Below, piece after piece: positions 1 to 64,000 of a DNA stretch of 64,000 bases. The stretch is from a virus. Both the position numbers and the translations under genes were made by a program. The stretch's first letter is position 1. Each line of letters starts with the position of its first letter. The stretch is from the IMG/VR virus record IMGVR_UViG_3300020477_000001, positions 1 through 64,000 of that record; one strand, 5' to 3'. The notes beneath the pieces are model-generated. The model was not told the DNA's origin, searched no databases, and worked only from the letters and a program-made list of their open reading frames with translations.

Positions 1-1290
1 TACTGGAGGAACTGGACCCGCTGGAAGCACTGGTCCAACCGGAACAACAGGGACTTCAGCGGGTCAGCTTTTAACTTGGGAAACTGCTACGGCAGATTCT
101 GATCAAGGCAACGGAAAGATTTGGGGTAACAACTCTACAGTATCTTCAATCTCGGTGCTGTACATAGACGATGTTAACGCAAATAGCGCAAATATAGAAG
201 ATTGGCTTCAGTCTTTTGACGACAGCACTACTACAGCTTTACGGGGAACTATTACGATTAATGAACTCGGTGACGCAAGTCAAACCGCTGTATTTAGTGT
301 CACCGGAGCTCTAACTGATGGCACTGGGTATTGGAAGATTCCTGTATCTCACGTAGCAAGCAACGTGGGGAGCTTGGCTGACGGAGATACCGTTGGGGTA
401 ACTTTTAGTCGTACTGGCAACATTGGAGCTACTGGCCCTACTGGCCCTACTGGACCTACTGGAGGAACTGGTCCTACTGGTTCTACTGGACCCGCTGGGC
501 CTACTGGACCTACTGGCGGAACTGGACCCGCTGGGCCTACTGGAAGTACAGGCCCAACTGGACCTACTGGACCTGCTGGCAGCGATGGCGATGATGGTAG
601 CACTGGTCCAACCGGACCTGCTGGACCCGCTGGACCTTCTGGTAGTACTGGTCCAACCGGACCTGCTGGACCTACTGGGCCTACTGGAGGAACTGGACCA
701 ACTGGACCTACTGGAAGCACTGGTCCAACCGGAACAACAGGGACTTCAGCGGGTCAGCTTTTGACTTGGGAAACTGCTACGGCAGATTCCGATCAAGGCG
801 CTGGAAAAATTTGGGGCAACAACTCTACAGTATCTTCGATCTCGGTGCTGTACGTAGACGACGTAAACGCAAATAGCGCCAATATCGAAGAGTGGATTAA
901 GATGTTTGACGATAGTACCACAACGTCTTTGCGCGGTACTATCACAATCAACGAGCTTGGTACAGCTAGTCAAACAGCGATTTTTAACGTAACAGGAGCT
1001 TTGACCGATGGTACAGGTTACTGGAAGATTCCTGTATCTCACGTAGCAAGCAACGTGGGGAGCTTGGCTGACGGAGATACCGTTGGGGTAACTTTTAGTC
1101 GTACTGGCAACATTGGAGCGACTGGACCTACTGGACCTACTGGGGGAACTGGACCCACTGGGCCTACTGGACCTGCTGGCAGCGATGGCTCTGACGGTAG
1201 CACTGGTCCAACCGGACCTGCTGGACCCGCTGGAAGCACTGGCCCAACTGGCCCAACCGGACCTGCTGGTCCCACTGGACCTAGTGGCGG
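1..1290 (+). repeat. 690-bp tandem protein-coding module repeat
   Basis: Bases near 31-430 recur at 721-1120 with an offset of exactly 690 bp. The block at about 341-428 and 1031-1118 is identical base for base, while flanking parts of the module differ at many synonymous and some nonsynonymous sites (for example 155-330 against 845-1020). The intervening G-X-Y collagen codons are a further short-period repeat with variable triplet number. Confidence 0.9.
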
Positions 1291-1951
1291 TGGAGGAGGC
1301 GGAGGAATCTCTTTCGACGGAAGCACTGCTAACGGAGTATTAACTTATAAAGATTCTGATGAGGCTACAGTAGAGTCAAATTTAACTTTTGATGGTACTG
1401 ACTTAAATTTATACAAAGACGCAAACGACGCGGATGTGTCATTAAGTTTAGGTACAGCAGCCGCTGAATCTTTAACTATCGAAGTGTTGAATGGTGGTAG
1501 CAATAAAACTGCTGAAGAAGTTCATTTCTCAACTGCAACAGCATCATCAACCGCTGACCATGGTAAAATGGTATTTGATGTAGACGGTACAGACATTCTA
1601 ACGGTTGGGGATAATGGTCTCAACCTAACTGGTAACTTACACACTTCGGTTCATGATTATGGAACAACAGATAACATCGACGTTGACTTCGACCAAGACG
1701 CTCTTCAGAAAGTAACTTTAGATGGTGCTCCTGCAATTGATACAGCAGCGGCTAACAAGGGCGCAGGAAAATCAATAGTTATAAAAATTCTTTGCGACTC
1801 TTCGGCAAGGGCATTTACTTGGAATAGTAGTTGGGTATTTGTTGGTGAAAAACCAACAAGCATTGCCGCAAGCAAAACTGCATTATTGAGTATGACGTGT
1901 TTCGGTACAAACGAAACTGATGTTGTATGTAGTTATGCAGTACAGGACTAA
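2..1951 (+). CDS. Collagen-like tail/virion fibre protein, 5' truncated
   Basis: The reading frame is open from base 2, so the gene begins left of the window. The GTG at 155 is an internal codon, not a convincing start. The visible part alternates a globular module of about 130 residues (contains [11 protein letters not shown] and [13 protein letters not shown]) with collagen-type Gly-X-Y runs rich in GPT and GPA triplets. Two module-plus-collagen units repeat with a 690-bp period, and the window opens inside the collagen run of an earlier unit. After a polyglycine hinge near 1285-1305 comes a beta-rich C-terminal region of about 215 residues, of the kind seen at phage fibre tips. Collagen triplets form trimeric rods in other phage fibres. 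A role in host contact or head decoration is inference from position before the neck genes. Confidence is high for the protein type and low for its exact location on the virion. Confidence 0.85.
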
Positions 1952-1953
1952 TC

Positions 1954-2685
1954 ATGAGTATTCATGTCCACAAGACAGGTCTAAATAAGACCACGGGACA
2001 ACAAACTGACGCTATTTATAGCACTAGTTTAATTGGAAACTTTGTTCCGTCTCAAGGAATAAATTCTACACACTGGGATAATCAAGCCGCAAGCAATGCT
2101 CTTAGAAGATTCAATAGTATAACTCACAACAATTCTACTCCTCACAATTTTCAGTTTGATGGTAGTGATGACTATTTAGGTCAAGCTTCGTCTGGTTATG
2201 GTGGAACTGCTTTCACCGTAAATATAGCTAATGCATATACTTTAGGCTGCTGGTGGAAACATAAATCTGGAGGACATAACAATGTATTTAGATTGGGAGA
2301 CTACACTAGCGGTGGGCTCATGCTTTTTATTAGGAGCGGGAGCGGAGTAGAATTATATGTAAACAACCAAGGAACTAGTAATGTCGCTCTACCCAAAGGT
2401 AACGATAAATGGTATTACCTTTCAGTAGTTCACGATGGAAGCAACAACTATACTGTTTTTATAGATGGAAGTTACGCGATATCTTTAACCAAAACTGGAG
2501 CAACAGGAACTCAAAACTTAGAGATTGGCAGATTTGACGATAGTAATTTTTCAGTAAGTGCGAGTAAGGTGGGTCACATACATGTTCATAGTGTCGCCCT
2601 AACAAATTCTCAAATCAGACAAAACATGCTAGCTTCACATGACATAAACGATGCTAGAATATACGGAGCAACTTACACAGCATGA
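1954..2685 (+). CDS. LamG/concanavalin-like virion protein
   Basis: A 243-residue protein whose middle and C-terminal part match the LamG-like jellyroll pattern: a tryptophan strand (LGCWWKHKSG), then KWYYLSVVHDGSNNYTVFIDG and a closing strand with LEIGRFDD. Such domains bind carbohydrate or act as adhesive beta-sandwiches in phage fibres and tail tips. It starts two bases after the collagen-like fibre stop and ends in an ATGA overlap with the next gene, so it is translationally coupled to the fibre. No signal peptide or membrane segment is seen. A fibre-associated adhesin or decoration role is likely but inferred. The fold assignment is fairly secure. Confidence 0.75.
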   Translation: MSIHVHKTGLNKTTGQQTDAIYSTSLIGNFVPSQGINSTHWDNQAASNALRRFNSITHNNSTPHNFQFDGSDDYLGQASSGYGGTAFTVNIANAYTLGCWWKHKSGGHNNVFRLGDYTSGGLMLFIRSGSGVELYVNNQGTSNVALPKGNDKWYYLSVVHDGSNNYTVFIDGSYAISLTKTGATGTQNLEIGRFDDSNFSVSASKVGHIHVHSVALTNSQIRQNMLASHDINDARIYGATYTA

Positions 2686-2930
2686 ATTACGTTATTATAA
2701 AAACTGAATATTTGGAGTATGTTAACTTTTCTAAAATAAAAGAAGACAGTCCGAGTACATTAAGATATTCTTTAGATGGTAAAAAGTTTTTTGTAAAATA
2801 CGAAGGCGAACAACCAGAATTTATATACTCAATAACAAAAGACGCTATAGGCTTGGAAGAGTATAATCATGCAGAAATTATTAAAATTTTAGAGGGGCCA
2901 GAATGGACAACAGGTCACGACCCCGATTAA
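2682..2930 (+). CDS. Small hypothetical protein, 82 aa
   Basis: The start overlaps the preceding stop as ATGA, and the end overlaps the next gene by 28 bases, so this is a coupled gene in a compact operon. The product is acidic and mixed alpha/beta in composition, with no recognisable motif, no cysteine and no membrane segment. I do not recognise a family. Confidence 0.6.
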   Translation: MNYVIIKTEYLEYVNFSKIKEDSPSTLRYSLDGKKFFVKYEGEQPEFIYSITKDAIGLEEYNHAEIIKILEGPEWTTGHDPD

Positions 2931-4534
2931 AGGTAAATGGTAAAGAAGTAGGCTTGAGAGACCTAGGTGATGGTCTGTTTGAACCTAAAAACTTTACAGT
3001 CTTAAGAGAGGTTTTTGGCGGTTATCATAACCCTAAAGGCAAAAGCGGGTTTTTTGTTGAAAATTTACCACCAATAGAAGAGCCTAAAGAATACCACAAA
3101 ATACAGAGCTTTTGTTTTGTTGTAACAGAAAATATAAAGCGCGAAGGCGCAATGATGCTCAAGAGTCTTCGTAAGTTCCACAGTCAACCCGTGTATATCA
3201 TATGTGACTTTGTTTCCAAAAGATTTCTAGCACAAGAGGGGTTAAAAGATGATACGGTGTTTTGTAAACTTACGAGTAAAGAAGAGCTAGAAAAAATAAA
3301 TCAAGAAGTTTTCAAGGATCATAAATGTATAGCTAATAATATACATCGCCCTGCTGAGATACTGAGGAAAATGGATGTTATGGAAATGGCTTTAAGGCAT
3401 CACGACAATACCTTTTTTCTCGATGCGGATATAATTGTTTTAGAAAATTTACAAGAATATTTTAGCGCTAAGATTGTCTTGTCGCCGCATTTTTATCCTA
3501 AACAATATGCTTCTCATGGGTTTGAAAATGGATTTTATAATGCTGGTTACGTATTTTGTGCATCCAAGGGTTTTCCCAAATTCTGGAAGCATATCTACTT
3601 AAACGATTCCATATTTTTCGAGCAGGAGTGCATGAATAGAATTCCAGATAGACAAATCATACAGACATTTTCTAGAGAACATAATGTCGGATTTTGGAGA
3701 AGAGGAGAAGTACCTAAACATGTAAAGTCTTTACATTTTCATATAACAGATGGAGTTGACAAGAATCGCTGCGACTCGTTAAAAAAAATGAATCAAGATA
3801 TAAAGTCTTTTGGAGTAAACCTGTTAAAAGAAAAGCATCGAGATTTATATAATTATTACCTCCGAATGACTTCCCCTAAAAAAATAGCCTTTATACATTT
3901 CGGAAAAGCTGCTGGAGTATTCGTTAATGAATACATGAAACAAAAGTGTGCTAAAAACTATGACAAGTATATGTCTCATCATGAAAATCTTAATCCTTTT
4001 AAGATATCAAATAGGGATTGGAAAAAAGACGAATTACTTGAAATAGCCGAGACAGAAAAAGAGTACGCCTATGTAACGAACCACCATATAAATTGGGACT
4101 TAGAAACAATTAAAAAGTTTAAAGAAAACGGCTGGTTTACTTTCATGTTCCTTAGAAGACCGGAAGAAGTATTGTGTTCTCTATTCCATTATAGTAAAGA
4201 AACAAAATTGACGATAAGAGGCGAAGGATTGGACCCCAACAATCTGAAAGAGATGTTTGAATTCTCCTTGGTAAACCTTGACCCAGACTTTTCCAAGCTA
4301 TGGAAAGCTCCAGATTATATAGATGAGTTAGACTACGTTGCCGAGTTTAATGATAAAAATTTCAGTGATTTTTTATTAAAATATTTTGGCGAAATCTACG
4401 AACCTACGAAACCCAGCAACGTTAGCGGGAACAAGGGATTTAAATATTACAGGGAAAGCGGAGACATAAGCGACGAGACGGCCAACAGATTTTTTGAGCA
4501 GCCAGAATATGAAAGGTATTTAAGGTATTTATGA
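2903..4534 (+). CDS. Glycosyltransferase-sulfotransferase fusion
   Basis: A 543-residue protein with two enzyme-like halves. Residues about 65-320 resemble a GT-A glycosyltransferase: a Rossmann-like start (FCFVVTENIKREGAMMLKSL) and a DxD nucleotide-sugar motif in FFLDADIIVL (D174, D176). Residues about 325-540 resemble a sulfotransferase: KKIAFIHFGKAAG fits the 5'-phosphosulfate loop normally written FIHxPKTAG, and FLRRPEEVLCSLFHYS fits the 3'-phosphate-binding segment that carries an Arg and a Ser. The start has a good ribosome site (GAGGGG about 10 bases upstream). The usual Lys and Thr of the PAPS loop appear as K and A, so activity is uncertain. The gene sits between a fibre block and neck genes, which suggests modification of a virion or host glycan. 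The acceptor is unknown. Confidence 0.65.
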   Translation: MDNRSRPRLKVNGKEVGLRDLGDGLFEPKNFTVLREVFGGYHNPKGKSGFFVENLPPIEEPKEYHKIQSFCFVVTENIKREGAMMLKSLRKFHSQPVYIICDFVSKRFLAQEGLKDDTVFCKLTSKEELEKINQEVFKDHKCIANNIHRPAEILRKMDVMEMALRHHDNTFFLDADIIVLENLQEYFSAKIVLSPHFYPKQYASHGFENGFYNAGYVFCASKGFPKFWKHIYLNDSIFFEQECMNRIPDRQIIQTFSREHNVGFWRRGEVPKHVKSLHFHITDGVDKNRCDSLKKMNQDIKSFGVNLLKEKHRDLYNYYLRMTSPKKIAFIHFGKAAGVFVNEYMKQKCAKNYDKYMSHHENLNPFKISNRDWKKDELLEIAETEKEYAYVTNHHINWDLETIKKFKENGWFTFMFLRRPEEVLCSLFHYSKETKLTIRGEGLDPNNLKEMFEFSLVNLDPDFSKLWKAPDYIDELDYVAEFNDKNFSDFLLKYFGEIYEPTKPSNVSGNKGFKYYRESGDISDETANRFFEQPEYERYLRYL

Positions 4535-5187
4535 ATGAGGAAGGTCTAAAACGACATTTAACTCCCTTTGTTAACTTAATTAAAGAGTCTGGTGTTGATT
4601 ATTTTTGGATAGCTGGCGGAGCCATAAGGGATTATTTCGTAACAGGAGGAAATACTCCAAAAGACTTAGATATTTGGTTTCCAGATAAAGAAAATAGGAA
4701 CAAGGTTATAAAATACTTAAAATTAATTGGATTCAAAAGTATTAGCTATTTGCCTAGAGATCGCGGAGAGACTTTTAGCTTAATTAAAGAGTTAGTTCCA
4801 AAAAAATATATCCACTTAGCTAAAGGTTCGAAGCACAAATATCATTCAATGGACATAGGGTGTTGGGATGGATTATCGGCGGGATGTCATGAATTAACCA
4901 AAACGCCTCAAGAGTGTATTGACAAATTTGCCTACACTATTGAGATGGCGGCTCTCGATAGTTGCAATAAATTCATTTGCCATCCAGATTATAAGCATCA
5001 TATATCAAAAAGTATATTAGTTATTAAAGCTAAACAAGACTCTTTTCCACGGGCAGACAATAAAAGATTATTAAAATACATAGAAGGCGGATTCACCATA
5101 GATCAAGAAAATCTACTTCTATGGTTAAAAAATCAAGAGGGGTCATTTGAGTATAGGCGAAAAATCAATCAAGATAAGAAAAAATAG
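4531..5187 (+). CDS. Nucleotidyltransferase-fold protein
   Basis: A 218-residue protein. Residues 29-49 carry the Pol-beta-type nucleotidyltransferase signature: a GG loop (AGGAIRDYF) followed by a D-x-D pair in KDLDIWF (D45, D47). This resembles the head domain of poly(A) polymerase or CCA-adding enzymes, without their tRNA-binding C-terminal domains. It starts in an ATGA overlap with the glycosyltransferase-sulfotransferase gene. It might activate a sugar or nucleotidylate a partner of that enzyme, or act on RNA; the sequence does not say which. The fold call is fairly secure, the substrate unknown. Confidence 0.65.
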   Translation: MNEEGLKRHLTPFVNLIKESGVDYFWIAGGAIRDYFVTGGNTPKDLDIWFPDKENRNKVIKYLKLIGFKSISYLPRDRGETFSLIKELVPKKYIHLAKGSKHKYHSMDIGCWDGLSAGCHELTKTPQECIDKFAYTIEMAALDSCNKFICHPDYKHHISKSILVIKAKQDSFPRADNKRLLKYIEGGFTIDQENLLLWLKNQEGSFEYRRKINQDKKK

Positions 5188-5196
5188 TGTAATATA
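5185..5196 (+). promoter_or_regulatory. AGTGTAATA-type promoter-like motif upstream of neck gene
   Basis: TAGTGTAATATA overlaps the stop codon of the upstream gene and ends 11 bases before the neck-gene ATG. The core AGTGTAATA recurs at 11573 and, on the minus strand, near 63241-63249, each time directly before a gene start. TAATAT would be the -10 element. This is inferred from recurrence only. Confidence 0.45.
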
Positions 5197-5207
5197 GAAC
5201 GAGTATT

Positions 5208-5714
5208 ATGAAGATTGTAGATATAGCGGACGAAATTTTCCAAGAGCTAAACGAGGCTAGTAATATTTCTATTCCTGCCATCGCTTTCTGGCTGCGTAAT
5301 AACGTTGGAGCCTTAAATAGCTTTATTAATACTACTTATAACGTAGACTCCACCACATATGAATTAAACGATAGCGATTCTGTGGAAATAGGAGAAAATG
5401 AAAAAGCCATCTTAAAAAAGATGTATTTCGTGCATTATTATGATCTTAAAATCAGAGAAAATATAATCAATATTAGCTCTGATAGTGTAATTTCTGTTTC
5501 TGACGACGGCTCAAGCGTAACTAAAATAAATAAAAACGAAATCACAAAGGCATTGAGTCAAATCAAAAGACAAGAATACGATCAATTGCAAGACTTGATT
5601 AATGCTTATAAATTAGACAAATCGTCACCGATGCAGGTCGCTGGCGACGATACTGAGATAGGCTCTAAGCTAAACTATCTTGGTTCGAATGAGTTTAATC
5701 GTTCTAAGATGTAA
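5208..5714 (+). CDS. Putative head-tail adaptor (neck) protein
   Basis: A 168-residue, mostly alpha-helical acidic protein. The N-terminus pairs a helix (IVDIADEIFQEL) with SIPAIAFWLRNNVGALNSFI, like small phage head-tail adaptors that sit under the portal. The assignment rests mainly on position: it is the first of four small genes in the canonical order adaptor, stopper, tail completion, terminator before the tail-tube gene. A promoter-like AGTGTAATA lies just upstream. It is followed by a 6-base gap to the next gene. Confidence in a neck role is moderate. Confidence 0.5.
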   Translation: MKIVDIADEIFQELNEASNISIPAIAFWLRNNVGALNSFINTTYNVDSTTYELNDSDSVEIGENEKAILKKMYFVHYYDLKIRENIINISSDSVISVSDDGSSVTKINKNEITKALSQIKRQEYDQLQDLINAYKLDKSSPMQVAGDDTEIGSKLNYLGSNEFNRSKM

Positions 5715-5720
5715 TCGCAC

Positions 5721-6164
5721 ATGCCTAGCCTACTTACAAGTTCGGAGAAAGCGAATCTCACTGGCATACTCGGTGATGTATACGATACTTTCTCCAGAGA
5801 GATTGTGGTTTACAAGGAGCCCACAAAAAAAGTAACTACGATAGACGAGAGTTTTCTTTACGGCTACGAGGATGTTTCTAATATCGTAAATTATAACTAC
5901 ATTCCTCAGTCTGGTAAATTTGACGCGACTGTAAAATATAACCTAAACCAAGACACTTCCGATGATATAAACATAAACGGTGCATCGATAAGCGAAGGAA
6001 TGGTTAGGATTAAGGTTAGAGAAGACTGCAAGGATTACATAGAAGACGGCACAACAGAGAAGATAGTTTTTGATGGGGCTAGTTTCAATGTGGCTACTGA
6101 TTATGCAGTTAAAAACTTTTTAGGTTCTGTGTTTTACGTTTATTACTTAGAAAGGACGAAGTAA
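5721..6164 (+). CDS. Putative head-tail stopper (neck) protein
   Basis: A 147-residue protein, predicted beta-rich, with the length and position of head-closure or stopper proteins that cap the neck after packaging. It opens with a short helix (SSEKANLTGILGDVYDTF) and then alternates charged strands. No catalytic motif is visible. The stop overlaps the ATG of the next gene, so translation is coupled. The call rests on gene order and size. Confidence 0.45.
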   Translation: MPSLLTSSEKANLTGILGDVYDTFSREIVVYKEPTKKVTTIDESFLYGYEDVSNIVNYNYIPQSGKFDATVKYNLNQDTSDDININGASISEGMVRIKVREDCKDYIEDGTTEKIVFDGASFNVATDYAVKNFLGSVFYVYYLERTK

Positions 6165-6817
6165 TGGCTGTAAAACTAAACTTAAAATCAATTGGTAACA
6201 AGGTCGCTGAGTCAAGAAAGTTTGCTGACTTTTCAAAACAAAAAGTAAAAGCAGCAGTAGATAACGTGGCTAAAGCAGCTTTAAGAGAATTCGATACCCA
6301 CCCAGTTACCTTGGAGCTTAAATGGGAATTGGCGGGCAACATGTCAAATACTTTAAGCGGAAAAGGCAACCTATATACGTTCATAGGTTTTCCAGAAGGT
6401 AGTAATCCCACTGAAGATGTAAGAGCTACGCTATATTCCACTATACAGTTCGTAAAAATGAGCGCAAAATCTTTAAAAGGAGGAAAAGTGCAAGTTGACT
6501 CCAAAATAAAAATTCCTTCTAAAACTCTGGCTGACTTTGATGAAGTCGCTGATATGCCTTGGCAAGGGGGTAGTTGGGTTAAAGGAATAGAAAGCGGAAT
6601 AAGTGGATTTGGTTCTTATATTTATTGGAAAACAGCGGGCCGATCTGGCGCAGGTATACAAGCGAAAAAGAAAGGCTCTCAGTCGCCTCAAACGCTAAGA
6701 GGAGGAAGCTTTACTCCTGTTCGCTACCTTTCAGAAATTATAGATAACTTAACTAAAAACATAAAAAAAGCAAAAACTTTCGACGCTTCAGTTAAGAAAG
6801 ACTTAAAGGGATACTAG
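6164..6817 (+). CDS. Putative tail-completion protein, HK97 gp10-like position
   Basis: A 217-residue basic protein. An N-terminal helical part (KQKVKAAVDNVAKAALREF) precedes strands, a Gly-rich segment (GISGFGSYIYWKTAGRSG) and a helical, Lys-rich C-terminus. This shape matches the HK97 gp10-like tail-completion family in general terms: helix first, then a beta barrel. The ribosome site AAAGGACGAAG is good. It lies between the stopper and the putative terminator, as expected for tail completion. Family membership is an inference. Confidence 0.45.
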   Translation: MAVKLNLKSIGNKVAESRKFADFSKQKVKAAVDNVAKAALREFDTHPVTLELKWELAGNMSNTLSGKGNLYTFIGFPEGSNPTEDVRATLYSTIQFVKMSAKSLKGGKVQVDSKIKIPSKTLADFDEVADMPWQGGSWVKGIESGISGFGSYIYWKTAGRSGAGIQAKKKGSQSPQTLRGGSFTPVRYLSEIIDNLTKNIKKAKTFDASVKKDLKGY

Positions 6818-7669
6818 ATGAAGGTACAGCTTGAAAATAAGTTAATGAGTAGCCTTCTTTTGTATGTAGATCACTACGTACTCAAGAAAGGAGAAGCTTT
6901 TACCAATACGACTAGTCAGCTTTACAGCATTGGAAACGAATATAGTGGCTACCATTCTTACGCTACTCCGTACAAACAAATAGTTGCGGACACCTCAATC
7001 GCTGGAATAAACGTTCTTAGTGGAGTCAGTTACGATGGAACTTTCTACGGTACTGGAACTAGTGCACCCGGTTTACATTCGGTAAATCATTACAACGGAC
7101 AATTTTATCTTTCTCAAAACGTTGATGATTCTTTGCTTTCTGCCACGTACTCCGTAAAAGATTTCAACGTAAACTTAACTGCAAAACCAGAATCAGAATT
7201 GCTTTTTGAGACTAAATTTAATCTTAAGCCCAGAGTCAATCAGACAGTAACTGGACTAGCCGACAATCAGCAAACCTATCCTGCTATTTTTCTTAAAAAT
7301 TTAGGAGGAACAAATCAACCTTTTGCGTTCGGTGGGCAAGAAAATAGTGTATATAATATTAGAAATATAATTTTATCTGACTCGGCGTTTAATTTAGACG
7401 CCGTAGTTCAAATACTAAGGGACAGGGGTAGAGACCACGTACCGATTATAGAACAGAGCGAATTGCCTTTTAATGCTCTTGGAGGGGCAGTTTCTGGATA
7501 TAATTACGAGGACTTAATTAAGGATAAAGCAGGAGATAGTCTCGCGTACATCTCGAATGTAAGCGTATCTAAGGATTTAGGCGGAAATTTGGTTAATAAC
7601 ATAAATCCGAATGTTTACTCTGCCTTTGTTAATTATGAGATAGAAGTAATAAGGTATCCAAGAGCTTAA
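6818..7669 (+). CDS. Putative tail terminator or tail-completion protein
   Basis: A 283-residue protein starting immediately after the preceding TAG. It is the last gene before the tail-tube gene, the slot of the tail terminator that ends tube polymerisation. It is beta-rich with many Asn, Gly and Ser residues and no cysteine. At 283 residues it is longer than most terminators (130-160), so it may be fused to an accessory domain or be another neck component. A T-rich but hairpin-free stretch follows its stop. Confidence 0.4.
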   Translation: MKVQLENKLMSSLLLYVDHYVLKKGEAFTNTTSQLYSIGNEYSGYHSYATPYKQIVADTSIAGINVLSGVSYDGTFYGTGTSAPGLHSVNHYNGQFYLSQNVDDSLLSATYSVKDFNVNLTAKPESELLFETKFNLKPRVNQTVTGLADNQQTYPAIFLKNLGGTNQPFAFGGQENSVYNIRNIILSDSAFNLDAVVQILRDRGRDHVPIIEQSELPFNALGGAVSGYNYEDLIKDKAGDSLAYISNVSVSKDLGGNLVNNINPNVYSAFVNYEIEVIRYPRA

Positions 7670-7705
7670 TTTTTGGGATTTTTTTTTATTTTTTATAGAA
7701 ATAAT

Positions 7706-7752
7706 TTCTCAATAAACTTAAATTAATGTAATAATAACTACATAGACAGGAG
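7706..7752 (+). promoter_or_regulatory. Promoter and ribosome site of the tail-tube gene
   Basis: The 91-base gap before the tail-tube gene holds TTCTCA (7706-7711), a 17-base spacer and TAATAA (7729-7734) preceded by TG, which fits an extended -10 layout. AATGTAATAA matches the AGTGTAATA motif found upstream of other genes with one change. A strong Shine-Dalgarno AGGAG lies at 7749-7753, about 8 bases before ATG 7761. The leader would be about 20 bases. Confidence 0.55.
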
Positions 7753-7760
7753 TTAAAACT

Positions 7761-9068
7761 ATGGCTAATACAAGAAAAAGAGTATTTTATCAAAGTGAAA
7801 ACTTGCATGTGGCTCCATCTGGCTCTACTAACGGCAACTTAGCCGCTGGTGAAGTTACCCAGATTCACCGTGTGCAAAGTATCAATTACAGTTTTGAAGT
7901 AACCAGAACCGATGTTAACCAATTCGGTCAGTTGGCTGCTATTGACAGAGTTATTGTTGAGCAGCCATCTGTTAGCTTGGACTTCAACTACTACCCCACA
8001 ACTGGTGGCGAGGAATCCGGTATCGGATTGAGACTCGGCACTGGTATCAGTGCTGTTACCAGCATTATTGATGGTAAAGCAGACACAAAGAGTTACTACG
8101 TATTTACTGCCCCAGAAGGTAAAGATGCGAACATCGACTTCGATGACGTTGGTACGCTCGCGGGCGGTTCCGATGGTGACGCAGTTAATGTTGTATCTGG
8201 TGGCGATGCAGACGGAACTTCTGAGGTTGCTGGTGATATTGGTGTCATCGCTCTCGGTAACTGCTTCTTGACTTCTTACAGTGCCGAAGGTTCTGTTGGT
8301 GAGTTCTTGAGTGCTTCCGTTAACGTAGAAGCCTTGAACATGCTGTTCGACTCTAACCCGAATACGGTAACTAACCCGACTGTAAACGTAGAGAACGGAA
8401 CACTTTCTCAATACTCGTCTGCAAATATCGAGATTCCAAACGAGCGTTTCGGAACTACCACGGGTGCTGCGGATCAACCTGCTGCTCTTCGTCATGGTGA
8501 CATTAGCTTGCACAATGCTGTTGCTGGTAGTATCAGCAACTACAATGACATTGTTTCTGGTCATGCGTTTGGAGATATGAAGGTTCAGAACTTCAGCTTC
8601 TCGTTTGACCTAGGTCGTGAAGACTTACAGCGTCTCGGAAGTAAGTTCGCCTTTGCTAAGGTAATTGAGTTCCCAGCTACTGCGACTCTTGATTTGTCTG
8701 CTGTTGTTGGCGTTTACTCAAGTTCCAGTACTGACGTTGCTACTTCTGATGCCCGTAACCCGATCTTCGGTGTTCATGGCTTCTTGGAAGATGACTCGAA
8801 TAAAGCTAACTTAGCGGTTCTCTGCCACAAGCCAAATTCGGCTGGAGTTGCTGCGACTGCGACTAGTTTGACGCATGACGACAATAAGGGCAACATCGGT
8901 ATGTACTACGCGATTCATGGCGCAAAATTGGATAGTCAATCCTTCTCCTCCTCGATTGGAGACAGTAAGTCGGTTGACTTGTCCTTCTCGACGCAAATCG
9001 GTGGACCTACTGACCAAGTTAATGGTATTAGAGTAGCGAACGGTAAATTGCTCGATAACGGAGCATAA
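7761..9068 (+). CDS. Major tail tube protein
   Basis: A 435-residue, beta-rich, cysteine-poor protein in the tail-tube slot, directly before the chaperone-slot genes and the tape measure. Features typical of tail tubes include an early charged strand (KRVFYQSENLHVAP), repeats of Ala/Ser/Gly-rich strands and SVSLDFNYYPTTGG. At 435 residues it probably carries one or two extra surface domains, for example the Gly/Asp-rich stretch around residues 130-165. It has its own promoter-like sequence, a strong ribosome site and a strong terminator. Its codon use is richer in C-ending codons (about 48% G+C in sampled lines), consistent with the most highly expressed gene of the window. Confidence 0.8.
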   Translation: MANTRKRVFYQSENLHVAPSGSTNGNLAAGEVTQIHRVQSINYSFEVTRTDVNQFGQLAAIDRVIVEQPSVSLDFNYYPTTGGEESGIGLRLGTGISAVTSIIDGKADTKSYYVFTAPEGKDANIDFDDVGTLAGGSDGDAVNVVSGGDADGTSEVAGDIGVIALGNCFLTSYSAEGSVGEFLSASVNVEALNMLFDSNPNTVTNPTVNVENGTLSQYSSANIEIPNERFGTTTGAADQPAALRHGDISLHNAVAGSISNYNDIVSGHAFGDMKVQNFSFSFDLGREDLQRLGSKFAFAKVIEFPATATLDLSAVVGVYSSSSTDVATSDARNPIFGVHGFLEDDSNKANLAVLCHKPNSAGVAATATSLTHDDNKGNIGMYYAIHGAKLDSQSFSSSIGDSKSVDLSFSTQIGGPTDQVNGIRVANGKLLDNGA

Positions 9069-9097
9069 ATCAGTTCCTCCTAAATTGATAGAGTACT

Positions 9098-9126
9098 TAA
9101 ACCCCCCTCGTAAGAGGGGGGTTTTT
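9098..9126 (+). terminator. Rho-independent terminator after the tail-tube gene
   Basis: A perfect 10-bp stem (AACCCCCCTC at 9100-9109 with GAGGGGGGTT at 9114-9123), loop GTAA, followed by a T-run. It lies 31 bases after the tail-tube stop. It separates an abundant structural message from the downstream chaperone and tape-measure genes. Confidence 0.92.
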
Positions 9127-9152
9127 ATTTGATTTATTTTTATATTTGTAGT

Positions 9153-9177
9153 ATACCTTTTTTAAGGGAAAAGGTAT
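9153..9177 (+). promoter_or_regulatory. Hairpin enclosing the start codon of the next gene
   Basis: ATACCTTTT (9153-9161) pairs perfectly with AAAAGGTAT (9169-9177). The 7-base loop TTAAGGG carries a Shine-Dalgarno-like AAGGG. The first two bases of the ATG at 9176 lie in the stem. Such a structure could hold down initiation of the downstream gene. Confidence 0.6.
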
Positions 9178-9553
9178 GCCAGACGAAAACAAGAAGGACG
9201 TAAAAACATACGTTCAATTTCAGCTTCATCGCAATGTAATTAAACTTTATAAAAGTTTATTTACTGTTGTGGACGATATGATTCAAGAACAAGAGTCCTT
9301 GATAAAGAACGTTAAGGACGTTCATGGTATAGATATCAGCAACTTGGATTACCTTAATAAAGACAAAAAACAATCGATAAGGAAAAAGATACTAGACGCT
9401 GGAAATGATACCTTGAGAGACTTAGATAAAAATTTTGAACTCATTGACATCACATTACAATCTGATAAACTTAATTTATTAAAATTTACTAAAGCCGTTA
9501 AAATAGAAGAAAAAACGGGTGGTAACTTTAAGGTAAAAGGACAAATTCTATAA
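9176..9553 (+). CDS. Small protein in the tail-assembly chaperone slot
   Basis: A 125-residue, highly charged, alpha-helical protein with heptad-like stretches (residues about 25-100) and a basic tail. It sits between tail tube and tape measure, where siphophages encode assembly chaperones that coat the tape measure. No family is recognised. Its start codon is partly buried in a 9-bp hairpin. It is separated from the next gene by no bases (TAA then ATG). Confidence 0.5.
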   Translation: MPDENKKDVKTYVQFQLHRNVIKLYKSLFTVVDDMIQEQESLIKNVKDVHGIDISNLDYLNKDKKQSIRKKILDAGNDTLRDLDKNFELIDITLQSDKLNLLKFTKAVKIEEKTGGNFKVKGQIL

Positions 9554-10516
9554 ATGAATACTCTGTATAAATTCGATGTTATTCGAAACATCACTTCAAA
9601 GTACGAAGAAAAATCCAAAAATGACGAAGGTGAGGAAGTAACCGTCACCAAAACAAAGTCTGAAAAAAAGCCCGTAAAGCTGGTAATTCGTAAACCAAAC
9701 AGAAGGCTCTATGAAGACGGAGAGTTGTTTTACGCGGTAAAACTTGGCGAAGGTATTAAGGCTGGCCTTTTAACAAAGGCTTTCATCGTTAAGAAATTCC
9801 AAAATGCAATGGAAGAAAAAGATGAAAACAGGGAAAGGAAAGAATACGCCGAGCTTTACTACAAACTCCTTAAAGAACAGGAAGAGTTAGAAAAACTAAG
9901 GCTTAATCTAGACAATGAGGACGAAGAGTACCGCAGTAAAAAAGCTGCTGAATGTGTAGCTAATATTCAATCTACTCAATCCAAAATCCAAGAGTATGAG
10001 CTAGCTCAAAACAACCTCTTTGATCAAACCGCCGAAAAGAGAGCTCAAAACCAGACAATTATGTGGTGGGTTCTGCATACTGCTTATTATGATCAAGACG
10101 AAAACGGCAATTATGAGCCAGTGTTCGGAGACGGAGACTACGATAAAAGAATCGAGGAATACGATAGACTCGAAGAAAAGAATGACCCTTTCTGGACTGA
10201 GGTGGTTAAAAAGTATGCTTATTTTGTTACCTTTTGGTACTTGAATGGAGTTAATAGTCAAGATCAGTTTGACGAGGTCGCAAACATGTTCTCTCGTGAC
10301 AACTTTGAGGAAAGTTTGGGCGAAGAAAAGACCGATTCCGAGGGTTCTGAGGAGGCTGAAAAGAAAGAAGAGTCAGAGCCAGAAGAAACCAAAACTGAAG
10401 AAAAATCAGAAGAGGAAACCAAGGAAGAGGCTCCTGCCAAAAAAGCAAAGACCAAGGCTAAAAGAGGCAGAAAGAAAAAGACGGAAACACCACCTTCCGA
10501 AGAATCTTCTTCGTAA
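9554..10516 (+). CDS. Putative tail-assembly chaperone with polar C-terminus
   Basis: A 320-residue protein. Residues 1-90 form a mixed domain (KPVKLVIRKPNRRLYEDGELF). Residues about 85-165 are a long charged coiled coil. The region around 170-245 is aromatic-rich (MWWVLHTAYY, YAYFVTFWYLNG). The last 75 residues are low-complexity: Glu/Lys/Ser-rich, then a basic patch (KKAKTKAKRGRKKK). Its position just before the tape measure suggests a chaperone. No lambda-like frameshift product is supported, since the Lys-rich alternative frame stops before the next gene. A 7-bp hairpin overlaps its stop. Confidence 0.45.
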   Translation: MNTLYKFDVIRNITSKYEEKSKNDEGEEVTVTKTKSEKKPVKLVIRKPNRRLYEDGELFYAVKLGEGIKAGLLTKAFIVKKFQNAMEEKDENRERKEYAELYYKLLKEQEELEKLRLNLDNEDEEYRSKKAAECVANIQSTQSKIQEYELAQNNLFDQTAEKRAQNQTIMWWVLHTAYYDQDENGNYEPVFGDGDYDKRIEEYDRLEEKNDPFWTEVVKKYAYFVTFWYLNGVNSQDQFDEVANMFSRDNFEESLGEEKTDSEGSEEAEKKEESEPEETKTEEKSEEETKEEAPAKKAKTKAKRGRKKKTETPPSEESSS

Positions 10517-10527
10517 TTTAACGAAGA
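10508..10527 (+). promoter_or_regulatory. Translational-coupling hairpin at a gene junction
   Basis: TCTTCGT (10508-10514) pairs with ACGAAGA (10521-10527), loop AATTTA. The stem-loop contains the upstream TAA stop (10514-10516) and most of the GAAGAGG ribosome site of the GTG-start gene at 10536. A ribosome terminating there would melt the stem and expose the site. Confidence 0.5.
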
Positions 10528-10535
10528 GGTAAACA

Positions 10536-11564
10536 GTGGAACAAGCCAAAGAAGACGAAAGTCTCTATACTAAATTGTATAGTGACATAATTGATGGCTA
10601 TTCTTCCTTCTCTCATAACGGCAAAGAAGTATTCATAAAACACGTATCCCAAACAGATTTTGGATACTTAGAGCAATTCGAAGACGACGAGAAGAATAAA
10701 GCTATCGAAAAAGGCTTACCTACCGAAAAAGAAAAGTTAAAAGACTTAATAGATCAATCTCTTTGGACTCAGAAACAAGAAGACCTTATAAATATTTTAA
10801 AAAAAGAAATCGAAGATAAAGAGATAATTATTAGCAAATTAATTATTGCTAGACAGATTCAACACACAAGAAAGCAAAAAGAAGCCTTAGAAAAAGACTT
10901 GCTCGAATTAACTTCAGAAAGAGAAGAACTAATAGGGTATACAGCAGAAAAGTACTCTGGTAAAAAATCTAATTTAGAAATTTTAAGGTTTACTCTTTTT
11001 AAAGATAAAGAATTCGAAGAGCTTCTTTTCGATAACGAAACTTTCGATCTCATGGACGATTCAGAACTCAATACATTGTTATTGAGTAATAATTCTATTC
11101 TGAACGATTTTACTCAAAGAAACTTAAAAAAGATAGCAGCGACGGGCTTTTTTCTTAATGCTTTTTTGATTGCTGAATCGAATGTTATGAATTTCTACGG
11201 TAAACCCGTGGTTCGACTCACTAATTACCAAATTGATATATTTAACCATGGATTAAAGTACAAAAACGTACTTGAAAAAGGTAAAACTCCTCCATCTGTT
11301 CTTACTTCCTTGGATGAAATTGTTGATTGGTACGAAGGTCAAGCCAGCGGTAAAACTGAGTACTCTGAAAACACGAAAAATAAGACGGGTCAAACCTTGG
11401 TTGGGGCATCCAAGCATGAGATGGAAACCATGATGGAATCAGCTAGGGGTAATAAGGAAGAGGAGGCCGTTACCTTGAATGACGAGGTGAAAAAGATGCA
11501 AAAAGGCAGAGAAAACAAAGTTTTAGATTTTAATGATATGTTGAAGATTCATGGAGAAATCTAG
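10536..11564 (+). CDS. Putative tail assembly protein before the tape measure, GTG start
   Basis: A 342-residue protein that starts with GTG after GAAGAGG. It is acidic and helical, with a long coiled coil at about residues 65-125 (KKEIEDKEIIISKL...) and a compact middle with two TLLLSNNS-like and TGFFLNAF segments. The C-terminus is polar. It is the last gene before the tape measure. Function is inferred as tail assembly from location only. I do not recognise a family. Confidence 0.45.
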   Translation: MEQAKEDESLYTKLYSDIIDGYSSFSHNGKEVFIKHVSQTDFGYLEQFEDDEKNKAIEKGLPTEKEKLKDLIDQSLWTQKQEDLINILKKEIEDKEIIISKLIIARQIQHTRKQKEALEKDLLELTSEREELIGYTAEKYSGKKSNLEILRFTLFKDKEFEELLFDNETFDLMDDSELNTLLLSNNSILNDFTQRNLKKIAATGFFLNAFLIAESNVMNFYGKPVVRLTNYQIDIFNHGLKYKNVLEKGKTPPSVLTSLDEIVDWYEGQASGKTEYSENTKNKTGQTLVGASKHEMETMMESARGNKEEEAVTLNDEVKKMQKGRENKVLDFNDMLKIHGEI

Positions 11565-11570
11565 CCTTAA

Positions 11571-11583
11571 AAAGTGTAATAAA
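11571..11583 (+). promoter_or_regulatory. AGTGTAATA-type promoter-like motif before the tape measure
   Basis: AAAGTGTAATAAA contains the AGTGTAATA core shared with the motif at 5185 and one near 63245. TAATAA at 11577-11582 would be the -10 hexamer. The tape-measure ATG at 11595 follows a ribosome site AAGGG. This would let the 14-kb gene be transcribed separately from the chaperone genes. Confidence 0.45.
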
Positions 11584-11594
11584 GAGCAAGGGAT

Positions 11595-14500
11595 ATGGCT
11601 AGGGATATTGTATTATCGATTGACGGCGATACTAGACCGTTAGTAAGGCGACTAAATAAGGATATTAGTCGTGCCTCTAGGTCTGCTTCGTTCGAGATGA
11701 ACGATAAGAACTTTTCTCAACCGCTCGGAAGAATCACTGGTCAACTAGGAGAATTCGACCGAGCCCTTGACGCTTCTAATGCTCGTGTTTTAGCATTTGC
11801 CGCTTCTGCTGGTGTATTGCTTGTTGTTCAGAAAGGGTTCCAAGCCGTTTTCAGTTCGATGGTTAACGTCGAGAAGAAGCTGGCTGACATCAATGTTCTC
11901 TTTGGCGCAAGCGAAAAGTCTTTGGCTAAGTTTGGCAATTCTTTGTTTGGCGTAGCTAGCGAAACTGCTCAAGGCTTTGATGAAGTAGCGGTTGCTGCTA
12001 CCGAGCTAGCTCGTCAAGGTTTAAGTGCTGAAGAGACTTTAAAAAGAACCAGAGACGCTTTGATTCTGGTTAGGTTGACGGGCATGGACGCGGCTGAAGC
12101 GGTACAAGCTGTTACCGCAGCTTTGAACTCTTTCTCAAGGGCAGCGATTGATTCTACTGAGTACGTGAGTAAGCTAGCTGCTGTTGACGCAGCGTTTGCC
12201 GTAGGTTCTGACGACTTAGCTGCTGCTGTATCGCGTGTTGGCAGTAGCGCTCAAGAAGCTGGAGTTAGCCTTGATCAGTTGATAGCGATTGTAACCGCTG
12301 CTCAACAGATAACTGCTCGTGGCGGTGCTGTTATTGGTAACTCGTTTAAAACTATCTTTACTAGAATCCAAAGACCGCGAGTTCTAAAACAGTTAGAAGA
12401 ATTGGGAATCAGAACTCAAGACTTAGGCGGTAAGATTAGGCCCGCCTTGACAATCTTAAAAGAACTAGCTCAAACCTACGATTTACTTGCTCAATCTCAA
12501 CAAGCTCAGATCGCTGAGTTAATTGGTGGCGTATTCCAAGTAAACGTACTCAAAGCCTCTTTGCGAGACTTGGGTAAAGAGTTTTCACTTTACAACAATG
12601 CTCTAAATATTTCTAACAACGCTACAGATGAAGCTATTAGAAGAAACGAAGAGCTAAACAAAACTGTTTCTGCAAGCTTAAACCAAGTAGTTCAAAACTT
12701 CACTAAGTTTGGCGCTCAAGCTGGTAAAGCCATACTTGGGCCACTAACCAAAAACGTCAGTACTGGAATCAATGCCGTTATTGGAGAATTTTCTTTAGAT
12801 AGAGCAGAGAAGAACATAGAAGACGACTCAAGAAGCTTAGGTAACAAGATTGTTTCTGGAATATTTAAGGGAGTAGGAAAGTTCCTTGGAACTGGTGGTA
12901 TTATTATTGGAATTAAGATTCTATTTAATACCTTTAGAGAATTTACAAGATACGCAATTGATGGAGTAAAAAAATTAGGAGCCATTGGTGGTCAAACAAG
13001 AGACCAAATAGAATTACAAGGTCAAGTCACAAGAGAGCTAGAAAAACAACCCGAACTCTTAAGGCAATTAGTAAATGGAGAAATAGACGCCAAGGAAGCA
13101 GCCGATAAACTTTACAGTAGCTTAAAGCAGAATACTCAAGAGCTAAAAATACAAAAAGACTTGGTCGAATCATTTGCCTACGCCATGTCGGCTAAAGGAG
13201 TGAGAATAGCTCCCACAACAGCGGGTGCTACTACAATTGATCCAGCAAGTGTTGCTAACGTTGGTTTTGTTCCTAATTTCACAAGCACAAAAGATTCCAT
13301 TGCTGCTGCTGTAGAGCTTTCTTCCGCAAGTTACGCAAACTCAAGTACAAAAGCGATCAAAACGAACATCGACGGTATTGGCTCGGTGATGACTAACTCG
13401 AAAGAGAAGATAGTCAAACACCCGTCATTCAAACAACCATTTGTTAATCCGCCCATCACAAGTCCAGAGGGTAGAGCTCACAAGAGAAGATCAATAGATA
13501 AAACTGGCGTTGATCCGTACAAACATGCCTTCGGCGGATTCATTCCGAACTTTGCCCTTGATCCAGAAAAGATAGTAGGAAAACTAGACAAAAAGAGCGG
13601 AAAGCGGGGTAAAACTTTAAGGGATCAAGTCGCAAGCGTTAAGAGAGACGCAGGTCAGTATCTTGATGCCAAGCAAAAAATGGATTTATTTTATGAGAAA
13701 AAAGAAACAACTGGATTTAAAAGTTTAAATGACGCTGCGGGTGCTTTGGGTGTAGGTGATAGATTCTTCGAGACAAGCAAATACGGTAGATACAGACTTG
13801 CGGCTTTGGTTGACAAATTTGGTGGCGGAGATGTAAATAATTTACCGCAAGTTATTAGAAATCACGCTGACGATTTAAAAAATATAAAAGCTAAAGATCA
13901 AGAAGCTCAGAGCTCTGGTAAGGAATTTGAACAAAGATTAGCTAGCAAATTAAACTATGAATTAGTAGCGAACGAACCAATTGACTTCGGAAAAGGAATT
14001 GGTAATCCCAATGGAATAAGATCAACCATTGGAATGGAAGATACCTACGCTTACGCTGACGCAATCGATTCGAGAAGAGGCCATGAAGAAGGTCTTTATC
14101 TGGATAAAGTATTAAGATGGCAGCGCCAACAAGAGGGCACTCCAGTAAATGCGACTTCAATTCTAGGAAACTTCTTAAAAGGAGAACAACTCCATAAATT
14201 CGGAAATCTTTCTCCAGTCGAAGTAATTGGGGTAAACAGCGAGGCTGAAAACGTTGGTGGTCGGTATGGAGTAGAGAACGAAAGAGAATTTTTTCCTTGG
14301 ATTGACTCGACATCCAGAAGTAAAGGCGCTTCACAAGAAACCAGAGAAGAATTTAAAAAAGCTAATGAAGGCGGCGTTCCTTTACTGGAGAGTGTACGAG
14401 AAGCAGCGACAGAAGGACAAATCAGATCACCAAGAATATCTTGGTCTTATGACAGGGACAATGTTTCTACCAAAGCTTTGGGTATGAGCGGCGGACATAT

Positions 14501-17500
14501 TCCTAACTTTGAAGCTATTGCTGCTGCTCAACCGTTACCGTCTGTGCCAATTGAATCAAATCCAAATTGGATAAAATTAAAAGAAAAAATAGATGACGGC
14601 ATAGCTAAATATGGTTTTGGAGATATGCGGGCTAATTTAATAGAGGATTCAAGAGTATCTATTGATGGTATTAATAGTTTCCTTAATAATGGAACCCTAG
14701 CCCCAACCAAAGAAGACTCTCAAAAGAAAATGCAGGATGCTTCTTACAAGGGTCTTTATAATTTCGTCAATAGTGATGTCCCCAGCCAAAAAAGAATAGA
14801 TAGTTTAATAAAAGATGCCAGAGAAAATAAAGAAACAGTAGATAGAAGGCTTTTAGATATTTCCACTGAAGATGTAAATAAAGAAACTTTCTTTGAGACT
14901 TTGAAAACCTTGGCTGGTTCTTTAATGATGACATATGGTCTTCCAGTATTAATCGCAAAAGCAGCGAAAACATATCCCGCTGCTGCTGTGGCACTCGCTG
15001 CCGCGAAGACTCCTGTTGGCATCGCCACTGGCGTTCTTAGTGGCGTGGGCTTGGCATCGTTAGCTTTCTGGAAAGAAGGGAAAGCTAAAAACGAAGCTGT
15101 TGAGTTGAGTAATGGTTTAGAAGGTAGCCTTGGAGGAATTGAAGATTACAACACCGAACATAACAATCTAAGAAAAGAAGCTATAGTTAAAGCTTCCTTA
15201 GTTTCTAAACCAACAGAATTACATCGAGGTACTTTATACAGCTACGGAGATGTAAGTTCCAGATTATCTGAAAATACTAAAGCATGGCCAGAAGGCGTGT
15301 CTATAGGAGAACAGGATGGTTTCCCAATATGGAGTGCTGCCAACACTATGTTTTATAAAGGGAAAGATAACACAGTACGTCATGAAACATTAGATAATTT
15401 GGGTGGTAGCTCAAAAGACAGTGAGGAAAACTTAGCGGGATGGCCTAGATTAAACATTAACGAAATCAACAAGGCAGCGGGTTTAGCTAAAATGAGGGGA
15501 ATTACAGCAGCAAAGAATTCTTTCTTTGCTGACCACAAACGAGAAAATATAAATAAAATAAATGGCCCTGCTGATTCTGCGTATGTTAAAGGATTTATTG
15601 ATAATATTAAAGGAATCAGAAATGAAATTAATAAACGCTTAGAAGATAATTTGGATGTCAATTCATGGACTCGCCCAGACCATATTGTTTCTAGCAAAGG
15701 CTACATACCTAATTTTGAAACGCTTGATGAGCGAGGGCTTCCACCTCTACCGACAAATAAAGAGATGGAAGTGGCGCGTTCGTTAAAAAAAGCATTTAAG
15801 AATAAACAAATAGTTAAACATCCAACAATAGGACCAAGAGGTAAACATTACGTAGCTATGGGGCTTGGTTCGAGAGCTCCTAGATATGGGGGCGGGGTCG
15901 ATAACCGAACTATACCATATACTATCATATCCGCATCTGCGGAAACAGCAGAGGAGACTGGGTATCTTTCAGCCGATTACAATAAAGGAGGTGGTTTTCT
16001 GACGCCTTTCTTTGATGGTATAATGAATTATAATAATAGAAATATTGACCAATCAGTAACAAGAGGGTCTGGTTTAGCTAGATTCTCTATGTTACAAAAA
16101 TTCGCGAGGGAAAAAGGCGCTTCAATAGATTCAGAATCTATAGTAACAAACCCCAACCTATTAAAGAATGTAGAATATAAACACAAATATGGAACGCGAG
16201 ATGAACTGATAAACCCCGACGATAAATATGCGAGTCTTCGAGAAGAGAAAGAAGAACTTTCGGAAAAAATAAGAGAATTAAGAGGTCAATATCTAAAAAA
16301 TCGTGACGGCGACGAAGAGTTGAACGAACCATCGGGCATTGGATATGCATCACTTCCCGACAACAACCCGTTCCGAGGGCTCGAAAGAGATTTTCCTGCA
16401 AGCCAACCTAGCGAGAAACAAAAAAAACTTCTTAAACAAATTCAAAAATTAGAAGGCTCTAGAAGCGAAATAAAGGATGAAAAGCGACAAAGGATAGCAG
16501 AGCTTATAGAAGAGAATTTTAAAAATACTCAAGCTGATAAAAGAAGTGCTTGGGCTAAGCTTATAGAAATTATTCCCCAATTAAAATATAGAATGGGTAA
16601 GGCTGGCGGTGAAGGCGTTATTACGCAGGGAGAGTTTTATAGCTCACTTCCAAAAAACGAAACATTACCATCAATCTTAGACCCTTATGAATTTAAATCC
16701 CTTAATGATCTTCGCAATTTCGTTTATAATATTGTACAAAAACACGGCGCTTCAGAATTTAATAAACATATAGTTGGTTTGGTTGATGATAATAATGACG
16801 GTAAATTTGATGCAGGAACTATCCCACCGAATTTGGCGGCGTTGGGAAAAAGTCTGGGCGTAAGCGAATTAAAAACTATTCCTATTGAAAATCTTCCTGC
16901 TGGATATTTCGGAGGGAAACCTCACCAAGATGATTCTAATGTACCTTTCAACAGCAAAGGATTCGTTCCCAACTTCGTTAAATTTAATCCTTCTAATCCG
17001 CCAGCGTTAAGAAAACCAGCTATTGCATTAAAGCTCAAGAACAAAGAAATACATTACGATCCAGATTCTTTGATGCATTATCAAGCTGCCGAGAATTTAA
17101 ATATTTTACCAGAAGAGATACTAGAACATGGATTTATAAATAAAGGAAAATATGAATCTTCTTTCTTCTCTGATTTTGAAAAAATTGCAGACAGACAAAA
17201 GGCTGGTATAGGAGAGTTCGCTGACGCTTCTGAAGCTCTTGGAATTCCACGCGGAGAGCCATTGCCGAGAGGCGGCATTGTTACAGCCGATCAAATGAGG
17301 GCTCCTGCAATAGATAGATCGAGCCTTCCTCGTGGTCATGCTCCTATGAGAGGACCATCAAGACCAATGAGGTATGGTGGTTTTGTTCCTAATTTCTTAA
17401 AAATACCAAAAGCTACGAGTGAAAAGGGCGGCGGATCACTTCACGTTATGCTTGCTGAGATGCTTCAAAGCAACGCAGGTAAAGTTGTAGAAGCGGTTTC

Positions 17501-20500
17501 CAAGACTCCCAAGCTTTTTAATAAATTTAAAAACTCAATCAAGCTAAGAGAATTCGGAGAGCAAGATACTTACGGCGGCATAACTGCTAGCGAAGGTTTA
17601 GTACCTAACTTCCTTAACATTCCTAAGCCCACCTCAGAAAAGGGCGGCGGCAAGTTAGTGGACATGATTCTGGATACCCCAGAACTACTCATGAAGTTCA
17701 AGGACTTTGTTCGCAACAACATGAGAGAAACGCTGGAAGCTTTCGACAAGTGGACAGACACTCCTTCTGAGTTGGCTCAAAAATATATAGATGGAAACCT
17801 ATATCGCGGATACATTCCTAATTTCAGTAGCGCTTTGGGAGATGCGATTAACAGAGAAAAATCTGCGGGCATTTCGAGTAGCAGTATCAGAGTAGATTCT
17901 GATCCCTCGCTTAAGACGAAACAAAATCCGATGGGCTTAGGTGTTTACAACACCAAACAAGAAACGAGCCTTAAGCAAGGAATAAAATTTTCCAAACAAG
18001 CTGGAATCGATCCTAAAACTAAAGGAGCGTTTAGAGGACATATTCCTAACTTCGCGGCAGATAGAGCACCAGCGGGCGGCTTAGAATTCCAAGGAAAAGA
18101 ATACAAGGGCGGGCAGTTCATGCCAGAAGGCTCTGTAGACACAGCGTTACTAACTTCGATAAACAATGCGCTCAAGGGAACTTTGGATAAAGCTAAAGAA
18201 ATGACTAGCTCTATGAGCCAAGCTGTTTCTGGAATCGAGGGTTTACAGAAAGCCTCTAGCCAAATGGCTGACTCTATGAGCGAGGCTGTTTCTGGAATCG
18301 AAAGCTTACACCAAACCTCTACTCAAATGGCTGACTCTATGGGTGATGCTGTTGCTCATTTAGATGATTTAGGTAACGGGATAATGGGCCTTCAAAACAT
18401 TCAAAGTCAGCAACTAACCGCCGCTCAAGAAGGGTTAAAGCAAGCTAAAAATCAAAGCATAAACCAATACGTTACGGCTGTGAAGACAAGTGAGATAGCT
18501 GCTTCAATGCAAGCCCAAGCTGACCTTGCACAACAGCAAGAAGACGAAAGACAAAGAGGATTGCAGTTAGAAAAAGATAGAAACAAAAGAATTGCTGCTA
18601 ATGTAAAAGATGCGGGCACTACAGCGCTCAATATCCTAAGCACAGGTTTCGAGGGCGCAGCGCCAGCGGGAGCACCAGAGATCGGCATAAAGAAATTAGG
18701 AGAAGACTCAGATGTTAAAACCAGCCTAGGAGACAGGCTAAAGACAGACCTAGGAGCTTTTAAAATAGAAGAAAAACACGATGTCGATCAATCTGCCGCA
18801 GCGCAGGAAGCATATGACCGACTAAGCGCAGCAGTACGCGCAGCAAGTCAAGCCGCAGAGCAGGAAACAAAGAAAATAGAAGGCTTAGTACCTAAAGACT
18901 TACAAGGTAAATTTCAAGAATTTGGTTCGTTAACGGATGATGCACAAAAGGCTATAGCTGCTAGCGCTAATAACATGACGGTAGCTGAGTTTGAGAACGA
19001 GACGGAAGACGAGCAACAAAAACTTAAGGACGCTCTTGCAGCTTCAGTCAACCACGTAAATAAATTTAACGCAAACCAAGAAACCTACAACGACGCAATC
19101 TCAGACGCAGAAAAACAATTAAAAGCAGCAAACTTAACGAAAGTAGATAGAGTTGAAATTGACCCAGCGAAGCTAGCGCAAAAACAAGAAGCTGGCACAA
19201 TCTCTGTAGACGAGCTAAAAGACGCTCAAGCAGCAGTCTCCAGACAACTCAGACAAATGGATTCAGATATAGCTGATTACAGACGAACACTAGACGAAGG
19301 CACTACATTCACTCCAGAGGGAGACAAGCTTCAAAGTCAAGCCGCAATGGATGCCGAAGCAAAAATAAAAGAGTTAAACGACAGCAGAGAAGAGCTCGCA
19401 GATAAACTCAAGCAAATCAGTAAAACAACAAGCGAAGCTACCTTAAAAGATTTAGAAGCCAGCAGCGCACAAGTCAAAGAAGCTTTGGATAAATTAGGTA
19501 AAAACGCTTCATCAATGGACTTTACTGACTTAATACAAAGAGAAACCAAAGATAAAAATAGAGAAAGAGCGATAGCTGGAAAAGGCAAGGGCATAGGAAC
19601 AGAAAACGTTTCCCTTGGTGGTATATTTGGTGCTTTAGGTAAGAAGTTCACTCAGCAAGCAGACGCCAGTGATGATGTTCAACAAAAAATGTTCTTCATG
19701 AGTTCAGCCATTAGCACTGTTAGTGGAATGTTCGATTCTTTTGGTGAAGAAGGCGCAGCACTAAACAAAGGAATAAGTGGTATGACCGATGGCGTGAACA
19801 CCGCCACGGGAATTATTTCCACGTTACCCGGTCCTTGGGGCAAGGCTGTCGGCATTGTAGCTGGCGTAGGTGTTGCTCTTAACGGCGTAGCAAAAGCTAT
19901 ATCTTCTAACAAATTAGATGTTGCTGGCCTTAAGAAAAAAGCAGACCAAGCTGGAGAAAAGTTTACTGAACTCTCAAACAATATCACTGCATACGCTAGC
20001 GCATTTTCGGAGCTTCAATCTGCTGCGGCAGACATGAACACTCCAGCCGATCAAATCATAAGACTCAATAAAAAGCTAGAAGATTTAATAGCGAGCGTTC
20101 CGCCTAAATTCGCCGCTGACTTAGCAGCGATAACAGACCCAGCAGACCTTCAAGCCAAAGTAGCTGAAATCATTGCGGGCGAGCAAAAGAAAACCAAGTC
20201 CATAGAGTTTGCTGCTTCATCAGCCGAAAGAATGGATGCTAATGCTGGTATAAGTAATCTCTACGGATTCGCTTCTCCAGTTGCTCAGTTCGATGGTAAA
20301 GAGGGTGCAGTGAATCTAGAAAGAGCGGCGGGAGACTTGAGTCAACTCATTGACTTCGAAAAACTACAAAATGGTTTGGGCAAAGCTTCTACAGCGATGG
20401 AGAAAGATGCTACAGAAAGATTGCTATCTGCAAATAGCGCTAGCGAAATGGCTAACGCCATGAAACAAGGCTTCGGCGCTACCGAAGAATTAGCTAACTC

Positions 20501-23500
20501 GATTCGCCAAATGAACCAAGGCGACTTGCAAATTCTTAGAAAGAGATTAGTGGACATGGCCAATGCTGCAAGAAGAGCAAGAGAGGCAATGGAGAAGGTA
20601 GCGGCAGAAAGAGCAAAAGTATCCACAGATTTAGAAATACCGAAGCTACAGTTAGCAATTCAAGCCGCAACTATTAATGTTGAGCAAGAAGAACAGATGC
20701 TGGGTACGGCTGGCGGAGGTATTGAAGGATTCAAAGACCCGCAATCTCTTAATGCTGCGTTTGATTCATTTACAGCAGCGCTAGGTCAGTTAACGGCGCA
20801 AACAACGTCACCGGGAGCACAAGGAGCAGCCACTGGACAGGGCAGAGCAGTACTTGGTCTTGTCGAAGGTCTCAGAGACATAGCTGGCATCATACCAACA
20901 GTTGACGATTCCGGTCAAATGACTTCTGAGTTCAAAGACTTCAGAGACACTGTAGCGGCTGGAATAGAAGAGTCTATCAGAGAACAAACCAAAGCTCAGT
21001 TAAAACAGGCTCAAGCTCAGATGGCAGTAGCCACTGATTCCGATGACATTAGACAACTTGAATCCGTAATAGGACTACTGCAAAATAGATTAAGTGATGC
21101 AGATTTCATTTCTCAAGCAGCGATGAAACAAGCTGACGAGGCTATTGGCACTGTAGGTGTTGAAGTTAAGACTATTCAAATTCCAGCAGAAGGTTCTACG
21201 CGCATAGGAGAAACCATAGGTACAACTATGGAAGGGTTTGGCGTTACAGGAGCAAAAGCAGACCAAACACTCATCGATGCTAATGATGAGATTGCTTACC
21301 AACTCCAGAGAATGCAAAAGCGAGAAGCCGAATTAGAGAAAAAGAAGAAAGCGGGAACCCTTACTGACGACGAAAAACAAGAGCAAGCAGACTTAGCGAC
21401 AGCAATAAAATCACTAACAGACATAGGAACAGTCACTAAAGATACCACGGCTGGTCAACTGCAAAGTTTACAAGTAGTTGACGCGGCTACTGGAGAAATA
21501 GGAGACCTATTTAAGGGAGACCGGATGCAGGTAGGCGGAGATTTGACTCCAGCCCAAAAAGCCTTGATGCGTAAGCAGGACGAACTAAGAATTGCTACTG
21601 ATAAATTAGCTGAAGCCACAAGAGACGCCGCCGCAAAGGTTAAAGAAGAGCAAGAAAAAGAAGTAGCACGAGAAGGTGGCAGAAACCTTCTCCAAGGAAT
21701 GACCCAGACTCAGCAATTTGTAACTGGCGCTGGGACAGACTCATTGTTTGGCGGAGCAGAAACTCAAGCTGAACTAGATCAAGGTGGATTTGTTGCTAGA
21801 GCAATACAAGAGCAAGCAGGAAATCTTGGGATTTTGAATTGGACTGAGATGGGAGGATTGACTAAGGCTGATCGTGGAGAAGCCGCCTCTGAGTTCATAA
21901 TGGGAGAAAGAGAAGTTGGCGACACCGGAGTCAAGAGCATGGAGGGTCTGGTGGAAGCTATGAGAGTTGTTTCTCAAAAGGCTGAGGAAAGCGCTGGTAG
22001 AGAATTGGGCGTAGGTGATTTGCAAAGTTTAGCTTTTGGCAACCTAGATTTTGAGGGAGACTTGACTCAAGAGGGTGTGCGAGACGCTATGATGGAAGCT
22101 CTTAAAACTGAGATGAATATCAAAGACGAGCAAGCCGCAGAATTACTAGATCATATTTTCAAAGTATTTAAGAACGATAAAAACGGTGCAAATACAAACC
22201 AATTACTCAAATCAATTCTAGCTTCTACGAACAAAGACGAATTCCAGAAGATGGATAAAATGGCCGAAAAGGCAGTGCAACCGGGTAGTATTTATACTAA
22301 CGACCAAAAGGGACGCGAAGAATTACAGAAGCTAAGAGAAATGATGGCCAAGAACTTTGGTCAATCTCAAGAAGACGTTGAAAAAGCCAAAGCAACAGTA
22401 GAAAAAGAAAGACAAGAAAACGCCGTCAAGATTCCCTTCACCAACATGGCTCTTCCGAATATATCTGACTTATCCGCAGGAAACATGGCTGCTGGAGCAG
22501 TAACTGCAACTGGGGCTGGTATCGCTGGTTACAAGGGAACTAAATTTGTAGCTCAAGCTGGTAAAGACGCGCTAGGCGCTGGACGGCAAGCGGCGATGCG
22601 TGGGATGGGCTCTGAAAAGGTGTGGTTTGGCGACGAAAGAGGACAAAAGAGAGGCACTTTCAGAGAAGAGTATAAAAAAAGAAGAGAAGCAAGAAAGAAA
22701 AAGCCCGCCGCAGACGCTCCAGACCCTAAAGCAACAGATACTCCAGAGCCTAAAAGCACTAAACCCAAGGCTGGCGCTGACAAGATAGACGATCTTAGAG
22801 GAAAAGGCCCAAGACCAACTCCTAGCACAACAGGAACAGCGGCAATTGATGATGCAACGCGGACAGCAACGACTACTGCTGAAACGCCCAAGTCTAAGCC
22901 CAAGATTGAAAGAAGATTAGCTGGCAGCAAACCCGCGCCTACCACAGCGCCTAAAAAACCAGCAATTAGAATAAATCGACCATTTATAGAAGGCTACGGG
23001 GGTCAGCAAATTGACCCAGTTACTAAAAAGCCAAATGTGGCAGGAGCAGTAGACGACGTTGCCGAAGCTGGAACTAAAGCTGCCACAAAAACTACAACAG
23101 CCACCAAGGGCGTTGCTAAAGGTACTGAAGCGGCTGCTAAGTCAGCAAGTAAACTTACCACCGCTTTAAAAGTAGCTGGCAAAGCAGCCGTTGTTGTTGA
23201 CGCAGCATTAGTTGGTTGGGACGCATACAAGGTCACAGAAGCTCTTGCTACTGGTAACTTCGATGAATACGCTCAAGCTTATGAGGATGCGAATAAAAAC
23301 GCTGGTATTCTCACTAGAAGTCTGAACGGAATGTCTAGTCCGATCACCGCTGTTGCTACTGACATAAAAATAGTAAGTGATACATTTAGCGCTTACTCTG
23401 ACGCAGCGCAACTCGCGGCTGACGCAAACAAAAAGATGGGCGAGCAAATAGGCAAGAGTTCCGAAAATATAATGAACTTCGGAAAACAAGCCTTGAATGT

Positions 23501-25973
23501 TACTTCTAGCTCTGTAGATTCTAGCGTGGTCGGTGGAATTGCTTCTCACATTATGGCTCAAAATGAAGCTGCGGCTAGAGAAGGCAAAGGCAATGAAGCT
23601 ATAACTATGTTACAAGCCTCTGGCGGCTTAGGAAAAGAGAAGCACAGAATAGCTGAATTAGCTGGATCAAGAGAAAGAGCAGTTAAAGAGTCTGGAGAAA
23701 GAGCTAGGCAAAGGGCTGAAGCCGAGTTGGGTGGCGAAGGTGGAATGAAAGATCAATTCGCCAATTTATTAGAAGTAGGAAGATTGTCAACTGGGCTCAG
23801 TGCAGACATAAGAAGTGGTAAAGGTGCGTTTACATTGGCTAGACCAGATTACGACGATAATCAAATGAAGCTTAGTGACCTTAAGAAATGGCTAGAAACA
23901 AATAAAGATATGAGGCCAGAAGATAGAGTTAAGGGAATGAGGCAGATTGATAAAGCTCAAGCGATGGGAATCACAACTCTTGGCGGGTTAAGAGGAAAAG
24001 AGAAGGAACTAGCCCGACAAATAGAATTCAAGAAAACTAAAATCGCAGAAGAAGAACTAGCCAAATCATTATCTGCTGCTGGGATAAACATTGAAGAGTT
24101 TACCAAAAAAATGGGAATAGACCTTGGTCAACTTGCCTTAGACTTAACCAACGACGCAGATATCGGTCAAGGAGCATTAGACAAGCTAGGCGCAGCGGTA
24201 GCTACAGAAGTGACGGCTCAAGAAACTGCCAAGGTAGGCAAAGAAAGAATTGAGCAATTTAAAGAACAATCTGCTGGTGGCAAATTCTCTGTCTTGGATG
24301 ACATGACAAAGAGAATAGAAGAGCTCAGAGGTAAGGAGTCTCTTACTAAAGAAGAAACCGCAGAATTACAAAACCTACAAGCAGGAAAAACAGCAAGACT
24401 TGCTAACATTAGACAAATACAGGGAACTCAAGGTGACGCAGCAGCAGCCGAATATGTAACTCTTCTAGAGCGGCTAGATCAGATGAATCAACGCAAAGCG
24501 GACCTACAATCTCAAGGTATAAGCACTGATAATGTTCAACAAGTTATAGATTCTATAACAACAGGTCTATCTGCTTACGGTTTCGGAAATGAAGCAACGC
24601 AGAAAAAAGACGATCTTGAGAAAATGCAAATAGCCGCAATGACGGCTGGAGGAAAATCTGGCGCTGCCAATACAATAACCCAAAATAACAAAGAACTAAG
24701 TGGCCTCAATGAGGAATTGAGGGACTTAGAGCTATCGGCAGCTAGCGATGATAGTGAAGAGAATTTAGATCGTGTAAAGAAAAGAAGAGATGAGTTAATG
24801 GCTCGAAAGGCTCAAATAGAAGAAGAAAACAAGAGCATTAAAGCCGAAACCTTAGCTGATCCGAAAGTTTATGCCGCCTTCCAAGAAGTAGCCGCAAAAG
24901 ATCAAGGAAGAGCAAGTAGAGACGTAGATGGACTTGATGCTGCTCAAAGAGCTAAGGTGCTATCTGGGTTCCGTGGGCGCACTGATCATGGTGGTAAAGA
25001 CCAGAGCATGTACGGCGAAGAAGACCCAATGGGCGTATTAGGAAAAGAAAAGAGCGTCACCCCTGTATTTGTTGTTAATTGGCCACAGGCAGGAATTGGT
25101 CAAGGCGCAATGGGCGGCGATTTACCGCCTGTTGTTAAAGCATTGCAAGCATCTATGGGCGACCAAGTTGCAAATACCTTCCACAGGCGTGGTCAATCTC
25201 TCGGCGCTTCTGGTGGTGCTTTTGGTTATGGCGGAATAGGTGGAGCAGCAACGAATCAAAGCGCAATTCAGAGATTTGTCACCCGTGGTCAAATGGGGGA
25301 CACGATGTCTTCCGCGATGTCTAACGCTGGTTATCGTCAGTCTATAGCTCAACAAATGGGCGCATTTAGCCCACTTGGAGGAGCCAGAACAGTTGGCGCT
25401 GGTGGGCCGATGACGAGCATAGAAAGTATGCCTCAAGCTGGCGGAAAAGATGTACCTTTGAGGATTGACGGAATCTTTAGTTTAAACGAAAATATATTAA
25501 AATTAAACGAGAGCATAAGAGCGGCATTCTTGGGAGAAACAGCAGGACCGGACGCGAAAACAACCCCAGATGAAGCCGCAGTCGAAGCCGCAGCAGAGAC
25601 GGTTGCAGCAGAAGCAGCAGAAGTAGACACTTCCGGTATAACAGAAAGTATCGAAGCATTGAAAACTGTATTAACTGAATCGAACGAGTCTCTCAGTAGT
25701 GCTTTCACTGAAAATACTGCTCTTCAGTACGAACAGTTTGCAGCGTTTGTAAGTGCTCTAGGTGGTCTAGTTTCTCAGTTGAGCAAGGGAGCTACTCTTG
25801 ACATCAACCACGCAATTACTCATGCTGGTTCTATAGATACCAATGTGATTGGTGGAGCTCAGTTCGATGCTTTGCAGGATGGATTGGGGCAAGTAGCTGG
25901 CGAAGTGGGGGTTAATCTAAACCCGACAAATGGAGGCCCAACGCCTCCTGCTGGGGGCACTCAACCAGCTTAA
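11595..25973 (+). CDS. Giant tape-measure protein, 4792 aa
   Basis: This protein sets tail length and is threaded through the tube. Residues about 85-330 match the conserved phage tape-measure core (VEKKLADINVLFGAS, FDEVAVAATELARQGLSAEETL, SVSLDQLIAIVTAAQQ-type helices, GGAVIGNSFKTIFTRI). Residues about 555-2155 contain nine G-[FYHL]-[VI]-P-N-F motifs spaced by inserts of 70-420 residues. Residues about 2160 to the end are mainly Ala/Gln/Glu-rich helices and coiled coils, with a Pro/Lys-rich low-complexity linker near 3690-3800. Hydrophobic helical segments occur near residues 434-456, 1110-1160, 2735-2775 and 3855-3880. At the usual 0.15 nm per residue the full chain would span about 700 nm, an upper bound if inserts fold. 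The length exceeds most known tape measures. Confidence 0.93.
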   Translation: MARDIVLSIDGDTRPLVRRLNKDISRASRSASFEMNDKNFSQPLGRITGQLGEFDRALDASNARVLAFAASAGVLLVVQKGFQAVFSSMVNVEKKLADINVLFGASEKSLAKFGNSLFGVASETAQGFDEVAVAATELARQGLSAEETLKRTRDALILVRLTGMDAAEAVQAVTAALNSFSRAAIDSTEYVSKLAAVDAAFAVGSDDLAAAVSRVGSSAQEAGVSLDQLIAIVTAAQQITARGGAVIGNSFKTIFTRIQRPRVLKQLEELGIRTQDLGGKIRPALTILKELAQTYDLLAQSQQAQIAELIGGVFQVNVLKASLRDLGKEFSLYNNALNISNNATDEAIRRNEELNKTVSASLNQVVQNFTKFGAQAGKAILGPLTKNVSTGINAVIGEFSLDRAEKNIEDDSRSLGNKIVSGIFKGVGKFLGTGGIIIGIKILFNTFREFTRYAIDGVKKLGAIGGQTRDQIELQGQVTRELEKQPELLRQLVNGEIDAKEAADKLYSSLKQNTQELKIQKDLVESFAYAMSAKGVRIAPTTAGATTIDPASVANVGFVPNFTSTKDSIAAAVELSSASYANSSTKAIKTNIDGIGSVMTNSKEKIVKHPSFKQPFVNPPITSPEGRAHKRRSIDKTGVDPYKHAFGGFIPNFALDPEKIVGKLDKKSGKRGKTLRDQVASVKRDAGQYLDAKQKMDLFYEKKETTGFKSLNDAAGALGVGDRFFETSKYGRYRLAALVDKFGGGDVNNLPQVIRNHADDLKNIKAKDQEAQSSGKEFEQRLASKLNYELVANEPIDFGKGIGNPNGIRSTIGMEDTYAYADAIDSRRGHEEGLYLDKVLRWQRQQEGTPVNATSILGNFLKGEQLHKFGNLSPVEVIGVNSEAENVGGRYGVENEREFFPWIDSTSRSKGASQETREEFKKANEGGVPLLESVREAATEGQIRSPRISWSYDRDNVSTKALGMSGGHIPNFEAIAAAQPLPSVPIESNPNWIKLKEKIDDGIAKYGFGDMRANLIEDSRVSIDGINSFLNNGTLAPTKEDSQKKMQDASYKGLYNFVNSDVPSQKRIDSLIKDARENKETVDRRLLDISTEDVNKETFFETLKTLAGSLMMTYGLPVLIAKAAKTYPAAAVALAAAKTPVGIATGVLSGVGLASLAFWKEGKAKNEAVELSNGLEGSLGGIEDYNTEHNNLRKEAIVKASLVSKPTELHRGTLYSYGDVSSRLSENTKAWPEGVSIGEQDGFPIWSAANTMFYKGKDNTVRHETLDNLGGSSKDSEENLAGWPRLNINEINKAAGLAKMRGITAAKNSFFADHKRENINKINGPADSAYVKGFIDNIKGIRNEINKRLEDNLDVNSWTRPDHIVSSKGYIPNFETLDERGLPPLPTNKEMEVARSLKKAFKNKQIVKHPTIGPRGKHYVAMGLGSRAPRYGGGVDNRTIPYTIISASAETAEETGYLSADYNKGGGFLTPFFDGIMNYNNRNIDQSVTRGSGLARFSMLQKFAREKGASIDSESIVTNPNLLKNVEYKHKYGTRDELINPDDKYASLREEKEELSEKIRELRGQYLKNRDGDEELNEPSGIGYASLPDNNPFRGLERDFPASQPSEKQKKLLKQIQKLEGSRSEIKDEKRQRIAELIEENFKNTQADKRSAWAKLIEIIPQLKYRMGKAGGEGVITQGEFYSSLPKNETLPSILDPYEFKSLNDLRNFVYNIVQKHGASEFNKHIVGLVDDNNDGKFDAGTIPPNLAALGKSLGVSELKTIPIENLPAGYFGGKPHQDDSNVPFNSKGFVPNFVKFNPSNPPALRKPAIALKLKNKEIHYDPDSLMHYQAAENLNILPEEILEHGFINKGKYESSFFSDFEKIADRQKAGIGEFADASEALGIPRGEPLPRGGIVTADQMRAPAIDRSSLPRGHAPMRGPSRPMRYGGFVPNFLKIPKATSEKGGGSLHVMLAEMLQSNAGKVVEAVSKTPKLFNKFKNSIKLREFGEQDTYGGITASEGLVPNFLNIPKPTSEKGGGKLVDMILDTPELLMKFKDFVRNNMRETLEAFDKWTDTPSELAQKYIDGNLYRGYIPNFSSALGDAINREKSAGISSSSIRVDSDPSLKTKQNPMGLGVYNTKQETSLKQGIKFSKQAGIDPKTKGAFRGHIPNFAADRAPAGGLEFQGKEYKGGQFMPEGSVDTALLTSINNALKGTLDKAKEMTSSMSQAVSGIEGLQKASSQMADSMSEAVSGIESLHQTSTQMADSMGDAVAHLDDLGNGIMGLQNIQSQQLTAAQEGLKQAKNQSINQYVTAVKTSEIAASMQAQADLAQQQEDERQRGLQLEKDRNKRIAANVKDAGTTALNILSTGFEGAAPAGAPEIGIKKLGEDSDVKTSLGDRLKTDLGAFKIEEKHDVDQSAAAQEAYDRLSAAVRAASQAAEQETKKIEGLVPKDLQGKFQEFGSLTDDAQKAIAASANNMTVAEFENETEDEQQKLKDALAASVNHVNKFNANQETYNDAISDAEKQLKAANLTKVDRVEIDPAKLAQKQEAGTISVDELKDAQAAVSRQLRQMDSDIADYRRTLDEGTTFTPEGDKLQSQAAMDAEAKIKELNDSREELADKLKQISKTTSEATLKDLEASSAQVKEALDKLGKNASSMDFTDLIQRETKDKNRERAIAGKGKGIGTENVSLGGIFGALGKKFTQQADASDDVQQKMFFMSSAISTVSGMFDSFGEEGAALNKGISGMTDGVNTATGIISTLPGPWGKAVGIVAGVGVALNGVAKAISSNKLDVAGLKKKADQAGEKFTELSNNITAYASAFSELQSAAADMNTPADQIIRLNKKLEDLIASVPPKFAADLAAITDPADLQAKVAEIIAGEQKKTKSIEFAASSAERMDANAGISNLYGFASPVAQFDGKEGAVNLERAAGDLSQLIDFEKLQNGLGKASTAMEKDATERLLSANSASEMANAMKQGFGATEELANSIRQMNQGDLQILRKRLVDMANAARRAREAMEKVAAERAKVSTDLEIPKLQLAIQAATINVEQEEQMLGTAGGGIEGFKDPQSLNAAFDSFTAALGQLTAQTTSPGAQGAATGQGRAVLGLVEGLRDIAGIIPTVDDSGQMTSEFKDFRDTVAAGIEESIREQTKAQLKQAQAQMAVATDSDDIRQLESVIGLLQNRLSDADFISQAAMKQADEAIGTVGVEVKTIQIPAEGSTRIGETIGTTMEGFGVTGAKADQTLIDANDEIAYQLQRMQKREAELEKKKKAGTLTDDEKQEQADLATAIKSLTDIGTVTKDTTAGQLQSLQVVDAATGEIGDLFKGDRMQVGGDLTPAQKALMRKQDELRIATDKLAEATRDAAAKVKEEQEKEVAREGGRNLLQGMTQTQQFVTGAGTDSLFGGAETQAELDQGGFVARAIQEQAGNLGILNWTEMGGLTKADRGEAASEFIMGEREVGDTGVKSMEGLVEAMRVVSQKAEESAGRELGVGDLQSLAFGNLDFEGDLTQEGVRDAMMEALKTEMNIKDEQAAELLDHIFKVFKNDKNGANTNQLLKSILASTNKDEFQKMDKMAEKAVQPGSIYTNDQKGREELQKLREMMAKNFGQSQEDVEKAKATVEKERQENAVKIPFTNMALPNISDLSAGNMAAGAVTATGAGIAGYKGTKFVAQAGKDALGAGRQAAMRGMGSEKVWFGDERGQKRGTFREEYKKRREARKKKPAADAPDPKATDTPEPKSTKPKAGADKIDDLRGKGPRPTPSTTGTAAIDDATRTATTTAETPKSKPKIERRLAGSKPAPTTAPKKPAIRINRPFIEGYGGQQIDPVTKKPNVAGAVDDVAEAGTKAATKTTTATKGVAKGTEAAAKSASKLTTALKVAGKAAVVVDAALVGWDAYKVTEALATGNFDEYAQAYEDANKNAGILTRSLNGMSSPITAVATDIKIVSDTFSAYSDAAQLAADANKKMGEQIGKSSENIMNFGKQALNVTSSSVDSSVVGGIASHIMAQNEAAAREGKGNEAITMLQASGGLGKEKHRIAELAGSRERAVKESGERARQRAEAELGGEGGMKDQFANLLEVGRLSTGLSADIRSGKGAFTLARPDYDDNQMKLSDLKKWLETNKDMRPEDRVKGMRQIDKAQAMGITTLGGLRGKEKELARQIEFKKTKIAEEELAKSLSAAGINIEEFTKKMGIDLGQLALDLTNDADIGQGALDKLGAAVATEVTAQETAKVGKERIEQFKEQSAGGKFSVLDDMTKRIEELRGKESLTKEETAELQNLQAGKTARLANIRQIQGTQGDAAAAEYVTLLERLDQMNQRKADLQSQGISTDNVQQVIDSITTGLSAYGFGNEATQKKDDLEKMQIAAMTAGGKSGAANTITQNNKELSGLNEELRDLELSAASDDSEENLDRVKKRRDELMARKAQIEEENKSIKAETLADPKVYAAFQEVAAKDQGRASRDVDGLDAAQRAKVLSGFRGRTDHGGKDQSMYGEEDPMGVLGKEKSVTPVFVVNWPQAGIGQGAMGGDLPPVVKALQASMGDQVANTFHRRGQSLGASGGAFGYGGIGGAATNQSAIQRFVTRGQMGDTMSSAMSNAGYRQSIAQQMGAFSPLGGARTVGAGGPMTSIESMPQAGGKDVPLRIDGIFSLNENILKLNESIRAAFLGETAGPDAKTTPDEAAVEAAAETVAAEAAEVDTSGITESIEALKTVLTESNESLSSAFTENTALQYEQFAAFVSALGGLVSQLSKGATLDINHAITHAGSIDTNVIGGAQFDALQDGLGQVAGEVGVNLNPTNGGPTPPAGGTQPA
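13260..18055 (+). repeat. Nine G-[FYHL]-[VI]-P-N-F motifs inside the tape measure
   Basis: Copies lie near bases 13263, 13534, 14491, 15698, 16958, 17378, 17594, 17807 and 18034, that is residues near 557, 647, 966, 1368, 1788, 1928, 2000, 2071 and 2147. Each is preceded by Gly and followed by a polar or hydrophobic residue. Spacing is irregular. Two neighbouring copies (1928 and 2000) also share a longer duplicated tail, PNFL-[KN]-IPK-[AP]-TSEKGGG. Confidence 0.85.
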
Positions 25974-25978
25974 TAAGG

Positions 25979-25984
25979 TATAAT
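25979..25984 (+). promoter_or_regulatory. Consensus -10 hexamer before the tail-tip genes
   Basis: An exact TATAAT lies in the 32-base gap between the tape measure and the first tail-tip gene. No good -35 is seen at 17 bases upstream. The ribosome region GGAATAAG precedes ATG 26006. A weak call, based on the hexamer and position. Confidence 0.3.
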
Positions 25985-26005
25985 GGAAAAGGAATAAGTT
26001 GAATA

Positions 26006-28618
26006 ATGGGATTAAGTTTCGAAAACGCAAGTTTACTATCATGTAGCTATCAGAACAATATTCAAGCTGAGTATTTTGTTTTAAATAGGACTAATAGTTT
26101 TACTGTGAAGGGTTATCTCAATACCGGAGATAATCCAGACGCTTATGGTGTATCCGAAACTTACTCTAAGCTCAACGACTTCCTTAATAATGGTCATGAT
26201 TTTTGGGAAGACAACATCCAGATTAATGGAATTGATTTCGGCAAAGGTCGAGTAACTTCAATAGCTTTTAATAGACCAAATCCCGTTCTTATTGACGAAT
26301 ATGAGGTCAATATAGAAGTATACGATAGTGGCTCTCTCTGGGATGATTATGTTGCAGTAAGGGGTAATTATGGTGTCCACGGTCAGTATAGTGGCTATGT
26401 GCAAGCGTTTAGTGGTAACGCCGAGCTATCAAAATACATAACAAGTTTTTCAGACACTATTTCAATGTCTAAAAACGAACAAGGAGGTTTTGATGCTTCT
26501 CATAATGTTTCTTTTCAGTTAGTGTCTGGAGATTTTGATAATATAACTGTAGACGCTGGAGGCGCTGAAGACCCACTGGAAAGGTCTGCTCAGATAATGA
26601 GGGACAGAAACAACAATGGTTCTGATCTTCATGCTTTGAAATTAATAAGAGGCGTAGTTCCATATCTTTTACAAGAAGTACCTTTTCTCTTTCGAGGTTA
26701 CGATGACGAACAGGCTCAATACTCAACAGACACGCCTAATAATTCTTTGTTTAATGATTGGTTTACCGCCTACAAAAGTCATGTACAAGATGCAACCCCT
26801 AAGCACACATCTTCTGAACACCCAAGAGATGAAGAAGCAAGTTTCATTGGGAACTATTTGTCGGACTCTTACAAATTTCAGAAAAAAGCTTACTACGAAG
26901 AAACAATTGATTTATTAAATTTAAAATTTGATTTTGCTAAGAAGTACACAACTCTTGGCGCTGACGAAGGATTTCATTCCAATTCTTTTAATCATACATT
27001 AGCTCAAGACGAGATGGGTAATGTCACTGTAACTGAAAATGGTCAAATTAAATTAAACGTTTATGATCATGACCCGTCATCGGTATCAGAGCTAGAACTA
27101 GCTTACAGAAATGTAATGGGGGCTCAAAATCAAGCTGAAAATTCACCTTTTGGTAGATGTTATAAAGTTTTTTATCGGGCTTTAGGTCTTGGGCCTACGA
27201 CTCTGCCAACCAACCCGATTATGCCTCCAAGCAGTGATCAAGATGGTGATGTGGCTTCTCCAGAGGAGCTTACTTATTACTTTACGTTGGATGACGGCAC
27301 TAAAGTAGGAGACGAAGACATAACTGCGATCCAAGACGGCTGGTTCACAGTGCCTAACGGCTATAGTGGCTATTTCTTGAATGATCAACCAATAAATATT
27401 AGCAAAACAGTAGATAGTGGCGTAGGTACAATAAATTACAGTATAAGCTTCAGCAATAATCCGTCCTTGAGGCATGGCCCAGAATATGACTATAAGCATA
27501 CTTACAGTCAATCAATTTCAGTTGGAGATGATGGTATAACAACAATTTCTGAAAACGGAACTATAACCCCGTTCCAGAGTAAAAAATATATAAAAGACAA
27601 TTTTGAAAATCATTTAAGTAATGGAGTGTACGGCTCCTCTAGGGAATTCTCTAGACCCCACCTAACGGGATTCATGTATTACTCTGGGATAATATCCGAA
27701 ATCAATGATAGGTCGAATCACCTGCATTTAGGCCATATGTACGATAAGTCTTCTTTTGGTTTGTCCACTGAGGTATCAACTTTTATCTTAGATGGAACTC
27801 TCTACAATCACCAAGAAGGCTTTTTAATGACGAAGAGAGCAATAGATGCTCCTATTCGCAACTTTGACAATAATACAGACAAGAAGCCTAACTTAAACTT
27901 AGTTAGTAGAAGTTATAGCTTTAATCAGTGGGGTGGCGTCAATTATACTCATAATTTCTCTAGTGACCCTACAATACTTAACCTTGCCGACTCTAGAAAT
28001 GTTGGAATTAAAAAGTTGGATGTCTCAGTAAGTGACACAGCGCCTGTTTTGATGACTAATAGTTATTTAATACCGAACAAAGGCGAATTAACTCATTACG
28101 GTGGTATGGAGCAAACTCAGTTAGGCTCAAGAAAGGTTACTCTAAGCGCGGTAAAAAGAAGAACCAATGATAGCGATTTAGCAAATCTAGCTAACCTTCC
28201 CGATATAGACAATGAAATAAGCTACGTGGTAGAAGAAGGAGTTAGCGAGTTGAGCAACCTGCCTTACACTGCTTATCAAAGTTTAAGTTTAAAAGATGGT
28301 TGGATAAATGAATTGACTTACAATTTCAATTCACAAGGAGATATACAAGCAAACATCGGAATGCAGTTCTCTGCCGTAAGAAATCGTCAAGATATAAGAA
28401 AAGTAGATATAACGTTAGATAAATTAACCTACAATTCCACGCCAACAACTGGAACAAGCGTTGTTAGCGTTCCCGTGAATTCTAAACTGCTTGGTGTTCA
28501 AGGAAGCGCACAATCTTATAGCGATGGCATGAACTTGTTATCAACGAATTCAATAACTGGCTCTGGCTCGTATATGTCTAAAACAATGCCATCTGCATGG
28601 AGTGGTTACACATCATGA
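26006..28618 (+). CDS. Tail-tip protein, distal-tail-like, 870 aa
   Basis: First gene after the tape measure, the distal-tail slot of siphophages. An 870-residue beta-rich protein. The N-terminal region (TVKGYLNTGDNPDAY, FWEDNIQINGIDFGKGRVTSIAF) reads like a tail-tip ring domain that takes a binding groove shape. Repeated strand pairs of the type S-x-S-x-[DN]-x-x-G-x-x-x-x-[ST]-H-N-[VF]-S occur here (DTISMSKNEQGGFDASHNVS, YSFNQWGGVNYTHNFS) and again in the next protein. It ends in an ATGA overlap. The tail-tip assignment is good; the ring versus hub role is inferred. Confidence 0.6.
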   Translation: MGLSFENASLLSCSYQNNIQAEYFVLNRTNSFTVKGYLNTGDNPDAYGVSETYSKLNDFLNNGHDFWEDNIQINGIDFGKGRVTSIAFNRPNPVLIDEYEVNIEVYDSGSLWDDYVAVRGNYGVHGQYSGYVQAFSGNAELSKYITSFSDTISMSKNEQGGFDASHNVSFQLVSGDFDNITVDAGGAEDPLERSAQIMRDRNNNGSDLHALKLIRGVVPYLLQEVPFLFRGYDDEQAQYSTDTPNNSLFNDWFTAYKSHVQDATPKHTSSEHPRDEEASFIGNYLSDSYKFQKKAYYEETIDLLNLKFDFAKKYTTLGADEGFHSNSFNHTLAQDEMGNVTVTENGQIKLNVYDHDPSSVSELELAYRNVMGAQNQAENSPFGRCYKVFYRALGLGPTTLPTNPIMPPSSDQDGDVASPEELTYYFTLDDGTKVGDEDITAIQDGWFTVPNGYSGYFLNDQPINISKTVDSGVGTINYSISFSNNPSLRHGPEYDYKHTYSQSISVGDDGITTISENGTITPFQSKKYIKDNFENHLSNGVYGSSREFSRPHLTGFMYYSGIISEINDRSNHLHLGHMYDKSSFGLSTEVSTFILDGTLYNHQEGFLMTKRAIDAPIRNFDNNTDKKPNLNLVSRSYSFNQWGGVNYTHNFSSDPTILNLADSRNVGIKKLDVSVSDTAPVLMTNSYLIPNKGELTHYGGMEQTQLGSRKVTLSAVKRRTNDSDLANLANLPDIDNEISYVVEEGVSELSNLPYTAYQSLSLKDGWINELTYNFNSQGDIQANIGMQFSAVRNRQDIRKVDITLDKLTYNSTPTTGTSVVSVPVNSKLLGVQGSAQSYSDGMNLLSTNSITGSGSYMSKTMPSAWSGYTS

Positions 28619-30534
28619 GGAGTGGAGTAGAAATACATTTTGCTAGCGGCCTTAATGTAGGTCCAAGTTACTATGGACATGGAGAAGTAGACGCCTTCTA
28701 TCTATGGACTGGTGACTACCCAGTGTCTGCCCAACCTCTACCGACTGTAAGCGTTTCTCAAGACTCAATACATCAAGCCAAAAGGATTGGCGCAACTACA
28801 AAAATATCCCTACAAGGGCAGATTACAGGAGATAGCACTGGCGACTTTAAGCAATTAATAAATTATCAAAGAGCATTAAGAGATAGGTTCTCTAGAAGCT
28901 TCGCTCCTTTCCACATAAAAGAAGAAGGAGAAATAATTTTCTCTAGAAGTAATGCTTGGGTTGATTCGATTACTTTTTCTGAGTCTAACTACAGTAGATT
29001 AATTGACTACACAATAAGCCTAAATGCCCACGATATCAATAACTGGTCTGGGTATCCCGGTGATGATCAAACTGAAAATCATGTGGTTGACCTAGAAGAT
29101 TCATGGTCTTTTTCCGACTCTGAAGATGGAACAGCTTCTATCAGTCATAACGTGTCCGCCAGAGGTCTTCATGAGCATTATAGTACCCGTGGCGGACTAC
29201 TTAATCCTGTCGTTCATGCAGAAAACTGGGTGAAAACCAGAACTGGCTCGGCTAATATGCCTCAACCATTCCTAGTGGGCGACGGTAAAACCGCGTATCC
29301 AGTTCTGCTTTCCAATTCTCATAACATTGATAAGGCAGCGGGTACTGTAAGCGCTACTGAAACATATGGATATAATACTGGCGCTTTACAATTAGAGCCC
29401 ATAATGACTCACAGTATGTCTATAGAATCTGGAATTGAGTCTGATTTTGTGACAGTCTCCTATGATGCTACTCTAAAGGGTGGTCAGTCTATCCGGTTGG
29501 ATGATATATATGCAAGCGAAAGTCATATGAGGTACGTTGATAATGCCCATACGTACATCATTGGTGAAACTCAAGTAAATGATTTAAACCCTCGCCCGAT
29601 ATCTTTTAATTACTCAGAGAACAGCGGCGAAAACTCTATAACATATTCCGCTACATATGATAATAATAATCTTTACGATAATTCAATAAGTCAGATAACT
29701 AGCGCTAACAACACAGCGCCTATGTCTTTGGCTTATTGGGACTACACTGTAAGTTTCGAAACTGACGAGATAAGAAACGTTACTACGGTTTCTCTGGACG
29801 GTTCAATTAAAACTAGAGGTAGCGCTTTAAGGGAGAATCAAATCGCCGCACAACTCTTCATAAAAGGGCTAGAGCAAGATGGGTATGCTTATAAAATCGC
29901 TAATGACTGCTATTATGATTTACTGAGTACTCATCCATCAAAAAATTCTAATGATGATATATTAGAGCATAATTATTTCAAAGCTGGATTACATAAAGTT
30001 CCCGTTAGTTTCTCTGTAAATAAAAATCATTTCAGTAATGAGTTTAGTGTTTCTTGTTCTTTTTCAGACGAGAGAATAAACAACATTTCTATTGGTGGAG
30101 GAGAGGGAAGAAGTCTATCTTACTCGGTTGACATAACCCCATCTATTAATCAGTTCAAACCAAAGCCATCTTGTAATCAAAATGGACACTATGTTGTTTG
30201 GGATACAAGCGCTGGGTTAAATGAACAAGTTACGTTAAATATAGATTATCAAGGCGCGGGAGTAGATAACGTTGATCCTGTTTCCGTGATGAATACTAAT
30301 ATTGATTACGCTTATTTTACTTTGGCGAATAAATTTTATAATCAAAATGATCTTACTTCAATGAATGTGGTGAGCGAAAGTCAAAACTCAAACGAAAAGC
30401 TTTTAACTGCTTCGTATAACTCAACCATCAAGCAGAAGCCATATAATGTAAGCCTAAATGTTAGTAGTCAATTTTTATTTGGAAAATATCATGACATTAA
30501 TGGATTAACATATAATTTGAGTCCTAATCAGTAA
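28615..30534 (+). CDS. Tail-tip protein related to its upstream neighbour, 639 aa
   Basis: The start is taken at ATG 28615, which overlaps the upstream stop as ATGA; an in-frame ATG at 28597 would add six residues. The N-terminus (GVEIHFASGLNVGPSYYG) leads to a beta-rich body. SWSFSDSEDGTASISHNVSARG repeats the strand motif of the upstream protein, so the two may be an ancient duplication. It contains an arm-like helix segment (FKQLINYQRALRDRFSRSF). A tail-tip structural role follows from position between the tape measure and the hub-like gene. Confidence 0.55.
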   Translation: MRSGVEIHFASGLNVGPSYYGHGEVDAFYLWTGDYPVSAQPLPTVSVSQDSIHQAKRIGATTKISLQGQITGDSTGDFKQLINYQRALRDRFSRSFAPFHIKEEGEIIFSRSNAWVDSITFSESNYSRLIDYTISLNAHDINNWSGYPGDDQTENHVVDLEDSWSFSDSEDGTASISHNVSARGLHEHYSTRGGLLNPVVHAENWVKTRTGSANMPQPFLVGDGKTAYPVLLSNSHNIDKAAGTVSATETYGYNTGALQLEPIMTHSMSIESGIESDFVTVSYDATLKGGQSIRLDDIYASESHMRYVDNAHTYIIGETQVNDLNPRPISFNYSENSGENSITYSATYDNNNLYDNSISQITSANNTAPMSLAYWDYTVSFETDEIRNVTTVSLDGSIKTRGSALRENQIAAQLFIKGLEQDGYAYKIANDCYYDLLSTHPSKNSNDDILEHNYFKAGLHKVPVSFSVNKNHFSNEFSVSCSFSDERINNISIGGGEGRSLSYSVDITPSINQFKPKPSCNQNGHYVVWDTSAGLNEQVTLNIDYQGAGVDNVDPVSVMNTNIDYAYFTLANKFYNQNDLTSMNVVSESQNSNEKLLTASYNSTIKQKPYNVSLNVSSQFLFGKYHDINGLTYNLSPNQ

Positions 30535-30535
30535 A

Positions 30536-32392
30536 ATGGAAAGAGACGTACTATTTCAATACATGACTGGAGTTTCTGTTAATACCGGAAGCTTAGTTGG
30601 CTTTTATTCTTTCAACGAATTTTCTGGCTCGTTTAATCTTAATGAAAAATACGAAAACCCTAAATCTTTAATTGAAGACGGAAAAATAAATTACGATGAT
30701 AAGCATCTAGTTTTACTTGGCTCTGGAAAGTATTTTAACAACATAAGTGGTTCTGGTGATTTCAATAGGGATACTGTTTTAAAGATTGGAAATAAAGTAG
30801 AAACTTCCGGTTGGACAGTTTTCTTAAATTTCGACCACCAAGATTCTTCGGGAAGAAGAGATTTGGGTAAAGTGTTGTTATCTTCAATGGAGAGCCCTGT
30901 TTCTGATTCGGGGTTTCATATAGGTATAAACGGGTCAAACAGGTTGTACGTGGAGTATCCAGATACAAGCTCCAATAAACAAACGTTTACCCTAAATAAA
31001 GAGCTATCAGACAAAAACGTAGTTTCTGTATCCAAGAACTCAAGTTCTTCTGTATTTAATTTAACTTATTACGATACTCCTAACGATAGGATTTACTCAA
31101 AAGACTTCGCGACCTTAAACACCTTCAATGAGGACGGAACTAACTCCACGAACTCAAGCGATTGGTATTTGGGCGATTTTTATCAGCAAGGTCATGGGTA
31201 TACTGGGTTTAGTGGGTATATGGGGGATTTGCTGATATTTGATTCCACGTTGATTAACATTAATAGAAACGACTTCGCTAAATTATTTTTTGCTACTGGC
31301 TATGTTCCAGAACATACGAAAACAGTAACTCTAACAACGCCTCAAGTTACAGGGTCAGAAATCCAAACTATTGTAACAGGAAGTGGAATCACTGGGTACG
31401 AATTGGTTTGCAGTAGCAGTATATCATCAAGGAACGGAGGGACCGTAGAAATATGTAGTAAGTCTGGAGTTAGCGGGGCTCTTACTGGGAAAGTCAACGT
31501 ATATTTAACCGGAAGCGGGGTTAACAGTTATACTTCTGGATACTCTGTTGCTCCAGAGATGTTTTTGGATAGCGGCTTGTTTTATGGCTATAACAGGAAC
31601 ACTATTGTATTTGATGAAAATCTGGATAATTTAGATGTTTACGAAATATATTTCTACAATCAATTTAAAAATAATTTAAATTTAAAACCAAAATTATTTG
31701 CTGGGGGGAGCTATATAGACTTGGGTATCGATTTTAATAACGAAAATCTAAACTTATTCGAAAATGGGGTGTATGCGCGTTCTGGAGAAAATAAATTTAC
31801 TGGGGTTCATGATGGTAATTACTATGTCGCTAATAAAAGAGCTTACGTGACTGGAGATGAGGTTAGCTCTAATACTTACGTTTACGATAAAATTGACGGA
31901 AACATTCTAAGAAGTGGGTACAGTGAAGCTGGCTCCACCTTTATTACTGAGAGAGATGGTAGCGTTCTTGTTGGTGGGCAAGAGGTTTTAGTCGCTAAAG
32001 TAGGGGATACTTTTGATGATTATGATATTTATTTAAATGGGCACAAAATGCTTTCTGGTTCTCAGTATTCTTACGTAAAAGAATCCGCAAACTTATTTGA
32101 TGATGAAAATATATACTTTTTAAAGGATGGATTTTATGGCATGGAAAGTGGAGATATAACATTTGTGCCGAGAGAGTCTAATCTTGCTAGGGAGACAGGG
32201 TTAGGCTCTGTGTTCTCAGAAACAGGAAGTAGAATGGTTTTTTCAGAGCAAGTTTGGAAAAACGGGATTAGGCAGATAGAAACCTTAAATTACTACAAAG
32301 TAAGCAAAAATAGCTTATTAAACACTGGAATAAGGATAGAGAAACAAGATAATTTGTTGTATAATAACAATAATTTGTTTTTCAATCAGTAG
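30536..32392 (+). CDS. Tail-tip protein with N-terminal LamG-like domain
   Basis: A 618-residue protein. Residues about 20-250 have the LamG/concanavalin pattern (LVGFYSFNEFSGSFN at the start, WTVFLNFDHQDSSG, WYLGDFYQQGHGYTGFSGYMGDLLIF at the end). The rest is Ser/Gly/Tyr-rich beta structure with Asp-Gly turns. It follows the previous gene after one base. A carbohydrate-contact role at the tail tip is plausible, given the domain and the presence of a second LamG-like protein at 1954-2685. Confidence 0.6.
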   Translation: MERDVLFQYMTGVSVNTGSLVGFYSFNEFSGSFNLNEKYENPKSLIEDGKINYDDKHLVLLGSGKYFNNISGSGDFNRDTVLKIGNKVETSGWTVFLNFDHQDSSGRRDLGKVLLSSMESPVSDSGFHIGINGSNRLYVEYPDTSSNKQTFTLNKELSDKNVVSVSKNSSSSVFNLTYYDTPNDRIYSKDFATLNTFNEDGTNSTNSSDWYLGDFYQQGHGYTGFSGYMGDLLIFDSTLININRNDFAKLFFATGYVPEHTKTVTLTTPQVTGSEIQTIVTGSGITGYELVCSSSISSRNGGTVEICSKSGVSGALTGKVNVYLTGSGVNSYTSGYSVAPEMFLDSGLFYGYNRNTIVFDENLDNLDVYEIYFYNQFKNNLNLKPKLFAGGSYIDLGIDFNNENLNLFENGVYARSGENKFTGVHDGNYYVANKRAYVTGDEVSSNTYVYDKIDGNILRSGYSEAGSTFITERDGSVLVGGQEVLVAKVGDTFDDYDIYLNGHKMLSGSQYSYVKESANLFDDENIYFLKDGFYGMESGDITFVPRESNLARETGLGSVFSETGSRMVFSEQVWKNGIRQIETLNYYKVSKNSLLNTGIRIEKQDNLLYNNNNLFFNQ

Positions 32393-32406
32393 GCAAAAGT
32401 TAAAAA

Positions 32407-35220
32407 ATGGCATTTCAAAGAATTAATGAAATTGTTATTGGAGCGAACCCACCGGGTACGATCTTCAATGGGTTTATTTACTCGTTTGATGTAAAAATGG
32501 GTAGTTCTTCTGCGCCGACTGAAATAAATGTCAGCGTGATTAATCAAGATGGAGTTTATACTGTCACGAAGCCTCAAGGCAGATCAAGCTTCGGTAGTTT
32601 AAGCTGTACAAATCCCATTGACATTCAAATCGTGGACGCTGGTGGTAGTCCAGTGCGAATGTTTAATGATTTCTCTCTTGTTAATTTTAATATTTCGACA
32701 TCAGTTGGTCAAAAAACTTTACAACTTAAGTTTGTAGATAGGTCTATAATTTTAGATAAAATACAAGTGGCTTTGCTAGGTGAAAATGTAAGTAAATTTA
32801 GTTTAGCTCCTTGGCAGATAAGCGCCGCTGATTTAGTCACTTCTGAAATGCAAGGAGTTGACACGATGGGGCATTACGACGAAAACAGTCCCAATCCTTA
32901 CCCTGTTCTATACGGTAAAGCCGCCGAGGATAAAAAATTAGAAGCAAAAATACTCTATAAATGCCCATCTTGCGATCTTACTAAAAAAGAACCAGAGCCA
33001 ATTGCGCCTATAACCAGAAAGTATATTTCTGAAAGAGGTTTTATTACTAACATAGACCCGCTACTTGGGGGTTTTTTAGCAATCGGAACAGAAGAGTATG
33101 CTTCTTCTGATTGTCAACTTAAAAATGTAAGCTACAACTGGAATGAATTGACTTACGCTTTAAAGAGGGCTGGAATAAACGTCGAAGGGATTATAGACAA
33201 GTCTTTGTTTAACCAGAAGATGAGGGGAGAAGATTTAATCCCATATAGACAAAAACATGTAGGTACTTTGAGGGAAGTTCTAAACTCTTGGTGTTCTGAC
33301 TTTGGTTATACTTGGGTTTGGGATCAGATTTTTACAAATCGCGTTGTAGGGATCGACTTAAGTCAGCCAGTAGTTCACCTGCAAGAGATTACAAATTTAG
33401 CTAACGCAATAGGGGAGGGTTCTAAGCTCGCTTTAGAATCAATTAACGAAAACTATTCGATAGAAAATACTCACGCTCAATATCATACTTCAACTTTTAG
33501 AAGGCCAGCTAGGACAAAACAAATAACAACAAAAGTTTACGAAAGAAGGTCTTTTTCTAATGTCAGAATAGAAGAGCTTATACCTTGTTCGCTTTATGGC
33601 CCAAGGAATATAGATGAATTTATTACTTCTTGCGTTTTAGCTAAGTTTAGTAAGGAGGCGCGTACTCTTTATAACTGGATGCTCTGTAGGCACTGTGAAA
33701 ACTTAGAAACTCTAGGAATATCTCTTAAATATAAATTAACTACAGATGAAAAAGAAAAACTAGTAAATCTATCTTACAGTAATAAAGAAGCCTTTGACAA
33801 AAGTGAAAAATATGGACCAAACGCAGACGTGTGGATAGGAACCTACAGTCAAGAGCTAGAAAATAAATGGGTGGATTATGAAAACTTAGTTGCTGAGTTT
33901 TTGGGTAGATGGTACAAAATTGAACAAGTACCAGAAGACAATTTTCAGTGCGGAAAGCCTCAGTTTTCTAAAACTTTCGAATTAACCACTTCCCCAAGCT
34001 CTGAGCAATATGATGACCCCGTTGATCCTAACACGGGCCAAGTATTGTCAGATGATTTTCCATTTAGTGATTTACTTACGCATCCTAGCGGAGCAAAAAT
34101 AAAAGCTAACTTTCCAATTAGATTGTTTTCTAGGAATCCGGTCTACGGAACCAAAGAAGAGGATATAGAGGATATCTTTAAGGACACTGATGGAGCAAGC
34201 GTCTTACAGGATCATATACCTCAAATCGAGTTTATCGAAGGAGCTACAAGAGCAAATCTTTACGATGTTTTGGCTAAAACTTTCCCAGATACTATTGGCG
34301 AATCTTTAGATAAAATGAAAGATAAAGAAAGACCTGCTTTAATCTTTGCTCCAGAAGTCGCAGTTTTAGAAAAACACATCAAGGTAGGCAAGCTTGAATA
34401 TGGTGCTATTAATTTAAAAGAAAGAATGGCTCAAGATAAGAAAGAGTCAGAAGATGACAAAGATTGTGACTTGATGTGTGATGAAGACCCAATAATTGAT
34501 TTATGCGATGATTTGTGTAAGGAAAAATATCCAGAGTACGCATTTGGTAAATACACAAAAGAGCCACCTCCGCAAAAAGATGTAAGGCTATCAAGTGTTA
34601 AGAGTTGGAGCTTCGATATAACCACTAATGAAAACGCATTAGATACTGGCACTAAAAAGATAATTCTCCCATCATTAAATGACCACTACGGGTATTTAAC
34701 TTATTCTAGCGAAATTAGACAAACTATAGCTAGCCTAAAGCAAACTTTTGGTTCCCTTGGGAACGCGGGGCAAACGATGGGTCTACAGTTAAACGCGGTA
34801 GACATTACTTCTGACATAGAGGGTTTAAGTGACACTACGTCGGAGGGGGAAATTTCTCCACCAATGATAATCGTTCCTAAGTTTGATGAAAATAATTCTG
34901 CCGCCCAAATAGCTGGACTATCCCAAGCTTTAATGGCAAATGATTATCATGAAAAAACAAAACTTGAAACTTTCAACGACCTAGCTGAAGAAACAGTAGA
35001 TTTAACTTTTTCTGGTGATATTAGAGAATTTATTAAAATATTTGGCCCGTATCTTTCAGCGCAGACTGGATTAACCACATTATCCGTTTCGGTGAAAGAC
35101 GATGGCCAAACCATAAGCGCTGCTTTTTCGACAAAACCAGCAAATTTGCCAAAGCATGACATCATGGTTCAAAAAATGTCTAGCAACATAAATGTCAATA
35201 CTTTTGGAAGAACATTCTAA
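32407..35220 (+). CDS. Putative tail hub protein, 937 aa
   Basis: A 937-residue protein. The N-terminal part (residues about 1-130) is beta-rich. A middle segment (RQKHVGTLREVLNSWCSDFGYTW, followed by short strands) resembles the receptor-like barrel domains of phage tail hubs. It carries several C-x2-C pairs: YKCPSCDL near residue 185, LCRHCENL near 425, and a Cys/Asp-rich cluster (CDLMCDEDP, LCDDLCKEKY) near 686, which may bind metal. Its size and location fit the hub between distal tail proteins and fibres. The hub call is an inference. The TAA overlaps the next ATG as TAATG. Confidence 0.45.
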   Translation: MAFQRINEIVIGANPPGTIFNGFIYSFDVKMGSSSAPTEINVSVINQDGVYTVTKPQGRSSFGSLSCTNPIDIQIVDAGGSPVRMFNDFSLVNFNISTSVGQKTLQLKFVDRSIILDKIQVALLGENVSKFSLAPWQISAADLVTSEMQGVDTMGHYDENSPNPYPVLYGKAAEDKKLEAKILYKCPSCDLTKKEPEPIAPITRKYISERGFITNIDPLLGGFLAIGTEEYASSDCQLKNVSYNWNELTYALKRAGINVEGIIDKSLFNQKMRGEDLIPYRQKHVGTLREVLNSWCSDFGYTWVWDQIFTNRVVGIDLSQPVVHLQEITNLANAIGEGSKLALESINENYSIENTHAQYHTSTFRRPARTKQITTKVYERRSFSNVRIEELIPCSLYGPRNIDEFITSCVLAKFSKEARTLYNWMLCRHCENLETLGISLKYKLTTDEKEKLVNLSYSNKEAFDKSEKYGPNADVWIGTYSQELENKWVDYENLVAEFLGRWYKIEQVPEDNFQCGKPQFSKTFELTTSPSSEQYDDPVDPNTGQVLSDDFPFSDLLTHPSGAKIKANFPIRLFSRNPVYGTKEEDIEDIFKDTDGASVLQDHIPQIEFIEGATRANLYDVLAKTFPDTIGESLDKMKDKERPALIFAPEVAVLEKHIKVGKLEYGAINLKERMAQDKKESEDDKDCDLMCDEDPIIDLCDDLCKEKYPEYAFGKYTKEPPPQKDVRLSSVKSWSFDITTNENALDTGTKKIILPSLNDHYGYLTYSSEIRQTIASLKQTFGSLGNAGQTMGLQLNAVDITSDIEGLSDTTSEGEISPPMIIVPKFDENNSAAQIAGLSQALMANDYHEKTKLETFNDLAEETVDLTFSGDIREFIKIFGPYLSAQTGLTTLSVSVKDDGQTISAAFSTKPANLPKHDIMVQKMSSNINVNTFGRTF

Positions 35221-37001
35221 TGAATTACTATAGCGGAATAAATACTAGAAGCGTTGCAGAAACTGAGAAGTTGACTTTCAACTTCAATATGTTTTGTAAT
35301 TCTACTTCTGGTGTTGCTGCTATAGGTTTTTCTGGGGAAGATAAGAGCGCTGCTTTTAATCTGACGAGCGGAAAACTTTTTGATCCAGATGGGAATTATT
35401 CTTTTTCTTATTCTGATGATTTCAATTTTCAGTTGTCGGGGCAGGTCTCTGGGCAGAAATATGATTACTATATAAATGGCGAGCCTATATCGTTCGTAGG
35501 TACAAAAGACGACTTCAAGATACAAAGGTTTTTTGTAAACACTACGGGTTGTTCTGTTACAGCAGATTTAAATCTTTACGCTCCTTATTATAAACACAAG
35601 TTTACTTTCCCGACTAAGGTTAATTTAGGAGGTTCGATAACTGGTAAGCTGGAAGGGTTGGACTTAGATAGGAAATTTCAGTTATACTCTGGTCAAGTCA
35701 TAACACCCACGGGCGTTACTTTAAGCGGTTTTACGGAGGGGATGGTTAACTCTTCTGATATAACTTTTAATGTTCCGCAGGGAGCATTACAGTTCCAGAA
35801 TTATGATGTCACTTGTGATTTTTACACTAACTTCGGTGACTTGAAGCATAAATTCGAAGTTAAGATAGTTCCAGAGTACGAAGTGGGAAGTACAATATCG
35901 GTAGCTAATATCTATCGATCAGACAATTTACTGACTGGCGGAGTTAGTCCATTCAACCCCAAGTTAAGTAGTTACGCATATTGGGGCACTGGTGCTCTAA
36001 CGGGTCAAAAAACAACAGTAGAAGGAAAGTCTAGCACAGAAACCGGAATCTGGAATGTATTATATGATACTTTTAACGCTGAGAACTTGACTGTTGTTGA
36101 AAGACCAAGAGAAATAGACATAAAGCTTAATTACGTTACTGGAAACACTGGTACTTATTATATAATAACGGGCTTTAATGTAGTTAGCGGAGGTACTGGG
36201 TATGTTAATCCAGTTACTGTGACTATTGATCAAGCCTCTGGCGCACACACTAGTATAACTGGTAGGGCTTTTGCAGATGTGCGTTATCAAATAACTGGAA
36301 TTGATTTAATAACTAGTGGTAGCGGGTATAGCGGGGTTCCAGATGTCACTTTTTCTGGAAATTATGGAATTACTGGTTCTCATGCTGTAGCTTTAACTGG
36401 GGGGAGTGGGGTTGTTACGGGACTTAGCCTAGTGTCTGGCGGTTCTGGATATAATTATCCTCCAACAATACACTTCTCTAACTTGGGAACTGGATTAGGC
36501 GCTTTTACTGCTTCTGGGCGAGCATATGTTGGTAGTGGTTATTTGCATGATTGCGAAGTTATGGAAAGAGGCGCTTATTTAGATACTCAACCAACTGTAA
36601 GCATTAGCGGCGTGAGTGGAAGTGGTGCTTATGTGGTTCCGTTGCTGTCTGGCTACGAAAAAAGCCTTACTACATTCTTTGATCTACAAACGGGCTTACT
36701 AACAGGAAATGGAAAAATACTTTCTGAAAATATAGTCAGCTATACTAGCGGTTCTTTTACCAGCGGTAATACCAGTTTTAATAATAACGAAAAAACTTTC
36801 GTGCCTTTCGGTAAAAATCCAGTGATAAGAATAGTTAAAAATAATTTTGAAGATGTAGACTATATGGTTGGACAGGTAATTATATCTGGTGAATTAGAAT
36901 CTTATAATTATTATAATGTAACTGGTTATCGGATAGAAGCAAAGACCAGCGCAACTACTGCGGCTTTTAACATAACTGGTAACAGCGGAGGAGGCTACTA
37001 G
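35220..37001 (+). CDS. Tail fibre protein with GGSGY repeats
   Basis: A 593-residue Gly/Ser/Thr/Tyr-rich protein. Around residues 320-470 at least three degenerate repeats of about 40 residues appear, each with a [SG]-G-[ST]-G-Y core followed by a strand with P-x-[VI] (GGTGYVNPVTVTI, GSGYSGVPDVTF, GGSGYNYPPTIHF); a looser fourth (GSGYLHDCEV) follows. This repeat is common in marine phage fibres and likely forms a beta-solenoid or stacked strands. It starts by overlapping the upstream stop as TAATG. A GGAGGAGG ribosome site for the next gene lies in its last codons. Confidence 0.65.
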   Translation: MNYYSGINTRSVAETEKLTFNFNMFCNSTSGVAAIGFSGEDKSAAFNLTSGKLFDPDGNYSFSYSDDFNFQLSGQVSGQKYDYYINGEPISFVGTKDDFKIQRFFVNTTGCSVTADLNLYAPYYKHKFTFPTKVNLGGSITGKLEGLDLDRKFQLYSGQVITPTGVTLSGFTEGMVNSSDITFNVPQGALQFQNYDVTCDFYTNFGDLKHKFEVKIVPEYEVGSTISVANIYRSDNLLTGGVSPFNPKLSSYAYWGTGALTGQKTTVEGKSSTETGIWNVLYDTFNAENLTVVERPREIDIKLNYVTGNTGTYYIITGFNVVSGGTGYVNPVTVTIDQASGAHTSITGRAFADVRYQITGIDLITSGSGYSGVPDVTFSGNYGITGSHAVALTGGSGVVTGLSLVSGGSGYNYPPTIHFSNLGTGLGAFTASGRAYVGSGYLHDCEVMERGAYLDTQPTVSISGVSGSGAYVVPLLSGYEKSLTTFFDLQTGLLTGNGKILSENIVSYTSGSFTSGNTSFNNNEKTFVPFGKNPVIRIVKNNFEDVDYMVGQVIISGELESYNYYNVTGYRIEAKTSATTAAFNITGNSGGGY

Positions 37002-37002
37002 T

Positions 37003-39273
37003 ATGCCATTTAATCAATCAAGTACTTTAGGAAGAGAAAACACGTCAAAGATGACGATCTGCAAAATTTTTGGAGATTATCTTTTGTGTGGTTTTGACGG
37101 ATTGTCTGAAGATACCGATAAAGACCCGCCTACCATTGAAGGTAGTTGCGGTTGCGATAAGAAGAAAGACCCTTATAATAAAAATTTTAAAGATTGGATA
37201 ACCCACCTCACCGGAAGAGAGCCAGACTCTAAAATTTTTAAATACAGAAAAAAACTAGAAGAACAGGTCTCTGCGGCAACCGGAAGTAGCACTACTCCTC
37301 AGTCTAGTAACGGCTCAAGCTCTTCTGCTTCTTCTGGTGGTTCTGAAAATCAAGAACCCAATGATAATTCTAGCTCCGGTAGCGACTCTACTGTAAGCGG
37401 AGGGTTAATTTATGATTCTGTTTTAAAAAGCATAGTGGTGGATGTCTATTCACAAAAAGCTGATTCGTTTGGGAAATGCGTTGACTACGAAAAAGTACAA
37501 TGTGGCTATAGGAAACTTTCTGGCTCGAAAGGGGGGGGATGTGGAGAAGAAGAAGAGTTTGGAGTATTTACTTGGGACTCTCAGAAGTGGCAATACTCAA
37601 GAGAAGGATCGCCGCTAGTTATTAAGGCTGTAGTTGCCGACGCTAGTCAGTGGGGCGTTGGCGACGGTTATAAATGCGTAGATTTTATTCCCGTAATAGA
37701 TAAAAACTGGAAACCGCAAGGAGCTTCAGTTGGCAACTATAGATTCGACCCAATAAGAACTACCTGTATACCAGAAATCACAGTAGGAAGGGAAGACCTT
37801 GGTCTTGTTGTCCAGCCTTGCGACATATTGCCAGAATTAAATTGCTATAAAATGACTGCGGATGACACTGGTTGGGGAGATAGAAGGACTGTTGCGGGAT
37901 CGTGGGAAGACCTTGCAAATAACATTAATGGCTTTGGTGATCCAGAATACCCAATACAAATTCAGTGGAAAAGGGCTCATAAGGGAAATAACAATAAAAC
38001 AGTTTCTGGCCCAATTACTAAAGACTACGGACCTCTGGGTCAGCCAAGACCACCTTGCGTCGATGAAGGAGAGACCGTAAAGAAAGAAGGCTGTGACGAT
38101 TGTTACTCTTTCGTGTCAATAGGAGACAATAAAACTGGTTACTCTGAGTCTAGCCCAGCGCCAGCGCTTACCGTAATGCATATAGACAAAGATGATGTTG
38201 GTAAGTCTGCTGATGTTTTACATTTCGTATCTCCAATACCTTGCTCGCAAGACGCTTGCCTAACTGGTTACGTTAATATCGAATTTAATGTAGAATTAAA
38301 AGGAGAATTTGGAGCAGTATCGGCCAAAAATTTTAAAGCTCAAATTTCTAATAATGAATGCGTTGGGGGTAGGAGGACTTTTGAAATTGATTTAGGAGAA
38401 AACTCTTTAAAAGAAAACGAATCTATACCAGATGATTTTACAATTAAAATATGCAAGCAAAAGAAACAAAAAACAACGCCTTGCCCAAGCGACTGTCAAG
38501 ATTTTGGAGTCGATATTGCAATAGACGCATCTGTTCAAACTAATTCTGCTGGGAGAAAATTTCTATTAATAGAAGCACCGGGAGGAGTTTTAAACGGCGG
38601 TGAAGATTGTTGGGCGGAGGGAAAAACATTTAACTTGACCGTGGAGAAATCGGGGACTTTTGGGGAAAAACAAACCACATCTTTAACAATTGAAGAGCAA
38701 ACAATTAAAGGTGATTGTTCGACGGCTTGTACTGTTACTATTAAAACCTCCGTTCTTCCAGAGACTCCCGCTTGGGACCATGAGGTTGACTGGTTTAGCA
38801 CAATTGAATTTTGTCCAACTGAAATTACAGAACCTCCTACTGAAGGTGGGGGAGAATTTTGCGACGGAGAAAAGAAGAAGCTTTTTTATGTAGGTAAACC
38901 GCATGATTTCCAAGTTACTCCTTGGAACGGCAAACCTTCTAGGAATAACGAAGTTTCGAAGTACGTATACGAGGGCAGTGAAGGTGACGGGTCAAATAAG
39001 AGAACTGCTACATACGCTGATGAAACATACAGATGCACAAGAGGTGACCATAAAGAAGAAATGGTTCCGCCGTACAAAGTTGGAGACATAATACAGGTAA
39101 GGAAATTAGTCGGAAATTCCGATGATGAAGAGTCCTCTCATATGCCCCAATCGGGCGAAGAAGATGGAGATGGCGAGCCAAAAGTCATGGCTAGATTTCT
39201 TGTAGATGATACCCAGAGGAAGTGGACTGATGACTGCGCTGCTGACGCTGGCCAAGGAAGCATCTGGGTCTAA
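37003..39273 (+). CDS. Cysteine-rich tail protein, 756 aa
   Basis: A 756-residue protein with about thirty cysteines, mostly in short pairs (SCGCDKKKD, EGCDDCYSF, PCSQDACLTG, PCPSDCQDFG, DCSTACTV). A Ser/Gly-rich linker lies near residues 95-130. The C-terminus is acidic and polar. It sits in the tail-fibre block. The cysteine pairs could bind Zn or Fe-S, or form disulfides outside the cell. No enzyme motif is seen. I do not recognise a family. Confidence 0.55.
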   Translation: MPFNQSSTLGRENTSKMTICKIFGDYLLCGFDGLSEDTDKDPPTIEGSCGCDKKKDPYNKNFKDWITHLTGREPDSKIFKYRKKLEEQVSAATGSSTTPQSSNGSSSSASSGGSENQEPNDNSSSGSDSTVSGGLIYDSVLKSIVVDVYSQKADSFGKCVDYEKVQCGYRKLSGSKGGGCGEEEEFGVFTWDSQKWQYSREGSPLVIKAVVADASQWGVGDGYKCVDFIPVIDKNWKPQGASVGNYRFDPIRTTCIPEITVGREDLGLVVQPCDILPELNCYKMTADDTGWGDRRTVAGSWEDLANNINGFGDPEYPIQIQWKRAHKGNNNKTVSGPITKDYGPLGQPRPPCVDEGETVKKEGCDDCYSFVSIGDNKTGYSESSPAPALTVMHIDKDDVGKSADVLHFVSPIPCSQDACLTGYVNIEFNVELKGEFGAVSAKNFKAQISNNECVGGRRTFEIDLGENSLKENESIPDDFTIKICKQKKQKTTPCPSDCQDFGVDIAIDASVQTNSAGRKFLLIEAPGGVLNGGEDCWAEGKTFNLTVEKSGTFGEKQTTSLTIEEQTIKGDCSTACTVTIKTSVLPETPAWDHEVDWFSTIEFCPTEITEPPTEGGGEFCDGEKKKLFYVGKPHDFQVTPWNGKPSRNNEVSKYVYEGSEGDGSNKRTATYADETYRCTRGDHKEEMVPPYKVGDIIQVRKLVGNSDDEESSHMPQSGEEDGDGEPKVMARFLVDDTQRKWTDDCAADAGQGSIWV

Positions 39274-39275
39274 AA

Positions 39276-42200
39276 ATGATATACCAAGACATCAAAAACG
39301 CTAAGTTTGTCCCATATGTAAAAACTGGGGACATAGCTAACGCAGAAACTTGGAATACTTTGTATTCTGAGATGGACATGCGTGTAAATTCCGCTACAAA
39401 CGGTAGGTCAATTTTATTTTTAAATACTCCTATTCAGTATATGGTGGAAGGCTCTAGTGCAGTCATGGCTCCTTATTGGATGAACGCTAATGATCCTACG
39501 TTAAGTCAAAAAATATCAGATAACATGGATGATGTCGCTGGTTTAATAGGCGACAGGCAATTTTATTTTATTAGCGGCGCTGTTACTGGTGATGATGGCA
39601 ATTATCCTCACTCTGAGCCTAAGTGTAAAAGGTGTTCGGATGGGATGTGGGAAACTCTTGGGTTCGAAAATGAGGCGAGTTGCCAGTTGGGTTATTGCAA
39701 CTACTCTTTAACTGATAAGGCTGGGTGGTATTGGAAACTGTGGGGTGGATTGTTTCTAGGCGACGAAACAAATGTACATCATAATTACAAGCATGAATAC
39801 TTTGAGGATATACAAAATAGCTCTTTTTTGATTGATGTTAATCACGAAAAAAATACTGCGTTAATAATAGAAGCTAACGGAAAGTATAGTAGAAATCGAG
39901 GCAGAGAGACTCCTATGTGGGAGGGAGTCATAAACAGAGACACGGCTTTTGATCAACGAGGAGAGGGTTTTACGAGGTTTAATGCGGGGTTACTCGAATA
40001 TAATGCGGCAGCAGATTGCCCTCAACATCCTTTTTTGTATTGTCAAAACTTAGACAATTCCTTGGGGGTGCATAAATTAACTAACGATCATCCCGATGAG
40101 TATATATCAATCAATTGTGTTGCTACAGGGATAGGCAGTGGTCTTTCTGGTATAAGTCCAGCTACTGGTAATTTCGATTCCGGTAACAGCAATAACTCTA
40201 CTTTTTACGTTTCTGGTAGCGGAGTCTGCCCTACTTGTGATAACGGTAAATGGTTAACGGATACTAGTCCTCCTTTTGGGGCTTTTTATACTGAGAGTGA
40301 GTGTAGGGTTTATTATGGCTGTACTGGGCATTCTTTCCTTGAGCCATTAGAGAGAATCTTTCAAGAAGTTTGCCCAAGTGGGGTTAGCGGCGTTGAAGAT
40401 TTGAAATTAAACGAAAAACTTTTAATTTCTTATGGCACTTGGTCTTACACTAGTCAGTTAGGTTGGGAAAAAGACGAATTATACTATAAAGACTCAGAAC
40501 CGCCCGCTAAAATTAACACTAGCGATGAATACGATATAACGCACGGTACGTTACATATAGAGAATACTACTTCTCAAGCTGAGATATTCATAGATGGCTC
40601 AAAGAGTGAATACGAAAAGTTTAAATTTAAGAAAGAATGGAATAAGTATAAGTTCTTTAGGGTTCATAACTTAAATTATTATGATATTGAATTCGAATTT
40701 GAACCAGAAGAGTTAGGCGATGGGGGTGATTTGAGTAACGCCGAATCCCTTGGTGATGGACAGTTTACTTTGAATGATAAAATTTATGCAGTTTCTGAAT
40801 GTGGTGCTGGTGGTGGATTTAAATTTAATTTAAAAGCTGGAGAATCAAGGTGTGTTAGAAGGGACTTCGGGGTTTATACTTTAGGGTATAATCATTTCCA
40901 AAAATTTAAACAAGGGGACGCAAAATATAGCTTTTCGCTAGGTTTAATGGGTAGTACCACTCAAGCATACCCAACATACAGCGATCCTTATGTAAAAAGT
41001 GAAGAATCTAACTGGAGAGATTTTACAAATAATGTCAATAATCCCTTTTTGCTCAGAAAGTATCACCAAACTCTTTTAGATAATGGGTATATAACTCTAG
41101 ACAAAACTTGGCCTAGGAACTGGGATGCATATTACACTAATGTAGAAACAAAAAATGAAGCGCCAGCAGAGATATCCCCAATTCATACTGGGGTTTTACC
41201 TTGGAGTAGGTTGGCGCAACCTAGAGAATATAGCTTTAAGGACTTTAACCCTTATGATCCAGAAACCTTAATAGCTGATTTAATTTATACAACTGGACAT
41301 GTTCTTAGAAGCTATGTCGTAAGAAGTGGCGAAGTAGATCAAAATCCTTGGGCGGGCACTACCGCTGCTTGGGCTGATCCTCAGCTTTTTGAAATCGGTC
41401 CATCAACGGATCAAATTAAATATGTATTTGATTTAAGTCTAATACCTTACTCTGGGGCAAGGTATTTCGAGGAATTTTTGTATAACTTAGGCGTTAATTT
41501 GGCTCCAGCGCAGCCTTGGGATGACTCTGTCCTTGGTTACGAAAAGTTCAGAACCCCTAGAAGCGAATACGGAGGTATTCCAATGATGGCTTGGGGTTGG
41601 AGTGGCATGTGGGCTGGGCCTCATAGGATGCTTGCTGGGGAAGGGTTGTATTACGAAGGGTTTAGAATGGGATTATTCTGTGTAGCAGCAAGCCCCGGCG
41701 CTGACATTGGTTTAGATCATGTAATGGATGAAAGACAAAAGTCTAAAGGCGTTAATCCTGTAAAGAAAGAATACGAGTATATGAACGCCGTTAGGGGTGG
41801 GGGAGCAATTCTTCCAAACACCTACGGTTGGAAGCTTGGGTACGACGGTACATGGGAGAGGTTTATCAAAGACGTAAACTACGAAGGTAACTTAAAGCAT
41901 TCAACAAGAGTGGATGGAACAGAAGACTTTGTGGTTCTTCATGGAGAAAGAGATAAAAATCCAGATAATATAACTGCTATATCTGGCATAAGAAAAGAAC
42001 TTTTCGCAAATTGGTTTACGCCAACTGACCCAGCTTCGATAGAAGAAGGCGCGGGATTTAGCGGCAAGTGGCCAACTACAGGAGAGCCTACAGGCATTGC
42101 TGGCTCTTGGTATTCTTTTAATTCCTCATCAACGAATGATCCACCCGATCCTTTCGCTTATCAGATTCAAGTTCATCCAGTATCTACAAATATTTTAGGA

Positions 42201-45200
42201 CGAGATAACTCGCTAAATCATACAATGCAGTTGTATCCATTGGGGAGACCAGCACTTGATCCGCCACCAGCGTCTTGTAATTGTCATGATCAAAAATTAG
42301 TTTCGATGATCGATACTTTGTATGGTCACAATATAAGTTTGGGTGATTATTATTGGCAACCAGTAGTTAGGAAACAAAAAAGAAGAGGTGACTCTTGGGA
42401 TATTCAGCCAATAGCTCAGAGCACTTGGGAGGGCAGCAATGATCAGAGGTTGGCGAGAATGGTGTTTTACGACAATCAATTTTATACAACCGCAACCGCT
42501 GGCTTTTTTAATCATTATAAACTTTACCCAGAAAATCATGGACCAGTGAGCTCTATGGGCGGAGGTACTACTTTTGCGGGCAAGTGTTATCCTTATTATC
42601 ATTCTGACGATTTATATCTTGGGGGTTACCAAGCTATATTATCTGGGAGTAGGTATGAGGATGATTGGCATTGGAACGGACACGCAAGCAGTGACAGCCC
42701 TCATTGCCCAGCTTTCTTTAGAAATAGTGCTCAAGTGGATATAGGAGCAAACACTTATTTTTTAAATAGCATGTCTGTAGACAGACCTTACGACTTAATA
42801 GAAACTACTCCTTTTTATAAGCCAGTTGTTTATGCTGACCCAGTTCCTTGGAGAAGTTTTACAACTCATAAAAAATGGATTGGCTTGTGGCATGATACTT
42901 TATTGGGCAATGGTTATGCTCACGCCTTCAATCCAGAGTCTATAAAGCATAGGTGTCATGCTTGCAAAAATTCTTTTACGACTACCTCAAATTACTTTGG
43001 TAATTGTGTCTGTGATGATGATGAAGATAATATAGCACATTACCATGTCACAAGTTATGGGCCTCAAGTTGAAGGAGAAGCATTTTTTGGTCATTATGAC
43101 TTCATGGACGACGGCACTGATTTAGCAACTATAGACGCTTCTCACTTTATAGCGAAGCAAAGCGCGTACAACGCTCAGACTGACGCATCCAAAGGAGTTA
43201 AAATTCCAACTGATGCAAATAGGAGGGGATTGATACCGATTCATGTAGATTATCTAAATGAATCTAATAGATTTGCTAATTTCCAAGTTCTGAGAAATAT
43301 GGCAATGCCTCTTCACCACAAGAAAAATCCAAACTTAAAATTTGATTATGATGAAACACATAATCCAAATCAGTTACAGCATGGTAGAGATAATTACCGT
43401 GGGTTGATGCAGACAAATATTTACGACTTACAAGAATACCTTGCGGAGTTCAGTAAAATAGATGGGCTCTGGACTGGTTACCGAAGCTATAATGATAGCT
43501 CATATGCGGATTGGGATTATGAAGGGCTCCCTAACCAAGTTTGGAGCGAAAGGGTTGCTGGGGTTAAAACTAACGATGGAATTTACGAAATTAAACCTAT
43601 AGTTAAGGTACATAGACCCGGTCCTCATTACGAAAAGGTTTTGGATTACTTTGGGGAAACTATAATCGAGCCAACAGGCGGAGGTTATGGCTTTAATTTC
43701 TCTTCTCTCATGGCGGATACTTTCATAGGTAAGCTGCAAACATTCATGGACCCAGAAACTGTTGTTATGGGCGGCAGTGATCCATTTAAGTATGATGCTG
43801 CGGATGGGGGTATAGGGTATGGTAATGTGAGATTTGGAGATAATCAAACTGTTCGCTATGATGTCCAGAAATCAATTAATCTTTCTAGATTAAATAGAGA
43901 GCCAATTTATTCTTTCCCATCTGATATCAAGGGTAACAATATGGGCTTCAATATGAATAGGGATACCGTTTTTGCTGAAGGCATGGAGATACACCCCCAG
44001 CTTAAAGGTTATCCCGCAAATTCTCCTATTTTGTTTAATAGAAGTTCAACTATAATAGATAAATTTTACGAATATGGATGCGCTTACAGGACGGATGCTG
44101 GATTAGATAGGCCCGCGTATGGAGACAACTCTTATGCGATACGTGGAGCCCAGAGCACTCTCGATGGCGGAGAGCTTTCAGTTGGGGGTAGAAATAGTTT
44201 ATATTCTTTCCAGCACGCTAATAGAGTTCCAGAGTTTTACTCAGCGCTAAATCCGTCTTCAGAGACTATATACAACGTTGGCCAGTTTGGTAACTTAATG
44301 TTATCTGAATCTGGGTATAAATACTTACATCCAGATATTTTCAGTACAGAATTCTTAAAAGAAAATAGATTCGGAAAAGTAAGAAACAGACCCATAGGCG
44401 GATGGGACAAAATTAATCCATTTAAAAAATATCTATTTGGCTACCCAAGAGCATTTGAGTGGTTAGATAATTATTCCACTCAGCAAGAATCCGCTACGTG
44501 GAGTAGAAAGGATATTTTAGATCAACCAGTAAATTATGAAATAGACAGACATCTTTTATACTGGGGTCCGCCGAATGGAATATATCAATTTAGCGAAGTC
44601 ACGGCTAGTCCTTATGGTGAAGGCTATTGGATCGAGTGTACAGGTTATTATGATAAGTTAATGTCTGGTAATGCTACTAGCGAAGATATAGAAAACTTTA
44701 GTGGGTATTGTCCTCACATAAAAGTTAAAGACTTCATTGGTCGCACGGGCGAATTGATTTACATGAAGCCTAATCCGTATTTAGATGAGACTAAATACCT
44801 AAAGGAATCTTTTTGTAGAATATACCCAAAACTAGAGATTCAAGATGGAGATAGCTATGCTAAGGTAGTGGGCGGTTATGTTATGGACTTTACTGGAGCT
44901 TATGCTGGAAGTGGATTGTTCTTCAATAAGCCTCCTAAAATAGACTTTGAACAGCCAGAGTTTTGGCCTCCAGCTAATTCTAGCTTTACTTTTACTGACG
45001 CTCATGGAGGCTCTAAGCAGATTACGGTAGATTCAGACCACGAATCTGGCAGGGATGCAAATATATATCCAGTTTTTGATAATTACCCAAATATCCCTTG
45101 GTATGGTAGCTTTAGTTTAAGCGGGGTAGTGAGTGAGACAACCTCTGACTATGGAACTTTCCAACAGGCAACAGATGTAATTTTGGAAAACTTTTTAGCA

Positions 45201-45290
45201 AATAGATTTGGAGTGAGAAGATTTGATAATTACCCATGTTATGGGGACTTGTGGCCATCTTGTCCTCATGATGTTTCGACGGAGTTATAG
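39276..45290 (+). CDS. Giant tail-tip or fibre protein, 2004 aa
   Basis: A 2004-residue protein, unusually rich in Trp, Tyr, Gly and Asn, with no long coiled coil or collagen. Near residue 115 it has a motif C-x2-C-x-[DN]-G-x-W followed by C (KCKRCSDGMWETLGF), repeated near residue 317 (CPTCDNGKWLTD). A zinc-ribbon-like CHACKNSF...NCVCD lies near residue 1230. Aromatic segments such as MMAWGWSGMWAGPH look like carbohydrate-contact surfaces. The neighbour downstream shares style and motif, so the two probably form one assembly. The exact function is unknown. Confidence 0.55.
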   Translation: MIYQDIKNAKFVPYVKTGDIANAETWNTLYSEMDMRVNSATNGRSILFLNTPIQYMVEGSSAVMAPYWMNANDPTLSQKISDNMDDVAGLIGDRQFYFISGAVTGDDGNYPHSEPKCKRCSDGMWETLGFENEASCQLGYCNYSLTDKAGWYWKLWGGLFLGDETNVHHNYKHEYFEDIQNSSFLIDVNHEKNTALIIEANGKYSRNRGRETPMWEGVINRDTAFDQRGEGFTRFNAGLLEYNAAADCPQHPFLYCQNLDNSLGVHKLTNDHPDEYISINCVATGIGSGLSGISPATGNFDSGNSNNSTFYVSGSGVCPTCDNGKWLTDTSPPFGAFYTESECRVYYGCTGHSFLEPLERIFQEVCPSGVSGVEDLKLNEKLLISYGTWSYTSQLGWEKDELYYKDSEPPAKINTSDEYDITHGTLHIENTTSQAEIFIDGSKSEYEKFKFKKEWNKYKFFRVHNLNYYDIEFEFEPEELGDGGDLSNAESLGDGQFTLNDKIYAVSECGAGGGFKFNLKAGESRCVRRDFGVYTLGYNHFQKFKQGDAKYSFSLGLMGSTTQAYPTYSDPYVKSEESNWRDFTNNVNNPFLLRKYHQTLLDNGYITLDKTWPRNWDAYYTNVETKNEAPAEISPIHTGVLPWSRLAQPREYSFKDFNPYDPETLIADLIYTTGHVLRSYVVRSGEVDQNPWAGTTAAWADPQLFEIGPSTDQIKYVFDLSLIPYSGARYFEEFLYNLGVNLAPAQPWDDSVLGYEKFRTPRSEYGGIPMMAWGWSGMWAGPHRMLAGEGLYYEGFRMGLFCVAASPGADIGLDHVMDERQKSKGVNPVKKEYEYMNAVRGGGAILPNTYGWKLGYDGTWERFIKDVNYEGNLKHSTRVDGTEDFVVLHGERDKNPDNITAISGIRKELFANWFTPTDPASIEEGAGFSGKWPTTGEPTGIAGSWYSFNSSSTNDPPDPFAYQIQVHPVSTNILGRDNSLNHTMQLYPLGRPALDPPPASCNCHDQKLVSMIDTLYGHNISLGDYYWQPVVRKQKRRGDSWDIQPIAQSTWEGSNDQRLARMVFYDNQFYTTATAGFFNHYKLYPENHGPVSSMGGGTTFAGKCYPYYHSDDLYLGGYQAILSGSRYEDDWHWNGHASSDSPHCPAFFRNSAQVDIGANTYFLNSMSVDRPYDLIETTPFYKPVVYADPVPWRSFTTHKKWIGLWHDTLLGNGYAHAFNPESIKHRCHACKNSFTTTSNYFGNCVCDDDEDNIAHYHVTSYGPQVEGEAFFGHYDFMDDGTDLATIDASHFIAKQSAYNAQTDASKGVKIPTDANRRGLIPIHVDYLNESNRFANFQVLRNMAMPLHHKKNPNLKFDYDETHNPNQLQHGRDNYRGLMQTNIYDLQEYLAEFSKIDGLWTGYRSYNDSSYADWDYEGLPNQVWSERVAGVKTNDGIYEIKPIVKVHRPGPHYEKVLDYFGETIIEPTGGGYGFNFSSLMADTFIGKLQTFMDPETVVMGGSDPFKYDAADGGIGYGNVRFGDNQTVRYDVQKSINLSRLNREPIYSFPSDIKGNNMGFNMNRDTVFAEGMEIHPQLKGYPANSPILFNRSSTIIDKFYEYGCAYRTDAGLDRPAYGDNSYAIRGAQSTLDGGELSVGGRNSLYSFQHANRVPEFYSALNPSSETIYNVGQFGNLMLSESGYKYLHPDIFSTEFLKENRFGKVRNRPIGGWDKINPFKKYLFGYPRAFEWLDNYSTQQESATWSRKDILDQPVNYEIDRHLLYWGPPNGIYQFSEVTASPYGEGYWIECTGYYDKLMSGNATSEDIENFSGYCPHIKVKDFIGRTGELIYMKPNPYLDETKYLKESFCRIYPKLEIQDGDSYAKVVGGYVMDFTGAYAGSGLFFNKPPKIDFEQPEFWPPANSSFTFTDAHGGSKQITVDSDHESGRDANIYPVFDNYPNIPWYGSFSLSGVVSETTSDYGTFQQATDVILENFLANRFGVRRFDNYPCYGDLWPSCPHDVSTEL

Positions 45291-45292
45291 TA

Positions 45293-48200
45293 ATGTCACA
45301 ATTACCAGAAGGAACAGGAAACTATAATTACACCAATTTCTCTGGGTGGACCCAATGGGACACCAGATGGAAAGATATAGGTGTAAGCTGGTATCCTTAT
45401 AAGTATTACCCTTCTGGCCATGCACAGGCTGGGGAGCCTCTAGGGTTAACGGGGCAATTTTTTACCAGAATAGAACACAATGCTGATCAATATAATTTTT
45501 TGGCTGGCTTAGTAAATTCAATTAATTATGTTAGACCAGTAACTTTCACTGATCATTTTCCTGTTTTTCAACCTTATACTAGCGGCTCACACATAGTTCC
45601 AAAGGATTGTTGGAATTTTGAAACAGAGTACAAAATCAACACACTAACATCTGATACGTTTACTTTTGACGCTGGAGTAACTTGGGAGCAAATCAAGGAT
45701 GGGATTTTAGAAAGCGGTAAGAACGATAACAGGTATGAACACGTAGGTCAAGCAGAGGGAATTCCTGTAGCTGAGGAAGATCATTTTGTTTCCTATATTA
45801 AATATAACGCAGCAAAAGATGGTAGTTCGAGTCAGAACAAATGGTTCATAAGGTACATAGAGACTTTAACTGGTTATCAATCTAGTTTTATGCATTCTAG
45901 GTATGGCTCTACTTACCGTGGGGATTATGATGCTTATGATGACAGCGAGGGTTACCCTAATTGGCTTTATGAGTTTGGTCGGCCTAATATGGCGGGTTCT
46001 AGACATGCTTTTCTTAAGGATGGATTACAGTCTGGTCAGTTGTGGAATGAACATGCTGAGAGAATGGGGATGACCATCTCTGAAGAGAGTGACATGCCTA
46101 AGCTTAATGGTCAAACCATTAATGATTATCTAGAAGAAACAGATTTAGAAATATATAATGCCAAGTACAGTTACACGATTAACCCTGCTGGGGGTGGTAG
46201 TGCAATTGCCGTTAGCTGTGATACTACCTATTCACATAAGACAGGGCTGGGTGTATTTGGTTGGAGCGGCATAGCTCGTGCAGACGGAGTCAGTATTCCA
46301 GACGGAGGTTATATAGATTGGAAAAAATCGGCTGAACATCAAGGCTTTCATCAGTCCCCAAAACCTTTGGCGTCTGGAGGTTGGCCCGGGTGGCAGGTTA
46401 TCGAGGAAGACTTGGACTATGTCGGTGGGCTTGATCTGGGTTCTACTGATGGAAAAATATTTAGAAGTGAGACAAGTCAATCTTTTTACGCCGTTAAGCA
46501 TACTCCCTCTATTTCTGAATATGTTAGAACTCCTGTAAACCCGACTTCTTACATATCAGAGAATTTAAATAATAGAGAAAACTATAATTTCAAAGGCGTT
46601 CCCTTCCAAGAAAATGACAAATTTGGTTATAGCGACAGCGATAATAAAATGACTGCCACTTGGTGGATAGTTAATAAAGAGAAATGCTCCAATGGTAAGT
46701 GGGAAGACCTAGGGTACGCAGACCAAAACGCTTGCGAAGCTGGAGAAGAAGGAGTAAACGCAAGGCTTTGGGTGGACTCGACTTCTTTACCTTTTACAAA
46801 TAATTATTCTAATAGTGATACCAGCTTTACGAATGGGTCCAACATTATGTGGACCGATATGTCTACGGTAGACGAAAAATACAAAGAGCATGGAATGTAT
46901 GGGCTGGGCGTTTCTTATAACCAACAGGCTCCTACTGGGGCTAATTTCGTTAATGCAGCAGATAAGCGGAGAAATGGATATACGACATGGGAAAGCAGTC
47001 ATTCTGTTTACGGAGGGGGAGACTTCTTTTGGGGAGAGATGATGCTGACTTGCGGTAGACCCAATACTAAGGAAACTATTACTACTACATCTTGTTGCCC
47101 TAAGTATTTTTCTTACACCACTCTCGATGGTTATGTTTATCCTGTTAGTGAGTGTTGGGTGAACGGTCAATGGGTAGGTAAGCTTGGCGGTCTTAAGTTG
47201 GGTTATGAGCCGTACTATAACCCAATGAGGGATGATTTTTCGAAAATTAATACAGATGAAAACAAAGTCAAAAGGAAAAACCTTTTAATCAATAACCCTT
47301 ACCAAACTTACGAACAGTTTTCTTATTTAAATTTTTTAAATCCATCGGCTCACCTAATGGAGGATAGAACTAACCCCTATCATCATAATAGCTATACTCC
47401 TATACCTTACAAGGGCGCTACTAATTCTTTGGGCTTCACAAGTAATGGGGTGGAAAAAACAAGATGGTTAAAGATCGCAGAGGTTAAGACAATTGCTGAC
47501 GAAATGGGTCTTCCTCTTAATATAGGAAGAATGACTGTTCCTTATAAATTTAAACATTTTACTTTTGATTATGCGTTAAACGGATATAATTTTTTGGAGT
47601 CTGGGCATATAATTTACTACGACAGGTACATGGGTTATAAGTACGGAAACAGGCAAGGCACTGCATACGACGGTTATCAAACTCCAGATATCGCCATGAG
47701 GGTTATTCCGCATGAAGTAATAAATAATCACTCCGATCCTGCGCCGAGTACTTGGACTAGTCATTTTAAGATTCAGCAAGACTTTCTGCCCCCCGAAGCG
47801 GCTAGTCCTTACAGTATGCATTGGCAGGGAGATAATAAAAGTCATGCAACAGATTGGCAGGGGTATAATGCTTGGTATGGGTATCATTGGTTGGCTAAAG
47901 ATGGATACGCAGATTCAGATTTTGAACCTTTTGATTATGGGCATAATAAGCCAGATGGGAGTGCTCCTGCTGGAAACGATTTACTAGGCATGAGAAAATT
48001 AGGCGGTTCCGTAGGTACTATACCACAAGAAAAAATAATCAATAATGTTCAAGGATACTATCCTTTAGTTAAAGAAGCTGGGCAATGGGTTATAGCTAGT
48101 GATCTATCTGAGACCGAGTGGATAAGACCAATACCTATAGGCCATTATAATAACACCGTAGCCACTAATAGGGGCTTTGGTGACTTTAATTTGTATGCCT

Positions 48201-49255
48201 CCGATTTTGTTAAGACGAATGGTGCGGGCTTACTATCTGGTAGTATAGAGACAGTAAGCACTTGGAGCGGTAATAGGTTTAACGGATTTTATAACTCATA
48301 TTTGTCAGAAACAGCGGGCATAGCTGACATAGGGTACAGGCCAGAAAATGTAACAATGGAATGGCTTGATCATATAAGAGGCTATAAAGCCACTTGGTAC
48401 TGGGGCTTGGATAGATTTATGGATAACCCTGTGTTAAAAGTAACTCCAAATGACGCAGAATACAAAGAGCACATAGCTTCAATTATATTAAATACTTACC
48501 CTAAAAGACTGTATATGCAGTATTTAGATTCCGTTAATAATGGAAGTGGTAGTGCGGTAATTAGGCATTATCAGCCAGACGTTAGGTATATAGAAAGAGA
48601 GAATAAAGAAACGCATGAATCAATATCTCACATAGTCGGTAGAAGCGATGCTGATTATGGTTCTATACTCGGAGGCTGGGGTGGTTTTACCTCTCCACTT
48701 GGCCATCATGGTGGAGTAGGGGATGGGACTGAATATGAATCCGCAAGTCCATGTAACGTGGTAGTTAATAATATTGGATATAGTCATGATAGTGGTAGTT
48801 ACAATTTTAAGGCGCATCCAGCCTTAACGCACAATCCTGTACCACTCGTCGAAACTGAATTTCTTAAGAGAGAAGTTAAACACCATGAAGGTTCGGCTGA
48901 CATGGCTAACTTGCTTGAGGATAGGGATGATGGAAGTATATCAGTAACTCAAGACGAAGACACGTCTGCGTATGACATATTTTTTAATAGTGACCCATTA
49001 TATACTAACGAAATTGGAAGGGTTGAGTATGGATTCTATTTTAATAATGGATATAAGGTAGTGGGTTCTGGCTTAGGTGACATACATATGCATACATTTA
49101 GAGCTTGGGATTATGATGTTCCAGCTAAAAGGCAGTTAACTGGAGACGCTGGCTTGCCGTTCCAAGCTATTGTTGCTGGTGAAGACGACTGGCCTCCACA
49201 TGGTCCATTTCCAGACCATGACACCCCCTTGCCAGTCGAGTGGTCTTATCCGTAG
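45293..49255 (+). CDS. Large tail-tip or fibre protein, 1320 aa, related in style to upstream gene
   Basis: A 1320-residue Trp/Tyr/Gly/Asn-rich protein that follows the 2004-residue protein by two bases. It shares the C-x-[DN]-G-x-W-x-x-L-G-[FY] element near residue 464 (KCSNGKWEDLGYAD) and many aromatic turns. It lacks collagen repeats. These two genes occupy nearly 10 kb and end the plus-strand structural block. A host-contact role is likely, but no domain can be named. Confidence 0.5.
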   Translation: MSQLPEGTGNYNYTNFSGWTQWDTRWKDIGVSWYPYKYYPSGHAQAGEPLGLTGQFFTRIEHNADQYNFLAGLVNSINYVRPVTFTDHFPVFQPYTSGSHIVPKDCWNFETEYKINTLTSDTFTFDAGVTWEQIKDGILESGKNDNRYEHVGQAEGIPVAEEDHFVSYIKYNAAKDGSSSQNKWFIRYIETLTGYQSSFMHSRYGSTYRGDYDAYDDSEGYPNWLYEFGRPNMAGSRHAFLKDGLQSGQLWNEHAERMGMTISEESDMPKLNGQTINDYLEETDLEIYNAKYSYTINPAGGGSAIAVSCDTTYSHKTGLGVFGWSGIARADGVSIPDGGYIDWKKSAEHQGFHQSPKPLASGGWPGWQVIEEDLDYVGGLDLGSTDGKIFRSETSQSFYAVKHTPSISEYVRTPVNPTSYISENLNNRENYNFKGVPFQENDKFGYSDSDNKMTATWWIVNKEKCSNGKWEDLGYADQNACEAGEEGVNARLWVDSTSLPFTNNYSNSDTSFTNGSNIMWTDMSTVDEKYKEHGMYGLGVSYNQQAPTGANFVNAADKRRNGYTTWESSHSVYGGGDFFWGEMMLTCGRPNTKETITTTSCCPKYFSYTTLDGYVYPVSECWVNGQWVGKLGGLKLGYEPYYNPMRDDFSKINTDENKVKRKNLLINNPYQTYEQFSYLNFLNPSAHLMEDRTNPYHHNSYTPIPYKGATNSLGFTSNGVEKTRWLKIAEVKTIADEMGLPLNIGRMTVPYKFKHFTFDYALNGYNFLESGHIIYYDRYMGYKYGNRQGTAYDGYQTPDIAMRVIPHEVINNHSDPAPSTWTSHFKIQQDFLPPEAASPYSMHWQGDNKSHATDWQGYNAWYGYHWLAKDGYADSDFEPFDYGHNKPDGSAPAGNDLLGMRKLGGSVGTIPQEKIINNVQGYYPLVKEAGQWVIASDLSETEWIRPIPIGHYNNTVATNRGFGDFNLYASDFVKTNGAGLLSGSIETVSTWSGNRFNGFYNSYLSETAGIADIGYRPENVTMEWLDHIRGYKATWYWGLDRFMDNPVLKVTPNDAEYKEHIASIILNTYPKRLYMQYLDSVNNGSGSAVIRHYQPDVRYIERENKETHESISHIVGRSDADYGSILGGWGGFTSPLGHHGGVGDGTEYESASPCNVVVNNIGYSHDSGSYNFKAHPALTHNPVPLVETEFLKREVKHHEGSADMANLLEDRDDGSISVTQDEDTSAYDIFFNSDPLYTNEIGRVEYGFYFNNGYKVVGSGLGDIHMHTFRAWDYDVPAKRQLTGDAGLPFQAIVAGEDDWPPHGPFPDHDTPLPVEWSYP

Positions 49256-49263
49256 GATTTGAT

Positions 49264-49488
49264 ATGCTAGTTACTAAGTCAGACATAAAATACAGCGTAG
49301 CTCCCTATGGGCTTATAGGAGTTATACCTAAAGGGACAGAAGTTCTACCTTCCACTAACTTGCCCGAATGTTCAGAAGCTAAATTTTGGGCAAAGAATTG
49401 GAAAGGCATGACTGAAAAAGAAAAATCTTGGGCTAATAATTATGGGTTTTTGCTTTTTGAGGAAGAGGTAGAAAATAAAAGAAAATAA
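49264..49488 (+). CDS. Small hypothetical protein, 74 aa
   Basis: The chosen start is ATG 49264; the GTG at 49240 would overlap the upstream gene and adds eight residues of unlikely coding. A soluble mixed protein with an aromatic centre (CSEAKFWAKNWKGM). No family recognised. It lies between the tail-tip block and the methyltransferase. Confidence 0.5.
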   Translation: MLVTKSDIKYSVAPYGLIGVIPKGTEVLPSTNLPECSEAKFWAKNWKGMTEKEKSWANNYGFLLFEEEVENKRK

Positions 49489-49497
49489 AAAAGTAAT

Positions 49498-50046
49498 ATG
49501 AAAAACCATTTAGGGGGCATCTATTACAAAGACAAAATAGTAAATATTGTAAGGGAAAACATCGGTAACAAAAAAAAAGCGTTAGAGGTTTGTTGCGGCT
49601 GCGGAATTATAGGAGAAACTTTGCTTAAAAGCTCCTTAGTAGAAACTATCACTTTTTCAGACATTCAAGATTTGTCAAAAGAACATGAAGACTTCATTCA
49701 GTCTGATGCATTAGATAATATTAATGGAAAATATGACTTAGTAGTATGTAGCCCTCCTTGGTATAATTCAGAAGAACCGCCTAGCCAGTTTTTATCTAAA
49801 AAACCCAGCATACTATGGAAGGATTTAGATTGGCAATTTCATAAAAAGTTTTACAAAAAAATTATTGATATTTTAGCTGAAGATGGGTCTTTGCTTATGA
49901 CAAGCTGTTTCGGGGCTAGGCAACCCGAAGAATGGGTGGATATGTGTGATTTAAAAATTAAAAAAGTTTTTATTAATGAATCTCACATAAATAAGGCTAC
50001 TGGTAATCTCTACCCTAGTAATTATATACTATGGTGGGCACACTAA
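49498..50046 (+). CDS. Class I SAM-dependent methyltransferase
   Basis: A 182-residue protein with the SAM-binding motif ALEVCCGCGIIGE (residues 28-40; a Cys-rich variant of the E-x-G-x-G-x-G loop), an acidic motif II strand (ITFSDIQD), and the catalytic SPPW (residues 85-88), the [DNS]-P-P-[YW] signature of amino-group N-methyltransferases acting on DNA bases, RNA bases or glutamine. It is short, with no target-recognition domain. It might modify phage DNA, RNA or a protein. It is the last plus-strand gene before the convergent gap. Its stop codon forms part of a 7-bp helix downstream. Confidence 0.75.
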   Translation: MKNHLGGIYYKDKIVNIVRENIGNKKKALEVCCGCGIIGETLLKSSLVETITFSDIQDLSKEHEDFIQSDALDNINGKYDLVVCSPPWYNSEEPPSQFLSKKPSILWKDLDWQFHKKFYKKIIDILAEDGSLLMTSCFGARQPEEWVDMCDLKIKKVFINESHINKATGNLYPSNYILWWAH

Positions 50047-50250
50047 GAAATTAATGAGAGGGAGGATTTCTTGTTTGCCTCCAACGGCTTCGGGGTCACA
50101 GCCAAGATAGTTCAAGTCTGTCCCTACTTCGCGCCAACCTTACAGACCCCCAAGAGATTGGTGGTCTCCTAGTCCGTAACATTGCACCTTAGCTGCTATG
50201 ACAACAGCTTATTCGGTCACTCTCTTAGGGTCTCCGTCGAGTCCCTAAAT
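50045..50250. ncRNA. Candidate structured RNA in the convergent intergenic gap
   Basis: This 216-base gap between convergent genes is about 50% G+C against about 38% around it. AAGAAAT (50045-50051) pairs with ATTTCTT (50066-50072). GGAGG (50061-50065) inside that loop pairs with CCTCC (50078-50082), giving an H-type pseudoknot. Further perfect stems are GTCTGT/ACAGAC (50116-50121 with 50142-50147), AGCTG/CAGCT (50191-50195 with 50205-50209) and the hairpin at 50225-50248. AGACC/GGTCT (near 50144-50148 with 50163-50167) would compete with the GTCTGT stem. No coding frame is convincing. I do not recognise a known RNA family, and the strand is not settled. Confidence 0.45.
50225..50248. terminator. 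Symmetric hairpin, possible bidirectional terminator
   Basis: TTAGGG-T-CTC pairs with GAG-T-CCCTAA around the tetraloop CGTC: nine base pairs with one T-T mismatch. It lies in the convergent gap, 15 bases from the last minus-strand stop. The flanking T-runs are short, so termination efficiency may be modest. It may instead be the last helix of the candidate RNA. Confidence 0.45.
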
Positions 50251-50262
50251 TATTTAAAAGAA

Positions 50263-50667
50263 CTACTTATCTTCTTTCACGATGTACACCTTCTGTCCAT
50301 CGATAAAGACATCCCTTGCATAATGCACGGGTTCCTTTGTTTTAACGTCTACAAAGGATTCATACTTATAAGGATTATAAGTTACCTGTCTAAGCGTCTT
50401 AGGCTTCCTAGCTTTACGCTCCTCTAAAGATTTAACCTTACCTAGATCGTGAACATAACCGCGCACGGTTGCGTGGACGTTCTTCCGTCTGGTTTCTAAA
50501 ACTCTCTGCCTTCCCGCTTCGCTAACATTAAAGTCTATGCGTCCATAATGGCCCTTCTTACCAACTATCCTTATGGCGTGGGTATGCTTTACAACAAGGC
50601 CCGTTTTGCGATCTCTCACGCTCAAGCACTTCTTATGTAAGTTGTAATATACCTCTACCGATTTCAT
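50263..50667 (-). CDS. Small basic conserved-type protein, 134 aa
   Basis: A 134-residue Lys/Arg-rich protein, mixed alpha/beta (VEVYYNLHKKCLSVRDRKTGLVV, RRKNVHATVRGYVHDLG). Its net positive charge suggests nucleic-acid contact. It is the last gene of the minus-strand operon and overlaps the upstream gene as ATGA. I recognise it only as the kind of hypothetical protein common in phages. Confidence 0.5.
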   Translation of the reverse strand: MKSVEVYYNLHKKCLSVRDRKTGLVVKHTHAIRIVGKKGHYGRIDFNVSEAGRQRVLETRRKNVHATVRGYVHDLGKVKSLEERKARKPKTLRQVTYNPYKYESFVDVKTKEPVHYARDVFIDGQKVYIVKEDK

Positions 50668-51392
50668 TTTTTGTTTTTAATTCTTTGGATTAGCGTGAAG
50701 GTTAAGTCTTTTGGTATGTCTTCAACTGAAGTGTAACCTTCAGCTTTTTCGTGCCCTTCTTTTAATAGAACCTTCTGGACTGCTTCGAACGAAACATTCT
50801 TTTCTTTCATTACGCTCTTGAGTAGCGTAGATGGAGCGATTGTCTCCATTGGCGAGCTCTCAGTGCTTTGGTTGTTTGTCACATCTAGGTTGCCTAGTTC
50901 CTCTTGCCCAACAATGTTGATTTTTAAAAAGTTACGAACGCAACGAACGAAAGCTCTGTTTTCTGCGATAGGCCCAAGGAAGAACCGAGCAAAGCTTTGC
51001 GTGTTGTGTGGCGACGCGTCACCAATCGCTGAAAATGTCACCTCTTTACCCTCTGTCTCATAGTTTGGTGTCCAAGTGATGCTGCAAGTAGCGACCACAT
51101 ACTCTGGGCTTGGAGATGTAACGTCATATTTAACTGATGTGTAGCCTCTGATTTGCGCTAGCTCTTTAATACCCCCAAGTAAAATAATCAACTGGTGATC
51201 TTCTAATTTGGAAACATCAGTCTCTTGCGTCTTCTGTCTATTGGGTACGAGAAACTCTTCCTTTACCATTTTGCGCCAATCAACAAACCCATCATCAGTG
51301 AAAACATAATCTACTTTGGGCTGAGTAATCAGTCCATGATCGTCTCTTTCGATGGATTTGACTTTTTTAGCTGCTTGTTTTCTCGCTGGCAT
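50664..51392 (-). CDS. Putative Rad52-like ssDNA annealing protein
   Basis: A 242-residue protein. After a basic N-terminus, residues about 65-175 alternate strands and helices: LIILLGGIKELAQIRGYTSV, YVVATCSITWTPN, FSAIGDAS and PIAENRAFVRCVRNFLKI. The last element, an Ala-Glu-x-Arg-Ala helix followed by a conserved Glu-Glu-Leu, resembles Rad52/Sak-type annealing proteins (AETRAxxRA). The C-terminal 70 residues look like a small helical domain (LLKSVMKEKNVSFEAVQKVLLKEG). It lies in a replication operon, where a recombination function is expected. The start fits a promoter whose -10 ends 7 bases upstream. The family call is tentative. Confidence 0.4.
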   Translation of the reverse strand: MPARKQAAKKVKSIERDDHGLITQPKVDYVFTDDGFVDWRKMVKEEFLVPNRQKTQETDVSKLEDHQLIILLGGIKELAQIRGYTSVKYDVTSPSPEYVVATCSITWTPNYETEGKEVTFSAIGDASPHNTQSFARFFLGPIAENRAFVRCVRNFLKINIVGQEELGNLDVTNNQSTESSPMETIAPSTLLKSVMKEKNVSFEAVQKVLLKEGHEKAEGYTSVEDIPKDLTFTLIQRIKNKK

Positions 51393-51398
51393 GGTTAG

Positions 51399-51427
51399 AT
51401 AGTATTTCCTTTTTTAAGTTTAGTCAA
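51399..51427 (-). promoter_or_regulatory. TTGAC-family promoter, nearly leaderless
   Basis: Read on the minus strand: TTGACT, 17 bases, TACTAT, with the -10 ending 7 bases before the ATG at 51392. The spacer begins AAACTTAAAAAA. The bases between -10 and start (TCTAACC) match those at the promoter at 55139-55167. No Shine-Dalgarno is present, so the message would be leaderless or nearly so. Confidence 0.65.
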
Positions 51428-52650
51428 ACAATTTTTTTGAGAATTTTAAAATATTTTAAGTCTTTCCAGAAAAGCTTGGACATTTCGCTGTCTTCATGCA
51501 GGTCTACTGCCTCAAAAACAAGACTATCATCTAGCGTACTTGTTCCGTCCTGCGTGGCTAATGCGTACTCTGAGGGGTATACCTTCCCATTGGAAAGTAT
51601 TTTTTTACATGATTGGTAGTAAGTTATTCCATTTAATTCCTCTTCGGGGTTTGATTTCTTAAAGTCTTCAATAGATTGGAACTCTTCTTTTTTAATTAAA
51701 TTTAAATCCATGTATTCTAATTTTATTTTACTTAGTTTGTCTTCGGGTAGATCAGACATTAGCTGGAATTTGAATCCGAGTCTTCTTAGCATTCTTACGA
51801 AATCACTGTTGTTGTTCTCTTCTATTATGTAAATTATATTTACTTTATCTTTGTAGGGTGATAGTTGCTGCGCGTCGAATGGGGTTTTGGTTACTATACT
51901 GATTTGCTTGCTATTTATTCTGGATATAGCGTCCATGAAGATTTGAGGGTTGGGTTTACCCATGTCTAGTCTCATCTTGGTTTGAACTTCGTTATCAATT
52001 AAGCTCAAGTCATACTTAAAGATTGGTGAATCAGATAAGAAGTGTACGTTTTGCGAAGGGTAAAGCTCTCCGATGAATATAGTATCAAATTTTCTTTTTG
52101 ATTTAATTTCAAGTGAAGTAAAAATAGCATCAACTATTTTCTCTGGGCTTATGGAATTTATTGTCTGTGGGTTTTCGCCATCAAAATAAGATGGCTTGCC
52201 TTCTATTTGCGGGCTTATTATTTTACAGTTTTCTTTTGCCCAATAAGGTTTAGATACTGATTCATGCACCGTGGAAATTAAGCATATCTGTTTTTTGTCG
52301 TAAGAAGAAGCTATGTCTGAGTTTATATTGTCAACTCCTACGTGAAGTAGACTATTCCTAATTAAGTATGCAACTTGGTTTTCCGTAGGATTGCTCGCTG
52401 GGTGACAGCCTCGGTAAGGGGATTCGCAATTTAATTGAATAACAGATATGTTTCTCGACTCAAGAACGGGCACTATTTCAGCCATTATCTCTTTCCAGTA
52501 CTTGTATTTTCTTGAGTTAGGTACGCGAGAAACGTCTAGCGTTATGTAGCTTTGATCTTTCCCTAGTGATAGTGGGAAAAAGTCTTCGTATATGAAGGGG
52601 TCTGATATTTTGACTCCTGCATTAAGCGCGTATGATTCTAGGTAGTGCAT
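51424..52650 (-). CDS. C-terminal half of a GT9-like glycosyltransferase plus extra domain
   Basis: A 408-residue protein. Its first part (LESYALNAGV near the start, then CLISTVHESVSKPYWAKENCKIISP, and SPEKIVDAIFTSL) follows the order of the second half of heptosyltransferase-type GT9 enzymes. The missing first half appears to be the last 105 residues of the upstream gene, which it overlaps by 13 bases in the -1 frame. Residues about 190-408 add a separate region (KRKFDTIFIGELYPSQNVHF, QISIVTKTPFD) of unclear role. It may be a split gene or a frameshift product. A glycan-modifying role is inferred. Confidence 0.5.
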   Translation of the reverse strand: MHYLESYALNAGVKISDPFIYEDFFPLSLGKDQSYITLDVSRVPNSRKYKYWKEIMAEIVPVLESRNISVIQLNCESPYRGCHPASNPTENQVAYLIRNSLLHVGVDNINSDIASSYDKKQICLISTVHESVSKPYWAKENCKIISPQIEGKPSYFDGENPQTINSISPEKIVDAIFTSLEIKSKRKFDTIFIGELYPSQNVHFLSDSPIFKYDLSLIDNEVQTKMRLDMGKPNPQIFMDAISRINSKQISIVTKTPFDAQQLSPYKDKVNIIYIIEENNNSDFVRMLRRLGFKFQLMSDLPEDKLSKIKLEYMDLNLIKKEEFQSIEDFKKSNPEEELNGITYYQSCKKILSNGKVYPSEYALATQDGTSTLDDSLVFEAVDLHEDSEMSKLFWKDLKYFKILKKIV

Positions 52651-54551
52651 TTTATGTCGAAGGCAATTTTGTCTCTTCCGTTTCTTGAGAAATTTGAAAT
52701 CTTTTGAGTGTTTACATGGGGTAAAAATACTATATCGAAGAATCCTTTGTGTTCTCCTCTGCCTTCAAGTAGGAGTACGTCTTCCATTTGTGGGGAGTAG
52801 GGTATTGTCCTGTGTACGTTCTCGTTTCCTTTGAGGATATGAGCGTGCTTCATATTTGTTGCTACGTATAGGTTGTGTTCTGGGTATGTATTTTTAATTG
52901 ATTTAAAAAGTCCAGTAGAAAGATACAAGTCTCTTTCTGTTTCTGGGATTACGTATAAGATTCTGTTTTCCCTTCCTTCGTCATCGAGTAATTCTTCTAG
53001 GTCTTTTTTGTTTTTCTCTGAATTTTCTTTTCTCGCTACGTTCCTAAAGTATTCTTCGATACTTTGCTTGCTAGCGCCTTTTTTGATTTCTTGCATCCAG
53101 TAAAGGTAACCTTCGTCTTCTTGATTTACGTCTCGATTGAGTATCTCTTTGTATAGGGACTTTATCCATTCTCCGTTATCTGAGATTTCCGGTATTTCTG
53201 CGTCTGGGTTTTTGGCTTTTTCTTCTAGCTTAAAATTAAAATCAGAAAATGGAGCCTTATCTATAAACTCTTCTATAATTTTACCTACAGATTTGGGTGA
53301 AAAGTTTTTAAGTGTCCAGTCTCTCGCCTTCTTACCCATGTCGGCTCTAGCTTTAGGTTTAATGGATATTACTTTTCGGAGTTGCTTGGCAATTGAGTTG
53401 GGGTTTGTTGAGGCTTTTTTGAATTCTGTGCCGTGTTCTCTGTACTCAAACCACTCAAGGGGTAATGAGTTGGCTTCCGGTTTACACATCTCCTCTCCAC
53501 AACTATAATTAGTTACAAGGGTGATAAGTTCTGTAAGCTTTGCTTCTTGTATTGGTATTTCTTGACCACCAGAAGTAAAGGGGTGGCAATATACGTCCAT
53601 CAAGTTATACACTTGGTTTAATTGGCGTTCGCCAATGCCGTGACCTACGCTTGTTGTTACTATTGATTTAGGGTCTCCACAAGCTCTGCATGGTCCCTCC
53701 TCTCCCTTGTAGTCTTGGACCGTAAAGCTGCCACAAGACTTGCATAGGTACGTAGTTAGGATGTCTTGAGGCTCAATTCCGTATTCTTTGGATAGCTTTG
53801 GTATTGACCACCCTTCGGTGAAGGAAGTATGTAGTAACAGCTTGGCAGGTACTTGGGGATTTTTATTTTTAAAAATTTTAAAACCTTCAAGTAGATTAGG
53901 TACTGACTTTCTGAGTTGATTCCTAAACACAAAGCCAATAATAAAGTCATTGGGGTTGATGCCAAAGGAGTGTCTTAGGTGCAGTCTTTCGTTTTCGTCG
54001 AGCTTAAAGAAGTATTCATCATCAACTGCGCCATGAACGGTTTTAGCGTTGCTGTAGCCCATTTTATTGAGTTCTTTAGTGGCGAAATCGCTCCAAATCC
54101 AATAGTTGTCTACTTTTTCAGCAGCTTGAACCGCTGTCGGCAGTATAGGTAGCGAATCCAAGGTAGTCCAAATTGCAGATGTAATTTTGTTAAACCACTT
54201 TTTATTTATTGCAAAATCTACTCCCCAAATATCTTGAACCGCTATATAAACGTCTGGCTTTTCCTGTTCTATGATTTTATCTATAGAGTGAGCGCCATAT
54301 GACGCTGACCTTGCTAAATGGGGGTCTCTTTGGATATGTTCTAACTCAGAAGGATTGTTTGGAAGCGTACCTATGCTTTTCCAAGGGGTTCTCTGAAGGT
54401 CTTCTACGCCGTCTACCATTCCGCAGCAAAAGTGAGTTATCTCGTATTTGCCAGTTTTGTATAAATAAGTCAAAAGGGCTCTGGCATTTCTGCCAAAGCC
54501 TGTCTTTGCCAGAGCAAAATCGCTCTGAAAGAGAAGTTTCTTTTTTTTCAT
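52638..54551 (-). CDS. Glycosyltransferase: GT4 domain, zinc ribbon, DUF4214-like segment, start of GT9 domain
   Basis: The start is taken at ATG 54551, overlapping the upstream stop as TAATG; GTG 54557 is an alternative. Residues about 1-430 form a GT-B GT4 enzyme: KKKLLFQSDFALAKTGFGRNAR loop, and SGGQEIPIQEAKLTE with an E-x7-E-like donor site near 330-350. A CKSCG...CRACG zinc ribbon (residues about 270-291) is inserted in it. Residues about 461-510 (EILNRDVNQEDEGYLYWMQEI) match DUF4214. Residues about 530-637 (RILYVIPETERDLYLSTGLF, YVATNMKHAHIL) match the start of a GT9 domain that appears to continue in the downstream gene. A glycan-building enzyme; acceptor unknown. Confidence 0.65.
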   Translation of the reverse strand: MKKKKLLFQSDFALAKTGFGRNARALLTYLYKTGKYEITHFCCGMVDGVEDLQRTPWKSIGTLPNNPSELEHIQRDPHLARSASYGAHSIDKIIEQEKPDVYIAVQDIWGVDFAINKKWFNKITSAIWTTLDSLPILPTAVQAAEKVDNYWIWSDFATKELNKMGYSNAKTVHGAVDDEYFFKLDENERLHLRHSFGINPNDFIIGFVFRNQLRKSVPNLLEGFKIFKNKNPQVPAKLLLHTSFTEGWSIPKLSKEYGIEPQDILTTYLCKSCGSFTVQDYKGEEGPCRACGDPKSIVTTSVGHGIGERQLNQVYNLMDVYCHPFTSGGQEIPIQEAKLTELITLVTNYSCGEEMCKPEANSLPLEWFEYREHGTEFKKASTNPNSIAKQLRKVISIKPKARADMGKKARDWTLKNFSPKSVGKIIEEFIDKAPFSDFNFKLEEKAKNPDAEIPEISDNGEWIKSLYKEILNRDVNQEDEGYLYWMQEIKKGASKQSIEEYFRNVARKENSEKNKKDLEELLDDEGRENRILYVIPETERDLYLSTGLFKSIKNTYPEHNLYVATNMKHAHILKGNENVHRTIPYSPQMEDVLLLEGRGEHKGFFDIVFLPHVNTQKISNFSRNGRDKIAFDIKCTT

Positions 54552-55132
54552 TACCACTCTAAGTCTTCGTCATCGTCTGGAACGGTTACTTTTTGCGGTT
54601 CATTGTTGGTTTCTTTTTTGAACTGCTTGTTTTGTGGCTTATAGTCCATCTCCTTGAAGTCAAAAGTTTTTCTAAGAGATTCTTGTAGGTAAAGTTCTAG
54701 GAGTTTCGACTCTGACCAGTCAAGCCCAATGACTACTGTATTTTTATTAGTTGAATCATCCTTGGGTTGCCAAGTGATTCTGTAGGAAAAACCAAGTTGG
54801 TCTCCTACTTTAACCCACTCGTCGCCTTCTTTTCTCTTTTTCCAGTAGCCCTCGAAGCTGATTTGGACAACCTGCTTAGATGATTGATGGTACGCTGAGA
54901 AAGAACTGTTTCTCTGAATGGCGTTAATGATCCCTGCCGCCTCATTGGCGGAAAATTTCACCATGACCTTGCCGTTGGGGTTATCTTTATTCTGTGAGAA
55001 CGAGCCTTTTTTTGCTTTATCGTCCCAAGAGTGCTGTTTGATTTGGGACGACATAATAGACCCCTTGGCGTCTACCCAAAAAGAGCAAGCGGAGCCTTTG
55101 CTGCTTGGATTTGGCTTATAGAATTGTAACAT
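54551..55132 (-). CDS. Putative ssDNA-binding protein with acidic C-terminal tip
   Basis: A 193-residue protein in a replication operon, just downstream of the polymerase gene. The body is mixed beta/alpha with aromatic and basic strands (CSFWVDAKGSIMSSQIKQHSW, VMVKFSANEAAGIINAIQRN, VVQISFEGYWKKRK, VVIGLDWSESKLLELYL). After a polar linker it ends DDDEDLEW, an acidic tail with an aromatic end like that of phage and bacterial SSBs. It resembles Whirly/PC4-like binders in layout, but the fold is not certain. It has its own TTGAC promoter and no Shine-Dalgarno. Confidence 0.5.
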   Translation of the reverse strand: MLQFYKPNPSSKGSACSFWVDAKGSIMSSQIKQHSWDDKAKKGSFSQNKDNPNGKVMVKFSANEAAGIINAIQRNSSFSAYHQSSKQVVQISFEGYWKKRKEGDEWVKVGDQLGFSYRITWQPKDDSTNKNTVVIGLDWSESKLLELYLQESLRKTFDFKEMDYKPQNKQFKKETNNEPQKVTVPDDDEDLEW

Positions 55133-55138
55133 GGTTAG

Positions 55139-55167
55139 AGATTAGGTTGTTTTTTAATTTTAGTCAA
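55139..55167 (-). promoter_or_regulatory. TTGAC-family promoter, nearly leaderless
   Basis: Minus strand: TTGACT, 17 bases, TAATCT, ending 7 bases before ATG 55132. It shares TTGACTAAA, the TTAAAAAA block and TCTAACCATG with the promoter before 51392. No ribosome site lies between. Confidence 0.6.
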
Positions 55168-57775
55168 GATTTTTTTTGTCATTTTTAAGTTCACTGAGCT
55201 TGGTGTAAACCTTGTTATCTTGTACGGAGATTAAGTCGGCAAAAACTACATCATCTTTAGTGATTCCTTTTACTATAACTATCTCTCCTTCCTTGGGGTG
55301 TCCTCCGTTGAGTTCTTTGCTTTGGTCCATTTTATCGTTGAAAATCATTACTTTGATAGCATTAGTTTCGTCTGAGATCATGGTTCTGTAGTACCTGCTC
55401 TTCTTCGCACTCCTAGAAACTCCAGTGTAAGGTTTTTCGGCTACTCTGCCGATGAAGCATACTCTCTGATTTTCGGGTAGCTCTACCACAGTTGATAGCG
55501 GCGTTAGTCTGAGACTACCGTTGACGTATTGGTCTCGTTTTTGGGAAAATATGTCTATTAGTCTGGTGTTGTATGTATAGCCAAGTAGGTTGTTTTCATA
55601 GAACCAATTAGCAAAGGATTCTGATTTTTTATTTTTTAAATAAATTTGTTTATATCCTTCGCACTTTTTCTGTATAGTGTTTACTCTTGATTCCTTGATG
55701 AAATTTTTACCTTTTTCATCAACTTCTTGAGAGAGGTGCTTAACGATGGCTACTAGGTCATAGTCGAATTTTTCTCCTATAGGTAGGCAGAGGCGTTTTT
55801 CTCTAGGCGTTAATATACTCCAGAGTTGGGCTTCGTAAACTACTTTTGTCCTTGATTGTGAAAAACCTTCTAGCACTCCCGCTTGTATTAGTGGGCAGAT
55901 TATACTTAAACCAAGGCCAGCTTCTTCTGCTGCTTCAAGAATTTCTAGTTTGTTTGAGTATTCGCTTTTAAAATTATTTAATTTTTCAATGGATTTATCT
56001 GAGATACCTTTAATTGAGAGCAGCCCGAATCTGATATCCTTGCCTTGAATTGAGAAATCCATCTCGGATTTGATCATGTGTGGGGGTAGTAGCTTAACCC
56101 CAAAGTGGTGTAGCTCTTTTTGGATTTTTGAGATTTCTGATATCGGGTCTGGCTCGTGCCTAGTCATTTGAAGCAAGCTCAATGCGAACTCTTTTGGGTA
56201 TTTGTATTTCAAGTAGACAGTTGCCGCTGCAAGGGCAGCGTATGCAATGGAGTGAGATTTATTGAAGGAGTAGTTTGCTGAGTCCTCAAGAACCTTCCAT
56301 AGCACATCGCCAATTTCTGGGTCTAGCTTATTACTTTTGATTTTTTCGGATATTTTCTTTTTCCAAGTTTTAACTTCGGATACTTTCTTTTTACCGACGA
56401 TTCGCCTCAATATCTCGGCTTCATCAAGTGTAAAGCCGATCTTATGCGCCATTTTCATCATCTGCTCTTGGTATAGGCATACGCCACCAGTAGAAGATAA
56501 GATGTCGTCGAAGAATGGGTGGACGCTTTGCGAGTCTCCTGTTTCAGCGTATTTAGCATATTGATCAACGTAAGATAGTGCACCGGGTCTTGCTAGCGCG
56601 AGAACTGCGCTGAGTTCATCTAGGTTTTTCGGCTTCACCTTTCTGCAAACCTTAAAGTTCGTATCTGCCTCAATTTGAAACAGTCCGTGTGGCTGTTTTA
56701 GGTCTTGTAGTTGCTGGTAAATAAAGTCATCATTGAAGTCAATGTCATCAACTGTTATACCTATGGTTTTGCAAGCTCTATCAACCACAGAAACGCTCCT
56801 CAGCCCCAATATGTCAAGTTTTACACTTAGGTCTGAAACCCAGTTCATATCGTAAGAGCTAACCGTACTTTCTTTGTCTGAGGCCAACTCAGTTGGGCAC
56901 GACTTATTCATCAAGTCGTATGATATCGATACTGCTGATGGGTGTACGCCTTTGTTTTTAACTAGGTTTCTTAATTTTAAGGCTACATTAAATGAGGTTT
57001 TGTTTTCGTCGCACCACTCTTTAAATTCTTCTGATTCGTCGTAACTTTCTTGGAGGTCTTTCACTGAGCCGAAGACTTTTGGAATCATTGCAGAGACATT
57101 ATTCATCTCGTTTTCCTTTTTGCCTCCTACAATTTTTCCGCATTCTTTGATCAGCAGTTTAGTGGTGAGGGTGTTTAGGGTGAGGATTTTACTGGTTCTG
57201 CCTTTAAACTTATCTTCAAGATACTGAAGTACTTTTTGTCGATTATAGTAGCAGATATCTAGGTCCACGTCGCACATTAAGGAACCGTCAAGATATGTGA
57301 TTCCCTTGATTTCTTTTTTCTTTGCTCTGATTTTAGATACAAATCTCTCGAAGTATAGTTCATGTTTTACTGAATCAATTTTTGTAACACCTATCAAGAA
57401 CAGTACGATGCTGCCAGCCGCAGAGCCGCGCCCTAGCCCAGTGGGAATGTCGTTTTTCTTGCAGTAATTAATTACGTCCCATACCAATAGTATATAATCG
57501 GTAAAACCCAATTCTTCTAAAGTTTCTAATTCATATTTTATTCTATCTACATACTTTTGGTATTCTTCGCTGCCTTTTTTAAGCTTTAGTTTTTTAAAAC
57601 CATCCAGACACAGTGCTCTTAAGAAATCAAAGTTGCTAATGTCTTCGCTGACTTTGATTTTATGTTTTTCGGTTTTTTCTATAGTGAACCTTGGTAGCCT
57701 TACTCCGTGTAAGCCCAAGTCGTAGTTTCCGAAAGATGAGCAAAATTGCTCTGCTGTTAGATTTGTACTTGCCAT
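55160..57775 (-). CDS. C-family DNA polymerase (DnaE-type) core without PHP domain
   Basis: An 871-residue Pol III alpha core that would carry out template-directed DNA synthesis. Visible elements: palm glycine loop PTGLGRGSAAGS (residues 111-122), catalytic D171 and D173 in CDVDLDIC, GVHPSAVSIS, the third catalytic Asp in KLDILGLRSV, HGLFQIEAD, ALARPGAL, YQEQMMKMAHKIGF, LRRIVGKKK, the fingers SFNKSHSIAYAAL, a helix-hairpin-helix near RFGLLSIKGIS, and a C-terminal OB domain. The usual N-terminal PHP domain is absent and appears as the separate gene at 58796-59554. The tau-binding C-terminus is also missing. It overlaps the exonuclease gene by 19 bases. Confidence 0.93.
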   Translation of the reverse strand: MASTNLTAEQFCSSFGNYDLGLHGVRLPRFTIEKTEKHKIKVSEDISNFDFLRALCLDGFKKLKLKKGSEEYQKYVDRIKYELETLEELGFTDYILLVWDVINYCKKNDIPTGLGRGSAAGSIVLFLIGVTKIDSVKHELYFERFVSKIRAKKKEIKGITYLDGSLMCDVDLDICYYNRQKVLQYLEDKFKGRTSKILTLNTLTTKLLIKECGKIVGGKKENEMNNVSAMIPKVFGSVKDLQESYDESEEFKEWCDENKTSFNVALKLRNLVKNKGVHPSAVSISYDLMNKSCPTELASDKESTVSSYDMNWVSDLSVKLDILGLRSVSVVDRACKTIGITVDDIDFNDDFIYQQLQDLKQPHGLFQIEADTNFKVCRKVKPKNLDELSAVLALARPGALSYVDQYAKYAETGDSQSVHPFFDDILSSTGGVCLYQEQMMKMAHKIGFTLDEAEILRRIVGKKKVSEVKTWKKKISEKIKSNKLDPEIGDVLWKVLEDSANYSFNKSHSIAYAALAAATVYLKYKYPKEFALSLLQMTRHEPDPISEISKIQKELHHFGVKLLPPHMIKSEMDFSIQGKDIRFGLLSIKGISDKSIEKLNNFKSEYSNKLEILEAAEEAGLGLSIICPLIQAGVLEGFSQSRTKVVYEAQLWSILTPREKRLCLPIGEKFDYDLVAIVKHLSQEVDEKGKNFIKESRVNTIQKKCEGYKQIYLKNKKSESFANWFYENNLLGYTYNTRLIDIFSQKRDQYVNGSLRLTPLSTVVELPENQRVCFIGRVAEKPYTGVSRSAKKSRYYRTMISDETNAIKVMIFNDKMDQSKELNGGHPKEGEIVIVKGITKDDVVFADLISVQDNKVYTKLSELKNDKKNLD

Positions 57776-58395
57776 TTCAATTTATTCCAAACTTTTAGAT
57801 TGAGTTTAAGGTCAACGATAGCATTATGTAGGTTATCGTAATCGTGATCTATGTTGAATTCCTTACCTAACCAAGTGAGGTTGCTTTTAATTTTCTTAAA
57901 TCTAGTGTGATAGATTTTATATTGGTAAGCGGTGAAATCCATTTCTCCGTCGTAAGGCACTTCGCCTTTGATACCTCTGGCTATACAGTTCGTGTCTATC
58001 ATTTTGGAGACAAGGTGCTTATAGTCCTTGCCCATGTATTTGTAAAAGTCTCTAATTAGGTAAAGGTCAAACCCAAGAATGTTGTGACCAACTACGTAGT
58101 CTGCGTTATCTAGCCAATCCATGACCGTGGGTAAAATGCCTTCTGGAGCAACGCCTTTTTTTTCCATGTCTTTTGGGTTGTACTTAGTAATTCTTGCTGC
58201 ATCTTCGCTGATTTCTAGATCAGTTTCCCATTTAACATAAAAATCTTTTTCATCTACAGATTTGTCTCCTTTAACCTTGAGCATCGAAATCTGCCAAGGC
58301 AGATTGTGACACGAGTGTAGGCAAAGATTAAATGTTTCGCAGTCAATGAAGACTAGCTCTTTGCTCTTGTTAAATCTTAGCAGGTGTTCGTCCAT
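57757..58395 (-). CDS. DEDDh 3'-5' exonuclease (DnaQ-like)
   Basis: A 212-residue proofreading-type exonuclease. Exo I: VFIDCETFNL with D18 and E20. Exo II: VVGHNILGFDLYLI with D110. Exo III: LHNAIVDLKLN with H190 and D195, so it is of the DEDDh class. It lies directly upstream of the polymerase core and overlaps it by 19 bases, which suggests stoichiometric production and proofreading for that polymerase. It starts within TAATG shared with the cupin stop. Confidence 0.88.
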   Translation of the reverse strand: MDEHLLRFNKSKELVFIDCETFNLCLHSCHNLPWQISMLKVKGDKSVDEKDFYVKWETDLEISEDAARITKYNPKDMEKKGVAPEGILPTVMDWLDNADYVVGHNILGFDLYLIRDFYKYMGKDYKHLVSKMIDTNCIARGIKGEVPYDGEMDFTAYQYKIYHTRFKKIKSNLTWLGKEFNIDHDYDNLHNAIVDLKLNLKVWNKLKWQVQI

Positions 58396-58799
58396 TATCT
58401 TTTAATTCGGTGACTGTCGCTATCCTTGTGGTGTGTGCTTATTTCTATAAACTCTACATCTCCATCGTAGGCTATTAATTGATGAGGTAAGCCTCTGGGT
58501 ATCTCTAGCGTTTCGCCTTCATAAATTATTCTTTTTACTTCTGTTCCTTCCATCGTGTCAATAGTATTTACCTGTAGCGAGCCTTTGGTTATGTAAAACG
58601 TTTCATGCTTCTCCATGTGGAAGTGCATCGATGAATTGTAGCCTTGATTAATTTGGAGTATCTTGCCGCAGTAATTTTCTTCTGGATTGTTCGCCATCCA
58701 GATTTCTCTACCCCAGTCCTTCTCTACAACTTTAGGTTGTCCGACTTTCCTTTCTTTCTGTTGCCCTTCTCTCCAGATTTCACCGCCAGTCTTTTTCAT
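58395..58799 (-). CDS. Cupin, mannose-6-phosphate isomerase type II-like
   Basis: A 134-residue single cupin. KDWGREIWMANN followed by YCGKILQINQG and SSMHFHMEKHETFYITKGSL gives the metal site H59, H61 and E66, with H106 in PRGLPHQL. This layout is typical of the C-terminal cupin of type II phosphomannose isomerases and related sugar isomerases. Alone it may isomerise or bind a sugar. It sits between the PHP gene and the exonuclease gene, so it may serve the glycosyltransferases encoded downstream. Start and stop both overlap neighbours. Confidence 0.75.
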   Translation of the reverse strand: MKKTGGEIWREGQQKERKVGQPKVVEKDWGREIWMANNPEENYCGKILQINQGYNSSMHFHMEKHETFYITKGSLQVNTIDTMEGTEVKRIIYEGETLEIPRGLPHQLIAYDGDVEFIEISTHHKDSDSHRIKR

Positions 58800-59554
58800 T
58801 GATTTTCCTTCCAGCTTTCGAAAGAGAACTCGTCGCTACACATATGTTCTATTTCTGGTTTATCTAGTGTGCTTCTGTTGTTGATGCATCTAAATGTTAG
58901 GTAAGCCTTGAAATCTTCTCTGTTTTTGTAAAAAATGCTTTTAGATTTCATGACCTCGTTCGAGTTTTTCTCCGCGTATTCTAGAACTCTGTTTTTGAGC
59001 ATATCGTCAAAAGGTAGCCCGTTTGACTCAACCATTAACACTGGCTTGGTGAAGTCGAATTCTGGAACGCATGTAGAACATGCTAGCAAGTTTTTGTATA
59101 TGAAGGAATCATAAAATGGTATACAAAGCGATAAATCTTTGTCGTCCCATACTTCTGCGATGCTTTTATAGTCTGTTCTTGGTGTATAGTAGAATCCTTC
59201 GAGCGAGGCTTTTGTGCTTAACTTGATAAGCTTTGCGTATCCTTTTTTATTTTTAACAAAAATAATTGCTTTGTGGGTTTTTTGTAATTGAGATTCATTT
59301 TTTTCAGAAAGGTCTGAGCAGACTGACATCCTTAAGCCAAAGGCTAATTTAATTTTGGCCTCCTTACAGTTTCTGTATGCTTGTAGGTAGCCAGTCATCG
59401 CGTCATCTACGAGCGGTAAGGTCTTAATATCATTGTCGTGGCATATGTCTATAATAGAGTCTGGCCCATCCTTTACTGATGAACCTTGGGCTTCTAAGGT
59501 TAGAATGCTTCTTCCTAGCGAATAATGGGATTTAAATATGGGTAGGGCTCTCAT
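58796..59554 (-). CDS. Stand-alone PHP-domain protein, N-terminal part of a split DnaE
   Basis: A 252-residue protein that follows the order of the N-terminal PHP domain of Pol III alpha: FKSHYSLGRS (canonical HxHxxYS), LPLVDDAMTGYLQAY (canonical ALTDHGNMxG), KLAFGLRMSV (canonical PIxGxE), NKKGYAKLIKLSTKAS, and at the end KAYLTFRCINNRSTLD with DEFSFES, the segment that joins PHP to palm in intact DnaE. Metal-binding His and Glu positions are changed, so it is probably structural rather than catalytic. With the 871-residue core the sum (1123) is close to an intact DnaE (about 1160). Confidence 0.75.
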   Translation of the reverse strand: MRALPIFKSHYSLGRSILTLEAQGSSVKDGPDSIIDICHDNDIKTLPLVDDAMTGYLQAYRNCKEAKIKLAFGLRMSVCSDLSEKNESQLQKTHKAIIFVKNKKGYAKLIKLSTKASLEGFYYTPRTDYKSIAEVWDDKDLSLCIPFYDSFIYKNLLACSTCVPEFDFTKPVLMVESNGLPFDDMLKNRVLEYAEKNSNEVMKSKSIFYKNREDFKAYLTFRCINNRSTLDKPEIEHMCSDEFSFESWKENQ

Positions 59555-59555
59555 T

Positions 59556-60491
59556 TTATCCTTGATAGTGCGCTGGACAGCCGTTGTATTTCATTTTAAC
59601 CATTTTGGTTTTAGCAGTCATTGACTCTATAAGCTCCTCTTTCTCAAAAGCGGTTTTAACTATGTCTCCTTTTTCGTTTTTGATTGCGTAGTATTCAAGT
59701 GGGTCTAAGTAAGGGCATCTCCATGTTTTACCAGCTTTGCAAAGCCATTGGGTCTTGGGGTTACCTGCCGCAAATTTTGATGTAGCCTTTTCTTCGGTAA
59801 AGTTATTAATTTGCTCGTATACAAAGGCCATGTAGTGTTTGAAGCCTTCCAATTGGTCTTGGGATGCTTCTACTTGTTGTACGGGCTGCTTAGGGAATCT
59901 TAGGAATTGGAACTCAGCTATGACGTTTTCAATGTCGGGCCAAATTTCTTTCGCAGCAATCGTGTATGCCATTGCTTGAAAGTTCGCTGTTAGCTCTTCT
60001 CCTCTGAATTTATATTTACTTGATTTATAATCTACAATTTTAACTAAGTTTTTGTTTTTATATACCGCAGACTTATCGATAAACCCTCTGCATTTGTATT
60101 TTGGGTCTTTGCTTTCGATAAGGAACTCTCTTTCAGCTTCTAGGTCTTCGCTGCCGTTCATCCAAAAGTCTGTATTGAGCCCGACTACGATCATGTCATT
60201 GCATAGGTCATAGTTTTCTTCATTCAACCTTCCAGCCTTTTTAAGGTGTTTAATTACTAGTCTTTTAACTGAAGGAACTCCGTCTAAGCCTTTGTCGATA
60301 AGTAGCTTTAAGTGTTTATCTCTTTGCTTTCCTAGAATTAGCTCGAAGACGAGGTGGCAGATTGTTCCACGCATTGCGCCATCGTTTTGCTTCTGAGGCA
60401 GCATTAGGTGGTAATTGCACCAGTAGCGCCAAGTGCAGTCTTCCAGAGTCTTCATTCTGGACGGAGAAAGTATTCTTTCTTTTTTACTCAT
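59556..60491 (-). CDS. PD-(D/E)XK nuclease, RecB/Cas4-like
   Basis: A 311-residue nuclease of the RecB/PD-(D/E)XK superfamily. Motifs: CRGFIDKS with D139, KIVDYKSSK with D154 and K156, and NFQAMAYTIA (Q172, Y176). Cysteines C19 and C25 near the N-terminus and C251, C259 and C305 near the C-terminus are placed like the Fe-S cluster ligands of AddB and Cas4-type enzymes. It could process DNA ends in replication or recombination. It overlaps the primase gene by 8 bases. Confidence 0.85.
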   Translation of the reverse strand: MSKKERILSPSRMKTLEDCTWRYWCNYHLMLPQKQNDGAMRGTICHLVFELILGKQRDKHLKLLIDKGLDGVPSVKRLVIKHLKKAGRLNEENYDLCNDMIVVGLNTDFWMNGSEDLEAEREFLIESKDPKYKCRGFIDKSAVYKNKNLVKIVDYKSSKYKFRGEELTANFQAMAYTIAAKEIWPDIENVIAEFQFLRFPKQPVQQVEASQDQLEGFKHYMAFVYEQINNFTEEKATSKFAAGNPKTQWLCKAGKTWRCPYLDPLEYYAIKNEKGDIVKTAFEKEELIESMTAKTKMVKMKYNGCPAHYQG

Positions 60492-61401
60492 ACCAAGTTT
60501 TTATCTCTTTCTTTGTCATTTCTCCAAAATCGCACTTGGAGGGAAGTTTAATGTTTATTTGGTTTGGGTCAAAGAACTTTTTTAACTTCTTTTCAGCCTT
60601 TTCTGCCGCTAAGTTTCCTGCATTATTATTCTTCGAATCATCGTTAAAGGATACGTATATTTTGTCTGGGTCAGCTTTAATTATTGAATTAAGAACTTCA
60701 GTGCTGACATCCAAACCGAACGTAACTATCGAGTTTTTGATTCCGCAATCCCACAAAGCTAGCATGTCACCGATGCTTTCTACTAGGATTACTTCTTTTT
60801 TTTGTCTGATAATTTTAAAATTATTTTTCAATGGGTACTTCCAGCTAGCTTTACCACCGTAGTGTTTCCATTTGGGGCGTTTGTCGCTTCCTTCGGTTAG
60901 GTCTCTCCCTGCAAGACCGACAAGTTCGCTGTTGTAATTAAAAATTGGGAATACATATCTCTTCGCCATGATTCCAGCCTCAACTACTCCGCCCTTAAAT
61001 TCTTCAAGGGTTTCTTGCGACACGCCTCTATCGATCCAATATTTGTGGTCTGGAATAATTTTTAATAAATATTCTTCTTTTAAAACCTTCGGGGTTTTTT
61101 CAGTTTTGTTGTTTTGGATTCTGCTTTTCTCGTTGAGGGTTCTTTCTGTGATTTGCACTTTCCCGCCGAGCCATTGCTTGGCTTCCTCCGTAGATTTCAG
61201 ATTTAGAGACAGTTTAACTAACTCTTGGAAGGAGCCACTAATGTTGGCGCTGAAGTCGATAAAGTAGCCGTTATTTTTTCTTACGCTAAGGACCGTATTA
61301 CTGGATGAATCTCTATAAATAGGCTTCATCCTTAACTCTTTGCCATTGTCGGTTATATTCGAATAACCAATTTCTAATAGTATGTCTTTAATCTCCTGCA
61401 T
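60484..61401 (-). CDS. DnaG-type primase, TOPRIM domain
   Basis: A 305-residue primase that would make RNA primers. Residues about 1-65 have the DnaG zinc-domain layout (KPIYRDSSSNTVLSV, NGYFIDFSANISGSFQELVKL) but without its cysteines, so the zinc is gone. TOPRIM: EVILVESIGDMLAL (E208) and SFNDDSKNNNAG (N-D-D in place of the usual D-x-D; similar N-D-D forms occur in phage primases). It is about half the length of host DnaG and lacks a helicase-binding domain of usual size. The start overlaps the helicase stop. Confidence 0.82.
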   Translation of the reverse strand: MQEIKDILLEIGYSNITDNGKELRMKPIYRDSSSNTVLSVRKNNGYFIDFSANISGSFQELVKLSLNLKSTEEAKQWLGGKVQITERTLNEKSRIQNNKTEKTPKVLKEEYLLKIIPDHKYWIDRGVSQETLEEFKGGVVEAGIMAKRYVFPIFNYNSELVGLAGRDLTEGSDKRPKWKHYGGKASWKYPLKNNFKIIRQKKEVILVESIGDMLALWDCGIKNSIVTFGLDVSTEVLNSIIKADPDKIYVSFNDDSKNNNAGNLAAEKAEKKLKKFFDPNQINIKLPSKCDFGEMTKKEIKTWYE

Positions 61402-62876
61402 TAGAATAATTCGCCGTCATTTGAGCTTTGGTCTTCTGCCGCAAAGTTTTCGTTTTCTGTGTTTACTATATCCCTAAGACTTCCTCTTTCTTCGATATCG
61501 AAATTTTCTACTTGGAAGTTCAAGAAGTTGTTCATGAACCTTTCTGATCCGTCTTGTAGCGTCCTTCTAATTATGTCGTGATGCCCAGCGGCGTCTTTAC
61601 CTTGGAAGCGGGTTTTAAGGGGTATGAGTTTATGGGTTCCAAACCTGTCGCCGTCTTCGGCCATTTCTTCTAGGCTTTTGCGCCTAAAAATTGCCACGAA
61701 GCTGGCAAACCATTGTAGTCTGTCTGAAAGAGAAATTGCTGACGAGTCATCTACTAGGGCTCCTTGAGACCCTCTTTCGCCGCTTCGGTTCATCTGCATG
61801 GCGGTAATTATCGGGGCGTTAATTTCTTCTGACAGTTTTTTTAGTTTGTCAATTTTATCACCAATAGCTTGATGCTCGGCCCAGTTAGCTGCAACTCTTT
61901 CGCCTGTAAGTTTCACGTAATCATACGCCAAGATACATCTATTGCCTCTGCCGACTTTAGAGAAGTACCAGCGTCTTACCATCGAGCAAATTTGATCTAT
62001 GTTTTTATTCCCCACAAAGAAGTGGTCGCATTTCATATTTTTAATTTGCTTAATTTTTGACCTAAAAGCCTTAACGTAGTCCTCTCTTTTTCTCCAGTTG
62101 CCAGTTTCAAGGAACCACATAGGTATTCCCGTTAGCGATGACGCAACCCTAAACTGGATGTCAACCGTGCTCATTTCTGTGTCAAGAATTAAGGCTGGTA
62201 CATTATTTATCGCCGCCGACTTGATGAGCATGTTACTTATGAATGTAGTTTTGCCTTGCGCTGGCCTAGAAACAATTGCGTAAATATTGCCTTCTCTGAG
62301 ACCGCCATACATTCTGTTGAATTCTGCGTATGGCGTTTGAAGCCCACTTTCACTTTCTGGTGTGTTTCCCCTTTCTTCTATTAGCTCTTCTACGTTTTCG
62401 AAAAGATTTACTGGTTCATCTTCTATCTCATATTCTTGCATTTTGTCTCCATAGATTTTATCGCAACTTGAAATTATGTCTGACAGGGATTCTGTTCCGC
62501 ATCCTTTTGAGTAGTCTTGAATTTTTTTACCTACGCCATAAATCTCTCTTCGAATTCTGAGTTTTAGTAATTCTTTCGTTGACTCTAGCGTTGCTTCCTC
62601 TGTTATTTGAGTAAACGATATATTGTCTATGTACCTGTAAATATCTATTTCTTCATTGAACGAAATTCCTAAGTTCTTAATTTTCTCTGATAAAATTACT
62701 TTATCTAGATTCCCGCCATTGTTTAGTATGTTCGAAATAACTGAGAAGATTGTCGAGTGTACCTCATTTACGAAGTCTTTCTCGGTAATAAACCTCTGTA
62801 CCTCTGGGAATAGATTTGAGTATTTTAATAACCCACCTAATACGTGCTTTTCTACTTTTAACGAATATATTTCCAT
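61401..62876 (-). CDS. DnaB-type replicative helicase
   Basis: A 491-residue hexameric helicase. Residues about 1-140 form the helical N-terminal domain (EKHVLGGLLKYS). The RecA-like ATPase begins at about 185: Walker A VSRPAQGKTTF (202-212), LILDTEMS (Walker A-prime acidic residue), Walker B CILAYDYVKL near 314-323, and ITAMQMNRSGERG (motif H3 with the Q and R residues). A polar C-terminus ends DGELF. It lies upstream of and overlaps the primase gene, as expected for a coupled primosome. A TTGAC-type promoter with an inverted repeat precedes it. Confidence 0.92.
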   Translation of the reverse strand: MEIYSLKVEKHVLGGLLKYSNLFPEVQRFITEKDFVNEVHSTIFSVISNILNNGGNLDKVILSEKIKNLGISFNEEIDIYRYIDNISFTQITEEATLESTKELLKLRIRREIYGVGKKIQDYSKGCGTESLSDIISSCDKIYGDKMQEYEIEDEPVNLFENVEELIEERGNTPESESGLQTPYAEFNRMYGGLREGNIYAIVSRPAQGKTTFISNMLIKSAAINNVPALILDTEMSTVDIQFRVASSLTGIPMWFLETGNWRKREDYVKAFRSKIKQIKNMKCDHFFVGNKNIDQICSMVRRWYFSKVGRGNRCILAYDYVKLTGERVAANWAEHQAIGDKIDKLKKLSEEINAPIITAMQMNRSGERGSQGALVDDSSAISLSDRLQWFASFVAIFRRKSLEEMAEDGDRFGTHKLIPLKTRFQGKDAAGHHDIIRRTLQDGSERFMNNFLNFQVENFDIEERGSLRDIVNTENENFAAEDQSSNDGELF

Positions 62877-62892
62877 AACAAACCGTGAGAAG

Positions 62893-62921
62893 ACGCTAAC
62901 TTGTTTTTTAAGTTAGGTCAA
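62893..62921 (-). promoter_or_regulatory. TTGAC-family promoter with inverted repeat before the helicase gene
   Basis: Minus strand: TTGACC, 17 bases, TAGCGT, about 17 bases before ATG 62876. The spacer includes CTAACTT-AAAAAAC-AAGTTAG, a perfect 7-bp inverted repeat that could be an operator or a small hairpin. Shared TTGAC and TTAAAAAA elements link it to the promoters at 51399 and 55139. Confidence 0.55.
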
Positions 62922-62944
62922 GAAAAATAAAATTGAGAGGGGAC

Positions 62945-63232
62945 TTAGAATAAATCTTCTTCGTCGTCTTCGTCGTCTTCGATGATTTCGCAATCCTCCG
63001 CGAGGAATGAGTCCACTAAGTCTTCGACTTCCACTTCTTCGGTAGCTTTTGTCCAGCTACTAATGAAACTATGTAATCCTAACATAGTAATTTCGCTGTC
63101 TAGGTCTCCGACTATTTCTGGCTTGCCGTCTTTATTGACAAAGAAGACAATATATCCACCCGTTGTCCACTCGTTTAGGTTATGAAGGACTGATGGGGGG
63201 ATCGAGCTTTTTTGGCGTTTTTTTTCGTCCAT
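62945..63232 (-). CDS. Small acidic protein, 95 aa
   Basis: A 95-residue protein. A basic start and a short beta-rich middle (GGYIVFFVNKDGKPEIVGDLD) lead to a very acidic C-terminus ending DDEEDLF. The preceding AGTGTAATA motif and an AAAGG ribosome site suggest its own promoter. It might be a helicase loader, a mimic of DNA or a regulator; none can be assigned. Confidence 0.55.
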   Translation of the reverse strand: MDEKKRQKSSIPPSVLHNLNEWTTGGYIVFFVNKDGKPEIVGDLDSEITMLGLHSFISSWTKATEEVEVEDLVDSFLAEDCEIIEDDEDDEEDLF

Positions 63233-63238
63233 CCTTTA

Positions 63239-63250
63239 GTTATTACACTA
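63239..63250 (-). promoter_or_regulatory. AGTGTAATA-type motif before the small acidic gene
   Basis: Minus strand: TTAGTGTAATAA lies between the upstream nuclease stop and ATG 63232. It shares AGTGTAATA with the motifs at 5185 and 11571. This is its only minus-strand occurrence that I found at a gene start. Confidence 0.45.
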
Positions 63251-63252
63251 AT

Positions 63253-63669
63253 TTAAAGGATCAATCCGAATTTTTCTTTAAAGAACGTCTTAGACATTTC
63301 TCCTATTTCATTTTCTTCTATTTCTATTAATTTAAATTTATTTTTATCAAGCCATTCAGCTTTCTTAAAGTCTCTTTTTATCGAGTCCAGATATTTCACT
63401 CTGGAGTTACTGTGGAAAAATTTATTAAATTCCGAGTGCTGTTTTCCATTAACTTCTATGGCTACCTTTAAGGTGGCGTTAAGTAAGTCAACTTTCATCT
63501 TGGTTCCGTAAACCGGAAATTCTTCGTACACAACGTGACCTAGCCAAAAATCCTTAAAAAATTGTTTTACTCTGAATTGTATTTTTGATCTAGATTTAGA
63601 GTCCCAGCTAATGAGACACTTGGAGACGTTTTTGTTCTGGAGCTTGCCATAAACGTTATATAGTCTCAT
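63253..63669 (-). CDS. PD-(D/E)XK-like endonuclease, possible junction resolvase
   Basis: A 138-residue basic nuclease from ATG 63669. The key element is KVDLLNATLKVAIEVNGKQH (Asp, then Glu-x-Asn with a downstream His), as in DUF559/Vsr-like and resolvase-type nucleases, with an early Glu (YEEFPVYG). It may cut recombination junctions or mismatched DNA. The in-frame ATG at 63717 lies inside the tmRNA and would only add residues translated from its T-arm, so it was rejected. The chosen ATG begins 6 bases after the tmRNA CCA and has no ribosome site. Confidence 0.65.
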   Translation of the reverse strand: MRLYNVYGKLQNKNVSKCLISWDSKSRSKIQFRVKQFFKDFWLGHVVYEEFPVYGTKMKVDLLNATLKVAIEVNGKQHSEFNKFFHSNSRVKYLDSIKRDFKKAEWLDKNKFKLIEIEENEIGEMSKTFFKEKFGLIL

Positions 63670-63675
63670 AAAAAT

Positions 63676-64000
63676 TGGTGGAGGCGAGGGGAGTCGAACC
63701 CCTGTCTTTAAAACCATCTGCTCAGATATACTACAAGCTTAGTTAGTGTTAATTTTCGTGCTTCGTCACTAACAACTACACACGAGGTTGGAGGCACTTT
63801 ATTTATACTAGACTCCTCGCCCTTCCTAGTTTTTTTTGCTCGTTATCGACGCCCTAGCTCCTTAACGAGCATCCAGAGTAGGACGGGTAGCTTACGCAGC
63901 TACAGCAGCTTCTTCAGCCCAGCCGTGCTTAGCGAGGATCGCGTCAGCTTCGGCAACCGAAGGAGCCATATCAACGTTATTATTGGCAGTTGAATACCTA
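63676..64000 (-). ncRNA. ssrA: tmRNA (5' end outside window)
   Basis: Read on the minus strand. The 3' end is a tRNA-like T-arm (AGGGG-TTCGACT-CCCCT) and acceptor ending CCA at 63678-63676. An H-type pseudoknot is visible: 781-785 with 756-760, and 767-772 with 743-748 (add 63000). A further stem joins 63838-63845 with 63863-63870. The tag frame resumes at GCC 63987 (context CAACT-GCC-AAT, with A at -4), runs ANNNVDMAPS through to a final EEAAVAA and stops at TAA 63894-63892. The stop lies in the loop of GTAGC/GCTAC (63887-63891 with 63899-63903), as in helix H5 of known tmRNAs. The tag is 31 codons, longer than the usual 10 or so. The other end of the tRNA-like domain is not in the window. 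Confidence 0.92.

Follow-up and report, generated by a model that had tools for sequence, protein, structure and literature searches.

Bacterial polymerases of the C family have been reported invariably to keep a PHP domain (PMC3666897). The stability and activity of E. coli PolIII depend on its degenerate PHP domain as a structural element, and there is a correlation between lost PHP metals and the presence of an epsilon homologue (PMC3666897); E. coli epsilon holds the PHP domain by a long C-terminal tail (PMC3919608). Group 2.2 jumbo phages, like the virus described below, encode the PolIII-alpha catalytic unit as two proteins, which are thought to reassemble; in those phages a minimal core is divided into an NTP-binding and a template-binding half, other PolIII domains are lacking, and a family B polymerase is encoded as well (PMC7824862). 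The paper on cluster EF goes no further than noting two genes with a relationship to PolIII-alpha (PMC7302621).

Organization of the viral replication locus

The window analyzed here (64,000 nucleotides) comprises bases 1-64000 of a 158,301-base IMG/VR virus record (G000). A replication gene run on its minus strand encodes, in order, a DnaB-like replicative helicase (61401..62876), a Toprim DnaG-like primase (60484..61401), a PD-(D/E)XK nuclease of the RecB/Cas4-like type that is a constant upstream neighbor (59556..60491), a 252-aa stand-alone PHP domain of PolIII-alpha whose metal site is lost (58796..59554), a 134-aa cupin-fold protein (58395..58799), a 212-aa DnaQ-like 3'-5' exonuclease of the DEDDh type matching RNase_T (57757..58395), an 871-aa PolIII-alpha core without PHP that consists of linker, palm, thumb, fingers, HhH, and OB (55160..57775), and a 193-aa protein with the acidic tail DDDEDLEW (54551..55132). 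The gene for the last of these follows the core in most loci and gave no Pfam match over the cut-off; its product is a possible candidate for an ssDNA-binding protein. These ORFs bear out the original prediction that PHP and core occupy separate genes of 252 and 871 aa with a cupin and an exonuclease gene between them.

No family B polymerase (PolB) and no beta clamp gene were found in the 158-kb genome. The window also holds several giant plus-strand ORFs, one of them of 4792 aa (11595-25973), and a 242-aa protein (50664-51392) that had no Pfam or PHROG match and resembles Rad52/ERF-type annealing proteins by eye only. Elsewhere in the record lie genes for a virus-encoded GTPase of the Tubulin/FtsZ family (G000 149983-151146, L093:10484-11647; Pfam Tubulin, E 1.7e-14) and for a protein of the Histone-deacetylase family (G000 114509-115390, L091:13010-13891; Pfam E 7.9e-32).

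Domain content and active sites of the separate chains

The PHP protein covers positions 23-245 of TIGR00594 (NCBIfam search, E 9e-19), also matches Pfam PHP, and aligns with E. coli DnaE residues ~1-250, ending near residue 250. Its AlphaFold model (pLDDT 84) matched 20 PDB structures by fold at E<=0.001, all of them PolIII-alpha or PolC, with free phosphoesterases appearing later and at weaker E values; the predicted fold is that of a PolIII-alpha PHP domain and not that of a generic phosphoesterase. When the nine PHP metal ligands were scored against the motif HHDHEHCDH (HHDHEH[C/H]DH; definition from PMC12926913), the window protein retained none of the nine and all 47 aligned members of the clade had lost the motif, so that the loss suspected originally from a single protein holds for the group. 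The old metal positions now carry near-invariant replacements (K, R, K, F, S, and Y/F), and no alternative metal motif was recognized in the alignment. Judged by these residues, the PHP protein is catalytically inactive as a nuclease. All nine residues are kept in the reference phage enzymes of Daubenski, BpsS-36, AR1086-1, MT835501, and L078, and not all are kept in PB1 and L079. The dN/dS of the PHP gene (0.02-0.07) is within the range of the core and exonuclease, and the PHP protein is under strong purifying selection. Three loci (L062, L040, and L069) carry a longer PHP ORF of 439-471 aa with a C-terminal extension of ~190 aa that was not assigned to a family, and in L100 a 164-aa ORF resembling this extension directly follows the PHP gene.

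The core covers positions 280-1048 of PRK05673 (NCBIfam), matches Pfam DNA_pol3_alpha, finger, and HHH_6, and aligns with E. coli DnaE from residue ~258 on. In E. coli DnaE, the counterpart of its N-terminus, EQFCSSFGNYDLGLHGVRLPRFT, lies just past the end of the PHP protein, and therefore no sizeable segment has been lost between the two; the alignment places the break within the PHP-palm linker. The complementary DnaE matches of the two proteins likewise agree with the predicted cut at the PHP-palm boundary. The expectation that the summed length would be near that of an intact DnaE held numerically (1123 aa), but the agreement is partly coincidence, as the C-terminal domain is missing and an insert in the palm region of the core adds length. 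The PRK05673 match stops at 1048 of 1146 positions, and the DnaE C-terminal (tau-binding) domain is absent from the core. Alignment with E. coli and Taq DnaE showed that the three catalytic Asp residues of the palm are kept (MCDVDLD and KLDILGL). Fingers and HhH follow the palm (Pfam DNA_pol3_finger, 109 bits; HHH_6, 44 bits), with a fold match in support, and the C-terminal OB domain, which scored below the Pfam cut-off (15.6 bits), aligns with the OB of DnaE and matches OB-fold proteins in the model. The PDB fold matches of the core model (pLDDT 84) are DnaE structures. A loose beta-clamp-binding pattern occurs in a few cores only and at scattered sites, with no conserved motif recognized in the core.

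A split intein joining PHP to core was considered and rejected, as the sequences read showed no intein-like ends, either on the PHP protein or where the core begins. Separately, the core is split again inside the fingers motif (FNK/SHS) in three loci, L059:9941-12997 (contig shared with L005), L114:3717-6698, and L173:11605-14589. This second split looks, from its sequence, like a split intein: the N-part begins CLSEDTIVK..., the C-part ends NFYAEGIVTSN/S, and Pfam Intein_splicing matched the L059 N-part at E 5.5e-7, which is below the Pfam cut-off.

The catalytic residues of the exonuclease (D18, E20, D110, H190, and D195) were invariant in 15 sequences, and its best PDB sequence match was the PolC-type exonuclease 2p1j. 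The protein ends ~17 residues past the last catalytic Asp and is without the long C-terminal tail of E. coli epsilon; therefore its docking must differ from that in E. coli. Its gene lies between PHP and core in 109 of 109 loci. The cupin gene was found there in 16 of the 109, and a part for the cupin in polymerase function was rejected on this count; it is a swappable insert, an optional cargo.

Distribution and origin of the separate genes

An IMG/VR search with the core yielded 75 loci, and more than 560 IMG/VR stretches held a related PHP, of which the best 80 were read; those loci that hold both PHP and core, 109 in number and non-identical, form the set referred to throughout. The two genes were separate and on the same strand in every one of the 109 loci and fused in none, at distances from 583 to 3626 nt (median 1273). 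The genes between them vary and include the cupin as well as glycosyltransferase-like and sulfotransferase-like ORFs (the latter two read by eye); L040 has long opposite-strand ORFs between PHP and core (by eye). Loci with a single half were cut by a contig end except for L100 and L030. The L100 locus holds only one half, with the core lying farther off on the same contig at a distance of ~9.6 kb and two long opposite-strand ORFs between, and L030 is a 54-kb contig without a PHP match that starts ~4 kb before the core.

G000 contains exactly one PHP match and one PolIII-alpha match, and the same holds for each of ten related viral contigs (91-178 kb). No fused copy of PHP and core was present in the 158-kb record or in these ten contigs, and thus the PHP-containing polymerase elsewhere that the original prediction had named as contrary evidence did not appear there. 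Among the loci read, an ORF holding both PHP and core occurred only in the distant outgroup L079. The split is old and stable, and a large lineage of uncultured viruses carries it as a fixed trait. Assignment of a host from contigs placed in MAGs was abandoned, as the MAGs were inconsistent (Woesebacteria, Halobacteriovorax, Flavobacteriaceae, Verrucomicrobiales, and Lokiarchaeota); these contigs with conflicting hosts are probably mis-binned viral contigs. Two contigs in a Lokiarchaeota MAG (L182 and L186) showed a PolIII-alpha split differently, with PHP (active-looking motif) and palm together in 625 aa, followed by a DEDD-type exonuclease ORF (229 aa, by eye) and then the fingers part.

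In maximum-likelihood trees, with no PolC included, the split cores grouped as a single clade with a long stem (SH-aLRT 99-100). The enzyme of phage Grayson grouped with that of Daubenski, and Karate grouped with PB1 and L079 (SH-aLRT 99), although Karate is a long branch whose position is less sure. Because each groups with fused relatives, the PHP/core splits of Grayson and Karate look like events independent of the one in this clade.

Interpretation and comparison with known replicases

We favor, at a probability of roughly 0.77, the explanation that the locus encodes a DnaE-type PolIII-alpha replicase in two chains, in which the dead PHP docks on the core in trans and a separate exonuclease proofreads. 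The observed halves are complementary, with intact polymerase and exonuclease sites and a dead PHP site; they co-occur constantly, are under purifying selection, and have no fused copy. The core, with its palm, thumb, fingers, HhH, and OB, would make DNA. The PHP chain, its own nuclease site lost, would most likely dock in trans at the place it takes on the core in fused DnaE and serve as a structural and positioning subunit (a scaffold), and the separate DEDDh exonuclease would supply proofreading, probably from a site on or near the PHP subunit. We infer physical assembly in trans because the genes are separate and up to ~9.6 kb apart, and with it a stabilizing role of PHP and the docking of the exonuclease. 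The pairing of a dead PHP with an intact DEDDh exonuclease follows the pattern reported in PMC3666897. Outside this clade, the combination of a dead PHP and a neighboring exonuclease rests on the annotation of PB1, in which gp58 adjoins the polymerase with a degenerate PHP, because the profile of the viral exonuclease detected nothing similar in the neighborhood of the reference phage polymerases. Processivity is left without an account in the two-chain reading, since no conserved clamp motif was recognized in the core and no beta clamp was found in the genome.

It is possible, though we consider it unlikely, that the PHP protein left the polymerase for another job, as a regulator or a DNA or protein adaptor, and that the core works without any PHP. 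The near-invariant residues replacing the metal site could form a new binding surface, and the extension of ~190 aa that is sometimes present (L040, L062, and L069) would suit such a role; however, the protein has kept the whole length and fold of the DnaE PHP domain, its nearest folds are all PolIII-alpha, it always occurs alongside the core and the exonuclease among the replication genes, and bacterial C-family polymerases were reported never to be without the domain (PMC3666897). Strong purifying selection and invariant residues in the old cavity could also point to non-classical catalysis by PHP, not that of a tri-metal nuclease, such as pyrophosphate or nucleotide hydrolysis. With none of nine metal ligands in the window protein, no alternative metal motif recognized, and an intact DEDDh exonuclease encoded next door, such an activity seems very improbable.

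There is scant reason to suppose that the genes descend from a dismantled PolC-type enzyme, in which an exonuclease is inserted in PHP and the palm follows: the PHP-exonuclease-core gene order mirrors the order of PolC domains and the exonuclease profile best matches the PolC exonuclease 2p1j, but the PHP protein and the core both fit models of DnaE much more closely than those of PolC and, in line with DnaE, the OB-like domain sits at the C-terminus. Two nearby fragments of one known gene look like the product of an assembly error, a frameshift, or gene decay as well, yet the halves recur, parted by other genes, in 109 loci that are not identical, the arrangement extends to several hundred IMG/VR stretches, and PHP and core are both under strong purifying selection; conservation in the 109 loci together with dN/dS refutes an artefact or decaying gene, to which we give practically no weight.

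Beyond the two-chain replicase itself, we lean toward describing the enzyme as a three-chain C-family replicase (core, dead PHP, and DEDDh exonuclease) with PHP as an obligate trans-acting adaptor; in that case the core would be the first replicative PolIII-alpha chain that is naturally free of PHP and has an inactive PHP as its partner. In such a natural two-chain enzyme the dead PHP domain can be added, omitted, or swapped, which would give a direct measure of stability, speed, fidelity, and exonuclease docking.

The bacterial DnaE1 PolIII-alpha with epsilon (E. coli; PDB 5fku, 2hnh, and 4gx9) shares with the viral enzyme its domains and their order, a degenerate PHP metal site, and a separate DEDDh exonuclease for proofreading, whereas here PHP is a separate polypeptide, the tau-binding C-terminal domain is absent, no conserved clamp motif was recognized, and the exonuclease is without the long epsilon tail. 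In contrast to the group 2.2 jumbo phages, PHP alone is cut off here and the core is left whole, with no PolB found. Bacillus phage KLEB27-3 (OM634661) likewise has dnaE in two ORFs, split by an HNH gene, but there a homing-type endonuclease gene interrupts the polymerase core itself, and a PHP-sized N-terminal region is still on part 1. Nearer in design are Rhodococcus phage Grayson gp102/gp103 (Weaselvirus, MH153812), with PHP (303 aa) and core (942 aa) in separate genes also cut in the PHP-palm linker, and Microbacterium phage Karate gp55/gp56 (Krampusvirus, cluster EF), with separate genes for PHP (345 aa) and core (767 aa). Unlike the genes of this clade, those of Grayson overlap by 8 nt with nothing between them, keep all nine PHP metal residues, and group with a fused Streptomyces phage enzyme, while those of Karate are adjacent, have an active PHP motif, and group with PB1-like phages. 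Breaks at this one domain joint have thus arisen in phage PolIII-alpha at least three times, apparently independently. Grayson and Karate show that a PHP/core split is not wholly without precedent; what is new here is that the separated PHP is inactive and is parted from the core by intervening genes.
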